From assembly GCA_023379385.1 (NCBI GenBank), contig JAMCUS010000020.1, positions 1 to 38,990 of the forward strand: a DNA stretch of 38,990 nt. Reading direction: 5' to 3'. Made by a program: the position numbers and the translations under genes. This stretch comes from Thermoplasmatota archaeon (GTDB taxonomy: Archaea > Thermoplasmatota > Thermoplasmata > Lutacidiplasmatales > JAMCUS01). Below the pieces are notes generated by a model. The model worked only from the letters and a program-made list of their open reading frames with translations. It made no database searches and was not told where the DNA came from. Positions 1 to 38,990 of this stretch are shown piece by piece (within the stretch, counting starts at the first letter, position 1; every line of letters begins with the position of its first letter).

Positions 1-339
1 GCGACTGGTAGTAGTAGTAGTGGTTTAAGCGAGGTTGTTCCAATTACTGGAGCCAGCAACACCATATACCTGAGTAGTATAGGATTCAAGGTAACAAATT
101 CTGCAGGTGCTACTCTAAAAGTTAGCAGCTATACGTATACAACTGCAACTGGTACTGCCTATACATATACCCCTGGAACTGGTTGGTCCGCCGGAGCATC
201 TACTGTAGCTGTATCGTCAGGGGCTACAGTAACAATAAATGGTGCTAAAGTATCCGGGTCTAACCTTGCAGGATACACGTTAGAGGTATTCGCACTTAGT
301 TCAGGAGTATCGGTATCTGGATCTGTATCGCTTGACTGA
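1..339 (+). CDS. C-terminal part of a Ser/Thr/Gly-rich, probably secreted surface or pilin-like protein (partial)
   Basis: Frame 1 is open from the window edge to a TGA at 337-339, giving 112 residues with no start in view, so the gene begins outside the window. The product is very rich in Ser, Thr, Gly, Ala and Val with few charged residues, and it ends VSGSVSLD. Alternating small and beta-branched residues suggest a beta-rich extracellular domain, as in archaeal surface proteins or pilins. No membrane anchor or sorting motif is visible in this part, so the surface role is inferred from composition only. A T-rich stretch follows the stop. The downstream gene is convergent. Confidence 0.6.
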   Translation, partial: ATGSSSSGLSEVVPITGASNTIYLSSIGFKVTNSAGATLKVSSYTYTTATGTAYTYTPGTGWSAGASTVAVSSGATVTINGAKVSGSNLAGYTLEVFALSSGVSVSGSVSLD

Positions 340-383
340 ACTCTTTTCTTCAACCTTTTAACTTTTTTTTGTTTCTCTGTTTT
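340..383 (+). terminator. T-rich terminator of the partial surface-protein gene
   Basis: Directly after the stop codon at 339 there are several pyrimidine-rich runs, including a run of eight or nine T. Oligo-T tracts are the usual archaeal termination signal. The convergent lysS gene ends about 80 bases further on. Confidence 0.45.
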
Positions 384-460
384 TGCTGCTTCTGTATCGG
401 CTGTATCTGGTTTGTTACGCTTGTGCTGTGCATCGCATACCGGTTACGTCAGGGGCTATT

Positions 461-1918
461 TCATTTCATCTGCGGAAACAGTATAACCTCTTTTATCGAT
501 GTTGTATCTGTAAGCAGCATTATCATTCGGTCTATACCGAATCCTATACCGCCTGTCGGAGGCATGCCGTATTCCATCGCTTCAATGAAATCATTGTCTA
601 TTGCGTATGTATCTTCAACACCAGCTATCTTCTGTCTTGCCTGCTCTGTGAATCGTTCCTTCTGCTCTACAGGATCTGACAATTCAGAATACGCATTTGC
701 GAATTCCATTCCGTTTATGTACAATTCAAATCTCTCCGCCAGTTTGTTATTACTTCTATGCACTTTTGTGAGTGGCGAAACCTCCTTCGGGAAGTCCGTT
801 ATAAAGGTGGGATTCCGGAGTTCTGGTTGCGCTACTGCTTCAAACAGGTCTACCACCATCTTTCCCAGTGGTGTTTTATTACTGAATGGAATGCTGTGCT
901 CTCCGAGTTTTTTGGCTACTGTCTCTCTGCAGGACTCGTCAAGTTCTATTTCTACACCGTCGTACTCCTTGATGGCATCCAGCATGCTCAACCTTCTCCA
1001 TGGTGCTGTGAAGTCTATCTCCCTGTTCTGGTAGTTTATTCTGTTTCCCATTCCGAGATCTGATAGAACTGACTGAAAAAGATCCTCGGATAGCTTCATC
1101 ATGCCGCTGTAATCCGTATAAGCCTCGTATGCCTCCAGCATGGTGAATTCGGGGTTGTGTCTTGTATCTATATCCTCGTTTCTGAATACCTTGGATAGTT
1201 CGTATACCTTTGGAAATCCCGCTATGATCAATTTTTTCAGGCTGAGTTCCAGTGCAATTCTCAGATAAAGATCCTGATCCAGTGCATTGGAATGTGTTGT
1301 AAATGGCTTGGCGGAAGCACCGCTTGCTATTCTTTCAAGTACCGGTGTCTCCACCTCAAGATATCCACGGGATTCAAAGAATCTCCTTATTGCTCTTATG
1401 ATCATAATTCTTTTGATGGCAATTCTTCTGGCGTCGGGGTTTATTATTAAATCCAGATATCTTTTTCTGTATCTCACCTCTACATCTTTTAATCCATGAT
1501 ACTTTTCAGGTATTGGCAGAAGTGATTTGGACAGAAGTTCAAAAGTGGACAGCAGAACGGTTACCTCGCCTCTTTTCGTGGTGAATATCCTGCCACGCAC
1601 GCCTATGATATCCCCCACCTCCAGGTTTTTAAAGGATTCATAGCTGCTGTTCAGTTCATCTATTTTGCCGTAGATCTGTATAACTCCATCCCAGTCGGCA
1701 AGATCCATGAAACAGCTTTTGCCGTGTTCCCTTACCGCCATAATTCTTCCCGCTATGGAGGCAGTCTCTATACTGCCTTCCTTATACCTTTTCAGGATAT
1801 CGCTTATAGATCCGTCAGGATCGTATGAGTAGCTGTACGGGTTTATATTTAAATCCCTCCAGTATTTTAGCTTGGCCATCTTCTGCTTTCTAATTTCACT
1901 GATGTTGGTTTCTAACAT
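461..1918 (-). CDS. lysS: Lysyl-tRNA synthetase, class II
   Basis: This enzyme charges tRNA-Lys with lysine in the cytoplasm. The 485-residue protein has the class II layout: an N-terminal OB-fold anticodon-binding domain (about residues 53-130), then the catalytic core. Motif 2 is FRNEDIDTRHNPEFTMLE around 245-262 and motif 3 is GIGFGIDRMIML around 457-468. The RHNPEFT string is typical of class II LysRS. Many archaea use the unrelated class I enzyme, so the class II form is informative. The ATG at 1918 has no clear Shine-Dalgarno. An AT-rich box lies about 27 bases upstream, so the message may be leaderless. A second Met at residue 14 is possible but less likely. Confidence 0.95.
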   Translation of the reverse strand: MLETNISEIRKQKMAKLKYWRDLNINPYSYSYDPDGSISDILKRYKEGSIETASIAGRIMAVREHGKSCFMDLADWDGVIQIYGKIDELNSSYESFKNLEVGDIIGVRGRIFTTKRGEVTVLLSTFELLSKSLLPIPEKYHGLKDVEVRYRKRYLDLIINPDARRIAIKRIMIIRAIRRFFESRGYLEVETPVLERIASGASAKPFTTHSNALDQDLYLRIALELSLKKLIIAGFPKVYELSKVFRNEDIDTRHNPEFTMLEAYEAYTDYSGMMKLSEDLFQSVLSDLGMGNRINYQNREIDFTAPWRRLSMLDAIKEYDGVEIELDESCRETVAKKLGEHSIPFSNKTPLGKMVVDLFEAVAQPELRNPTFITDFPKEVSPLTKVHRSNNKLAERFELYINGMEFANAYSELSDPVEQKERFTEQARQKIAGVEDTYAIDNDFIEAMEYGMPPTGGIGFGIDRMIMLLTDTTSIKEVILFPQMK

Positions 1919-1966
1919 GAATGATATAGATGAATATCTAAAATTTAATAACTTCGTCAGTATCTT

Positions 1967-1986
1967 CTGCTGTTAGCGAACAGCAG
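1967..1986. other. Perfect 8-bp hairpin upstream of lysS
   Basis: CTGCTGTT and AACAGCAG are perfect inverted repeats around a 4-base loop. The hairpin sits between the end of the RadA-like gene (2098) and the lysS start (1918). It could end the upstream transcript or form a structured leader. It is not followed by a strong T-run, so terminator status is uncertain. Confidence 0.4.
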
Positions 1987-2097
1987 TTGCTCTATTCCAG
2001 AGGGGTCAGCTCCGCTACTGCCTGCAAAAGCCAGTTCAAAATGGCATATCCCGTGCATGCGTTATTCTACGAATCATGCAATGGACCTGCAGATCAG

Positions 2098-2862
2098 CTA
2101 TTGCGTATAGACCTCAATGCCTTTTGAAGTTATGGCGAATGGCCTTATGGAGGTATCATGGGCACTGCCTCTGTATCGCATAACGGCTATGCCCCTTCTT
2201 ATTTCCCCGCCAACTCTCTGTTTGAACAATCGTATCTCGCCCCTGCTGAGAACGAATTCAGCAGGGATATCATCCTCTCTGGGTATGGAGGTGATCAGTA
2301 GAGAGGTGGTCTCGGATTCCGATAGGAATCTAAGAAACGATTGAAGTTCGACTCTTTCCGCATTCAGCGAAGAATTTCTGAATGCGAATAGCCTTAAAGC
2401 GGTAAGTGAATCCACAACAACCCTGTGATATTTCACTCTCTCAAGTTCCTTGCTGAGCTTCACATATATCGACTGGATGGAGAGTTCATAGGGATTTTCA
2501 GAAGAACTTTTCTTTATTTCGTCTATATCCTTCATCACCTTGACATCCCCTAAAGCTCTGACCTCCTGGACATGCTTGCTTTTTTTGAGTGAGGATATTT
2601 CCGGTGTGGCATCAAGTATAACAAAATTGCTCAGGTCCCATCCAAAGACCTTTGCATTCTCCTTTATCTCGCTCGGAGGCCTGATAGCCTCTACGTAAAG
2701 CACATTCTCACCTTTTTTTATGCCTTCCAGCATGAACTGCAGGGCAAGAATCGTTTTACCAGATCCTTCGTCACCGGTCACAATATAGGGTCTCTGGGCT
2801 ATCAGGCCTCCGTTCATCATTTTATCTAATCCAGCAATACCTGTACTTAATCTTATCAGCAT
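2098..2862 (-). CDS. RadA/KaiC-like (RAD55 family) ATPase
   Basis: A single RecA-fold ATPase domain fills this 254-residue protein. Walker A is GDEGSGKT at about 30-37, and the Walker B region RVVVDSLTALR lies near 147-157. The opening (STGIAGLDKMMNGGL) is the classic KaiC/RadA-like start. Such archaeal proteins are usually signalling or regulatory ATPases; the actual role is unknown. It lies 13 bases after the related 496-residue ATPase and has its own AGGAG ribosome binding site before ATG 2862, so the two form an operon. Both begin alike, which suggests duplication and perhaps a heteromeric complex (inference). Confidence 0.8.
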   Translation of the reverse strand: MLIRLSTGIAGLDKMMNGGLIAQRPYIVTGDEGSGKTILALQFMLEGIKKGENVLYVEAIRPPSEIKENAKVFGWDLSNFVILDATPEISSLKKSKHVQEVRALGDVKVMKDIDEIKKSSSENPYELSIQSIYVKLSKELERVKYHRVVVDSLTALRLFAFRNSSLNAERVELQSFLRFLSESETTSLLITSIPREDDIPAEFVLSRGEIRLFKQRVGGEIRRGIAVMRYRGSAHDTSIRPFAITSKGIEVYTQ

Positions 2863-2875
2863 ATGGATTCATCTC

Positions 2876-4366
2876 CTATTTTTCTTTACCTTTCCCTTTT
2901 GTTTTACGACTTTCCTTTTTTCCTCTGGCAGTAACCTTTTTCTTTCTGGAGGGTGCTCTTCCTGTTCCTTTTGTCTTTGTGCCTTCCTCCGTTAATGCCT
3001 TTTCTTTATACGGGGTTGTTTCTGTCTGAATTGCGGTCATCTCCTTAGCCTCTTCACTGGCTTTTGGAACATTACCGGTGGTTAATGTACTGTCTATCCT
3101 CTCTGCCATTTCCTGTTCTGCTGCGTTTTTATTGATTACGGGGTTAATTTCCGCAGCCTGTATATCAACCTTTTCATCTGCTTCTTCATTATACTGTGCT
3201 GTGGCCTCCTTTTCGCTGCTCACGGCATCTGCGTTATGGCTACTTACCTCTGCAGGCACCGCTTCCGCGCCTTCAGCCATATCAGAAACAGTTGCTTTTT
3301 CTTCTTCCTGAGATTTGTACAGGTACATCTTGTAGTCTACGAGTTTCTTCGCCTTTGAAGTCAGCTGTGCTGCAAAATCGTATTCCTTTGATTTAAGAGC
3401 ATTAACGGCTTTTGTTACCATGTTCCTCTCCTCCGATATATCCATGGAGGTACCGCTCAACAATTTCAGATCCTCAAGAATTGTGGAAATATTCCTGTAT
3501 ATTGCTGTAACTATCGCTGATTGCCTTACCTCTTCAGTAACGGGTGTTTTTACCTGTTTCGGAACAGGTGGAACCTCTATATTTTCCTCTATTGATACGT
3601 TGGTAGAAAGATCTATCTTTATTGTGCCATTCAATATCGTATAGGGATGTATATATTGATCATAATTGCTGCCCTTGTACTTTTCTATCCATATAGCATA
3701 TTTGATGCGATCTCTGTCTATATACATATGCGTTCTTATCTCTCCCCTTGATAGAAAGAGTTCGGGAAGCAGGGAATCCATATTGGGTATATCTGCAACT
3801 ACTATAACTGTAGAACTGAGCTCGGAAAGGAATCTCATAAACGACTGTATACCCGTATTTGAATCATATCCCTCCATACAGAAATATTTCAGAGCTGTTA
3901 TGGAGTCTATCACAATTCGATCATACATTTTCTTCATTGTTTCAAGTCTGAGTGTGGATTGAAGTGCTGTAAACGATACCTCTATTTTATTAAATTCAGG
4001 ACTTTTCCGTATCTGTTCTGATACATCTTTAAAGGACTCCACGGATCTGACAGATGCTATGTCCTTTACAGGGGTTTTTTCATAGGTCATGATATCAGAA
4101 ATGGCATCAAATACATTTATACCGATGAAATTATTGTCGTACCTCCCCAGATTCTGTTTTATTTCATTGGGTGGTCTTACAAGTGTAACCAGAAGAACAT
4201 TCTGATTTTTTTTAACTCCATCTATAAGAAATTCCGTAGCTATTGTTGATTTGCCACTTCCAGGAACACCTGATAGTATGTATGGCCTTCCAGGTATCAA
4301 GCCACCATCAAGCATTTTATCAAGTTCAGGGTTACCTGTAGAAATTCTACCTATGGTTAAACTCAT
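2876..4366 (-). CDS. RadA/KaiC-like ATPase with long charged C-terminal extension
   Basis: The N-terminal ~245 residues are a KaiC-like ATPase with Walker A GVPGSGKST (about 33-41) and a Walker B region RIVIDSITAL. A helical segment follows (about 275-345), then an acidic Glu/Ala-rich low-complexity stretch, and finally a strongly basic Lys/Arg tail that may bind nucleic acid (inference). I chose ATG 4366. It carries a GGTG motif five bases upstream and gives MSLTIGRIST, which aligns with the paralogue downstream. A TTG nine codons further up is an unlikely start. It is the first gene of a two-gene operon. No known family gives it a precise role. Confidence 0.8.
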   Translation of the reverse strand: MSLTIGRISTGNPELDKMLDGGLIPGRPYILSGVPGSGKSTIATEFLIDGVKKNQNVLLVTLVRPPNEIKQNLGRYDNNFIGINVFDAISDIMTYEKTPVKDIASVRSVESFKDVSEQIRKSPEFNKIEVSFTALQSTLRLETMKKMYDRIVIDSITALKYFCMEGYDSNTGIQSFMRFLSELSSTVIVVADIPNMDSLLPELFLSRGEIRTHMYIDRDRIKYAIWIEKYKGSNYDQYIHPYTILNGTIKIDLSTNVSIEENIEVPPVPKQVKTPVTEEVRQSAIVTAIYRNISTILEDLKLLSGTSMDISEERNMVTKAVNALKSKEYDFAAQLTSKAKKLVDYKMYLYKSQEEEKATVSDMAEGAEAVPAEVSSHNADAVSSEKEATAQYNEEADEKVDIQAAEINPVINKNAAEQEMAERIDSTLTTGNVPKASEEAKEMTAIQTETTPYKEKALTEEGTKTKGTGRAPSRKKKVTARGKKESRKTKGKGKEK

Positions 4367-4393
4367 GAATACACCATGCGTACCTATGTACAA

Positions 4394-4760
4394 CTAAATA
4401 TCTTCATTAGATATAACCTTAACTTTATTTGTTAGTTATGATTGCGGGATAAATTGCACAGGTATTCACCTGATCAAAACCCATATGGATTTGACCATTA
4501 ACCAGCTGTTATGCACTTTATAAGGAGTCAGGGAAACGGGTTTGAAAACAGTAAAACTCCGTTGCTTTGGCTGAGGAGTTGTTGACAGGCCGTAAGGGAA
4601 TGCTAAAAACTGTTTGTTTTAGTTCTGAAAAAATATGTTTTGGGTGTAAATTTTTGAATAACCTGTCAAATCATTATCTTTTTTTATAGACTGTTGATTC
4701 TGTTTATTTACACAAACTATATAAGAAACTTTGTTATAAGAAGTCAATATTAAAGGCAAG
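4394..4760. other. Intergenic region with an IS605-type end relic
   Basis: No convincing gene is visible. The AT-rich flanks hold the promoter regions of the genes on either side, including a TATA-like ACTATATAAG near 4715-4725 for the metallopeptidase gene. The middle holds the hairpin-bearing segment listed separately at 4547-4590. Confidence 0.4.
4547..4590 (+). ncRNA. Solo IS200/IS605 right-end (omega-RNA-like) hairpin relic, copy 1
   Basis: AACTCC (4555-4560) and GGAGTT (4575-4580) form a 6-bp stem around a GCTTTGGCT-type loop. The segment GTAAAAC...GCTTTGGCTGAGGAG matches the one at 22521-22556 at about 25 of 30 positions. A CTC-GGCTTTAGC-GAG hairpin is the usual right end of IS605-group elements and the scaffold end of TnpB guide RNAs. 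No tnpB gene is adjacent, so this is a relic or a solo RNA. The family assignment rests on pattern recognition. Confidence 0.35.
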
Positions 4761-5645
4761 GTGGTGATATGTATTACTGTACTTACCATAAAAAATATAA
4801 ATTCTAAAATTGCAGTTAACAGGAATATGAATAAAAAAGCAATAGCAAAGATGGGGTTTCTCAACTCAATTGTGAGTGATGTTCCAGTCTTTCTGGTAGA
4901 TGAACAACTTATGGATCAAATAAGCCCCCCTAAGAAGGGATTAAATAGAGAATGCGTTAGAGAGATTTTATCACATGCATTTAAAAGTAGCGATAACAAT
5001 GGATTAGATGAAGGTTATTTTTCTGATGAAGAGGTGGAAAAAGTTGACGGAACATGGGGCAAAATGGAGGAATGCAGGAAGGTACTATATCCATCAATAG
5101 GCGTATATATGAATTCTGTTATGCCAGCTCTTGTTAATAAATATACAACCTTCGAAATTAGTGGAAGAGCCATATTTATCTGCCCTGAAAGAGTTAAAGC
5201 AAATTCATCATCTAAAAGCTTTGATGACATTTTTCTGGCAGTTCTTTTTCATGAATTTGTGCATGCATATATATCCGGTGGACATTCCAGTCTAAAATAT
5301 TACGAACAGGTGATAGAAGAATCCCTTGCTGATGCCATATCGTTTTCAAGATTTACTGACGAAACTGAACTGTTCAATGTTTCTAAATTTCTCTCTGATC
5401 CCGGAAGACCAGCAGAGTATACCGGGTATGTATACTGGACGGAGCTTTCAAGGCATTATCCGCTAATTGAAATAGTGGATAACTTGAAACAGAACAGGAT
5501 TCCATTGCCAGTATTTAGTTCTATAATGCCTTTTGTAATGCCTTTTGTTGTTCCACATATATTACATCATTTACATCATTATGTGAATGCAGGAAAAGAT
5601 CGCATCCTAAAACACATAGCTCTGCGTATTTTAATGCATTCATAA
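4761..5645 (+). CDS. Putative zinc metallopeptidase (HExxH protein)
   Basis: The 294-residue protein contains HEFVH at about 164-168 in a hydrophobic helix (FLAVLFHEFVHAYI). About 20 residues later comes EESLADAISF, whose Glu fits the third zinc ligand of gluzincin peptidases. These two motifs are the whole basis of the call; I recognise no named family. A His-rich segment occurs near the C-terminus. The frame opens with GTG 4761 beside an AAGGTGGTGAT sequence; ATG 4827 (residue 23) is an alternative start. An out-of-frame ATG at 4769 opens a 12-codon ORF across the same signal. The gene stands alone in an accessory patch, so the substrate is unknown. Confidence 0.6.
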   Translation: MVICITVLTIKNINSKIAVNRNMNKKAIAKMGFLNSIVSDVPVFLVDEQLMDQISPPKKGLNRECVREILSHAFKSSDNNGLDEGYFSDEEVEKVDGTWGKMEECRKVLYPSIGVYMNSVMPALVNKYTTFEISGRAIFICPERVKANSSSKSFDDIFLAVLFHEFVHAYISGGHSSLKYYEQVIEESLADAISFSRFTDETELFNVSKFLSDPGRPAEYTGYVYWTELSRHYPLIEIVDNLKQNRIPLPVFSSIMPFVMPFVVPHILHHLHHYVNAGKDRILKHIALRILMHS

Positions 5646-5929
5646 TTTGAAAATTGAAATCCATAATAGCGCATAGAACTATGGGTTAAGTTTACTTGCT
5701 GACAGGTAAATCAAATCCCACCATAAGAACTAAAGAATATGACTGATATTTAGAGTCAATCAAAAGTTGCAGTTTAAACATATTGTTAGGGTTAGAGGTT
5801 CCACACTAAATTCTCTGGAGTAATGTAATCGATGTAAATCTTTTTATTATTTTTATACTCTTTTGCAGCCTGCCAACCACAAAATTTATGGACTACATGG
5901 CTATACCCACGTATACTCTAATACAAAGG
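5646..5929. other. Intergenic region without recognisable gene
   Basis: No ORF with coding character is seen on either strand here. The right end leads into the TATA box and palindrome listed separately. Confidence 0.4.
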
Positions 5930-5965
5930 TTTATATAGCATTATAACAACGACACGTTGTTATAA
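5930..5965 (+). promoter_or_regulatory. TATA box plus perfect 11-bp palindromic operator
   Basis: TTTATATA (5930-5937) is followed by TTATAACAACG, a 3-base spacer ACA, and its exact reverse complement CGTTGTTATAA (5941-5965). The palindrome ends three bases before the ATG at 5969 and would cover the expected transcription start about 25 bases after the TATA box. This fits an autoregulatory operator or a 5' hairpin in the mRNA. Confidence 0.6.
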
Positions 5966-5968
5966 AAA

Positions 5969-6166
5969 ATGACAAAAGTAAAGGTAAGTAAGAATGATGC
6001 AAAGGTGCTAAGGGCTATCCAAGAGCAGATCCTTAGAAAAGGCACAGATAAATTAAAGGATCTTCCTGTAGTTTGCCCTGAGTGTGGGAGGAGGCAAATG
6101 TCTGGAATAGGTATAACTGCAGAACATTGGGAATGTGAATGTGTGGATATTCTCAAGATGGTGTAA
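5969..6166 (+). CDS. Small Cys-rich (zinc-binding-like) protein
   Basis: The 65-residue protein has a basic helical N-terminus (KVSKNDAKVLRAIQEQ) and a Cys cluster CPECG at about 36-40, followed by CEC near 56-58. Four cysteines in CxxC...CxC form could hold one zinc ion. Small proteins of this type are frequent on archaeal plasmids and viruses, but I recognise no family. The start is fixed by the TATA box and palindrome directly upstream. The 3' end overlaps a second small ORF in another frame. Confidence 0.5.
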   Translation: MTKVKVSKNDAKVLRAIQEQILRKGTDKLKDLPVVCPECGRRQMSGIGITAEHWECECVDILKMV

Positions 6167-6261
6167 AGATTGGTACCGGCGGTTTAATTGCCTTAGGTAC
6201 TGTAATTGGAATTGGTGTGACTGCGTTAGCATGGTGGCTATCTTCTAAGAAAGAGAGATAG
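6139..6261 (+). CDS. 40-aa single-pass membrane protein overlapping the Cys-rich gene
   Basis: ATG 6139 opens 40 codons to TAG 6259-6261, overlapping the end of the previous gene by 28 bases in another frame. The product is MCGYSQDGVK, then a Gly-rich hydrophobic helix (about residues 11-34, ending LAWWL), then a basic tail SSKKER. This matches the layout of a tiny single-pass membrane protein with the positive end inside. Size and overlap suggest a plasmid, virus or toxin-like origin. Function is unknown and the start is not certain. Confidence 0.45.
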   Translation: MCGYSQDGVKIGTGGLIALGTVIGIGVTALAWWLSSKKER

Positions 6262-6357
6262 GGTGAGGATTGATAAAATGGTAACAAGGTAGTAGGAGGA
6301 AAGCGAGTACAATCTACTATTCGTCTCTCAGAGAGAGGCACTGTATTGATACGCATG

Positions 6358-6408
6358 AGTTGCCAACCTTAATTGCGGGCTCGAAGCCCAAAGAGAGAGT
6401 CGGCAACT
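6358..6408. other. Nested hairpin structure
   Basis: AGTTGCC (6358-6364) pairs with GGCAACT (6402-6408). Inside it, GGGCT pairs with AGCCC around a CGA loop (6377-6389). The element lies between the small-protein pair and the fossil transposase. It may be part of the end of a decayed mobile element or a terminator. Confidence 0.35.
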
Positions 6409-6423
6409 ACTCCTACTCAAAGT

Positions 6424-6866
6424 ACTCCTATTGTTATAGGGGTACTGTCTAAAGAGCTTTTTCATAGTAGAGAGAATCTCTACTCTTTGCTAATAATGCA
6501 GAGCACACGATACCGAGGACAAACAACTCCATAGAGAGATTCTTCAGGAAAGTGAGGAAAAATGTGAGGAAGAGATGTGGTAACAAGGCAACAGGAACTG
6601 TTCTATCACAGAGCGGAGAAAGTTTGGCACTGTTCCAGAACATGTCAAATCCACTATACATCAAAACAGTATTCGGACAGGAAGATGTTGCTGCGACCTA
6701 TGCACTATACAGAAAAAAGCTGAAGAAAACATGCATGAATAAAAGCAAGATGATAAAACTGGTGGATATAGGCATAGAAAAGATATTATCAGATTCCCTA
6801 CCAGGCACACCATATACAGAAGAACAGATGAATGCGTTTTATTCATCTATAAGAATTGGGCAGTGA
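6424..6866 (+). pseudogene. Frameshifted C-terminal fragment of a DDE transposase
   Basis: The frame ending at 6866 can be read back to 6471. It contains HTIPRTNNSIERFFRKVRK followed by a basic region and LFQNMSNPLYI. The TNNxIExFF string is the usual setting of the catalytic Glu near the end of DDE transposases. Upstream, a different frame reads GVLSKELFHSRENLYSLL up to about 6490, which fits the preceding helix of the same protein, so a one-base frameshift lies near 6489. The rest of the transposase is missing. The IS family is not clear. The GTG at 6552 that could start a 104-aa protein is therefore probably internal. Confidence 0.6.
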
Positions 6867-7158
6867 AGTTATAATTTACTGAGACTATTGAAATAACATC
6901 TCATTTGTTATTTTTCGTAATACGAAACTTACCTAACAGATAGATATCAATACGTCTAGTATATCAAAAAATTTTTCAGGGATCAACAATTTTCAACAAG
7001 AAACAATCTAAAAATTTATTCTCCTAACGGTATATAATCGGCGTAGTGAACAGGAGAAAGTATATATATTCACATACTGATTGGTAAAATGGTATCCATG
7101 CATAACAGAAAGATCACTGAATTGTGCTGAAGGATCTGATTGTTTGCTGACAATTCGC

Positions 7159-7803
7159 CTATACCTGGGTTAACTGATCGAGGATGCCCGATATGTTTTC
7201 TTTGTTGCTTTCACAATATTCATCAATTTTTTTGTTTAAACTTGATTCATCATCGTTTTCTTCGATGTCACATATAATTTCTAAAGAAGGATTTACAACA
7301 ATTAATTTAATATTTGCATTTCTCTTCTCATTATGAAAGCTAACTTCACAATTCACTAGATAAAATTGTTTGCAAAGCGAATTCGAATTTTTTATTTTTA
7401 TATCCTTGCATGTTGTTGTCAATTGCCGTTGTGAACTCAATGTTTGCTTTATTTCATTGGTTAATGATTTTATATCTTGATGGTCTGAATCCATAACAAT
7501 ATATAACTTATTGTTAGAGTTGTTTTTCATTGCGAAACTTACAATTACGTCGCTCAATAGTGATATTATACCTTTTTTACCATTTTCACTTTTTATCAAT
7601 ACATGATATGGTGATGAAGGTTCTATAAAATTTCTTATTTCAGTTGTTTCTTTATTTTTTTGTTTGTTTTTTGGAACACTATTGTTAAAATTTTTTATTT
7701 GACTTTTTTCTGTTTTACAATATTTTTTTAGAATATATTCAATAAAAAACAGATCATGCTTGCCTTCCACCACACACATGATCTTATTCTTATCAATAGC
7801 CAT
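7159..7803 (-). CDS. TOPRIM-domain nuclease-like protein, partner of the OLD-type ATPase
   Basis: The 214-residue protein has the TOPRIM hallmarks: a Glu in VVEGKHD (E13) and a DxD motif in YIVMDSDHQD (D105, D107). These residues normally bind metal in topoisomerase-primase and OLD-type nucleases. The protein is Lys/Asn/Ser-rich and has no other recognised domain. ATG 7803 lies 8 bases after the stop of the AAA ATPase gene, so the two are co-transcribed. A separate ATPase and TOPRIM pair resembles split OLD or PARIS-like anti-phage modules. The function is inferred from that arrangement. The exact DUF family cannot be decided without a profile search. Confidence 0.65.
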   Translation of the reverse strand: MAIDKNKIMCVVEGKHDLFFIEYILKKYCKTEKSQIKNFNNSVPKNKQKNKETTEIRNFIEPSSPYHVLIKSENGKKGIISLLSDVIVSFAMKNNSNNKLYIVMDSDHQDIKSLTNEIKQTLSSQRQLTTTCKDIKIKNSNSLCKQFYLVNCEVSFHNEKRNANIKLIVVNPSLEIICDIEENDDESSLNKKIDEYCESNKENISGILDQLTQV

Positions 7804-7811
7804 AGAATAAT

Positions 7812-9131
7812 CTAAATCCCCCTGAGATCAAGTTCAAGATCGGTTATGTTATTAAGAGCTCCTTCGTAGTCCAAAAACAGTGGTATAATGGTGTCATCTG
7901 CTTTATCAAGACGTACAAATTGAAGTTCCTTTTTTAAGAACGCGGTATCTTTTTCATTGTAACTGCCATTTAGCAATGCGTCAATAAAATCATGACTGTG
8001 CGTTGTAACAAAGATCTGGACCCCATCTTTTGCAAGTTCGATAAATAATTTTACAATCTCATTGATATATCCAGGATGCAAGTGATTCTCGGGTTCTTCA
8101 ATCGATATTATTTTGACACCATCTTGCGCATAAATGTAATATACAATTTCAGCTATTTTTTTAAATCCATCACCCATCAGTTCAAATGGAACTTCTACTG
8201 TCTCCGTATCTTTTTTCTGCACAATTTTATTAAAAGTAAATCGTTGAATACTTTCCATTATATTTCTATTTTTAATAAAATTTTCTGTATTCATTACTGC
8301 AATTTCATTAAAAGATTGATTACGAAGAATATTTATAAGTATATGGTCATCTATATAACTAAATTTCTTTTTAGTTGTTTTTTTGTCTTCTTCTTCATTT
8401 ATGGATTCAAACATAGTAGAATCAGGATTAAGGTTAGAGTCAAGCCAAATACTGTTAAGTATTGCTAATGGCAACACCATTAAAGTGCTTTTAAGTACTG
8501 TAGCATTATTTAATTTTTTATGCTTTTTTAACCAATCATTTACTAAAGAGTGGAATTCACTTAGAAATTTATTCCACTCCATATTAACCGATCTGTTTTT
8601 TATGATTGGTAAATAAGTAGTATACGGCCCCGACTTTTTGCTGGTTTCCATGATTTTAATGCTGTTATTGTATAAAAATTGTCTAAGGCTTTTATAATTT
8701 TCAATGTTATTAGCAAACAAAAGAGATAACTCGGTTATATCCTTATAATTCAGCTTTGTTAATTTAATTTTATTTGATCTTTCTAAAGAATTGGTTTCTT
8801 CTAAAAAATTGGTGATAATTTTCTTCAGGATGTTAATCAATTTAGTATGTACATCCATATCTGTTGCTTTTTTTATTGTTAATGATTTTTTTCTATGTTC
8901 TGAAAAAGTTAATTTTATAGACCCTTCAGATGATCGTTCACGAAGCAAATAACCTGGAAAATCCATATATTTTGATAAAACGTCGTGTAGGTTAAATGTA
9001 ATGTAAAGCGCCTCTTGTAATGTTGTTTTCCCGGTATTGTTTCTGCCTGTAATTACATTTAACATTTTGGGTTTAAAAGTAAAATTTTCAAAGATCTTAA
9101 AATTTTTAATATCTATTTCTGTTATGTGCAT
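7812..9131 (-). CDS. OLD-type AAA (AAA_15/AAA_21) ATPase
   Basis: The 439-residue protein starts with ITEIDIKNFKIFENF and has Walker A GRNNTGKTT (about 29-37), as in OLD/RecF-type ABC ATPases. An ABC-signature-like LMGDGFK lies near 318-324, Walker B IISIEEPENHLHP near 342-353, and the His switch TTHSH near 376-380. The middle (about 90-300) is a diverged helical insertion. ATG 9131 is preceded by an AGGTGGATGAT ribosome binding site and an AT-rich promoter region. It is the first gene of a two-gene operon with the TOPRIM protein. In OLD proteins both parts are one chain; here they are split. A defence role is likely but inferred. Confidence 0.8.
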   Translation of the reverse strand: MHITEIDIKNFKIFENFTFKPKMLNVITGRNNTGKTTLQEALYITFNLHDVLSKYMDFPGYLLRERSSEGSIKLTFSEHRKKSLTIKKATDMDVHTKLINILKKIITNFLEETNSLERSNKIKLTKLNYKDITELSLLFANNIENYKSLRQFLYNNSIKIMETSKKSGPYTTYLPIIKNRSVNMEWNKFLSEFHSLVNDWLKKHKKLNNATVLKSTLMVLPLAILNSIWLDSNLNPDSTMFESINEEEDKKTTKKKFSYIDDHILINILRNQSFNEIAVMNTENFIKNRNIMESIQRFTFNKIVQKKDTETVEVPFELMGDGFKKIAEIVYYIYAQDGVKIISIEEPENHLHPGYINEIVKLFIELAKDGVQIFVTTHSHDFIDALLNGSYNEKDTAFLKKELQFVRLDKADDTIIPLFLDYEGALNNITDLELDLRGI

Positions 9132-9361
9132 ATATCATCCACCTATATTTAATATCTATTTTTCACAAATAGACAATAATTCTTAATCTTAATTTTAATC
9201 TTAATTCTACTTAATGGTGTGATATGAAACATTAATATATTATATTATCTTTACAATTTTAAAACCAATTTTTATAATATTTTTGGAAGAACAATTACGA
9301 TACACTAACTCTAATAATTAAGCATAATGTTATAATATTAAAATATATTTGGTATGATAGG

Positions 9362-12322
9362 ATGGATGAGAATAGTAATAAGGGTTCTGACGAACCAAAG
9401 TTGACTGCAGGTGAAAAGATTCTTCTCCATTTATATGAATATATAAAATACAGAGATAGCTTTGAAGTGCCGTATGAGATTACACAGGACGGTATTGCCG
9501 ACGTAACGGGGGTGCTTAGAAGCCATGTTCCCAGATCTGTTAAGAAATATATTGACAAAAAATATGTTGAAGAGATCGTATCCCATGTAAAGGGTGTGGG
9601 AAGGAGAAGAAAGGTATATTTTCTCACTGCAGACGGTATTGCCTATGCAAAAAAGGTAAAGGAAGGCATAACAAATTTGGAGTGGATATTTGGAAAAAAG
9701 AAAGAGGAAGGCACTGTAAAAACCTCTGTTCTGAACAGCTCCCTTATCAGGGAGGGTTATCTGCATGTAGCCAAGAGCGTAAAGATAAACGATGTTATCC
9801 AGCTGTACAATGAAAAGATCGCAGAGGGTTATGAAGGAGTTATCATATCAAGAATTAATATAAACGAAATAAGAAGATACACGGAACACGGCGCCGTATT
9901 CTGTTTGACCAGCATAAGTGGAAGTATGAATATATCTCCACTTAATACGGAGCAGATATTATCTGTAATTCAGAAAATTATTAATAAAAATAAAAAAACA
10001 ATTATCATACTGGATGGTGTTGAGTATATAACACGTGTGATTTCAAAGGAGCAGGGTATTAAGTTTGTAGATTATCTTAATGATCTTATCAAATCCTCAA
10101 CCTCTGTAATGGTCATAACCAATAATGAGCCGACATATGATGAAGAGGTTTTCAATATGATTTACAGGTATTCTGTAAACATATCACCGTCACAGCATGG
10201 AATAAAACAGCTCCAGATGTATCTTACCAAAAATTATGTTTTCTCTACAAGAATCCCCAAACGTGTCAATATCCTCGATCGGGACAGGGAATTGACAGAA
10301 ATAACAGAGGCTATTACCAGGCAGGGCTCGTCTGTGGTAATGATCTGTGGTGTTGCCGGATCTGGCAAGACAACAGTAGCTACAGAGGTGGCACACAGGG
10401 TAAGCAGTAAAATGAATGTTTTCTGGCTCAATCTGTATGAATGGTCCAATGTAGTGGGCATTTTGAAGGACATATCAGACATGTTTTCCACCATGCATAA
10501 AACAGCCCTTAAAGATTACATGCAGAAAAAGGATATGGATATAAACGATGCGTTAAAAATTGTGGAAAGGGAGTTGAGTGATACAACTACTCTGATAGTT
10601 ATAGATAATTTTCATAAATCTATGAAGGATGGCAGTGCAATAGTAAATGCTCTTGTAGAACATAACCTTCAGAATCTGAAGTTTATCATTCTCAGCAGGG
10701 AGAAGGTGGACCTCTTTTCAAACAGGGTCATGGAATCTCTGGAGGTCTCTTTTACCATTCAATATCTGGATGATTTCTCTGCAAAGGATGTCATGGACAT
10801 TGCGAATAATAAGATTAAATCACTTGATAGAAAGGATATTAAAGAAATATACGATCGTATAGGTGGGAATCCGGAGGCTATCCTTATTTCTGTGAGCCCG
10901 GAGGATATAAAGAATCCTACAAGCAATTTATACTCTTTTGTGTATGACGAGTTATATTCGGCTCTCTCCCGTGAAGAAAAGGATATGCTCTCACAGCTCT
11001 CTATTTACAGAAGGGCTGTAGATATGGAAGCATTTACCATAAAAAGTATGGAAACCATGGAGGTTATGAATAGACTTATCAGGAAAAGTTTCATAAAATA
11101 CCATGACGGCAAATACAGTCCTTATAAGATAATCCAGCAATTCTTTATAAATCAGGGTGGAACGGTCATATGGGAGTTACACAAAAAAGCTGCAAATTAC
11201 TTGATAAATATGGATAACATGGATAAGGAGGGTATAGAGGAACTTTTATATCATGCTTCAAATGCACACGACGAAAATTTTTTTGTAGATATTGTAATAA
11301 GGCTTATTGAAAGAATGGGTGCCGATACAGTCGCACCCCTGTACGAAAATTTTGAAAAAAATAAACCCATGCACTATCTTGTATCAGGATGGCTTAAGGC
11401 TCTTCAGGGATCGGAAAATGAGGCCATGCTGGAGTTTGAAAAATCTTTGCCTTGGAATTATATCCGCACCCCTGATCTGCTGGCCATTGCAATTCATGCT
11501 GAATGGGTTATGATCAAGCATGGTAATAAAAATATCAATGAACACAACAATATAGGTTACGGTATGGGAGAGTACAGTTCAACCGGGATAATATACAGAA
11601 AGCTCATCAATGGGTTTCAGTCGATTTTTTATGGAAATCTCAGGTCCACCTATGCAGATCTGGAAAAATGCAATCTTCTTATAGCAGAGATGTCAGAGGT
11701 TCTTACCAGATCAGACTATACAAAATTGAGAGTATGGATAGAACTTGAATTTGCATTGATAGAGATTTTCTCAGGCAATGTAAAGGAAGGTGATACACAC
11801 ATAAATACACTCATGGATGTTTCAGCACAGTGGGAAAATAACTACATATATGTAGAGGTAAGGTTTTACATTTATTTATATTATATAATAATGATGGATA
11901 AACAGAAATCGGAATATGATCTCATGCATCTTTCAAAAATATTTGACAGGCAGAAAATGAGGAGTTATGATACAGACATGGGCTATCTGTACATGATCAT
12001 GTTCGAAAAGGAAAAAATAGATAGACCCATGGATGGACCGTTTTACAGTGCTGTTAAGGAGCTTAACAGAGGCATAAATGAGATCAAAAAAAGGAATTTC
12101 ATCAGGGCTGTTGAGAATACGGAAAAAGCTGCGGATATATTCACTTCGTTGAATATGCTCTGGTTTACCGCTGTATCCTTTATGAGAATGGCGGAGGCGT
12201 ACACAAAAAGTGGTAATGATTCAGATGCAGAAAGAGCATATAACTCTGCAAAGAAAATTTTAGGTTCTATCGGAGCCCATAAATATTTTGATTTGATGAA
12301 GCATCAGACTGATGTGCGGTAA
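9362..12322 (+). CDS. wHTH-DUF835-STAND NTPase-TPR regulatory protein
   Basis: This 986-residue multidomain protein starts with a winged helix-turn-helix (about 15-105). A DUF835-like domain follows (about 130-255, with TIIILDGVEYI near 213-223). Next is an NB-ARC/STAND-type ATPase with Walker A GVAGSGKTT (330-338), Walker B LIVIDNF (411-417) and IGGNPEAI near 500. The C-terminal half is helical and TPR-like. STAND proteins act as ligand-gated switches that oligomerise; with an N-terminal DNA-binding domain this one is probably a transcription regulator (inference). It is divergent from the ATPase/TOPRIM operon and shares its AT-rich promoter region. A role as an immune sensor of that operon is possible but unsupported. 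Confidence 0.8.
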   Translation: MDENSNKGSDEPKLTAGEKILLHLYEYIKYRDSFEVPYEITQDGIADVTGVLRSHVPRSVKKYIDKKYVEEIVSHVKGVGRRRKVYFLTADGIAYAKKVKEGITNLEWIFGKKKEEGTVKTSVLNSSLIREGYLHVAKSVKINDVIQLYNEKIAEGYEGVIISRININEIRRYTEHGAVFCLTSISGSMNISPLNTEQILSVIQKIINKNKKTIIILDGVEYITRVISKEQGIKFVDYLNDLIKSSTSVMVITNNEPTYDEEVFNMIYRYSVNISPSQHGIKQLQMYLTKNYVFSTRIPKRVNILDRDRELTEITEAITRQGSSVVMICGVAGSGKTTVATEVAHRVSSKMNVFWLNLYEWSNVVGILKDISDMFSTMHKTALKDYMQKKDMDINDALKIVERELSDTTTLIVIDNFHKSMKDGSAIVNALVEHNLQNLKFIILSREKVDLFSNRVMESLEVSFTIQYLDDFSAKDVMDIANNKIKSLDRKDIKEIYDRIGGNPEAILISVSPEDIKNPTSNLYSFVYDELYSALSREEKDMLSQLSIYRRAVDMEAFTIKSMETMEVMNRLIRKSFIKYHDGKYSPYKIIQQFFINQGGTVIWELHKKAANYLINMDNMDKEGIEELLYHASNAHDENFFVDIVIRLIERMGADTVAPLYENFEKNKPMHYLVSGWLKALQGSENEAMLEFEKSLPWNYIRTPDLLAIAIHAEWVMIKHGNKNINEHNNIGYGMGEYSSTGIIYRKLINGFQSIFYGNLRSTYADLEKCNLLIAEMSEVLTRSDYTKLRVWIELEFALIEIFSGNVKEGDTHINTLMDVSAQWENNYIYVEVRFYIYLYYIIMMDKQKSEYDLMHLSKIFDRQKMRSYDTDMGYLYMIMFEKEKIDRPMDGPFYSAVKELNRGINEIKKRNFIRAVENTEKAADIFTSLNMLWFTAVSFMRMAEAYTKSGNDSDAERAYNSAKKILGSIGAHKYFDLMKHQTDVR

Positions 12323-12344
12323 TTGCACCGCTCATGGCTCTGCG

Positions 12345-13013
12345 TCAGTGAATAGCTCTCAGCAGTATGGTTATTCTGTATACGGTTCTTCCGTTTTTTA
12401 CACCAAAAATTTTTCTGCTTATTTTGGACTCGACCCTGTACATTTTTTTCAGATCCGATGCGAATCTGGTTGCCTCTCTTCCATCCATCATATAGAGATC
12501 AATACCGCCTTTTACCATCTCATTATCCGTAACTCTGTAATCAGCAGATTTTTTTGCGATTCTATCAAGCTCCTGTTCATTGAAATTTCTTATCTGCATT
12601 ATGGCTTCATAATATCCACCCTGGTATCTGGAACACTGCACACACACGCCATGTATCTTTCTTATGATGGTGTCCCTTTTGAGGGTTATCTGGTTTCCAT
12701 CAGGCAATTCAATATCTGCCTTTACACCGCATGCATACTGATGTTCATCCCCGGCTCCAATTTCCACTTCCAGAGAGGCAAGCCTGTATCCGGGTAACAG
12801 AACAACAAAATTTTTAATATAATCTTCTAGATTGATCTTTTCCACCCACTTCTTTCCAATTTTAACAGAATTGCAGTATCTGCATGTTTCATGGTTTATT
12901 TTCTCGGGTATGGATAATATATCATGTTTTTTCATATAGCAGCTTATACACATCCCTTCGTACAGATCTTTTTCCTCTTCCTTTCCACAGATAATACAGT
13001 ACATGGCAATCAT
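12345..13013 (-). CDS. nmd3: NMD3 family ribosome-associated protein
   Basis: Archaeal homologue of eukaryotic NMD3, the 60S export and maturation adaptor; in archaea it is thought to bind the large ribosomal subunit. The 222-residue protein has the diagnostic four CxxC pairs: C6/C9, C22/C25, C44/C47 and C124/C127, followed by RYQGGYYEAIMQIR. ATG 13013 overlaps the stop of the DUF424 gene (TGATG), showing translational coupling. A second Met three codons on (13004) would give MYCIICGK, which is also a plausible family start. It is the last gene of the mcm-DUF424-nmd3 operon and is convergent with the STAND gene. Confidence 0.9.
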   Translation of the reverse strand: MIAMYCIICGKEEEKDLYEGMCISCYMKKHDILSIPEKINHETCRYCNSVKIGKKWVEKINLEDYIKNFVVLLPGYRLASLEVEIGAGDEHQYACGVKADIELPDGNQITLKRDTIIRKIHGVCVQCSRYQGGYYEAIMQIRNFNEQELDRIAKKSADYRVTDNEMVKGGIDLYMMDGREATRFASDLKKMYRVESKISRKIFGVKNGRTVYRITILLRAIH

Positions 13014-13318
13014 CAGATCTGTACAATTATGGCATGCATTATGCTGTCTATGGTCATAACGGAGGAGGTATCAACAAAGCCGTTATCCACGGCAATTCTC
13101 ACCGTGTAATTCCCGAACAGATTGCAGTTGGTAGCGATCTCCAGAGCCTCAAGGAATTGCAGATCACTTACCACCTCTGTTCCATAAAATTTTTCAGATA
13201 TGAGTATATCAATATTGTTATGGTGTATACACTTACCTATAATATCCGCATCCGCCGCAGCCAGAACGGATCCCATTCCGGACCTGTTCCATTTAAGTAC
13301 TATGCTGTTCTCCGCCAT
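13013..13318 (-). CDS. DUF424 family protein
   Basis: The 101-residue protein matches the archaeal DUF424 pattern: a short N-terminal strand, LAAADADIIGK, SEKFYGTEVV, and a C-terminal region with the GLVD-like GFVDTSSV. DUF424 proteins are small, conserved in archaea and often lie beside translation genes. Their biochemical role is not established. The ATG at 13318 has a GGTGA ribosome binding site inside the end of mcm and starts one base after the mcm stop. It overlaps nmd3 by a base, so all three genes are coupled. Confidence 0.85.
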   Translation of the reverse strand: MAENSIVLKWNRSGMGSVLAAADADIIGKCIHHNNIDILISEKFYGTEVVSDLQFLEALEIATNCNLFGNYTVRIAVDNGFVDTSSVMTIDSIMHAIIVQI

Positions 13319-13319
13319 C

Positions 13320-15431
13320 TCATTTCACCACGTTATATATCTTTTTATTGTTTATAGTTGTTGTATAGATCACACCTGAATTGCTCATGGCAAAAAGCAG
13401 TCTCTCCACTTCTTCCTCACTTATTCCCTTGCTCTTTGCTACCTCCTTGATTTCCTCAAACGATGCCTCTTTTCTAAGTCCAGTATGCAGCGCCTCAATT
13501 ATAGCTGTCATATCCTTTATTCCAGATCTTTTTTTACTGCTTATACCGCTGGAAAACATGTCTATATCAGGCTCTCCATTTTCATTTGTAGAGGTCATCT
13601 GAATAAAGGATTCTACGATTTTTATCGCTCTTTCCACATCACTCATTGTTACCTTATTGGATAATCTCATTTTTGCGGAGGACTCTGATAATCTGATGTA
13701 CGCTTCCAGTTGCCTGGCGGTTATAGGTATAGGATGATCACCCTGCTTTGCCCTGCTTCTTTTGCTGACGTAGTAGTTCAGTATGTAATCCATGGAATCC
13801 GGTTCCATAACAGGATAAATATTGTTTCTTGCATATGATATATATTTTTTTAAGAACTCCAGTGGGAATACAGGTTGATGCGTATCCAGTGTATCCTCCA
13901 TTTTCTCTTCAGCTATATTTTCATTGTAAACGTCTATTTCTCCAGCTCTGTGCGACTCAAGAATGTGCCTGGCTATACGGGTATCCTTCTCTTCGTTGGA
14001 TATATCATAAAGGGGAAAGATCACATCAAATCTTGTCAGGAGGGTTGTCGGTAACTTGGTCTGCTCCAGTACGGACTGCTCCTGATCAAATCGTCCCAGG
14101 GTAGGGTTGGCAGCCGCCAGTACCGAACACTGGGCAGGCAGGGTTGCCGTAATACCCGCTTTGGCAATGCTTATGGTCTGCTGCTCCAGTGCTTCATGCA
14201 TGCTTGATCGATCTTCTTCATTCATTTTATCAAGTTCGTCTATGCATGCTATACCTTTATTGGCAAGAACAAGCATACCTGCTTCAAGAGTCCATCGCCC
14301 GTCCAGCGTATCATCGCGGACCGCTGCAGCGGTCAGACCTGCTGCAGTGGTGGATTTTCCACTTGCGTAAACACCTCTCGGAGCAAGAGAGGCAACGTAT
14401 CTCAACAGCTGGGATTTTGCGGTGCCTGGATCTCCCAGAAGAAGGATGTGTATATCTCCCTTTATCTTAATACCGTCTTTAAGGACCTTGCTCACACCAC
14501 CGAATAACTGGAGGGCTATTGCCTCTTTTACAATCTCCATACCACCTATGCTGGGTGCAATGGAATTCACGATTTTGTTGGATATTTCATCATCCATGGC
14601 TATCTTCTTAAAAGTCTCTATTTCATCCGGTGTTATCTCCAGATCTGCGTATTCATGTTTTTCGGTATTGATGGATACAGCATCAATAAATATATCAAAA
14701 AAGCTTCTTTTGCCCTTGCCTTCATATTCAATTGACTTTACAATACCTGTAACCACGACTCTTATACCGGGTATGACCAGCCCTGTTATATCGTCCTCTA
14801 AATTAACAATAATATGCTGAAGCTGCGTACCCCTGCTGGAAAAATCGGAGGTATCTTCAACCTCTATCCTTTGAAAATCCAGGAATCTGGAGAGTTTATC
14901 TTCCAGTACAAATTTTGTACTGGCCTGATTTTTTCCGCAGCCACCCTGATCCGTATAACATTCGGACGGTAGCCTGATTACCAGTGTATCCTGTGGTTCT
15001 ACGATATATTTATTACAACTTTTGCATCTGAACACGGCCTCTACAATTTTTGGTCTGACATCACTTGCCTTTCTAACCATTCCCTCTATAGAGATGAATT
15101 TGTTGAGATGTATTGCCCTCACGTCCCGGATATTAATACAGTACTCATCTGGCAGCTCTTCTATACGGATATGCACCGTATTTGCAGGAACCTCTCTGTC
15201 AGAAAAATAGGTGGATACTATATATTCCCTTCCCGCATTGAGTATCTCTTCAGGATTATTGAGAAGCTCCACCGCAAATTCAGGACTGAATCGTTCTATT
15301 ATTTTAAACGGGATTTTAACGGTTCTTTTTTCCGGATACCGTACCTTCATCATAAGGAGATCTGGCAGTATTGATTTATCATCAAACAGGTCATGCCATT
15401 TTGCAGTAATCTCATCTTTACTAAAGACCAT
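13320..15431 (-). CDS. mcm: MCM replicative DNA helicase
   Basis: Archaeal MCM forms the ring helicase that unwinds DNA at the replication fork. The protein has the N-terminal domain with a zinc site (Cys at about 138, 141, 160 and 167, counting from the upper Met). The AAA+ core has Walker A GDPGTAKS (335-342), Walker B CIDELDKM (about 398-405) and the arginine finger in LLTRFD (R469). A C-terminal winged helix (about 630-705) ends the chain. Length is normal for the family. Two Mets compete for the start: 15437 and 15431. The GAGGT motif lies only one base before the first but six before the second, so 15431 is preferred. It is first in the operon with DUF424 and nmd3. Confidence 0.97.
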   Translation of the reverse strand: MVFSKDEITAKWHDLFDDKSILPDLLMMKVRYPEKRTVKIPFKIIERFSPEFAVELLNNPEEILNAGREYIVSTYFSDREVPANTVHIRIEELPDEYCINIRDVRAIHLNKFISIEGMVRKASDVRPKIVEAVFRCKSCNKYIVEPQDTLVIRLPSECYTDQGGCGKNQASTKFVLEDKLSRFLDFQRIEVEDTSDFSSRGTQLQHIIVNLEDDITGLVIPGIRVVVTGIVKSIEYEGKGKRSFFDIFIDAVSINTEKHEYADLEITPDEIETFKKIAMDDEISNKIVNSIAPSIGGMEIVKEAIALQLFGGVSKVLKDGIKIKGDIHILLLGDPGTAKSQLLRYVASLAPRGVYASGKSTTAAGLTAAAVRDDTLDGRWTLEAGMLVLANKGIACIDELDKMNEEDRSSMHEALEQQTISIAKAGITATLPAQCSVLAAANPTLGRFDQEQSVLEQTKLPTTLLTRFDVIFPLYDISNEEKDTRIARHILESHRAGEIDVYNENIAEEKMEDTLDTHQPVFPLEFLKKYISYARNNIYPVMEPDSMDYILNYYVSKRSRAKQGDHPIPITARQLEAYIRLSESSAKMRLSNKVTMSDVERAIKIVESFIQMTSTNENGEPDIDMFSSGISSKKRSGIKDMTAIIEALHTGLRKEASFEEIKEVAKSKGISEEEVERLLFAMSNSGVIYTTTINNKKIYNVVK

Positions 15432-15526
15432 TCTCATACCTCTTTTAATTTTTTAACAGTTATTAACCCTGCACCCATTTTTGTTTTCGTCTGATCCCTT
15501 CTGAAGAAACACAATACGTGAGTATG

Positions 15527-15690
15527 TAGAGGAATAGGGACTGAAATTGCAAACCTTTCCTCTATTTTACCATTAATGCATGATCACGGTTGCCGCGGAC
15601 CTGTGGAGCCCCCGTGGGTGTGCATCTGTTTCTCCGATCTGACTTCTGCTTTTCTTTCATGTTTTCAGGCCTCTTCCGCCGGGGAAGGGT
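15527..15690. other. Structured, GC-rich intergenic segment (candidate small RNA)
   Basis: Three potential stems lie in the 270-base gap between mcm and the next gene. TAGAGGAA (15527-15534) is complementary to TTCCTCTA (15557-15564). The unusually GC-rich part around 15577-15626 has ATGCA/TGCAT outer and CACGG/CCGTG inner pairings. TTCC/GGAA pairs near 15667-15688. GC-rich islands in AT-rich archaeal genomes often mark structured RNAs. No known RNA family is recognised and the transcribed strand is unknown. Confidence 0.35.
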
Positions 15691-15704
15691 GGTTGACTCT
15701 CAAG

Positions 15705-17501
15705 TTATGCTCTTTTCCTCTTTTTTGAATTGTTTTTAATATCATTTTTTTTCTGATCATCGGCTTCACCGGAGGATTCCTCTGTTTTGCTTCCGCTGGT
15801 ATTATCCTCTTTCAGTAAGGATTCTGTATCTTCATTCTCCTTTTTACCGTTCTTATAACGGGTTACCAAATTTTGAATAACCACTTTATCAGGATTCTGT
15901 GCAGCATCATCCTTTTTTTCCGATTTAACTGTTTTATTCATTGATACAGTGGTTTTTTTATCATTGACTTTAATATTTTTGTCTGTAATGATCTCTCCGG
16001 TTTCTGCGTCGTGGTGGATGCCTGCATCTTTACCGATATCTTTTATCTCACCTGTGTCTGTCTCTCCGCCGGCACCGGAGGATTTGACCTTATTTTCATT
16101 GTACGCAGATCTATCAGTTTCATCTTTACCTGAATAACCATGCGGGGGCATATTCAATGATATATCACGGTGAAGTATCTTTTTTTTAATATTCTTCTGC
16201 TTTGTATCGTATGGTATAGACACCTCCTTCAAATCAGATCTATCCTCAATGTTATCAATGGTTTTATTGCCACTGTCAATTGTGGATAAATTAGCTGTTT
16301 TTAATTCCTCTTTGTCCGGAGCCCTGACCTCACCTTCTGGTAATTTATCTTTATCATTATCTTTGTCTACCGGTAATTCATTTATTTTTTTCTCCAGATC
16401 TGTAATAAAGATATCTTTATCCGGTTCACCCGATTGCAAATCTGTTTTTCCTGCAGTTTCGTTTAGCTCTTTTTCAATGTCATTAACCCAGTCCTTGTTC
16501 TGTTCTTCTTTGCTGGCGTTATCATCCGATGGAGTTTCTGTCTGCGGATTGCCACTTCCATCGCTTTCAATGGCATGGCTATCGTTTATAATAACTGTTT
16601 TATCTGTAACGGTTTTACCATCTGCAGATGCGGTAACGGGTTCCGTTGATTCTCTGGCAACAGGATTCATATTCTTTATTTCGGCGGGAACTTTATCTTT
16701 CTGCTGTATGATCTCTGCCACACTGATCTTTTCATCTGCCCTGAGCTGTAAATCATCTGCAGTTTTGCCATCTGGTTTAGCAATATTCTCAACATCCCTG
16801 TTCACAGATAGTTCACCTTTCTGTTGGTCAGCAGTTATGTCATGCGGTGGTTCTTCTTTTTTATCAGTAATAACAGGTATAACTTCCTTCGCCGGGACAT
16901 TCTGTTTCTCTGTCTGTTTCGCTTCACTCCCCGTGTTATCTCCTGTAACATTGCGTGCTGATTCCTTACCTTTATCAATACCTGGCTTAACATCGTTAAG
17001 CATGGATTCAAGTTGCATTATCGTTTCATCACTTATTATTGTTTTATTGCCAGGCGTGTTACTATCTGTATTAATAACACTGTTTTGCACAGGTTTTTCC
17101 GCTTGCGGTTCAATCTGGGGAGGTGTAAAAGTCTGTTGAGGAGTTGCTTTTGCACCTGTGATAATTTGTGGAGCTGCTGTAACCGATGGTTTTTTTGAGA
17201 GGAAAGAAAAGTTAAACGGCAGCTTTATAAAAGGAATTTTTTTTGGTTTGCTAACCTCTGCAACAACTCCGTGCACACCCTCCATTTTTTTCATCTGTTC
17301 TCTTGCATAAATTTCGTGCAGGACCAACTTAGGATCTTCTGCAGTAGCCATTAAAAATTTTTTTCTTGTGGATACATAGAGTGAAAAAAACAGGATAGCC
17401 ATTGCCATAAATAAGAGTATAATAATAATCTGAATTGTAGAAAAGCCTGTGGCTATATACGGAATATATACAACCTCTGAATCTGAAAAGAGGATCACCA
17501 T
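15705..17501 (-). CDS. Membrane-anchored protein with long disordered charged region
   Basis: The 598-residue protein has one strong membrane helix (about residues 20-44, IIIILLFMAMAILFF) followed by a basic stop (STRKKF). A short ordered part extends to about residue 100. The remaining ~480 residues are low complexity, rich in Asp, Glu, Lys, Thr and Asn, and end in a basic NSKKRKRA tail. The long region is most likely disordered and cytoplasmic by the positive-inside rule. No family is recognised; anchored scaffolding is only a guess. ATG 17501 directly follows a GAGGTGGT motif. A GTG one codon on has better spacing. Confidence 0.6.
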   Translation of the reverse strand: MVILFSDSEVVYIPYIATGFSTIQIIIILLFMAMAILFFSLYVSTRKKFLMATAEDPKLVLHEIYAREQMKKMEGVHGVVAEVSKPKKIPFIKLPFNFSFLSKKPSVTAAPQIITGAKATPQQTFTPPQIEPQAEKPVQNSVINTDSNTPGNKTIISDETIMQLESMLNDVKPGIDKGKESARNVTGDNTGSEAKQTEKQNVPAKEVIPVITDKKEEPPHDITADQQKGELSVNRDVENIAKPDGKTADDLQLRADEKISVAEIIQQKDKVPAEIKNMNPVARESTEPVTASADGKTVTDKTVIINDSHAIESDGSGNPQTETPSDDNASKEEQNKDWVNDIEKELNETAGKTDLQSGEPDKDIFITDLEKKINELPVDKDNDKDKLPEGEVRAPDKEELKTANLSTIDSGNKTIDNIEDRSDLKEVSIPYDTKQKNIKKKILHRDISLNMPPHGYSGKDETDRSAYNENKVKSSGAGGETDTGEIKDIGKDAGIHHDAETGEIITDKNIKVNDKKTTVSMNKTVKSEKKDDAAQNPDKVVIQNLVTRYKNGKKENEDTESLLKEDNTSGSKTEESSGEADDQKKNDIKNNSKKRKRA

Positions 17502-17723
17502 ACCACCTCGTAGTTTAACATCCTGTTATTCATATTGTTACCACACCTTTACTTAATATGCCAGTTCCAATACATCATTGTTCTACGATAAGGACATATT
17601 ATTTCTGCCATACAATCTGTAAGTCCCAAAATATATAAGCAAATACAATATATAAAAATATTTGTAATTTTCAGTTATGAATAATAATAATAAAATATTG
17701 AAAGATGAAAAAGAGATGCACCT

Positions 17724-18581
17724 CTAATCCTTGAGCTCCGATGCAAATTTACCTATCTGATTGAACTCCTCTTTCAAGGACTGCAGAGAATATAAAAGTG
17801 CCTTTCTGGCGCTCATGGAGCCATCTGTTTCCAGCTGAAATATATATTTTTCTTTGTTGCCACGTACCTCTACTGCACCATCAGGGCATCTCTTTACACA
17901 CATATTGCATAGAATACATTTTGACTCATCCGTTACTGTAAGATTATTACCTTTTTTCACAAGAATTCTGGGGGGACATACATCTATACATTTTTCACAT
18001 GCATCCATACATTTTTTATTATCAATTCGTATCTCAGGGTATTCCGAATATCCAGCTACGTTAACTACCTGCCATTTTGCATGATTCTTTGCTCTTCCAA
18101 GTTCTGCTGTTGCATATAATAATATACCCTGTTTGTATGCTAACTTTACTAAAGGTATTTTTTTATCTGCAATCTGCATACTGGGATCTCCTACTGGTTT
18201 CAGATCACCAGAATATACAGTGACCATTTCGTCCTTTTTATTTGATTTCACGTTGAGTGTATATATAACTGTGCATGACGGACAACCGGCACCATTGCAT
18301 GTGCATTCCTTTCTAAAATTAAATTTTTCAGGGTCTGTAGGTATTGGAACAAGAGAGATACGATGAGCAAGAACTTCATCAAAAAGAGGCGTAATACTTT
18401 CATATTCCGTTCCATCTTCTTCGGATCTTATAGATCCCAGATGAAATTCAACGGTATCTATTGCCAATTTCGGTATCTCCCTTATAAGATACCTGCGCAG
18501 CGCATTTATTTCGTAATCCTTGATCCCGTCTATTACAAATTTGAGTGTAGTATCATCTTCATTAAGTATCTGAATCTTCAT
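17724..18581 (-). CDS. rpoD: DNA-directed RNA polymerase subunit D (Rpo3) with two [4Fe-4S] sites
   Basis: Rpo3 is the archaeal counterpart of the bacterial alpha subunit and seeds RNA polymerase assembly with Rpo11. From ATG 18581 the protein has 285 residues. The alpha-like dimerisation part includes INALRRYLIREIP. A Cys cluster (about C93, C95, C100, C103) is followed by two full ferredoxin sites, CxxxCxxCxxxCP (C191-C202) and CxxCxxCxxxCP (C222-C232). The frame is open up to 18650, but that part overlaps rpsK and reads as a Glu run mirroring the Arg/Gly tail of S11. ATG 18581 lies four bases after the rpsK stop, behind a purine-rich GGAGGAAGAGG, so it is the true start. Confidence 0.95.
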   Translation of the reverse strand: MKIQILNEDDTTLKFVIDGIKDYEINALRRYLIREIPKLAIDTVEFHLGSIRSEEDGTEYESITPLFDEVLAHRISLVPIPTDPEKFNFRKECTCNGAGCPSCTVIYTLNVKSNKKDEMVTVYSGDLKPVGDPSMQIADKKIPLVKLAYKQGILLYATAELGRAKNHAKWQVVNVAGYSEYPEIRIDNKKCMDACEKCIDVCPPRILVKKGNNLTVTDESKCILCNMCVKRCPDGAVEVRGNKEKYIFQLETDGSMSARKALLYSLQSLKEEFNQIGKFASELKD

Positions 18582-18585
18582 TGGT

Positions 18586-18969
18586 TCACACTCTTCTTCC
18601 TCTTCTTCCGCCTTTTCTTTTTGTTCCGTCATGAGGTATCGGCGTGACATCTTCTATCTGTGTAACCCTCATTCCTGCTCTCGCCAGTGCTCTTATAGTT
18701 GCCTGTGCACCAGGACCTGGTGTGGTTATCTTATTACCCCCAGGCGCTCTTATTTTAACTATAAGCGTATCATATCCCTTTTCCTTGGCAACTTCAGCAA
18801 CTCTCTCTGCAGCCTTCATAGCCGCATACGGTGACCCTTCGTCTCTGGCAGCTTTAACAACCATGCCACCACTGCATTTGGCAATCGTTTCCGCACCTGT
18901 AATATCTGTTATTGTTATTATTATATTATTGTACGACGCATATATATGTGCAATTCCTTTTTCACCCAT
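18586..18969 (-). CDS. rpsK: Small ribosomal subunit protein uS11
   Basis: The 127-residue protein is a complete S11, part of the 30S platform that contacts the 3' end of 16S rRNA. Characteristic strings are [35 protein letters not shown] and the C-terminal [21 protein letters not shown] 18969 has an AGGTG ribosome binding site. It lies between rpsD and rpoD in the conserved archaeal order S13-S4-S11-rpoD, 17 bases after rpsD. Confidence 0.97.
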
Positions 18970-18986
18970 TTAACAACACCTTTTTT

Positions 18987-19550
18987 TTAACTACTCACAC
19001 TGCTTTTACTCTTGCTCAACAGACCGCTTTTAATTCTAGCTGGATGCTCGTCATCCTTGATAGGAGATTTATCGGAGAAAGATATTGCAGATTCTTCGTC
19101 TCTCTTTACCCTGTAGCTCGGAATTGTAACTACTCTTCCGTTGATCATAACATGCCTGTGGGATATAAATTGTCTGGCCTGCCTGGGAGTATTGGCTAAA
19201 CCTGCTGTATATACAACCGTCTGCAGTCGTCTTTTAAGGATATCCTCAATGGATAACGCCAGAACATCATCCATAGTAGCGGATTTATTGGCTAAAACAC
19301 CCATAACGTAAAGCTTATTGATAAGCCATCTAGCCTCCTTCTCCGCCTGCAGATTCTTTGTTCTCAATCTGGAGTTAAGATCTCTGGCCTGTCTTCTTAT
19401 ACTTCTCATTTTTGATTGCTCTTTCCACAGCTCTTTTTTGTTCTTTAAGCCGTATTTAGCCAGCAACTCATTCTCTCTCTTTATTCTTTCTCCTTCCCAT
19501 GGATTAGCTGGTCTTTCGTATTTTTTTCTTAAAAACTTAGGATCACCCAT
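18987..19550 (-). CDS. rpsD: Small ribosomal subunit protein uS4
   Basis: S4 starts 30S assembly by binding the 5' domain of 16S rRNA. The 187-residue protein begins [18 protein letters not shown] as archaeal/eukaryal S4 proteins do. The S4 RNA-binding domain lies at about 110-155 ([20 protein letters not shown], then [12 protein letters not shown]). The C-terminus is a Ser/Lys-rich tail. ATG 19550 follows an AGGTGATG ribosome binding site. It is the second ribosomal gene of the operon. Confidence 0.97.
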
Positions 19551-19564
19551 TAAACATCACCTAT

Positions 19565-20299
19565 CTATTTTTTTGCAGCCTTGTTTTCTGCCTTGTTATC
19601 GGAGGCGCCTTTAGATTCTGCGGCAGCCTTGCTCTCGGCAGCCTGCACCGTTTTTTTAGAAACGCCTGCAGCCATTCCTGTTCTACCATTGGATTTCGTT
19701 CTCTGACCTCTTACCTTATATCCCTTTTCATGTCTTATACCGCGATAACATTTAATCATTCTCATCATGTTGATATCGTTCATTCTTTTGATCCGTATAT
19801 CCTGTCCTACAATTTGATATGATTCACCGGTTTCCGGGTCGTATTGCCTGTTAAGTAGCCATGGTGGCAAGTATGTGGATATATTATCAACTGCATAAAT
19901 GATATCCTCAATTTCCTTATCAGACATAAGCCCTATTTTGATGTTTGGCTGTAATTTAAGATGTTTTACAACAGCATTTGCTACCCTGAGTCCTATACCG
20001 GGGATATCGTGTATTGCGTATAGCAACGGCCTTTCCCCGTTTATATCTTTTTCATGTATACGGATAATATATTTAAAGTTCTCACCTTCTGTTTTACCCT
20101 TGCTTTTGGGTATCTCTTTTTTTTCTGCATGTTTCTTTTCTGCATGCTTTTTGGAAGGCTTCTTTTCTTTGACTTCTTCCGTAGTCTTCACTGCTTTATT
20201 ATCCTTATCCTTTACCTCTTTGATCTCTTTCTCTTTCTTAGGAACATCCTCTTTTGGATGTTTTGACTCCACCTTTTCTTTCTTTTTATCTTCTGCCAC
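19565..20299 (-). CDS. rpsM: Small ribosomal subunit protein uS13 with Lys/Glu-rich N-terminal extension
   Basis: The S13 core covers about residues 75-220, with the helix-two-turn-helix region IPGIGLRVANAVV and the C-terminal CYRGIRHEKGYKVRGQRTKSNGRTG split over 16S rRNA contacts. S13 lies at the head of the small subunit and contacts tRNA. The protein is 244 residues because of a ~70-residue N-terminal Lys/Glu/Asp extension and an Ala/Lys/Ser-rich tail, both beyond the usual ~150-residue archaeal size. The start is GTG 20299, strongly supported by AGGAGGAG five bases upstream. The gene lies 38 bases after the wHTH regulator, so it may share its transcript. Confidence 0.95.
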   Translation of the reverse strand: MAEDKKKEKVESKHPKEDVPKKEKEIKEVKDKDNKAVKTTEEVKEKKPSKKHAEKKHAEKKEIPKSKGKTEGENFKYIIRIHEKDINGERPLLYAIHDIPGIGLRVANAVVKHLKLQPNIKIGLMSDKEIEDIIYAVDNISTYLPPWLLNRQYDPETGESYQIVGQDIRIKRMNDINMMRMIKCYRGIRHEKGYKVRGQRTKSNGRTGMAAGVSKKTVQAAESKAAAESKGASDNKAENKAAKK

Positions 20300-20337
20300 G
20301 GTTACTCCTCCTGATATATTTTAAATGATTACCAAAG

Positions 20338-20817
20338 TTATAGATGTCTTTTACTATTAATATCTTTATCCACTATTGATTGGATGTATTTAGCACTTTC
20401 TTCGTAGTTTCTTATTATGATCTTGATGTGTGCGTCAACTATACCCCATGCCTTCTCTATATTTCCAAATCTTATCCTGTATCCTTTTTTTACAGCACCT
20501 TTATGAGATGTATCTAAATCATCTATATTCTCTACCTCTATAAAATCCATGTTCATAAGCTTATTGATATATCTATAAACAGTAGGTCTGGAGGTCCCAA
20601 GTGTTGTTGCTAAATCAGATACCTGCCATGGTTTCCCAGGATATTTTAAAAAAAAGTCCATAAATAATCTGTATGGAATACTTTTTTTAATCTTTTCTCT
20701 GTTATATCTTTGACTTTTGGATATCAGTCCAATCATATATATAAAATCGATGACTGCATCTTCAATATTGCTGGAGGTTATCGAAGAAACATCCTTTATA
20801 ACAATTTCAAATTTCAT
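20338..20817 (-). CDS. Winged-helix transcription regulator
   Basis: The 159-residue protein has a helix-turn-helix around residues 70-95 (WQVSDLATTLGTSRPTVYRYINKL), followed by a wing-like region (FIEVENIDD). The flanking helices could dimerise. It resembles MarR/TrmB-like archaeal regulators, but the subfamily is not clear. ATG 20817 is chosen because an AGGTG motif sits seven bases upstream; the GTG four codons earlier would lie on top of that signal. It lies directly upstream of the ribosomal protein operon on the same strand, so it might act on translation genes (inference). Confidence 0.75.
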   Translation of the reverse strand: MKFEIVIKDVSSITSSNIEDAVIDFIYMIGLISKSQRYNREKIKKSIPYRLFMDFFLKYPGKPWQVSDLATTLGTSRPTVYRYINKLMNMDFIEVENIDDLDTSHKGAVKKGYRIRFGNIEKAWGIVDAHIKIIIRNYEESAKYIQSIVDKDINSKRHL

Positions 20818-20905
20818 ATATATACACACCTGCTATGTACTGACATATTCTCCGTGCTAAAGCATCTAAGGTTCTAAGGTCACTATCGCTCATAACATTG
20901 CCTCT

Positions 20906-20942
20906 TCAGGGATATCAGTGTTCCCCTTGCATACATCCCTGA
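20906..20942. terminator. 8-bp inverted repeat, possible terminator
   Basis: TCAGGGAT and ATCCCTGA are exact inverted repeats separated by 21 bases, in the 270-base gap between the wHTH gene and the 45-aa ORF. It could end the UspA/MBL transcript on the minus strand. No long T-run follows, so the call is tentative. The rest of the gap shows no gene. Confidence 0.3.
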
Positions 20943-21090
20943 TCTGCCTCATCTATTATCATTAACATATATATCATTCATTAATTATTTATATAGTTAC
21001 CAGTTTTACTTGATGTATACCATATAGATTCTCTATGATATTCTTTTTCTTTTTTCTTTATTTCCATATACTAATATGGATACACCGATA

Positions 21091-21228
21091 TTATATGTAT
21101 AGCTTTCGCAATTCATCTTCTCCAAAAGGCTGGAGCTTTCTTGCGAATCTGCTGTAATGGTGATAATCTATTTTATCATTATTCATGTATGATACAACAT
21201 AAATCTCCGTGGTTGAAAGATTACTCAT
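21091..21228 (-). CDS. 45-aa protein translationally coupled to the MBL hydrolase
   Basis: ATG 21228 overlaps the TGA of the upstream hydrolase gene as ATGA, and the frame runs 45 codons to TAA 21091-21093. The product starts MSNLSTTEIYVVSYMNN and ends ELRKLYI. It is mixed charged, aromatic-rich and has no membrane helix. The coupling exactly repeats that between the two genes upstream, which strongly suggests it is translated. No family is recognised. Confidence 0.5.
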   Translation of the reverse strand: MSNLSTTEIYVVSYMNNDKIDYHHYSRFARKLQPFGEDELRKLYI

Positions 21229-21830
21229 TCAGATATTTTTTTTATGAATTCCTGTTCGGAATTGCATGATAACCACGGATTCTTTTTCTTTTCTCTACCC
21301 AGTGTGGAAGTAGGGGTAGGACCATAGTTATGTCCTGGATATATTACGGTTTCGTCAGGCATAACCATTATTTTTTTATATAATGATCTATACATCTCTT
21401 CTGGAGATGATTCGGGCAGATCAACTCTGCCAATTTCTTCTACAAAAAGCGTATCCCCTGTAAAAAGATTATTGTTCATAAGAATCACCATTGAATCGTT
21501 ACTGTGCCCTGGCGTTAGTATAAATTTCACTTCTATGCCTATAAGTTTTATCGTGGAATCCATATTTATGGATATATCCTTTCTTATATCTGATAATCCA
21601 TTTGCAATAACCATGCATCCTGACTTTTCTATAAATGGGTTATTAACAATATGATCAAAATGCGAATGGGTATTTATTATATATTTTATTCTTTTAACCC
21701 TTTCATTTCCCAGGATATTCATAATTTTGTCGGTACCCAGAGATGGGTCTATTAAAATAGCGCCTTCAACAGTTTCTACAGCGTATGTATAATTGTTGAG
21801 AGAGCCATTTTCTACGGCATCTATTTTCAT
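21225..21830 (-). CDS. Metallo-beta-lactamase-fold hydrolase, glyoxalase II-like
   Basis: The 201-residue protein has the full metal-binding set: HSHFDH (H55, H57, D59, H60), H109 in TPGHS, D126 in GDTLF and H167 in YPGHNYG. The C-terminal REKKKNPWL matches the glyoxalase II/persulfide dioxygenase-like group, which hydrolyse thioesters or oxidise persulfides. The substrate cannot be told from sequence. Its ATG (21830) overlaps the UspA stop as ATGA, and its own stop overlaps the 45-aa ORF in the same way, so the three genes form one coupled operon. Confidence 0.85.
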   Translation of the reverse strand: MKIDAVENGSLNNYTYAVETVEGAILIDPSLGTDKIMNILGNERVKRIKYIINTHSHFDHIVNNPFIEKSGCMVIANGLSDIRKDISINMDSTIKLIGIEVKFILTPGHSNDSMVILMNNNLFTGDTLFVEEIGRVDLPESSPEEMYRSLYKKIMVMPDETVIYPGHNYGPTPTSTLGREKKKNPWLSCNSEQEFIKKISE

Positions 21831-22264
21831 TTTTTTACTATCAAAACATCAATTTTGGAATGATGAACAACCCCGTCAGAGATAGATCCCAGAAAGAGCC
21901 TTTCTATGCCAGATAATCCTCTGGAACCAATTATTATAAGGTCTGCTTTTATCTGTTCTGAATATTCAACTATTTTATCCACTGGATGCCCTTCTACAAT
22001 ATAACTGTTCAACATAATATTTTGATTGCCTGCTTCCTCTTTCAATTTCTGAATACTTTTTTTATACTCATTTTCAAGTCCGTTTGTAAATGATTCAAGT
22101 CCGGCTATCGGTATGTCTGGAGTATATGCAGTGTATATAATCGAGGGCACAACTGCAATTACAAACAGTTCTGTTTTTAGGGATGCAGCCATGTTCAATG
22201 CTACTTTGAAAGCTTTTAGGGCACACTCAGAACCGTCAAATCCAATCAATATTTTTTTATACAT
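21827..22264 (-). CDS. Universal stress protein (UspA family, ATP-binding type)
   Basis: The 145-residue protein starts MYKKILIGFDGSECALKAF and ends with the nucleotide-binding motif GSRGLSGIERLFLGS near 112-126, then DVLIVKK. This GxxGx9GS pattern marks the ATP-binding subgroup of UspA proteins, which respond to stress or energy state. ATG 22264 is chosen because it gives the family start and follows a GGTGAT motif; the frame is open 12 codons further up. The gene lies 15 bases downstream of tRNA-Asp on the same strand and may be read from the same promoter. Confidence 0.9.
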   Translation of the reverse strand: MYKKILIGFDGSECALKAFKVALNMAASLKTELFVIAVVPSIIYTAYTPDIPIAGLESFTNGLENEYKKSIQKLKEEAGNQNIMLNSYIVEGHPVDKIVEYSEQIKADLIIIGSRGLSGIERLFLGSISDGVVHHSKIDVLIVKK

Positions 22265-22279
22265 CACATCACCAGAGAA

Positions 22280-22380
22280 CGCCCTGGTCGGGATTTTCAA
22301 ATATCTTTTTGAACCCGAGTCCCAGGCTTTCTACGTTAAACTCGACAGGCCTAGATGATAGACCGCTACACTACCAGGGC
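22280..22380 (-). tRNA. tRNA-Asp (GTC) with two introns
   Basis: The acceptor stem GCCCTGG/CCAGGGC is perfect, with discriminator G and no encoded CCA. The anticodon stem TAGGC/GCCTG encloses the loop start CTGTCG, so the anticodon is GTC. A 14-base insert (22329-22342) lies between positions 37 and 38, the canonical archaeal intron site. The T-stem TCGGG/CCCGA encloses 21 bases instead of 7. Removing 14 of them (about 22295-22308) restores the T-loop TTCAAAT. TTCAAA pairs with TTTGAA inside the insert. The intron edges are inferred from mature tRNA structure. Confidence 0.85.
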
Positions 22381-22396
22381 ATTCATATACCTGATA

Positions 22397-22412
22397 GAGG
22401 ATTATATATAAT
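22397..22412 (-). promoter_or_regulatory. TATA box of tRNA-Asp
   Basis: TTATATATAATATT lies about 17-32 bases before the tRNA 5' end on the minus strand, the normal distance for an archaeal TATA element. Confidence 0.5.
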
Positions 22413-22520
22413 ATTTTTTCTATAAGTAATCTCTTTGATAAAGGCATTATGAGATGTTGCCTATAACTATAACAAAAAAGAGATACATCGTTATTAAGTG
22501 TTAAGTTGTGTATGGGAAGC

Positions 22521-22556
22521 TGTAAAACCTCTGGCTTTAGCTGAGGAGAGGATGTC
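22521..22556 (+). ncRNA. Solo IS200/IS605 right-end (omega-RNA-like) hairpin relic, copy 2
   Basis: CCTC (22528-22531) pairs with GAGG (22543-22546) around TGGCTTTAGCT, the typical IS605-group right-end hairpin. It is similar to the segment at 4547-4590. No tnpB remains beside it. It lies between two divergent tRNA genes. The remaining bases from 22381 to 22651 hold only tRNA promoters. Confidence 0.35.
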
Positions 22557-22611
22557 TCTAATCAATAATAAATGTGCAACACAAAATGCATCAATATTGT
22601 TATCCAATTCA

Positions 22612-22626
22612 AAAATTTATTTATAG
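22612..22626 (+). promoter_or_regulatory. TATA box of tRNA-Asn
   Basis: AATTTATTTATAG lies about 26-40 bases before the tRNA 5' end at 22652, as expected for an archaeal TATA element. Confidence 0.4.
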
Positions 22627-22651
22627 ATGTTATACTTATTCCTCTAATGGT

Positions 22652-22767
22652 GCCGTCGTAGCTCAGTTGGTAGAGCGCTCGGCTGTTATTGTATATAAAT
22701 GCTTATATACCCCAGACACCGAATGGTCAGCGGTTCAAGAGTATTTCTGAAAATCCGCTCGACGGCG
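22652..22767 (+). tRNA. tRNA-Asn (GTT) with two introns
   Basis: The acceptor stem GCCGTCG/CGACGGC is perfect, with discriminator G and no encoded CCA. The D-arm is GCTC...GAGC. The anticodon loop is CTGTTA plus A38, giving GTT. A 29-base intron (22689-22717) at 37/38 contains its own perfect stem GTATATAA/TTATATAC. The T-stem AGCGG/CCGCT encloses 21 bases. Removing 14 (about 22739-22752) restores TTCAAAT. This T-loop insert has the same length and position as in tRNA-Asp. Pair 27-43 (C-A) is mismatched, which is the only flaw. Confidence 0.85.
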
Positions 22768-22774
22768 CATGAAA

Positions 22775-22849
22775 GGGCCCGTAGCTTAGTCCGGTTGGAG
22801 CGATTGGCTCATAACCAATTGGTCGTCGGTTCAAATCCGACTGGGCCCA
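22775..22849 (+). tRNA. tRNA with CAT anticodon (elongator Met or Ile2)
   Basis: Standard intronless tRNA: acceptor GGGCCCG/TGGGCCC (one G-T pair), anticodon arm ATTGG-CTCATAA-CCAAT, T-arm GTCGG-TTCAAAT-CCGAC, discriminator A, no CCA. The anticodon stem lacks the G-C pairs of an initiator tRNA. The sequence alone does not decide between elongator Met and Ile2, whose C34 is modified in archaea. It lies seven bases after tRNA-Asn and marks the left edge of the accessory island. Confidence 0.9.
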
Positions 22850-22922
22850 TTATAAATAAGGGGATATAGATAAGACCGAAAAAAGTTGTGATTTTCAATA
22901 ATACTATATTTATCAAAGAATA

Positions 22923-23150
22923 TTAATTACCTGAATCGGTCTTCAAATCTCCATACAACTTTAACAGAATTTTAACAACCTTAACCTTTAGATTTAGATG
23001 CTTTCCACTCTTTATCCTTGTTTTGATTTTGTAAAGGGATTGTTGTGATATTCCCATATCCCTGACATCCTTAGGCTTCAACGTTAAAATCCAGTCATAG
23101 AATTCCCTAACGTTATCATATTCAAGGTATGAATTGTTATCAATTCCCAA
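22923..23150 (-). CDS. Cas1-tail-like helix-turn-helix protein, third and diverged copy
   Basis: The frame gives 75 residues from a TTG (read as Met): GIDNNSYLEYDNVREF, then an HTH-like DVRDMGISQQSLYKIKTRIK and a basic end. Its first 16 residues match the two 94-aa copies further upstream, but the rest is a different sequence with the same layout. No ATG exists. The same frame stays open upstream to about 23265 without a normal start, so it may be a fragment rather than a gene. It is the last member of the Cas1/HEAT polycistron. Confidence 0.45.
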   Translation of the reverse strand: MGIDNNSYLEYDNVREFYDWILTLKPKDVRDMGISQQSLYKIKTRIKSGKHLNLKVKVVKILLKLYGDLKTDSGN

Positions 23151-23253
23151 TACTGATACTTCGTCAAGGTTGTTTGATTCCTTTCCTATGTATCTTATCC
23201 TATCTACGATAATATGTTTCCTCTGGGCTATGCTATCTATGTAGTCAAACTTG

Positions 23254-24105
23254 TTATCGTTGTGCTTTATGTAGTCTTGCTACATCATCTTTTGTTATTA
23301 TCCCTTTATCTATAAGCATTTCAACTGTATCCCATGCATACCTACGGATATCCTCATTATCAGAATTTAGAAGTTCTATAAATTTATTTTTTAAATCCTT
23401 TACATCATCTTTTGTTATTATCCCTTTATCTATAAGCGTATCAACTCTATACCATGCATACCTACGGATATCCTCATTATCAGAATTTAGAAGTTCTATA
23501 AATTTATTTTTTAAATCCTTTACATCATCTTTTGTTATTATCCCTTTATCTATAAGCTTTTCAACTGTATCCCATGCATGACTACGAACATATTCTTCAT
23601 TAGAATGTAGAAGGCCTATTAATTTATCTTTTACATCCTTTACATCATCTTTTGTTATTATTCCTTTATCTATAAGCTTTTCAACTGTATCCCATGCATG
23701 ACTACGAACATATTCTTCATTAGAATGTAGAAGGCCTATTAATTTATCTTTTAAATCCTTTACATCATCTTTTGTTATTATTCCTTTATCTATAAGCGTA
23801 TCAACTCTATCCCATGCATCACTACGGATATCCTCATTATCAGAACTTATACCAGAACTTATACCAGAACGCATACCAGAAGAACGCATACCATAAGAAC
23901 GCATACCAGAACGCCAAGATCTAACTGCAAGCTCACGTATACCATAATTATCGGAACTTAGAAGTTTTATGAACTTAGTAGAATCCTCTTTTGTTATTAT
24001 TCCTTTATCTATAAGCATTACAACCATATTCCATGTATCACTACGAACACTGTCATCATCAGAACTTAGCTTTTTTATTAATTCATCCTTATTCATTCTA
24101 TCCAT
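23254..24105 (-). CDS. HEAT-repeat solenoid protein C (about 6 repeats)
   Basis: The 283-residue protein consists of about six HEAT-like repeats with consensus FIELLxSDNExIRxxAW and LIDKGIITKDD, 40 residues per full unit. Repeat 2 holds a Ser/Gly/Met/Arg micro-repeat insert (SGMRS/SGIS units) nine residues longer than in solenoid B. The first ~95 residues are nearly identical to solenoid B. HEAT solenoids bind proteins or nucleic acids; the ligand is unknown. ATG 24105 follows GGGGAGG. The second Met (24096) would overlap the upstream stop as ATGA. The gene ends VARLHKAQR. Confidence 0.8.
   Translation of the reverse strand: MDRMNKDELIKKLSSDDDSVRSDTWNMVVMLIDKGIITKEDSTKFIKLLSSDNYGIRELAVRSWRSGMRSYGMRSSGMRSGISSGISSDNEDIRSDAWDRVDTLIDKGIITKDDVKDLKDKLIGLLHSNEEYVRSHAWDTVEKLIDKGIITKDDVKDVKDKLIGLLHSNEEYVRSHAWDTVEKLIDKGIITKDDVKDLKNKFIELLNSDNEDIRRYAWYRVDTLIDKGIITKDDVKDLKNKFIELLNSDNEDIRRYAWDTVEMLIDKGIITKDDVARLHKAQR
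23281..23820. repeat. Tandem 120-bp repeat array (solenoid gene C)
   Basis: About four and a half copies of the 120-base unit that encodes the 40-residue HEAT repeat are seen. Adjacent copies such as 23521-23640 and 23641-23760 differ at only two or three positions. Confidence 0.85.
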
Positions 24106-24477
24106 TCAATCCTCCCCTTTGTTTTATTATACATCTTTATTGTCTTACCCTCTTTAATCTTTTTCTTTTGATACCACAATGTAGACTTGTTTATCTTCAA
24201 GGCTTTCCTTTTTTCAGCATCAATGGACATAATCTTGTTCTTGATATCAATTGTATCATTCCTTGATATTTCTATATCAGGTATTTTGAATTCTAATGTT
24301 TTTACCTTACCTGAGATGTATCTGTTCAATTCCCTGATATTCTCATATTCAAGGTATGAATTGTTATCAATTCCCAATACGGATACTTCGTCAAGGTTGT
24401 TTGATTCCTTTCCTATATATCTTATCCTATCTACGATAATATGTTTCCTCTGGGCTATGCTATCTATGTAGTCAAAT
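23761..24477. repeat. Segmental duplication, copy 1 (partner 27124-27813)
   Basis: This block holds the 5' part of a solenoid gene, the whole 94-aa HTH ORF and its upstream region. It is almost base-identical to 27124-27813 at a constant offset of 3336 bases, apart from a 27-base length difference in the micro-repeat near 23850-23905. The identity ends abruptly at 24477/27813. Confidence 0.85.
24093..24377 (-). CDS. Cas1 C-terminal helix-turn-helix copy 2 (94 aa)
   Basis: The 94 residues match the last ~80 residues of the Cas1 protein at 30126-31136, including RYISGKxKTLEFKIPDIE and the HTH-like KINKSTLWYQKKKIKEGK. The frame starts with TTG and lacks an ATG. It is open about 40 codons further upstream without a usual start codon. 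It may be a stand-alone DNA-binding protein translated by coupling, or a duplicated gene fragment. Its end overlaps the start of solenoid C. It is virtually identical to copy 1 at 27429-27713. Confidence 0.5.
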   Translation of the reverse strand: MGIDNNSYLEYENIRELNRYISGKVKTLEFKIPDIEISRNDTIDIKNKIMSIDAEKRKALKINKSTLWYQKKKIKEGKTIKMYNKTKGRIEWIE

Positions 24478-27441
24478 TTGTGGTCGTTGTGCTTTATGTA
24501 GTCTTGCTACATCATCTTTTGTTATTATCCCTTTATCTGCAAGCGTATCAACTCTATCCCATGCATGACTACGGATATCCTCATTATCAGAACTTAGAAG
24601 TTCTATAAATTTATTTTTTAAATCCTTTACATCTTCTTTTGTTATTATCCCTTTATCTGCAAGCGTATCAACTCTATACCATGCATACATACGGATATCC
24701 TCATTATCAGAACTTAGAAGTTCTATAAATTTATTTTTTAAATCCTTTACATCTTCTTTTGTTATTATCCCTTTATCTATAAGCTTTTTAACTTTATCCC
24801 ATGCATACCTACGGATATCCTCATTATCAGAACTTAGAAGTTCTATAAATTTATCTTTTAAATCCTTTACAACCTCTTTTGTTATTATCCCTTTATCTAT
24901 AAGCGTATCAACTTCATCCAATGCATTCCCACGGGCATACTCATCATAAGAACTTAGAAGTTCTATAAATTTATCTTTTAAATCCTTTACAACCTCTTTT
25001 GTTATTATCCCTTTATCTATAAGCGTATCAACTCTATACCATGCATCCTCACGAATATACTCATTATCAAAACTTAGAAGTTCTATAAATTCATCTTTTA
25101 AATCCTTTACAACCTCTTTTGTTATTATCCCTTTATCTATAAGCGTATCAACTCTATTCCATGCATACCTACGGATATCTTCATTATCAGAACTTAGAAG
25201 TTCTATAAATTCATCTTTTAAATCCTTTACAACCTCTTTTGTTATTATCCCTTTATCTATAAGCGTATCAACTCTATTCCATGCCTTAATACGGATATAC
25301 TCATTATCAGAACTTAGAAGTTCTATAAATTCATCTTTTAAATCCTTTACAACCTCTTTTGTTATTATCCCTTTATCTATAAGCGTATCAACTTTATACC
25401 ATGCATCACTACGAATATCTTTATTATCAGAACGTAGAAGTTCTATGAATTTACCTTTTACATCCTTTAAATCATCTTTTGTTATTATCCCTTTATCTAT
25501 AAGCGTATCAACTTTATACCATGCCTTAATACGGATATACTCATTATCAGAACTTAGAAATTCTATAAATTCATCTTTTAAATCCTTTACAACCTCTTTT
25601 GTTATTATCCCTTTATCTATAAGCGTATCAACTTTATACCATGCATCCTCACGAATATCTTTATTATCAGAACGTAGAAGTTCTATGAATTTACCTTTTA
25701 CATCCTTTAAATCATCTTTTGTTATTATTCCTTTGTCTATAAGCGTATCAACTTTATACCATGCCTTAATACGGATATACTCATTATCAGAACTTAGAAA
25801 TTCTATGAATTTACCTTTTAAATCCTTTACAACCTCTTTTGTTATTATCCCTTTATCTATAAGCATATCAACTTTATACCATGCATCACTACGAATATCT
25901 TTATTATCAGAACTTAGACGTTCTATGAATTTACCTTTTACATCCTTTAAATCGTCTTTTGTTATTATCCCTTTATCTATAAGCATGTCAACTTTATACC
26001 ATGCATGACTCCAGTCATACTCATTATAAGAACGTAGAAGTTCTATGAATTTACCTTTTACATCCTTTAAATCATCTTTTGTTATTATCCCTTTATCTAT
26101 AAGCATTCCAACTTTATACCATGCATCCTCACGAATATCTTTATTATCAGAACGTAGAAGTTCTATGAATTTACCTTTTACATCCTTTAAATCATCTTTT
26201 GTTATTATTCCTTTGTCTATAAGCGTATCAACTTTATACCATGCATCACTACGAATATCTTCATAATCAGAACGTAGAAATTCTATTAATTTACCTTTTA
26301 CATCCTTTAAATCATCTTTTGTTATTATCCCATCATCTATAAGCATTCTAATATTATACCATGCATCCCTACGAATATCTTCATAATCAGAACGTAGAAA
26401 TTCTATTAATTTACCTTTTACATCCTTTAAATCATCTTTTGTTATTATCCCATCATCTATAAGCATTCTAATATTATACCATGCATCACTACGAATATCT
26501 TCATTATCAGAACTTAGAAGTTCTATTAATTTACCTTTTACATCCTTTAAATCCTCTTTTGTTATTATCCCTTTATCTATAAGCATGTCAACTTTATCCC
26601 ATGCATGACTACGAATATCTTTATTATCAGAACTTAGAAGTTCTATAAATTTATCTTTTAAATCCTTTACATCATCTTTTGTTATTATCCCATCATCTAT
26701 AAGCATTCCAACTCTGCCCCATGCATATTTACGAACATCATAATAATCAGAACGTAGAAATTCTATTAATTTACCTTTTACATCCTTTAAATCATCTTTT
26801 GTTATTATCCCATCATCTATAAGCATTCTAATATAATACCATGCAACCCTACGAATATCTTCATTATCAGAACTTAGAAGTTCTATTAATTTAGTAGAAT
26901 CATCTTTTGTTATTATCCCATCATCTATAAGCATTCCAACTCTGTCCCATGCATATTTACGAACATTATAATAATCAGAACGTAGAAATTCTATTAATTT
27001 AGTAGAATCCTCTTTTGTTATTATCCCTTTATCTATAAGCATGTCAACTTTATCCCATGCATGACTACGAATATCTTTATTATCAGAACTTAGAAGTTCT
27101 ATAAATTTATCTTTTAAATCCTTTACATCATCTTTTGTTATTATTCCTTTATCTATAAGCGTATCAACTCTATCCCATGCATCACTACGGATATCCTCAT
27201 TATCAGAACTTATACCAGAACGCATACCAGAAGAACGTATACCAGAACGCCAAGATCTAACTGCAAGCTCACGTATACCATAATTATCGGAACTTAGAAG
27301 TTTTATGAACTCAGTAGAATCCTCTTTTGTTATTATTCCTTTATCTATAAGCATTACAACCATATTCCATGTATCACTACGAACACTGTCATCATCAGAA
27401 CTTAGCTTTTTTATTAATTCATCCTTATTCATTCTATCCAT
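24472..27441 (-). CDS. HEAT-repeat solenoid protein B (about 24 repeats)
   Basis: The 989-residue protein consists of about 24 HEAT-like repeats, mostly exactly 40 residues, with two 36-residue units (STKLIE form) near the N-terminus. Invariant parts are IRxxAW, LIDKGIITK and the KDLKDKFIELL helix. Variation concentrates on the two residues after IR, the two after AW, and the pair before LID. Dimeric units (repeats 14-15 and 16-17) are duplicated, showing growth by unequal crossing-over. No signal peptide, membrane helix or catalytic motif is present. ATG 27441 follows GGGGAGG; Met 4 (27432) would give an ATGA overlap with the HTH ORF upstream. The ligand is unknown. Confidence 0.85.
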   Translation of the reverse strand: MDRMNKDELIKKLSSDDDSVRSDTWNMVVMLIDKGIITKEDSTEFIKLLSSDNYGIRELAVRSWRSGIRSSGMRSGISSDNEDIRSDAWDRVDTLIDKGIITKDDVKDLKDKFIELLSSDNKDIRSHAWDKVDMLIDKGIITKEDSTKLIEFLRSDYYNVRKYAWDRVGMLIDDGIITKDDSTKLIELLSSDNEDIRRVAWYYIRMLIDDGIITKDDLKDVKGKLIEFLRSDYYDVRKYAWGRVGMLIDDGIITKDDVKDLKDKFIELLSSDNKDIRSHAWDKVDMLIDKGIITKEDLKDVKGKLIELLSSDNEDIRSDAWYNIRMLIDDGIITKDDLKDVKGKLIEFLRSDYEDIRRDAWYNIRMLIDDGIITKDDLKDVKGKLIEFLRSDYEDIRSDAWYKVDTLIDKGIITKDDLKDVKGKFIELLRSDNKDIREDAWYKVGMLIDKGIITKDDLKDVKGKFIELLRSYNEYDWSHAWYKVDMLIDKGIITKDDLKDVKGKFIERLSSDNKDIRSDAWYKVDMLIDKGIITKEVVKDLKGKFIEFLSSDNEYIRIKAWYKVDTLIDKGIITKDDLKDVKGKFIELLRSDNKDIREDAWYKVDTLIDKGIITKEVVKDLKDEFIEFLSSDNEYIRIKAWYKVDTLIDKGIITKDDLKDVKGKFIELLRSDNKDIRSDAWYKVDTLIDKGIITKEVVKDLKDEFIELLSSDNEYIRIKAWNRVDTLIDKGIITKEVVKDLKDEFIELLSSDNEDIRRYAWNRVDTLIDKGIITKEVVKDLKDEFIELLSFDNEYIREDAWYRVDTLIDKGIITKEVVKDLKDKFIELLSSYDEYARGNALDEVDTLIDKGIITKEVVKDLKDKFIELLSSDNEDIRRYAWDKVKKLIDKGIITKEDVKDLKNKFIELLSSDNEDIRMYAWYRVDTLADKGIITKEDVKDLKNKFIELLSSDNEDIRSHAWDRVDTLADKGIITKDDVARLHKAQRPQI
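24500..27170. repeat. Tandem 120-bp repeat array (solenoid gene B)
   Basis: The period is exactly 120 bases from about 24541 to 26880, so phrases such as TTTTGTTATTATCCC recur at fixed spacing more than 20 times. Two units are shortened to 108 bases near 26881-27000. Neighbouring units are often more than 90% alike. Confidence 0.9.
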
Positions 27442-27813
27442 TCAATCCTCCCCTTTGTTTTATTATACATCTTTATTGTCTTACCCTCTTTAATCTTTTT
27501 CTTTTGATACCACAATGTAGACTTGTTTATCTTCAAGGCTTTCCTTTTTTCAGCATCAATGGACATAATCTTGTTCTTGATATCAATTGTATCATTCCTT
27601 GATATTTCTATATCAGGTATTTTGAATTCTAATGTTTTTACCTTACCTGAGATGTATCTGTTCAATTCCCTGATATTCTCATATTCAAGGTATGAATTGT
27701 TATCAATTCCCAATACGGATACTTCGTCAAGGTTGTTTGATTCCTTTCCTATATATCTTATCCTATCTACGATAATATGTTTCCTCTGGGCTATGCCATC
27801 TATGTAGTCAAAT
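27124..27813. repeat. Segmental duplication, copy 2 (partner 23761-24477)
   Basis: This is the second copy of the HTH ORF plus solenoid 5' end. Between 27429 and 27813 only one or two mismatches to 24093-24477 are visible, pointing to recent duplication or gene conversion. Confidence 0.85.
27429..27713 (-). CDS. Cas1 C-terminal helix-turn-helix copy 1 (94 aa)
   Basis: Same product as the copy at 24093-24377: residues from about 15 on match the Cas1 C-terminus, with the HTH KINKSTLWYQKKK. The frame begins with TTG 27713 and no ribosome binding site is seen. The reading frame stays open upstream to near 27840, coding DYIKHNDNKFDYIDGIAQRK and more, but without a start codon. This may be the inner part of a lost larger gene. 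The 3' end is tied to solenoid B in the same way that Cas1 is tied to solenoid A. Confidence 0.5.
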   Translation of the reverse strand: MGIDNNSYLEYENIRELNRYISGKVKTLEFKIPDIEISRNDTIDIKNKIMSIDAEKRKALKINKSTLWYQKKKIKEGKTIKMYNKTKGRIEWIE

Positions 27814-27822
27814 TTGTTATCA

Positions 27823-30129
27823 TTATGTTTTATGTAGTCTTGCTATATCATCTTTTGTTATTATACCTTTATCTATAAGCTTTTCAACTGTATCCCATGC
27901 ATGACTACGAATATACTCATTATCAGAACGTAGAAGATCTATTAATTTATCTTTTAAATCCTTTACATCATCTTTTGTTATTATACCTTTATCTATAAGC
28001 TTTTCAACTGTATCCCATGCATGACTACGAATATACTCATTATCAGAACGTAGAAGGTCTATAAAATCATCTTTTGTTATTATACCTTTATCTATAAGCG
28101 TATCAACTATATCCCGTGCATTCCTACGAATATACCCATTATCAGAACGTAGAAGGTCTATAAAATCATCTTTTGTTATTATCCCTTTATCTATAAGCTT
28201 TTCAACTGTATCCCATGCATGACTACGAATATACCAATTATCAGAACGTAGAAATTCTATAAATTTATCTTTTAAATCCTTTACATCATCTTTTGTTATT
28301 ATACCTTTATCTATAAGCTTTTCAACTGTATCCCATGCATGACTACGAACATCTTCATTATCAGGATGTAGAAGGTCTATAAAATCATCTTTTAAATCCT
28401 TTACATCATCTTTTGTTATTATACCTTTATCTGCAAGCATTCTAACTGTATCCCATGCATTCCTACGAATACGCTCATCATCAGAACGTAGAAGGTCTAT
28501 AAATTTATCTTTCACATCCTTTACATCTTCTTTTGTTATTATCCCATCATCTATAAGCGTTCCAACTCTGTCCCATGCATGACTACGAATATACTCATTA
28601 TCAAAACGTAGAAGGTCTATAAAATCATCTTTTGTTATTATCCCTTTATCTGCAAGCATTTCAACATTACTCCATGCATTCCTACGAATAAGCTCATCAT
28701 CAGAACGTAGAAGGTCTATAAATTTATCTTTTAAATCCTTTACATCATCTTTTGTTATTATACCTTTATCTATAAGCTTTTCAACTGTATCCCATGCATT
28801 CCTACGAATAAGCTCATCATCAGAACGTAGAAGGTCTATAAATTTATCTTTTAAATCCTTTACATCATCTTTTGTTATTATACCTTTATCTATAAGCGTA
28901 TCAACACTATCCCATGCCGAATAATGAGAACGTAGAAGGTCTATAAATTTATCTTTCACATCCTTTACATCTTCTTTTGTTATTATCCCTTTATCTGCAA
29001 GCATTACAACTCTATCCCATGCATCCCAACGAACATATTCATTATCAGAACGTAGAAGGTCTATAAAATCATCTTTTAAATCCTTTACATCATCTTTTGT
29101 TATTATCCCTTTATCTATAAGCATTACAACTGTATCCCATGCATGACTACGAATACGCTCATCATCAGAACGTAGAAGGTTTATAAATAAACGTAGAAAT
29201 TCTATAAATTTATCTTTCACATCCTTTACATCTTCTTTTGTTATTATCCCTTTATCTATAAGCTTTTCAACTGTATCCCATGCATTCCTACGAACATATT
29301 CATTATCAGAACGTAGAAGGTCTATAAATTTATCTTTTAAATCCTTTACAACATCTTTTGTTATTATCCCTTTATCTATAAGCGTATCAACACTATCCCA
29401 TGCCGAATAATGAGAACGTAGAAGGTCTATAAATTTATCTTTCACATCCTTTACATCTTCTTTTGTTATTATCCCTTTATCTATAAGCTTTTCAACTGTA
29501 TCCCATGCATACCTACGAACAACTTCATCATCAGAACGTAGAAGGTCTATAAATTTATCTTTTAAATCCTTTACATCATCTTTTGTTATTATCCCATCAT
29601 CTATAAGCGTTCCAACTCTGTCCCATGCATGACTACGAATATACTCATTATCAAAACGTAGAAGGTCTATAAAATCATCTTTTGTTATTATACCTTTATC
29701 TATAAGCTTTTCAACTGTATCCCATGATGCATTCCTACGAATAAGCTCATCATCAGAACGTAGAAGGTCTATAAAATCATCTTTTGTTATTATTCCTTTG
29801 TCTATAAGCGTATCAACTGTATACCATGCATAACTACGAATATACCAATTATCAGAACGTAGAAGGTCTATAAATTTATCTTTTAAATCCTTTACAACAT
29901 CTTTTGTTATTATCCCTTTATCTATAAGCGTATCAACTGTATCCCATGCATTAATACGAATACGCTCATTATCAGAACGTAGAAATTCTATAAATTTATC
30001 TTTTAAATCCTTTACATCATCTTTTGTTATTATCCCTTTATCTGCAAGCATTTCAACATTACTCCATGCATTCCTACGAATGTACTCATTATCAGAACGT
30101 AGATCCCTTATTAATTCATTAATATTCAT
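27823..30129 (-). CDS. HEAT-repeat solenoid protein A (about 20 repeats)
   Basis: The 768-residue protein has about 20 HEAT-like repeats of the form FIDLLRSDNEYIRSHAWDTV plus LIDKGIITKDD. Full units have 40 residues. Several (such as 4, 5, 14, 18 and 19) lack the VKDLKDK helix turn and have 33, and two lose part of the first helix (RSHYSAWD). Its subtype (IDLLRSD) differs from B and C (IELLSSD), so it expanded separately. ATG 30129 overlaps the Cas1 stop as ATGA, so it is translationally coupled to cas1. The gene ends IARLHKT. No enzymatic motif is present; a binding scaffold is inferred. Confidence 0.85.
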   Translation of the reverse strand: MNINELIRDLRSDNEYIRRNAWSNVEMLADKGIITKDDVKDLKDKFIEFLRSDNERIRINAWDTVDTLIDKGIITKDVVKDLKDKFIDLLRSDNWYIRSYAWYTVDTLIDKGIITKDDFIDLLRSDDELIRRNASWDTVEKLIDKGIITKDDFIDLLRFDNEYIRSHAWDRVGTLIDDGIITKDDVKDLKDKFIDLLRSDDEVVRRYAWDTVEKLIDKGIITKEDVKDVKDKFIDLLRSHYSAWDSVDTLIDKGIITKDVVKDLKDKFIDLLRSDNEYVRRNAWDTVEKLIDKGIITKEDVKDVKDKFIEFLRLFINLLRSDDERIRSHAWDTVVMLIDKGIITKDDVKDLKDDFIDLLRSDNEYVRWDAWDRVVMLADKGIITKEDVKDVKDKFIDLLRSHYSAWDSVDTLIDKGIITKDDVKDLKDKFIDLLRSDDELIRRNAWDTVEKLIDKGIITKDDVKDLKDKFIDLLRSDDELIRRNAWSNVEMLADKGIITKDDFIDLLRFDNEYIRSHAWDRVGTLIDDGIITKEDVKDVKDKFIDLLRSDDERIRRNAWDTVRMLADKGIITKDDVKDLKDDFIDLLHPDNEDVRSHAWDTVEKLIDKGIITKDDVKDLKDKFIEFLRSDNWYIRSHAWDTVEKLIDKGIITKDDFIDLLRSDNGYIRRNARDIVDTLIDKGIITKDDFIDLLRSDNEYIRSHAWDTVEKLIDKGIITKDDVKDLKDKLIDLLRSDNEYIRSHAWDTVEKLIDKGIITKDDIARLHKT
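27840..30110. repeat. Tandem 120/99-bp repeat array (solenoid gene A)
   Basis: Repeats follow the 120-base unit with several 99-base units in which a 21-base segment is missing in frame. Repeats with the same variant, such as those at 28561-28640 and 29595-29670, recur about 1 kb apart, indicating block duplication. Confidence 0.85.
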
Positions 30130-31136
30130 TCAATCCTCACCTTTGTTTTATTATACATCTTAATGGTCTTACCCTCTTTAATCTTTTTCTTTTGATACCA
30201 CAATGTAGATTTGTTTATCTTCAAGGCTTTCCGTTTCTCAGGATCAATTGACATTATTTTATTCCTCATATCTATAGTATCATTCCTTGAGATTTCAATA
30301 TCAGGTATCTTGAATTCCAGTGTTTTTGCCTTTCCTGAAATGTATCTGCTTAATTCCCTTACATTTTCAAACATTATGTTCTCAAGTGTATGCTGTTTAT
30401 TTCTGAATTCATATCGCTTGTTGAAATTATTCTTGATTTTATCAATCAATAGTTTTGCTATATTTGGTCTCAAACGGATATGGTAATTCTCAGTTGTTAT
30501 AAAATCTGATTTCTTTAGTTTAGTTTCCAGTAGTTCAATTACTGAATAATCAATAACATACCTGAATAATTCCTGTAAATCATAAACAAGAGAATGCTTG
30601 GATGGTGCTATTTCATGCAGGTATCCGATAGAGGCATCAAGACCTACTGTGTTGATATTTTTCCTTACCATTGATTCAAGTATTGCATATCCGTAATTCA
30701 GTAATGCGTTTACAGGATCGGATGCATTCATATTCCATGAGTATGATAGGTTTTTCCTTGACTGAAAATTGAAATCAGGTGCTAACTGATTGAATATCTT
30801 GGATAACTCTGTCCAGTAAGCAGATGCAATGCGTCCTTCATACATCATCAGGCTGTTTATGTTTTTATAATCAACTCTTTGCATTTCCCTGTTTATTGTG
30901 GTTAAATCTATGTCATAGAATTTTAATAATCCGTTAATCAAGCTTAATGAGGATTTCACTTTTTGCCTGACAATCTGACCAGCAATGTATAGCCTTGATT
31001 CAGGATTAAGATATTTCTCATACTGTTTTATTTTCAGGTCAGCATTAAGCGTTTCCTGAGGCTGTGTTACAGATAATAAATTCCCATTCCAGTTAAGCAA
31101 AGAAATAGATACATCATGTTTTGAAAGCCATCTCAT
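30126..31136 (-). CDS. cas1: Cas1 integrase with C-terminal HTH (CRISPR-less context)
   Basis: Cas1 inserts DNA segments by an integrase reaction. The Cas1 signature residues are present: Glu in MMYEGRIASAYW (about residue 100), His in IGYLHEIAPSKHSL and Asp in VYDLQELFR. The NALLNYGYAILESMV helix is also typical. The last ~80 residues form a basic domain with the HTH KINKSTLWYQKKK. The first ATG in this frame is 31136, but the N-terminal beta-domain continues upstream in frame without a start codon (see 31137-31350). No Cas2, effector or repeat-spacer array is in the window. The gene is coupled to solenoid A by an ATGA overlap. It could be a solo or casposase-like Cas1. Confidence 0.88.
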   Translation of the reverse strand: MRWLSKHDVSISLLNWNGNLLSVTQPQETLNADLKIKQYEKYLNPESRLYIAGQIVRQKVKSSLSLINGLLKFYDIDLTTINREMQRVDYKNINSLMMYEGRIASAYWTELSKIFNQLAPDFNFQSRKNLSYSWNMNASDPVNALLNYGYAILESMVRKNINTVGLDASIGYLHEIAPSKHSLVYDLQELFRYVIDYSVIELLETKLKKSDFITTENYHIRLRPNIAKLLIDKIKNNFNKRYEFRNKQHTLENIMFENVRELSRYISGKAKTLEFKIPDIEISRNDTIDMRNKIMSIDPEKRKALKINKSTLWYQKKKIKEGKTIKMYNKTKVRIE

Positions 31137-31350
31137 AGCTTCAAAACTGACAGAACCGTAATATCCATCTATAATTATTAAATCGTAAGGTATTTGATGA
31201 GGATAAAATTCGTATTTAACTGGGTTATTTAACTCATTTAACCTGTTTAACCCAGTATTACTTTGTTTTAAATTTAATTTTGATTTATTATCAATAATTA
31301 ACTTACGTTTATCAACGTATATTGATATACCATAACCTTTTATTATTCAT
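31137..31350 (-). pseudogene. N-terminal domain of Cas1, out of frame with its ATG
   Basis: Upstream of ATG 31136 the same frame is open for about 67 codons and reads GYGISIYVDKRKLIIDN ... IIIDGYYGSVSFEA, a clear Cas1 N-terminal domain. It contains no ATG, GTG or TTG and is closed by a TGA at 31349-31347. An ATG at 31350 reads MNNK in the neighbouring frame. Dropping one A from the AAAA run (31338-31341) would join it to the Cas1 frame as MNNKGYGIS. So the gene is frameshifted, uses recoding or slippage, or starts internally. A TATA-like ATTATA lies close upstream. Confidence 0.7.
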
Positions 31351-31407
31351 AGTAGAGATGGTATAATTAACGTAAAACTCTAAACTCTAGATATTTTCTT
31401 AGAATAA

Positions 31408-31418
31408 TTTAATATATA
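31408..31418 (+). promoter_or_regulatory. TATA box of the PLD-helicase operon
   Basis: TTTAATATATA lies 21-31 bases before ATG 31439, the spacing for a leaderless or short-leader archaeal transcript. The 88-base gap to the divergent cas1 holds promoters for both directions. Confidence 0.5.
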
Positions 31419-31438
31419 TTGTAAGGTTAATTTCAATA

Positions 31439-33493
31439 ATGACTTTACTCAGAGACTTAAAGATTAATAAATCGTATACATCTAAAGAAAATGATATAGT
31501 AAAGGAATTCTTAAATCCTACCTTATCCATTTCTTCATTGTATTACAGAGTTTCTGCATATTACTCTTCATATTCTCTTCAGGGGATCGCGGAAGGGCTC
31601 TCAGCCATGATAACGAATAATGCAAAAATAAAAATGATAATTTCATTTTTCATTAATGAACAAGATTACAATGCCTTTATAGATGGAAAAGAAAAGACCC
31701 AAGTCTACATTGAAGAAAATTTTATAAATGATAAAGAAGAATTAAAGAGACTTATGATTGAAGATTCAGTACGGGCTTTTTCATTCTTGGTTGCAACCGA
31801 TAGGCTTCAGATTAAGTTTGTAATGTCTGCACAGGGAATATTCCATGAAAAATATGGTATAATTTTTGATTCTAATAATGATTTTGTTGGTTTTTCTGGT
31901 TCTATGAATGAAACTCTTAACGGTCTTACGATAAATTTTGAAAAAATAAAAGTTTTTAAGAGCTGGAAAGAAGAAGAAAGAGAGTATATAAATCCGGATT
32001 TACTGGAATTCGAGAGATACTGGGGAGGAAACGTAGATGGTTGTATAATTCAAGATATGCCCGATAAAAATAGAAATGTTATTTTAGAGTCATTTAAAGA
32101 ATTTGAAATAGAAATGAATGCCTTGAAATATTCTAAGAAGGAGAAGCCTCCATGGCCCCATCAATTAGAAGCTCTACAAAAATGGAAAGGGAATAACTAC
32201 AAAGGAATACTCGAAATGGCTACTGGTACCGGAAAAACGAGAGCGGCAATTATGTGTATCAATGACTTTAAAAAATTACATGGCAAAAGCTTGATTCTGA
32301 TCGCAGTTCCAACGGATGTTCTTATTTCACAGTGGGAGAAAGAACTGAGGAAAAAAGAAAACGGTATAAATCCCTATATAAAAAAAATATCTGGAGATTC
32401 TGCTGTAAGTATTGATGATCTCTATCAGACCGTGAGTTCTAGAGAAATCTCCATCAATGATGGTTTAATTATACTAGGCACTTACAAAATGCTCTCATCA
32501 ATGAAGTTTTCAGATTTAATTCCGTCATCGTTTGATGGAGAGATATTACTAGTGGCTGATGAAGTCCATCATATAGCGGCTGAAAATTATTCTAAAGTCA
32601 TGGATGATAGATATCATTATCGTCTTGGGCTTAGTGCAACACCTGAACGGTATTTTGATGAAGGGGGGAGTCAGGACATTTTAGAATACTTTGAAAGGGT
32701 AGTGTACACATTTGATCTTAAGGAGGCTATTTCCAATAATATTCTTACTCCTTACGATTATTATCTACACTTTACGTATTTAAATGATAAAGAAGCGTAT
32801 GAATATGGAAAGTTAACTAAAAAATTATTCAACAGGTTAAATTACAGAAACAAAGATGATGTTGACGAGAACAAAAATGTTTTTAAAAATTTAGAAAACA
32901 TCATCGAAATAAAGAGAGCTAGAATATTAAAAAAAGCTTCAGGTAAAAAGGAGATATTGAAGTCAATTTTGAATGATATGAAAAGAAAAAACCAGCTTAA
33001 GCATCTCTTAATATATTTTGAGGACAATGAACAGATAGCCGACTATCAAGATGTTTTTAATGAATTATCCATATTCAGTGTTAAAGTGGATTCTGGAAAA
33101 AGCGAGCAGGATAGAGATGCCATAATCGATAAATTTTCAAAGGGAGATATCGACTGTTTACTTGCAATGAAAATATTGGATGAAGGTGTTGACGTACCAT
33201 CTGTTGAAAGGGCTATACTAGTAATATCTCTCCAAAACCCCGCTCAGTTCATACAAAGACGAGGAAGACTTCTAAGACGATTCGCAGGGAAAACAAAAGC
33301 GGAAATACACGATATATTGATAAGCGTAAAAGATCAATATGGTCTTGGACTAAGCGGCGTGGAAAAATCTATACTTTATAAGGAACTCAGAAGAGCCAAG
33401 TTATTCTGCGAAACTGCAAAAAATTCTAGGGAATGTATGAATGTCATATCAAACATATCTTTAAAATATAACTTAGGAGTTATCTCATCATAG
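31439..33493 (+). CDS. PLD-nuclease/SF2-helicase fusion protein
   Basis: The 684-residue protein has an N-terminal phospholipase D-like nuclease domain with one HKD motif (H136, K138, D144, then GFSGSMNET at 151-159). A superfamily 2 helicase follows: Walker A ATGTGKT (261-267), DEVHH (374-378), SAT (399-401) and motif VI QRRGRLLRRF near 603-612. PLD plus SF2 fusions are common in anti-phage and restriction systems, where the helicase moves on DNA and the PLD part cuts. It is the first of four tightly spaced genes. A named defence family cannot be fixed without profile searches. Confidence 0.85.
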   Translation: MTLLRDLKINKSYTSKENDIVKEFLNPTLSISSLYYRVSAYYSSYSLQGIAEGLSAMITNNAKIKMIISFFINEQDYNAFIDGKEKTQVYIEENFINDKEELKRLMIEDSVRAFSFLVATDRLQIKFVMSAQGIFHEKYGIIFDSNNDFVGFSGSMNETLNGLTINFEKIKVFKSWKEEEREYINPDLLEFERYWGGNVDGCIIQDMPDKNRNVILESFKEFEIEMNALKYSKKEKPPWPHQLEALQKWKGNNYKGILEMATGTGKTRAAIMCINDFKKLHGKSLILIAVPTDVLISQWEKELRKKENGINPYIKKISGDSAVSIDDLYQTVSSREISINDGLIILGTYKMLSSMKFSDLIPSSFDGEILLVADEVHHIAAENYSKVMDDRYHYRLGLSATPERYFDEGGSQDILEYFERVVYTFDLKEAISNNILTPYDYYLHFTYLNDKEAYEYGKLTKKLFNRLNYRNKDDVDENKNVFKNLENIIEIKRARILKKASGKKEILKSILNDMKRKNQLKHLLIYFEDNEQIADYQDVFNELSIFSVKVDSGKSEQDRDAIIDKFSKGDIDCLLAMKILDEGVDVPSVERAILVISLQNPAQFIQRRGRLLRRFAGKTKAEIHDILISVKDQYGLGLSGVEKSILYKELRRAKLFCETAKNSRECMNVISNISLKYNLGVISS

Positions 33494-33501
33494 GTGTAAC
33501 C

Positions 33502-33702
33502 ATGCCGGAAGGGAGTAATATATTTGAAAGCTCAATAAGAAAGGCTGTAGAAAAAGCCTTAGGGAAAGAGAATGAAGAATCTGTTAGACAATGTGTAAAT
33601 CAGGTTTCTGACTTACTTATGATCTCTATCAGAAAAATGCCAACAAAAGATAAATTGAAAGAAATAATTACCAAAAAAATTGAAACGGATGAGTTCATAT
33701 GA
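33502..33702 (+). CDS. 66-aa helical protein of the defence-like operon
   Basis: A short, charged, helix-forming protein (MPEGSNIFESSIRKAVEKAL ... KIETDEFI) with no recognised domain. It starts 8 bases after the helicase gene. Its TGA overlaps the next ATG as ATGA, so it is translated with the ATPase. It may be an adaptor between helicase and ATPase (inference). Confidence 0.65.
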   Translation: MPEGSNIFESSIRKAVEKALGKENEESVRQCVNQVSDLLMISIRKMPTKDKLKEIITKKIETDEFI

Positions 33703-35744
33703 TTATAAAAAAAATTATTCTGAAAAACTACCGTTGTTATAAAGATCAGGTTATAGAAGCAACTAAATTAAATCTAGATACGACGGATAACCCTGGAATT
33801 ACATTATTTACTGGAGATAATTCTGTCGGAAAAACAACAATATTCAATGCATTGGGGTGGGTACTATACGGGAAGGAGACTCAAGCGATTCTGAGAAGAG
33901 ACCCATCCACCCTGCCTATACCCTCCACTTCTTCATTTGACAAAGATGATTCATCTGAAGTAAAGGTTGAATTACATATGAGGGATACTGGAAGTGTTAA
34001 AGAAATAATACTTGCGAGAACGGCAATTTTCAAAAAAGGCATGATGGAGCCTATCGATTCTGAGGTAACTTTGTTTCTGACATATAGTGACAATACAGAC
34101 AATTATTTGTCAAGTAGAACTGATAGAGATGCTGTAGACAGATTTTTAAGGCAACTGTTTCCTAGCGATATAGCCCCATTCCATCTATTTGATGGGGAAT
34201 TTCTTGAATCTACCTATACCAATAGAGGGGAGAATATTGTAAAAGGAATAAGAGATATGTTTCGAATATTCAGAATCGAAGAACTTAGAGAGGCAGCTAA
34301 AGAAATAGAGGAATCCTATGGAAGAAGTAGATCAAAATATACCAATAACACTAAAATTAAAACTTGTATTGAAGACCAGACTCGTTACGAACATAACAGA
34401 GATGAAATATCCGAGAGATTAGAGAATCTGAAAACTGAAATTAAGAGCCTTGAGAAAGTGAATTCCGATCTTACTGAAGGAATTGAAAAACTCGGCAACG
34501 TAGAAGCTATAAAAGAAAAGTCAGAAAGACTTAAACAAATCGAGGAAGATATCAAAGCTATAGAAAATAGTGTAAAAGATGCTACAAAAAAAAAAATACA
34601 ACTAATATTGAAAAATGCTTATCTATTGAACTCTGAAGATGTTTTTGAGGAAGTATCTAAGATTGTGGGTAAACTGACTGAAAGGGGAAAACTACCGCCA
34701 GAGATTAAAGATACATTTGTAAAAGATCTTCTGGAGCGAAAGGCATGTATATGTGGTACTCCATTAATGGTGGGCAGTAAATCCCGGAATACACTAGAAA
34801 ATCTACTGAAAGAAATTGCTGGCTCTTCTGACATGGAAGTACTTCAAGATATGTACTATTTAGGAAAAACTTCTATTGCGGATATTAAAACTATTAGGAA
34901 TCAGGTTGAAGCTGAAAATAAAAATTATGTTTCATACACTAATCAAAAGGAACCCAAGGAGATGGAACGAAGCAAATTAACAGAAGAGTTGCTAGGGGAG
35001 TCTTCCTATGAAAAGATTGTGTCAACGTATCTCGAACTAAAACAAATGAGAACCAGTAATGAAACTGAAATTCGTAATAAAATCTTAACACAAGGAAACT
35101 TAGAAAAAAATCTACAAGATGAAATAGATAAGATATCAAAAATAGAGAAAGATATAGAAAGGTTTCAGGAAAAAGATAAGGAATTTCAGCTTTACGAGTC
35201 ATACTATCAAAGAGTTAAGAAACTGCATTCCATTTTTTCCGATCTCGTAGGGAATATTATTTCTGAAGTCGCTGAGCGGTATGGGAAAAAGGTCAATGAA
35301 ATGATAAAAATGATCCCTTTGTTATCTCGGTTTACTGTAAAAATATCTGTTTCTGCGACCGATGATGGAAAAATGGATTTTGAGTTCTTGCAGGATGGAA
35401 ATCGCAAGTTTTATATGGCTGGAGGGCAGAACCAGCTCATGGGCATCTTATTAATAGCGGCTTTTACGAAAGTAATGAGAGAAAGCTGGCCTAAAGATAT
35501 TTCAGCACCATTTGTGGTAATAGATAATCCTGTTTCGACGTTAAGTCAAGAAAACATAGTACTTTTTGGTAAAATTCTCAATGATCTATTTGGTGGAGTC
35601 CATCTGATACTGTTCATAAAGAATACTGATTATGATAAGATACTTGAAGGTGCTGGAGAAAATATTTCTAGGTTTTATAAGTTATCGAAAGGCCAGAACG
35701 ATGATACGACTATAGTTGGAGAGGTGAAAGTTAATGAAAGTTAG
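33699..35744 (+). CDS. Rad50/DndD-like coiled-coil ABC ATPase
   Basis: The 681-residue protein starts MIIKKIILKNYRCYKDQ and has Walker A GDNSVGKTT (39-47). Two coiled-coil regions (about 215-300 and 400-510) flank a short CIC-G hook-like turn (KACICGTPL). The ABC signature is AGGQNQL (about 574-580) and Walker B VVIDNP (606-611). The DNP end of Walker B in place of DE resembles DndD and related AAA_23 proteins. These act as DNA-engaging clamps in modification or defence. No dndC or dndE is nearby, so it is not named DndD. It overlaps both neighbours (4 and 11 bases). Confidence 0.8.
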   Translation: MIIKKIILKNYRCYKDQVIEATKLNLDTTDNPGITLFTGDNSVGKTTIFNALGWVLYGKETQAILRRDPSTLPIPSTSSFDKDDSSEVKVELHMRDTGSVKEIILARTAIFKKGMMEPIDSEVTLFLTYSDNTDNYLSSRTDRDAVDRFLRQLFPSDIAPFHLFDGEFLESTYTNRGENIVKGIRDMFRIFRIEELREAAKEIEESYGRSRSKYTNNTKIKTCIEDQTRYEHNRDEISERLENLKTEIKSLEKVNSDLTEGIEKLGNVEAIKEKSERLKQIEEDIKAIENSVKDATKKKIQLILKNAYLLNSEDVFEEVSKIVGKLTERGKLPPEIKDTFVKDLLERKACICGTPLMVGSKSRNTLENLLKEIAGSSDMEVLQDMYYLGKTSIADIKTIRNQVEAENKNYVSYTNQKEPKEMERSKLTEELLGESSYEKIVSTYLELKQMRTSNETEIRNKILTQGNLEKNLQDEIDKISKIEKDIERFQEKDKEFQLYESYYQRVKKLHSIFSDLVGNIISEVAERYGKKVNEMIKMIPLLSRFTVKISVSATDDGKMDFEFLQDGNRKFYMAGGQNQLMGILLIAAFTKVMRESWPKDISAPFVVIDNPVSTLSQENIVLFGKILNDLFGGVHLILFIKNTDYDKILEGAGENISRFYKLSKGQNDDTTIVGEVKVNES

Positions 35745-36207
35745 GGATTTCTTTTTAAAAAAAAGGGTAGAAACTAAAGGGCCAAGAGATTTTTATATAA
35801 CAGCAGGGACCTATGATAATTTTCTTAAGCCTTTGAGTGAAGAATTTAATAAGTATAATGTGGAAATGAATGAGATAATATTTTTTTCTATACTGCTCTC
35901 TGCAAAGAATAGAAAAAACAGTTCTAGTAACTCAGAATTGCATGATCATTCAAGGAAGAATGGATCCGAAGGATCCCCAAAAGGTATCTTCAATATAAGC
36001 GAGCTAGATCAAGACAAAATGAATTTTTTGCTTTCCGTTATGGTATATCTATATGGATACGAATCAATATTTGATTACAAAGATATGATCAAAAAACTTG
36101 AAGATTTGGCAGAAGAGGGCTTGAAGATTCTTCATGATAAATATGCAAAGCAATATATGATGTCCCCCTCTAAATTCGCTGATAATATTTTTAAAGGAGA
36201 ATTATGA
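35734..36207 (+). CDS. 157-aa protein of the defence-like operon
   Basis: The start ATG 35734 lies inside the end of the ATPase gene, with GAGGTGAAA just upstream. The product is mostly helical, with a Ser/Asn/His-rich loop near residues 65-85 and a C-terminal MMSPSKFADNIF. No family is recognised. As the last gene of the coupled four-gene operon it probably belongs to the same complex. It is not a recognisable DndE. Confidence 0.6.
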   Translation: MKVRDFFLKKRVETKGPRDFYITAGTYDNFLKPLSEEFNKYNVEMNEIIFFSILLSAKNRKNSSSNSELHDHSRKNGSEGSPKGIFNISELDQDKMNFLLSVMVYLYGYESIFDYKDMIKKLEDLAEEGLKILHDKYAKQYMMSPSKFADNIFKGEL

Positions 36208-36428
36208 AAAATCAATTCATTTATTTTACTATTTTTATTATTCATCGAACCTCATTATGATCACTGGTATATCTATGTTAGCAACGCTCCTTTTCTCCAG
36301 ATCCCACTTAATTTGCTCGACAGGCTATAATGGAATACCAAAAACGGTATATTTTCATCCTTTTCATCCTAAAAAATCAGTTTTGGGGTATGAATTTTTA
36401 AAAATTTTATTGAATTATTCCGTTCTAT

Positions 36429-36447
36429 TACCGAAGTTTATAAGAAA
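36429..36447 (+). repeat. Outer inverted repeat, left copy
   Basis: TACCGAAGTTTATAAGAAA is the exact reverse complement of 38299-38317. It lies outside the presumed left end of the IS. Confidence 0.7.
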
Positions 36448-36470
36448 ATTAATGCCAGTATCTCGTTTAT

Positions 36471-38253
36471 TGTAGGGGTATCCATTTTTAATTAAAATAT
36501 TATGTATTATGTTGCTACACTACCACGGTACATATCTATCCAGTCTCAGCCTTGAAAATATATTCGCATTCGCACTCTCTTTCTCCATCTCTTCTACTAC
36601 CATCTCTGCTTTATTACCTTCTTCTTTCACTACCGCTATCTTTATTCTATCCAGTATCTCTGCTAACCTCTCTACACTTATGTTCTTTTCTCCTATCTCT
36701 GATGCTATGTACCTGTATAGCAGCAAACCCATCATGCACAGAAATACATGCGCTCTTATCGTTAGGTCTTTCCATACATAAAACGGTTTCATCGGTATCA
36801 ACAGTTTATTGTTTAACCATTTAAAATCTTCTTCTATCTTCTCTTTCCTGTTATATATATTTGCTATCTCGCCCGTTTCCAATTCCTGATTGTCTGTAAA
36901 TATCGCCTGCTTCCCAAATGATTTATACAGTTCCTCTTCTCTCTTTTTTATTACTTCACACTTCACCTTCACTTTTTTGTCTTCCGTTACCACCCCATAT
37001 TCATATATTCCTCTGTATTGCTGCGGTATTACATCCGTTAGTTTATTTATTGCCCCTTTCTCTCCCAACTTTCTTCCTTTGCCTTCCCTATTGCCTTTCT
37101 CTTTCAGTTCCTTTACCACTACCTCTATTTTGCTCCTGTACTTCTCGTAGGTCTCCCTCTGCCTCTTCTCTGTCTTTTCATTATATCTCACTACCACTGT
37201 ACATTCATTCCCATACAGATTCTCTCCATCATATCTTTTTACTTTGCAGGCACTTTTTGATCCTTTCCCCTTTATTTTCTCATACTTATCCAGACTCTCT
37301 TCAAAATATTTTTTTGCCTGCTCCCAGTTCAATGATCCTACCAAATGCATTCTCTTCATTACCTCTTTTACATTCTCCTCTGAGTTTACTCCTCTATCAA
37401 ACACCATTGTTATCTCTTTTGCATCCACTTTCAAACTCTCTATTCTTTTGCTTATTGTCTCAAACATCTCCACGAATAACTCCGATTCATGCCGGTTCCC
37501 TTCATACGCCTCACTCATGAATGGTATGTTGTCGTCGTTCACTACCAGCCCTACCCCTACTATGTTTTTATCGTATCTTTTATGCTTCGAATTCCCTTTC
37601 CTTGGTAATTTCTCTCCTTTTACTATGTTCGTGTAGAAATTCGACGTGTCAAATATCAATTTACTCGGTGAGTACCCCTGTTCATACAACCTCTTTGCTA
37701 TCTCTTCTTCTATTCTCTTTATTTTTTCATCTGTTAACCTCTTCATGTAGTTCAGACAGTTCTGCGCAGAGAGTTTGTTTCTCTCTGTCCATATAAAACT
37801 CATTCCACTATGCTGATACCAATCTTCCATTTTATTTCTGCTATACGCACCTTCTGATCTACCCATTATCATTAGCAGAAGGTATTGCCCTACTGTCAAT
37901 CCCTTCTGATTCCTCCTTTTTATTATTTTGTCAATACTTTCTATGAATTCAAGCTTTTCCGATGCGTGTAACAGTGCTGCTATTCTCCCGAATTGGAAGG
38001 ATGTTACTTTGTGATTGTCTGCACCATTTGTCAGTTCATAGATCGTATCTGCATTGCCTATGTATTTTTCGATTACCCTCTTCATTTTGCCGTTGATACG
38101 TTGGTTCTTTACAATATACAGGTATTTTTTATTCTTGATAGTTTTGATTTTAAAATGCATAAAGCATCACTATCCCCTAAAGTATTATATCTATATTAAG
38201 TTATCTAAATAATGGGTAGTAATTAAATTAAATAAAAGTAGTTAGCCCCTACA
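36471..38253. mobile_element. IS1634-like insertion sequence
   Basis: The transposase gene is bracketed by TGTAGGGG (36471-36478) and CCCCTACA (38246-38253), followed inward on both sides by AT-rich, weakly matching sequence. This gives about 1.78 kb, normal for the family. No matching target duplication is visible next to these ends, so the borders are provisional. A longer inverted repeat lies just outside (36429-36447 and 38299-38317). Confidence 0.65.
36520..38160 (-). CDS. IS1634 family (IS4-like) DDE transposase
   Basis: The 546-residue protein begins MHFKIKTIKNKKYLYIVKNQ, typical of IS1634 transposases. The catalytic triad is visible: D171 in LIFDTSNFYTN, D255 in MVFDRGVNS and the Glu in YNRKEKIEEDFKWL (about 436-449), which is the YREK-like motif of the IS4 clan. 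A helical C-terminus (HVFLCMMGLLLYRYI) follows. The gene is uninterrupted and full length, so the element could be active. Its insertion separates the defence-like operon from the AT-rich debris to the right. Confidence 0.92.
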   Translation of the reverse strand: MHFKIKTIKNKKYLYIVKNQRINGKMKRVIEKYIGNADTIYELTNGADNHKVTSFQFGRIAALLHASEKLEFIESIDKIIKRRNQKGLTVGQYLLLMIMGRSEGAYSRNKMEDWYQHSGMSFIWTERNKLSAQNCLNYMKRLTDEKIKRIEEEIAKRLYEQGYSPSKLIFDTSNFYTNIVKGEKLPRKGNSKHKRYDKNIVGVGLVVNDDNIPFMSEAYEGNRHESELFVEMFETISKRIESLKVDAKEITMVFDRGVNSEENVKEVMKRMHLVGSLNWEQAKKYFEESLDKYEKIKGKGSKSACKVKRYDGENLYGNECTVVVRYNEKTEKRQRETYEKYRSKIEVVVKELKEKGNREGKGRKLGEKGAINKLTDVIPQQYRGIYEYGVVTEDKKVKVKCEVIKKREEELYKSFGKQAIFTDNQELETGEIANIYNRKEKIEEDFKWLNNKLLIPMKPFYVWKDLTIRAHVFLCMMGLLLYRYIASEIGEKNISVERLAEILDRIKIAVVKEEGNKAEMVVEEMEKESANANIFSRLRLDRYVPW

Positions 38254-38298
38254 AAGATTTGGCATAGCCATACAAATATAAATTAATCTATATTTTAA

Positions 38299-38317
38299 TT
38301 TCTTATAAACTTCGGTA
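38299..38317 (-). repeat. Outer inverted repeat, right copy
   Basis: This is the reverse complement of 36429-36447, 46 bases beyond the right IS end. The match continues imperfectly into AATTAA-like sequence on both sides. Confidence 0.7.
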
Positions 38318-38368
38318 TTACTACCTGTTGAATAAAGATAATTAAAATTCTTAAATTGAAATATAAAA

Positions 38369-38506
38369 ATGGCACGTTTTTTTACCTTCAATGTATGGAA
38401 TAAAAGTTATAAAGAAAATATTGAAAATTTTTATACAAATAGAATTCATTGGTTTGATAAAATAAAAGGCAATTATAAAGATTATATGGAGAATGTATAT
38501 GATTAG
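38369..38506 (+). CDS. 45-aa AT-rich hypothetical ORF
   Basis: ATG 38369 opens 45 codons: MARFFTFNVWNKSYKENIEN and onward, rich in aromatic residues, Asn and Lys. Its stop overlaps the next ATG by eight bases. Three such small ORFs follow each other, so this may be one decayed gene read in shifting frames. No family is recognised. Confidence 0.25.
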   Translation: MARFFTFNVWNKSYKENIENFYTNRIHWFDKIKGNYKDYMENVYD

Positions 38507-38648
38507 CAAAGGATTTAAAAAATATCTCGCATGGGAACTTTATAAAACTCAATTCAACGATAGTTTTGATGATTCGATGCCTCTACATACTTTAACGAAA
38601 AAGCAATATTATTATTTAATAAAGATTTATCGAAAGAGCATAAAATAA
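38499..38648 (+). CDS. 49-aa AT-rich hypothetical ORF
   Basis: ATG 38499 to TAA 38648 codes for MISKGFKKYLAWELYKTQFN and 29 more residues. It overlaps both neighbouring small ORFs (8 bases and 1 base). The sequence has protein-like character (LAWELYKTQF), but there is no independent support. Confidence 0.25.
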   Translation: MISKGFKKYLAWELYKTQFNDSFDDSMPLHTLTKKQYYYLIKIYRKSIK

Positions 38649-38767
38649 TGCTATATAAAGAAAATATTTTTTATAATTTCTATTGGTTTTGTCGTTATTC
38701 AGAAATTAGTAATGATAAATTTATGAAAATTATAAAAAATATTATAAAATATTATAAAATATTATAA
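38648..38767 (+). CDS. 39-aa AT-rich ORF running into a 10-bp repeat
   Basis: ATG 38648 overlaps the previous TAA by one base. The ORF reads MLYKENIFYNFYWFCRYSE and ends within the ATTATAAAAT repeats as IIKYYKIL. The 3' part is repeat-derived. It is probably part of a decayed gene. Confidence 0.2.
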   Translation: MLYKENIFYNFYWFCRYSEISNDKFMKIIKNIIKYYKIL

Positions 38768-38810
38768 AATATTATAAAATATTATAAAATATTATAAAAT
38801 ATTATAAAAC
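38741..38810. repeat. 10-bp tandem repeat ATTATAAAAT, seven copies
   Basis: Six perfect units and a seventh with a final C are seen. The 10-base period places the A-tracts once per helical turn, which would bend the DNA. Confidence 0.95.
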
Positions 38811-38897
38811 TTCTATTGACTATTTTATATCATTAAAATACGATGAAAATTACTGAATATTTGGAGAATATTTATGATAAGTAACCTGAATCCCGTG

Positions 38898-38990
38898 TTA
38901 TTTAACCATTACAAACTCTTTAAGGTGTAACAGATCCAACGCCTTCTGCAGTTTCTCCTCTATCCCCACCGCTCTCGGGAACTCACGATA
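38898..38990 (-). CDS. C-terminal end of an unidentified gene (partial)
   Basis: The minus-strand frame is open from the window edge to TAA at 38898-38900, giving 30 residues that end KALDLLHLKEFVMVK. Base composition is clearly higher in GC than the AT-rich debris beside it, and codon use looks normal. It is too short for identification; a transposase or core gene are both possible. Confidence 0.4.
   Translation of the reverse strand, partial: YREFPRAVGIEEKLQKALDLLHLKEFVMVK

Follow-up and report, generated by a model that had tools for sequence, protein, structure and literature searches.

Introns in the T-loop of archaeal tRNA genes are already known (PMC6379350), and reviews list introns at several sites per tRNA set for Thermoproteales, some other crenarchaea, Korarchaeum, Nanoarchaeum, ARMAN and a few methanogens (PMC4033280, PMC3218864). 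Counted by tRNAscan-SE 2.0, Thermoproteales carry 0.84 introns per tRNA gene and archaea overall 0.21 (PMC8450103). Reviews tie such multi-site introns to splicing endonucleases (EndA) of broad specificity, either the (alpha beta)2 type with the CSL or the epsilon2 type with the ASL, whereas euryarchaea with the alpha'2 type are said to have few, canonical introns; for euryarchaea with EndA of the alpha4/alpha2 type, only canonical, single introns are described (PMC4090602). The alpha'2 enzymes of A. fulgidus and T. acidophilum have been described as narrow, and that of A. fulgidus is able to remove bulge-helix-loop (BHL) introns at 37/38 from full-length pre-tRNA (PMC6379350). Grafting the ASL onto the A. 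fulgidus enzyme broadened its specificity (PMC12397907).

The window, that is the whole 38,990-nt stretch of DNA analysed here, is contig 20 of an assembly of 1.63 Mb in 45 contigs (93.8% complete). Two of its tRNA genes are each interrupted twice. The tRNA-Asp(GTC) gene (22280..22380, minus strand) contains a 14-nt intron at 37/38 (22329..22342, minus; helix CUGU/GUAG, bulges CG·A and AA·A, dots marking the cuts) and a 14-nt T-loop intron, AAGATATTTGAAAA, at 59/60 (22294..22307, minus; helix UUCA/UGAA, bulges AA·A and AA·U). The tRNA-Asn(GTT) gene (22652..22767, plus strand) contains a 29-nt intron at 37/38 (22689..22717, plus) in which three of the four central pairs form, and again a 14-nt T-loop intron, AGTATTTCTGAAAA, at 59/60 (22740..22753, plus; helix UUCA/UGAA, bulges AG·A and AA·U). 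In both genes the acceptor stem is fully paired (7/7) and the T-loop measures 21 nt. An earlier note on this DNA had proposed these two pairs of introns, and their coordinates, stems and lengths are all borne out, as is its remark that the two T-loop inserts agree in length and position and pair with the loop. It had also given TTCAAAT as the mature T-loop of both genes; this holds for tRNA-Asp, while in tRNA-Asn the cut that fits both sides of the bulge-helix-bulge leaves TTCAAGT. On sequence alone the T-loop junction of tRNA-Asp is ambiguous by 1-3 nt, with runs of A around the cut, but the ambiguity is settled because the bulge rule described below fixes the cut. The exons stand in normal order, within 101 nt for tRNA-Asp and 116 nt for tRNA-Asn, and the genes are neither permuted nor split.

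An intronless tRNA gene with the anticodon CAT (22775..22849, plus) serves as an internal comparison, and its T-loop is normal, as the earlier note had observed. It is probably tRNA-Ile(CAU) and not a Met tRNA, because its body resembles that of tRNA-Ile(GAT) of the same genome. Contig 39 opens with this gene (positions 1-74) and the 3' flank matches too, either as an assembly overlap or as a second copy. Concerning the neighbouring genes, the universal stress protein ORF listed at 21827-22300 (minus) begins at a TTG inside tRNA-Asp, and its true start is likely an ATG at about 22264. Two genes for HEAT/ARM-type repeat proteins lie in tandem on the minus strand (23254-24105, 283 aa, and 24472-27441, 989 aa), which begin almost identically and are highly repetitive thereafter.

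Applied to the genes as they stand, ARAGORN found neither tRNA-Asp nor tRNA-Asn. With both introns removed in silico it calls tRNA-Asp(gtc) and tRNA-Asn(gtt), and with the T-loop insert left in it never recovers either. Rfam reports 26 tRNA genes in the genome at its cut-off, with tRNA-Asn among them and tRNA-Asp missed. We widened the census by a pattern for the T-loop insert and by two covariance models built from tRNAs of the genome itself, and recovered 42 distinct tRNA genes. A full archaeal set is expected to comprise 46; in this 94%-complete genome only Gln(TTG), His, Thr(GGT) and Val(TAC) were not recovered. General tRNA finders therefore overlook genes of this kind, ARAGORN finding none of the two and Rfam 26 against 42. 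That standard finders miss both genes might suggest that tRNA-Asp and tRNA-Asn are decaying pseudogenes. The probability of this is negligible, and we reject it, as the 42 genes include no further tRNA gene for Asn or Asp; intronless copies elsewhere in the genome were specifically sought, and one Asn and one Asp gene were recovered. Moreover, the stems are intact and the inserts follow a strict rule common to 12 other genes, each of them the sole gene found with its anticodon.

The T-loop is interrupted in 14 of the 42 genes, always at 59/60, and the trait is not peculiar to the two tRNAs on which the earlier note had remarked. Besides Asp and Asn the hosts are Arg TCG, Arg TCT, Arg CCG, Gly CCC, Gly TCC, Glu CTC, Gln CTG, Lys TTT, Leu TAG, Leu TAA, Ser GCT and Ser TGA; isoacceptors free of a T-loop insert, for example Glu TTC, Gly GCC and Leu CAG, occur in the same genome. 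Eight genes have inserts in the D-loop (Thr TGT, Thr CGT, Arg CCT, Arg GCG, Arg TCT, Arg CCG, Lys TTT and Leu TAA) and 15 have introns in the anticodon loop, with all three sites occupied in Arg CCG and Leu TAA. The total is 37 introns in 42 genes or 0.88 per gene, where this ratio and the D-loop and anticodon-loop counts are our own tally. The D-loop inserts of Thr TGT, Thr CGT and Lys TTT all finish in AAA ahead of the 3' D-stem; a cut before A21 by the bulge rule would fit at least both Thr genes, and the remaining D-loop inserts fit less simply. The T-loop introns of Arg TCT and Arg TCG differ at one of 13 nt, a near-identity that hints at copying between tRNA genes.

The T-arm consists of a 5-bp stem closing a 7-nt loop, and every T-loop insert has the same layout of six loop bases, cut, intron, cut and one loop base. 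Bases 54-57 (UUCR) pair with four intron bases located three before position 60. The 5' bulge is formed by bases 58-59 and the first intron base, the 3' bulge by the last two intron bases and base 60, and each 3-nt bulge is cut two-plus-one, between 59 and the intron on one side and between the intron and 60 on the other. In the 14 genes 54 of 56 pairs of this central helix form, a value reached in 0 of 20000 shuffles of the inserts; the two inserts with three of four pairs are those of Gln CTG and Ser TGA. The T-loop inserts are therefore not due to chance, since 14 genes share both the site and the pairing rule. Excision by the rule yields a T-loop that fits TTCRANT in all 14 cases, either TTCAAAT, TTCGAAT or, in Asn, TTCAAGT. 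When the rule was applied at positions 32-38 to 13 of the genome's 37/38 introns, 48 of 52 pairs formed (0 of 20000 shuffles); here bases 32-35 pair, and 36,37 and 38 flank the cuts. As the same pairing rule holds at 59/60 and at 37/38, the T-arm is shaped like a second anticodon arm. The T-loop introns of this genome are 13-15 nt long, with the single exception of Lys TTT (26 nt), and their inner helix is a run of 0-2 pairs. They have the relaxed BHL form, as opposed to the strict hBHBh' form with a helix beyond each bulge.

Other genomes of the order also carry T-loop introns at 59/60. Most of these measure 28-35 nt, and they interrupt the tRNAs for Asn, Arg TCT, Arg CCG, Glu CTC, Ala GGC and Ala CGC. 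Confinement of the trait to this genome, as a search with the TGAAAATC 3'-end pattern had indicated, proved to be an artefact of that narrow pattern; the covariance models found the relatives. We aligned 12 longer T-loop introns, 11 from relatives and the Lys TTT intron of this genome, and 14 of the 18 pairs of the whole structure change on both sides while 90% of the cells are paired (0 of 500 shuffles reach this). The inner helix of nine pairs covaries strongly, and in controls with the partner slid by 1-3 columns pairing fell to 29-58%.

A model of the T-arm with intron, which undercounts the short form, was then run on 300 genomes of the class Thermoplasmata. It matches every sampled genome of the order, with 4-12 matches in family f2, 2 in f3 and 6 in the present genome; other families of the class mostly have 0-3, and f25 up to 6. 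The matches that were followed up are genuine tRNAs, for the most part Arg(TCT), Arg(CCG) and Lys(TTT), and the Lys(TTT) of relatives often carries a D-loop insert too. The trait is present in UBA184, a member of Lutacidiplasmatales (PMC9287336), in Methanomassiliicoccales RumEn M1 and in Methanomassiliicoccus MXMAG1. UBA184 agrees in coordinates and scores with genome G046 of the order studied here, which we accordingly take to be Lutacidiplasmatales. The earlier note had placed tRNA introns at a non-canonical site in a likely euryarchaeon, and this is borne out, the present genome belonging to the class Thermoplasmata. Altogether, 77 distinct T-loop introns were collected from other genomes; all have at least three of four central pairs, most possess the inner helix, and their lengths range from 21 to 41 nt.

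This range bears on whether the insert might persist in the mature tRNA, where it would lengthen the T-arm into a longer hairpin, with the T-stem stacked on UUCA/UGAA and AAU as a bulge. The insert does fold as a hairpin continuous with the T-stem, and its length is nearly uniform in this genome. However, a retained insert would wreck the elbow between T-loop and D-loop in 14 tRNAs. In relatives the inserts at this position measure 21-41 nt, some isoacceptors of this genome do without any insert, and excision of the predicted stretch gives a consensus T-loop every time. We consider retention very unlikely. The T-loop inserts are, with high probability, short archaeal introns of the kind spliced by EndA, located at 59/60 in a T-arm that would act as a second anticodon arm, and shrunk from the longer bulge-helix-bulge forms of the class.

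The genome contains one EndA gene (L027:1474-2565, minus strand, outside the window) encoding 364 aa, and matches to PF01974 are limited to the two repeats of this single ORF. Its domains, two PF02778 and two PF01974, follow the order N-C-N-C; by sequence the enzyme has the alpha'2 architecture of two fused N-C repeats. The catalytic motifs KTGFKYG, H309 and K340 (VKK) lie in the second repeat and are invariant in the EndA alignment. The closest solved chains are 5x89 and the EndA of ARMAN-2, M. jannaschii and A. fulgidus. In the alignment with A. fulgidus no ASL- or CSL-like insertion is visible in the catalytic repeat. An epsilon2 enzyme as in ARMAN, a three-unit alphaN-alpha-betaC chain with ASL, is not supported, given the two-repeat domain order and, relative to A. 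fulgidus, the lack of an insertion before the helix of the catalytic repeat; nor is a crenarchaeal (alpha beta)2 enzyme with CSL, no separate alpha and beta genes having been found in the genome. The endonuclease of broad specificity that the earlier note took to be implied by the introns does not follow as one of a known type, because the EndA is of the alpha'2 type that is called narrow and shows no such insertion.

Against splicing by EndA speaks the enzyme type, which is reported to be narrow, with the inserts being BHL, a form that narrow enzymes handle poorly; the ambiguous junction of tRNA-Asp and the incomplete central helices of Gln CTG and Ser TGA also count against it. Removal of the introns might be carried out by, or depend on, more than this EndA, such as an accessory protein, a modification or an enzyme whose gene the assembly lacks. 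The alpha'2 type, called narrow and here without a visible ASL or CSL insertion (PMC6379350, PMC12397907), would be in line with this, as would a genome that is 94% complete. On the other hand, each examined relative with T-loop introns and a Pfam match has a single EndA gene, the geometry is identical to that of the 37/38 introns, and the A. fulgidus enzyme removes BHL introns at that site from full-length pre-tRNA (PMC6379350). An additional factor seems unlikely. As the T-arm copies the geometry of the anticodon arm, an EndA that accepts this geometry and no other might be enough.

Most EndAs of the class carry a loop, PRGG.P.KTPSKYW, in the N-terminal repeat that A. fulgidus lacks, and it could possibly be an RNA-contact element. 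The loop is missing in the f19 genomes without T-loop introns and also in f15. However, the f15 genome G295 has a T-loop intron but not the loop, and in several genomes with the loop no T-loop intron was found; with the correlation imperfect in both ways, the loop as a cause is only a lead.

Under splicing by EndA, the enzyme would cut both bulges of the T-arm and a ligase would join the exons, restoring TTCRANT. The ancestral forms in the class would be full bulge-helix-bulge introns of 21-41 nt, present in part of the class in a few tRNAs, which would have multiplied in this order and been shortened in this family, although the direction of change is inferred. Loss of the inner helix may have shrunk the T-loop introns to 13-15 nt in the family of this genome, where they would have extended to one tRNA gene in three. 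If this is true, a whole class combining an alpha'2 EndA with T-loop introns (and here 37 introns in 42 genes) would break or refine the rule that connects multi-site introns to broad-specificity enzymes. The series from a full bulge-helix-bulge in most relatives to a minimal BHL here would further offer a natural means to examine what EndA needs for recognition.

In the open-access literature we found nothing relevant on tRNA introns in Thermoplasmatota, Methanomassiliicoccales or Lutacidiplasmatales, subscription papers and GtRNAdb being outside the scope of the search. The 59/60 site is known elsewhere; the lineage, the scale and the pairing with this enzyme were not met in the literature searched, and prior notice is possible. 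Whether Thermoplasmata arrived independently, and by a route not described before, at tRNA introns that are pervasive and occupy several sites is in our judgement evenly balanced. On that proposal an EndA of the alpha'2 type, lacking the known specificity loops, would handle T-arms that resemble anticodon arms, perhaps helped by the PRGG.P.KTPSKYW loop, and the T-loop introns of this family would have contracted to about 13 nt and spread across a third of the tRNA genes.

Among described systems, the closest are the Thermoproteales (Pyrobaculum, Thermofilum), which likewise have several introns per tRNA at non-canonical sites with a bulge-helix-bulge structure and a similar intron load (0.84 per gene, PMC8450103, against 0.88 here). 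They belong to another phylum, however, and use an (alpha beta)2 EndA with CSL where the present genome has an alpha'2 enzyme; furthermore, the T-loop introns described here are confined to 59/60 and vary little in length within this genome. Non-canonical introns of the BHL type are shared with ARMAN-1/2 (Micrarchaeota), once placed with the Euryarchaeota (PMC4033280, PMC12397907), but their EndA is a three-unit epsilon2 enzyme with ASL, in contrast to the N-C-N-C enzyme without visible ASL. The permuted tRNA genes of Thermofilum pendens and Cyanidioschyzon merolae also have an exon junction at 59/60 (PMC3218864), whereas here the exons are in normal order with a 13-26-nt intron between them. 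Finally, the canonical 37/38 introns of euryarchaea have identical loop geometry and cut positions, and the present inserts differ from them in being placed in the T-arm.

Follow-up and report, generated by a model that had tools for sequence, protein, structure and literature searches.

The stand-alone cas1 gene described here and the repeat-protein genes behind it are almost certainly what is left of family 2 casposons, and not a new Cas1 system. They lie in a stretch of 38,990 nt (the window; contig JAMCUS010000020.1 of assembly GCA_023379385.1, forward strand) from a Thermoplasmatota archaeon placed by GTDB in Archaea; Thermoplasmata; Lutacidiplasmatales; JAMCUS01, whose genome assembly is 94% complete with a GC content of 35%. 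We file the locus as a remnant because a complete polB is absent from the window. The explanation as a whole, a casposon wreck with polB/cas1 fusion scars and a diversifying solenoid cargo, appears very likely to us.

Seven genes or gene fragments follow one another on the minus strand in the order that a first, sequence-only reading of the window had given: cas1, solenoid A, an HTH unit, solenoid B, a second HTH unit, solenoid C and an HTH fragment. A tRNA-Met gene on the opposite strand adjoins this last fragment. As also noted in that reading, the letters ATGA (30126–30129) are common to the end of cas1 and the start of solenoid A. For the pairs of HTH unit and next solenoid, for which it had considered such joins probable, the overlap is 13 nt, and ATGA applies only if the second Met is the start. 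Elsewhere in the window, positions 7159–9131 encode an AAA/OLD-like ATPase and a small partner with a weak match to candidate defence models (AriA, PDC-M38), and positions 9362–12322 a protein of 986 aa that combines DUF835 with a STAND-like ATPase domain.

The Cas1 gene and the casposon ends

Judged by its sequence, the Cas1 of the window (30126–31346, minus strand) is a family 2 casposase with a C-terminal HTH and stands nearer to casposases than to the Cas1 of CRISPR systems. Its best match in the PDB is the Methanosarcina mazei casposase 6opm (E 6e-79), a match that extends through the HTH tail, compared to E 1e-20 for the best CRISPR Cas1. It is 90% identical to the casposase of an intact sister element in the same genome. 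Both copies are sister branches in the tree, followed by the Cas1 of Thermogymnomonas acidicola as the next branch; the tree places the window Cas1 with polB-linked casposases, and it is a small tree in which the split between casposases and CRISPR Cas1 is not cleanly one-sided. All Cas1 matches in the host genome are casposon genes.

No CRISPR-type short spaced repeats were found in the flanks of the locus, and no other cas genes (including cas2 and effector) among the neighbour genes scanned. This is in agreement with the sequence-only reading, which had described a Cas1 lacking array, cas2 and effector. Its proposal of a role other than spacer acquisition holds as well, in that the gene is a casposase gene and not a CRISPR adaptation gene. 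A casposon had been named there as an alternative and was set aside as no polB was seen in the window, yet C-terminal polB fragments occur there three times. Together with these fragments the window contains a casposon end and the remnant of a right end, and an intact sister element lies elsewhere in the genome; we therefore read the lone Cas1 as a casposon gene.

The Pfam and NCBIfam matches to the protein begin at about model position 50, since the codons for its N-terminus precede the first in-frame start (31136). Compared to the intact copy, an 8-nt deletion puts the ATG at 31348–31350 out of frame, and the cas1 of the window may have lost its original start to this frameshift; a sequencing error or a non-standard start are the alternatives. 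A partial duplicate of the 5' end of cas1 was observed just upstream of the intact cas1 (L016:693-981).

Of 250 genomes sampled from the class, 51 encode relatives of this Cas1 (E up to 1e-10), and CRISPR-like Cas1 proteins are among these relatives. In Thermoplasmata, Micrarchaeota, Nitrosopumilaceae and Methanosarcina, the close relatives belong to casposons that also carry polB, HNH and HTH genes. The first reading had held that a Cas1 located in ordinary CRISPR loci, with the solenoids elsewhere, would speak against a dedicated system; the relatives' Cas1 does occur without this solenoid, but in ordinary casposons. Scans of IMG/VR with the solenoid and with Cas1 gave no relatives.

The tRNA-Met (CAT; 22775–22849, plus strand, called by ARAGORN) offers its 3' end as the casposon target. 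This end carries TCAAATC, 8 bp and CC, as does the tRNA-Val at the sister element; mapping of the A. boonei casposase identified these as the sites that it recognises (PMC6614799). A putative left copy of the target-site duplication, CCCATTATAAATAA (22846–22859, plus strand), has the position of the verified CCCATCGTTTATAA of the sister element. It is followed by the complete left terminal inverted repeat (22860–23275, plus strand), which begins with GGGGATATAGATAAG and contains the 3' end of polB. The terminal motif has seven copies in the host genome compared to none for the reversed control, and the copies on C19 (34602) and C38 adjoin further tRNA genes. Next to tRNA-Met we noticed by eye a tRNA-Asn-like gene (GTT; 22652–22771), uncalled by ARAGORN, with an apparent intron in the anticodon loop and a T loop that seems about 13 nt too long (GCGGTTCA-AGAGTATTTCTGA-AAATCCGC). 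Positions 1–99 of another contig, C39 (L017), equal positions 22776–22874 of the window, i.e. the same tRNA-Met and casposon end, and continue into a different solenoid; either the tRNA-Met locus is duplicated or the assembly contains variation between strains.

The right end of the element is decayed and located about 15 kb from the left end. It consists of a 56-nt remnant of the inverted repeat (38328–38382, plus strand; outer 18 bp lost), recognised by 82% similarity to the intact element's repeat over 56 columns (53.6 bits; maximum of 100 shuffles, 32.8 bits). A second, right copy of CCCATTATAAATAA was searched for in the window and not found. The extent of the element is for these two reasons probable only, and with it the position inside the element of two plus-strand genes, a PbeA-like PLD/helicase restriction protein (31439–33493; PADLOC PbeA, E 1e-188) and a PbeC/DndD-like ATPase (33699–35744; PADLOC PbeC, E 1e-52), both probable casposon cargo. 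An IS1634-family transposase gene (36520–38160, minus strand; NCBIfam NF033559, E 7e-68) is inserted between the cargo and the right end. A phosphorothioation-based restriction system (Pbe/Dnd) was considered for the locus and rejected: it requires PbeB/D and the Dnd modification set, PADLOC reports PbeA- and PbeC-like genes only, and DndC has no match in the host genome at its 94% completeness. Within the element polB is represented by the three C-terminal fragments only, and neither the HNH endonuclease nor the two HTH genes of family 2 casposons are present.

The intact sister casposon was reconstructed from two contigs (C17 and C28) that overlap by 127 nt. It reads tRNA-Val, CCCATCGTTTATAA, an inverted repeat beginning with GGGGATATAGACAAGACG, the polB end, a solenoid gene (488 aa) and cas1, followed by genes for a 349-aa HTH-like protein, a 170-aa protein, an HTH protein, HNH and PolB, and then by the inverted repeat and CCCATCGTTTATAA again. 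The inverted repeats are 413 bp long, 97.6% identical and include the 3' end of polB; the target-site duplication at tRNA-Val is a perfect 14 bp, and a perfect 14-bp duplication is found also in the related element L049. Two HTH-like genes stand beside HNH, with HTH calls that are weak. The single solenoid gene lies beside a complete cas1, and there is no fusion unit. A PDB search (phmmer) with the sister polymerase gave no match, and the assignment of the 887-aa protein on C28 as PolB therefore rests on its family B polymerase motifs (YLDFTSMYPS and YMDTDS) and on its relatives: the homologues in elements L096 and L104 pass Pfam DNA_pol_B and show full-length homology to it.

Origin of the HTH units

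The two HTH units are fusions of a polB end with a cas1 tail. If a whole unit (132 aa, read upstream of TTG) is searched against the genome, its C-terminal part matches Cas1 tails and its N-terminal part the end of PolB. In the first scar (24093–24500, minus strand) the polB C-terminus covers 24328–24500 and the cas1 tail 24093–24347; in the second (27429–27836, minus strand) these parts lie at 27664–27836 and 27429–27683. Pairwise alignments map the join, precise within a few bases, to a stretch common to polB and cas1 (TGARAATRTNAGGGAATT); the shared stretch measures 18 nt and contains AGGGAATT. The units have no ATG start. Overall they are nearly identical, with 247 nt at 100% identity and with identical cas1 part and join. 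The final codons of solenoid B are polB DNA in another frame.

The fragment nearest the tRNA (22923–23273, minus strand) was taken for a diverged copy of the Cas1 tail in the sequence-only reading. By homology it is instead the C-terminus of PolB, with 76% identity over PolB residues 776–882 of the intact copy (E 4e-44); it keeps PolB's own end and is located inside the inverted repeat.

Silent sites tell the two halves of the scars apart. The cas1 tail of the scars differs from that of the window cas1 at pS 0.44, compared to pS 0.30 between the cas1 genes of window and sister, and we therefore assign it to another cas1 lineage; the polB halves differ from the terminal polB copy of the window at pS 0.08. 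Clean copies of the window's own Cas1 tail are rejected on these distances together with the polB match, and with them the earlier idea that the Cas1 HTH was duplicated as a module accompanying each solenoid. In the cas1-derived half the frame is kept and differences from cas1 are mostly silent (pN/pS 0.07), as would be expected from an earlier life in a working cas1; this is not proof of a present function.

Two related structures were seen on other contigs of the genome. On C21 (L018/L122, about 6661–7275) a collapsed copy consists of a Cas1 tail, about 30 aa of a solenoid start and a PolB C-terminus, and C39 encodes a 117-aa polB-derived HTH protein whose ATG start overlaps the stop of a solenoid.

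The scars probably originated from tandem stacking of casposons and subsequent recombination. The Cas1 casposase would cut and join the inverted repeats at the tRNA end, for which it would need neither Cas2 nor CRISPR, and at least two family 2 casposons would have inserted at one target, the tRNA-Met 3' end, and have become stacked there in tandem. Tandem integration of casposons at one target has been demonstrated in vivo in M. mazei (PMC10359463). In the intact sister element the terminal inverted repeat includes the polB 3' end, and the far end, beyond cas1 and the solenoid gene, accordingly also has a copy of the PolB C-terminus. Among stacked casposons, such a terminal polB copy could recombine with, or be deleted against, the cas1 tail of the next casposon at the common AGGGAATT, and the product would be units of solenoid, polB end/cas1 tail and solenoid. 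One fusion unit would later have been duplicated with part of its solenoid; the spacing of this duplication is 3336 nt. In the subsequent decay polB, HNH and other core genes would have been lost, the IS would have entered and the start of cas1 would have disappeared.

An internal duplication in one casposon, perhaps an old one after which the tail diverged, by unequal crossing-over between polB end and cas1 tail and with no stacking, would yield the same gene order from a single crossover, and the 18-nt common stretch with AGGGAATT could seed it. We consider it unlikely, as the scar tail stands at pS 0.44 from the window cas1 tail, yet the polB halves at only 0.08 from the terminal copy.

The solenoids as cargo

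The three proteins between the scars and ends, solenoid A (768 aa; 27823–30129), B (989 aa; 24472–27441) and C (283 aa; 23254–24105), all encoded on the minus strand, are by profile match and structure prediction HEAT-type alpha-solenoids made of tandem two-helix repeats of about 40 aa. Their units are mostly 40 aa (120 nt) long, with 45 register copies of the 120-nt unit, far above chance. They match Pfam HEAT_2, and the AlphaFold model has two helices per 40 aa with pLDDT of about 85–92 over most of the C-terminal two thirds. The top Foldseek matches of the model are Armadillo/HEAT folds (E about 1e-6, TM-scores 0.35–0.5). Matches to ORC1_wHTH, SLH, Parvo_NS1 and a c-di-GMP motif in Pfam/NCBIfam were dismissed; they are mostly sums of weak single-unit matches with no significant stretch.

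Within the repeats a fixed core (D1, G3, I4, T6, K14, I18, L21, A32) is found in all 52 full-length units. The nine most variable positions of these units (25, 26, 27, 30, 31, 34, 35, 37 and 38) lie outside this core and fall in helix A and the turn before it. Over all unit pairs pN/pS is 1.48 (resampling range 1.29–1.72), compared to 0.16 for cas1 between window and sister. A minimum spanning tree of the units counts 303.5 amino-acid versus 56.5 silent changes, which deviates from a neutral ratio of 3.0 with P 9.5e-06 and of 3.64 with P 0.0026; the test is simple counting (NG86 and spanning tree) rather than a tree-based codon model, and the range of neutral ratios, 3.0–3.6, depends on an assumed AT-biased mutation model. 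The sequence comparison thus favours diversification of the repeats at the amino-acid level. That the solenoid is a diversifying binder, with the exposed helix A positions forming a protein-binding surface, has in our estimate slightly less than an even chance.

Nearest-neighbour units usually belong to the same array, and growth of the solenoids is therefore consistent with replication slippage or unequal exchange of 120-nt units. The suggestion that Cas1 expands or exchanges repeat units loses its ground here, given this local kinship of units and the single solenoid that the sister element has beside its complete cas1. Neutral junk repeats, expanded by slippage and free of function, would fit such local expansion and the array lengths, which range from 283 to 1131 aa among copies; against this stand five solenoid frames with a total of about 3,660 codons that are stop-free in a genome of 35% GC, the core residues fixed in every full-length unit and the concentration of amino-acid change outside the core, and we regard it as quite improbable.

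The solenoid gene is placed directly downstream of cas1, in a slot that holds other genes in relatives: an Mrr endonuclease together with a type IIG-like enzyme in L049, again a type IIG-like enzyme in L050, in L092 a TylF-type methyltransferase with a polB end and tRNA-Pro behind it and, by inspection, an oxidoreductase-like protein in L094. In several relatives these genes overlap the cas1 stop or start directly after it. The varied occupants point to a cargo slot, and the solenoid is therefore taken as the cargo of the host genome studied here.

The window solenoids share their element, within its probable extent, with the PbeA- and PbeC-like genes. On C39 a 1131-aa solenoid persists where cas1 is reduced to a tail, and GajA and GajB (Gabija; L017:6577-10448) lie on the same contig as this solenoid and casposon remnant. 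We tentatively suggest, as a possible though somewhat unlikely role, that the solenoid may be an evolvable defence or counter-defence binder supplied to the host, and kept after loss of the casposase as on C39.

In the class, 13 other genomes gave solenoid matches, which are HEAT proteins of greater distance (26–37% identity); the one inspected is a host gene. The genomes of Thermogymnomonas acidicola and Marsarchaeota in which related casposons occur gave no solenoid match. The host HEAT proteins L131:6708-9302, from this genome, and L068:1489-2220, whose gene adjoins a primase-like gene, are 31–37% identical to the solenoids and have the same repeat grammar. Host HEAT proteins of Thermoplasmata are a possible source of the cargo solenoid.

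The system originally proposed for the window, in which a Cas1-derived HTH tail partners each solenoid and Cas1 acts on the repeats, could draw on an HTH-solenoid order that recurs three times with overlapping frames, on the in-frame, mostly silent divergence of the scars' cas1 half (pN/pS 0.07) and on the ATG-started HTH of C39, but it is highly improbable: the units are half PolB and those of the window lack an ATG, a low pN/pS is expected if the tail diverged inside a working cas1 before fusion, the near identity of the scars makes selection since their duplication not measurable, the relatives' Cas1 comes without solenoids, and the intact element, with its one solenoid, lacks a fusion unit.

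Relation to known casposons and implications

With the family 2 casposons of A. boonei and M. mazei the window element shares the C-terminal HTH of Cas1, the tRNA 3' end as target and a variable cargo that includes restriction genes; through its sister it also shares a similar HTH at the C-terminus of PolB, the HNH and HTH genes, inverted repeats and the 14-bp duplication. Krupovic et al. 2014 (PMC4046053) had reported that Cas1 and PolB of this family end in similar HTH domains. Unlike the casposons of A. boonei and M. mazei, the window copy is without polB and HNH, its right end is not intact, it has polB/cas1 scars and it carries three HEAT solenoids of closely similar units, and the inverted repeat of this lineage contains the 3' coding end of polB. 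What makes this element a variant are its fusion scars, the polB end carried in the inverted repeat and its diversifying solenoid cargo.

A precedent for HEAT-type repeats in a casposon is the core HTH protein reported for family 2 casposons, which has a C-terminal HEAT domain (PMC4046053). The solenoids differ from it in that they have no recognised HTH of their own, comprise up to about 29 similar units and occupy the cargo slot. The host HEAT proteins of Thermoplasmata follow the same 40-aa grammar (xAW...GII/LT), but are diverged and without tandem near-identical units. To designed Armadillo repeat proteins and natural HEAT/Arm proteins in the PDB the predicted alpha-solenoid is alike at low TM-scores, a general fold similarity only.

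A puzzling stand-alone Cas1 is hereby explained as a casposase, and a polB end hidden in an inverted repeat can pass for new HTH genes. One complete element and several decayed ends, some of them at other tRNAs, indicate that casposons have apparently been active in a Thermoplasmata archaeon, both in the past and recently. The slot behind cas1, which holds restriction enzymes in some elements and solenoids here, gives a testable lead to a binding or defence protein. If the proposed role is true, a slot otherwise used for restriction enzymes would house a protein that varies its array length and its surface residues through unit exchange and positive selection.
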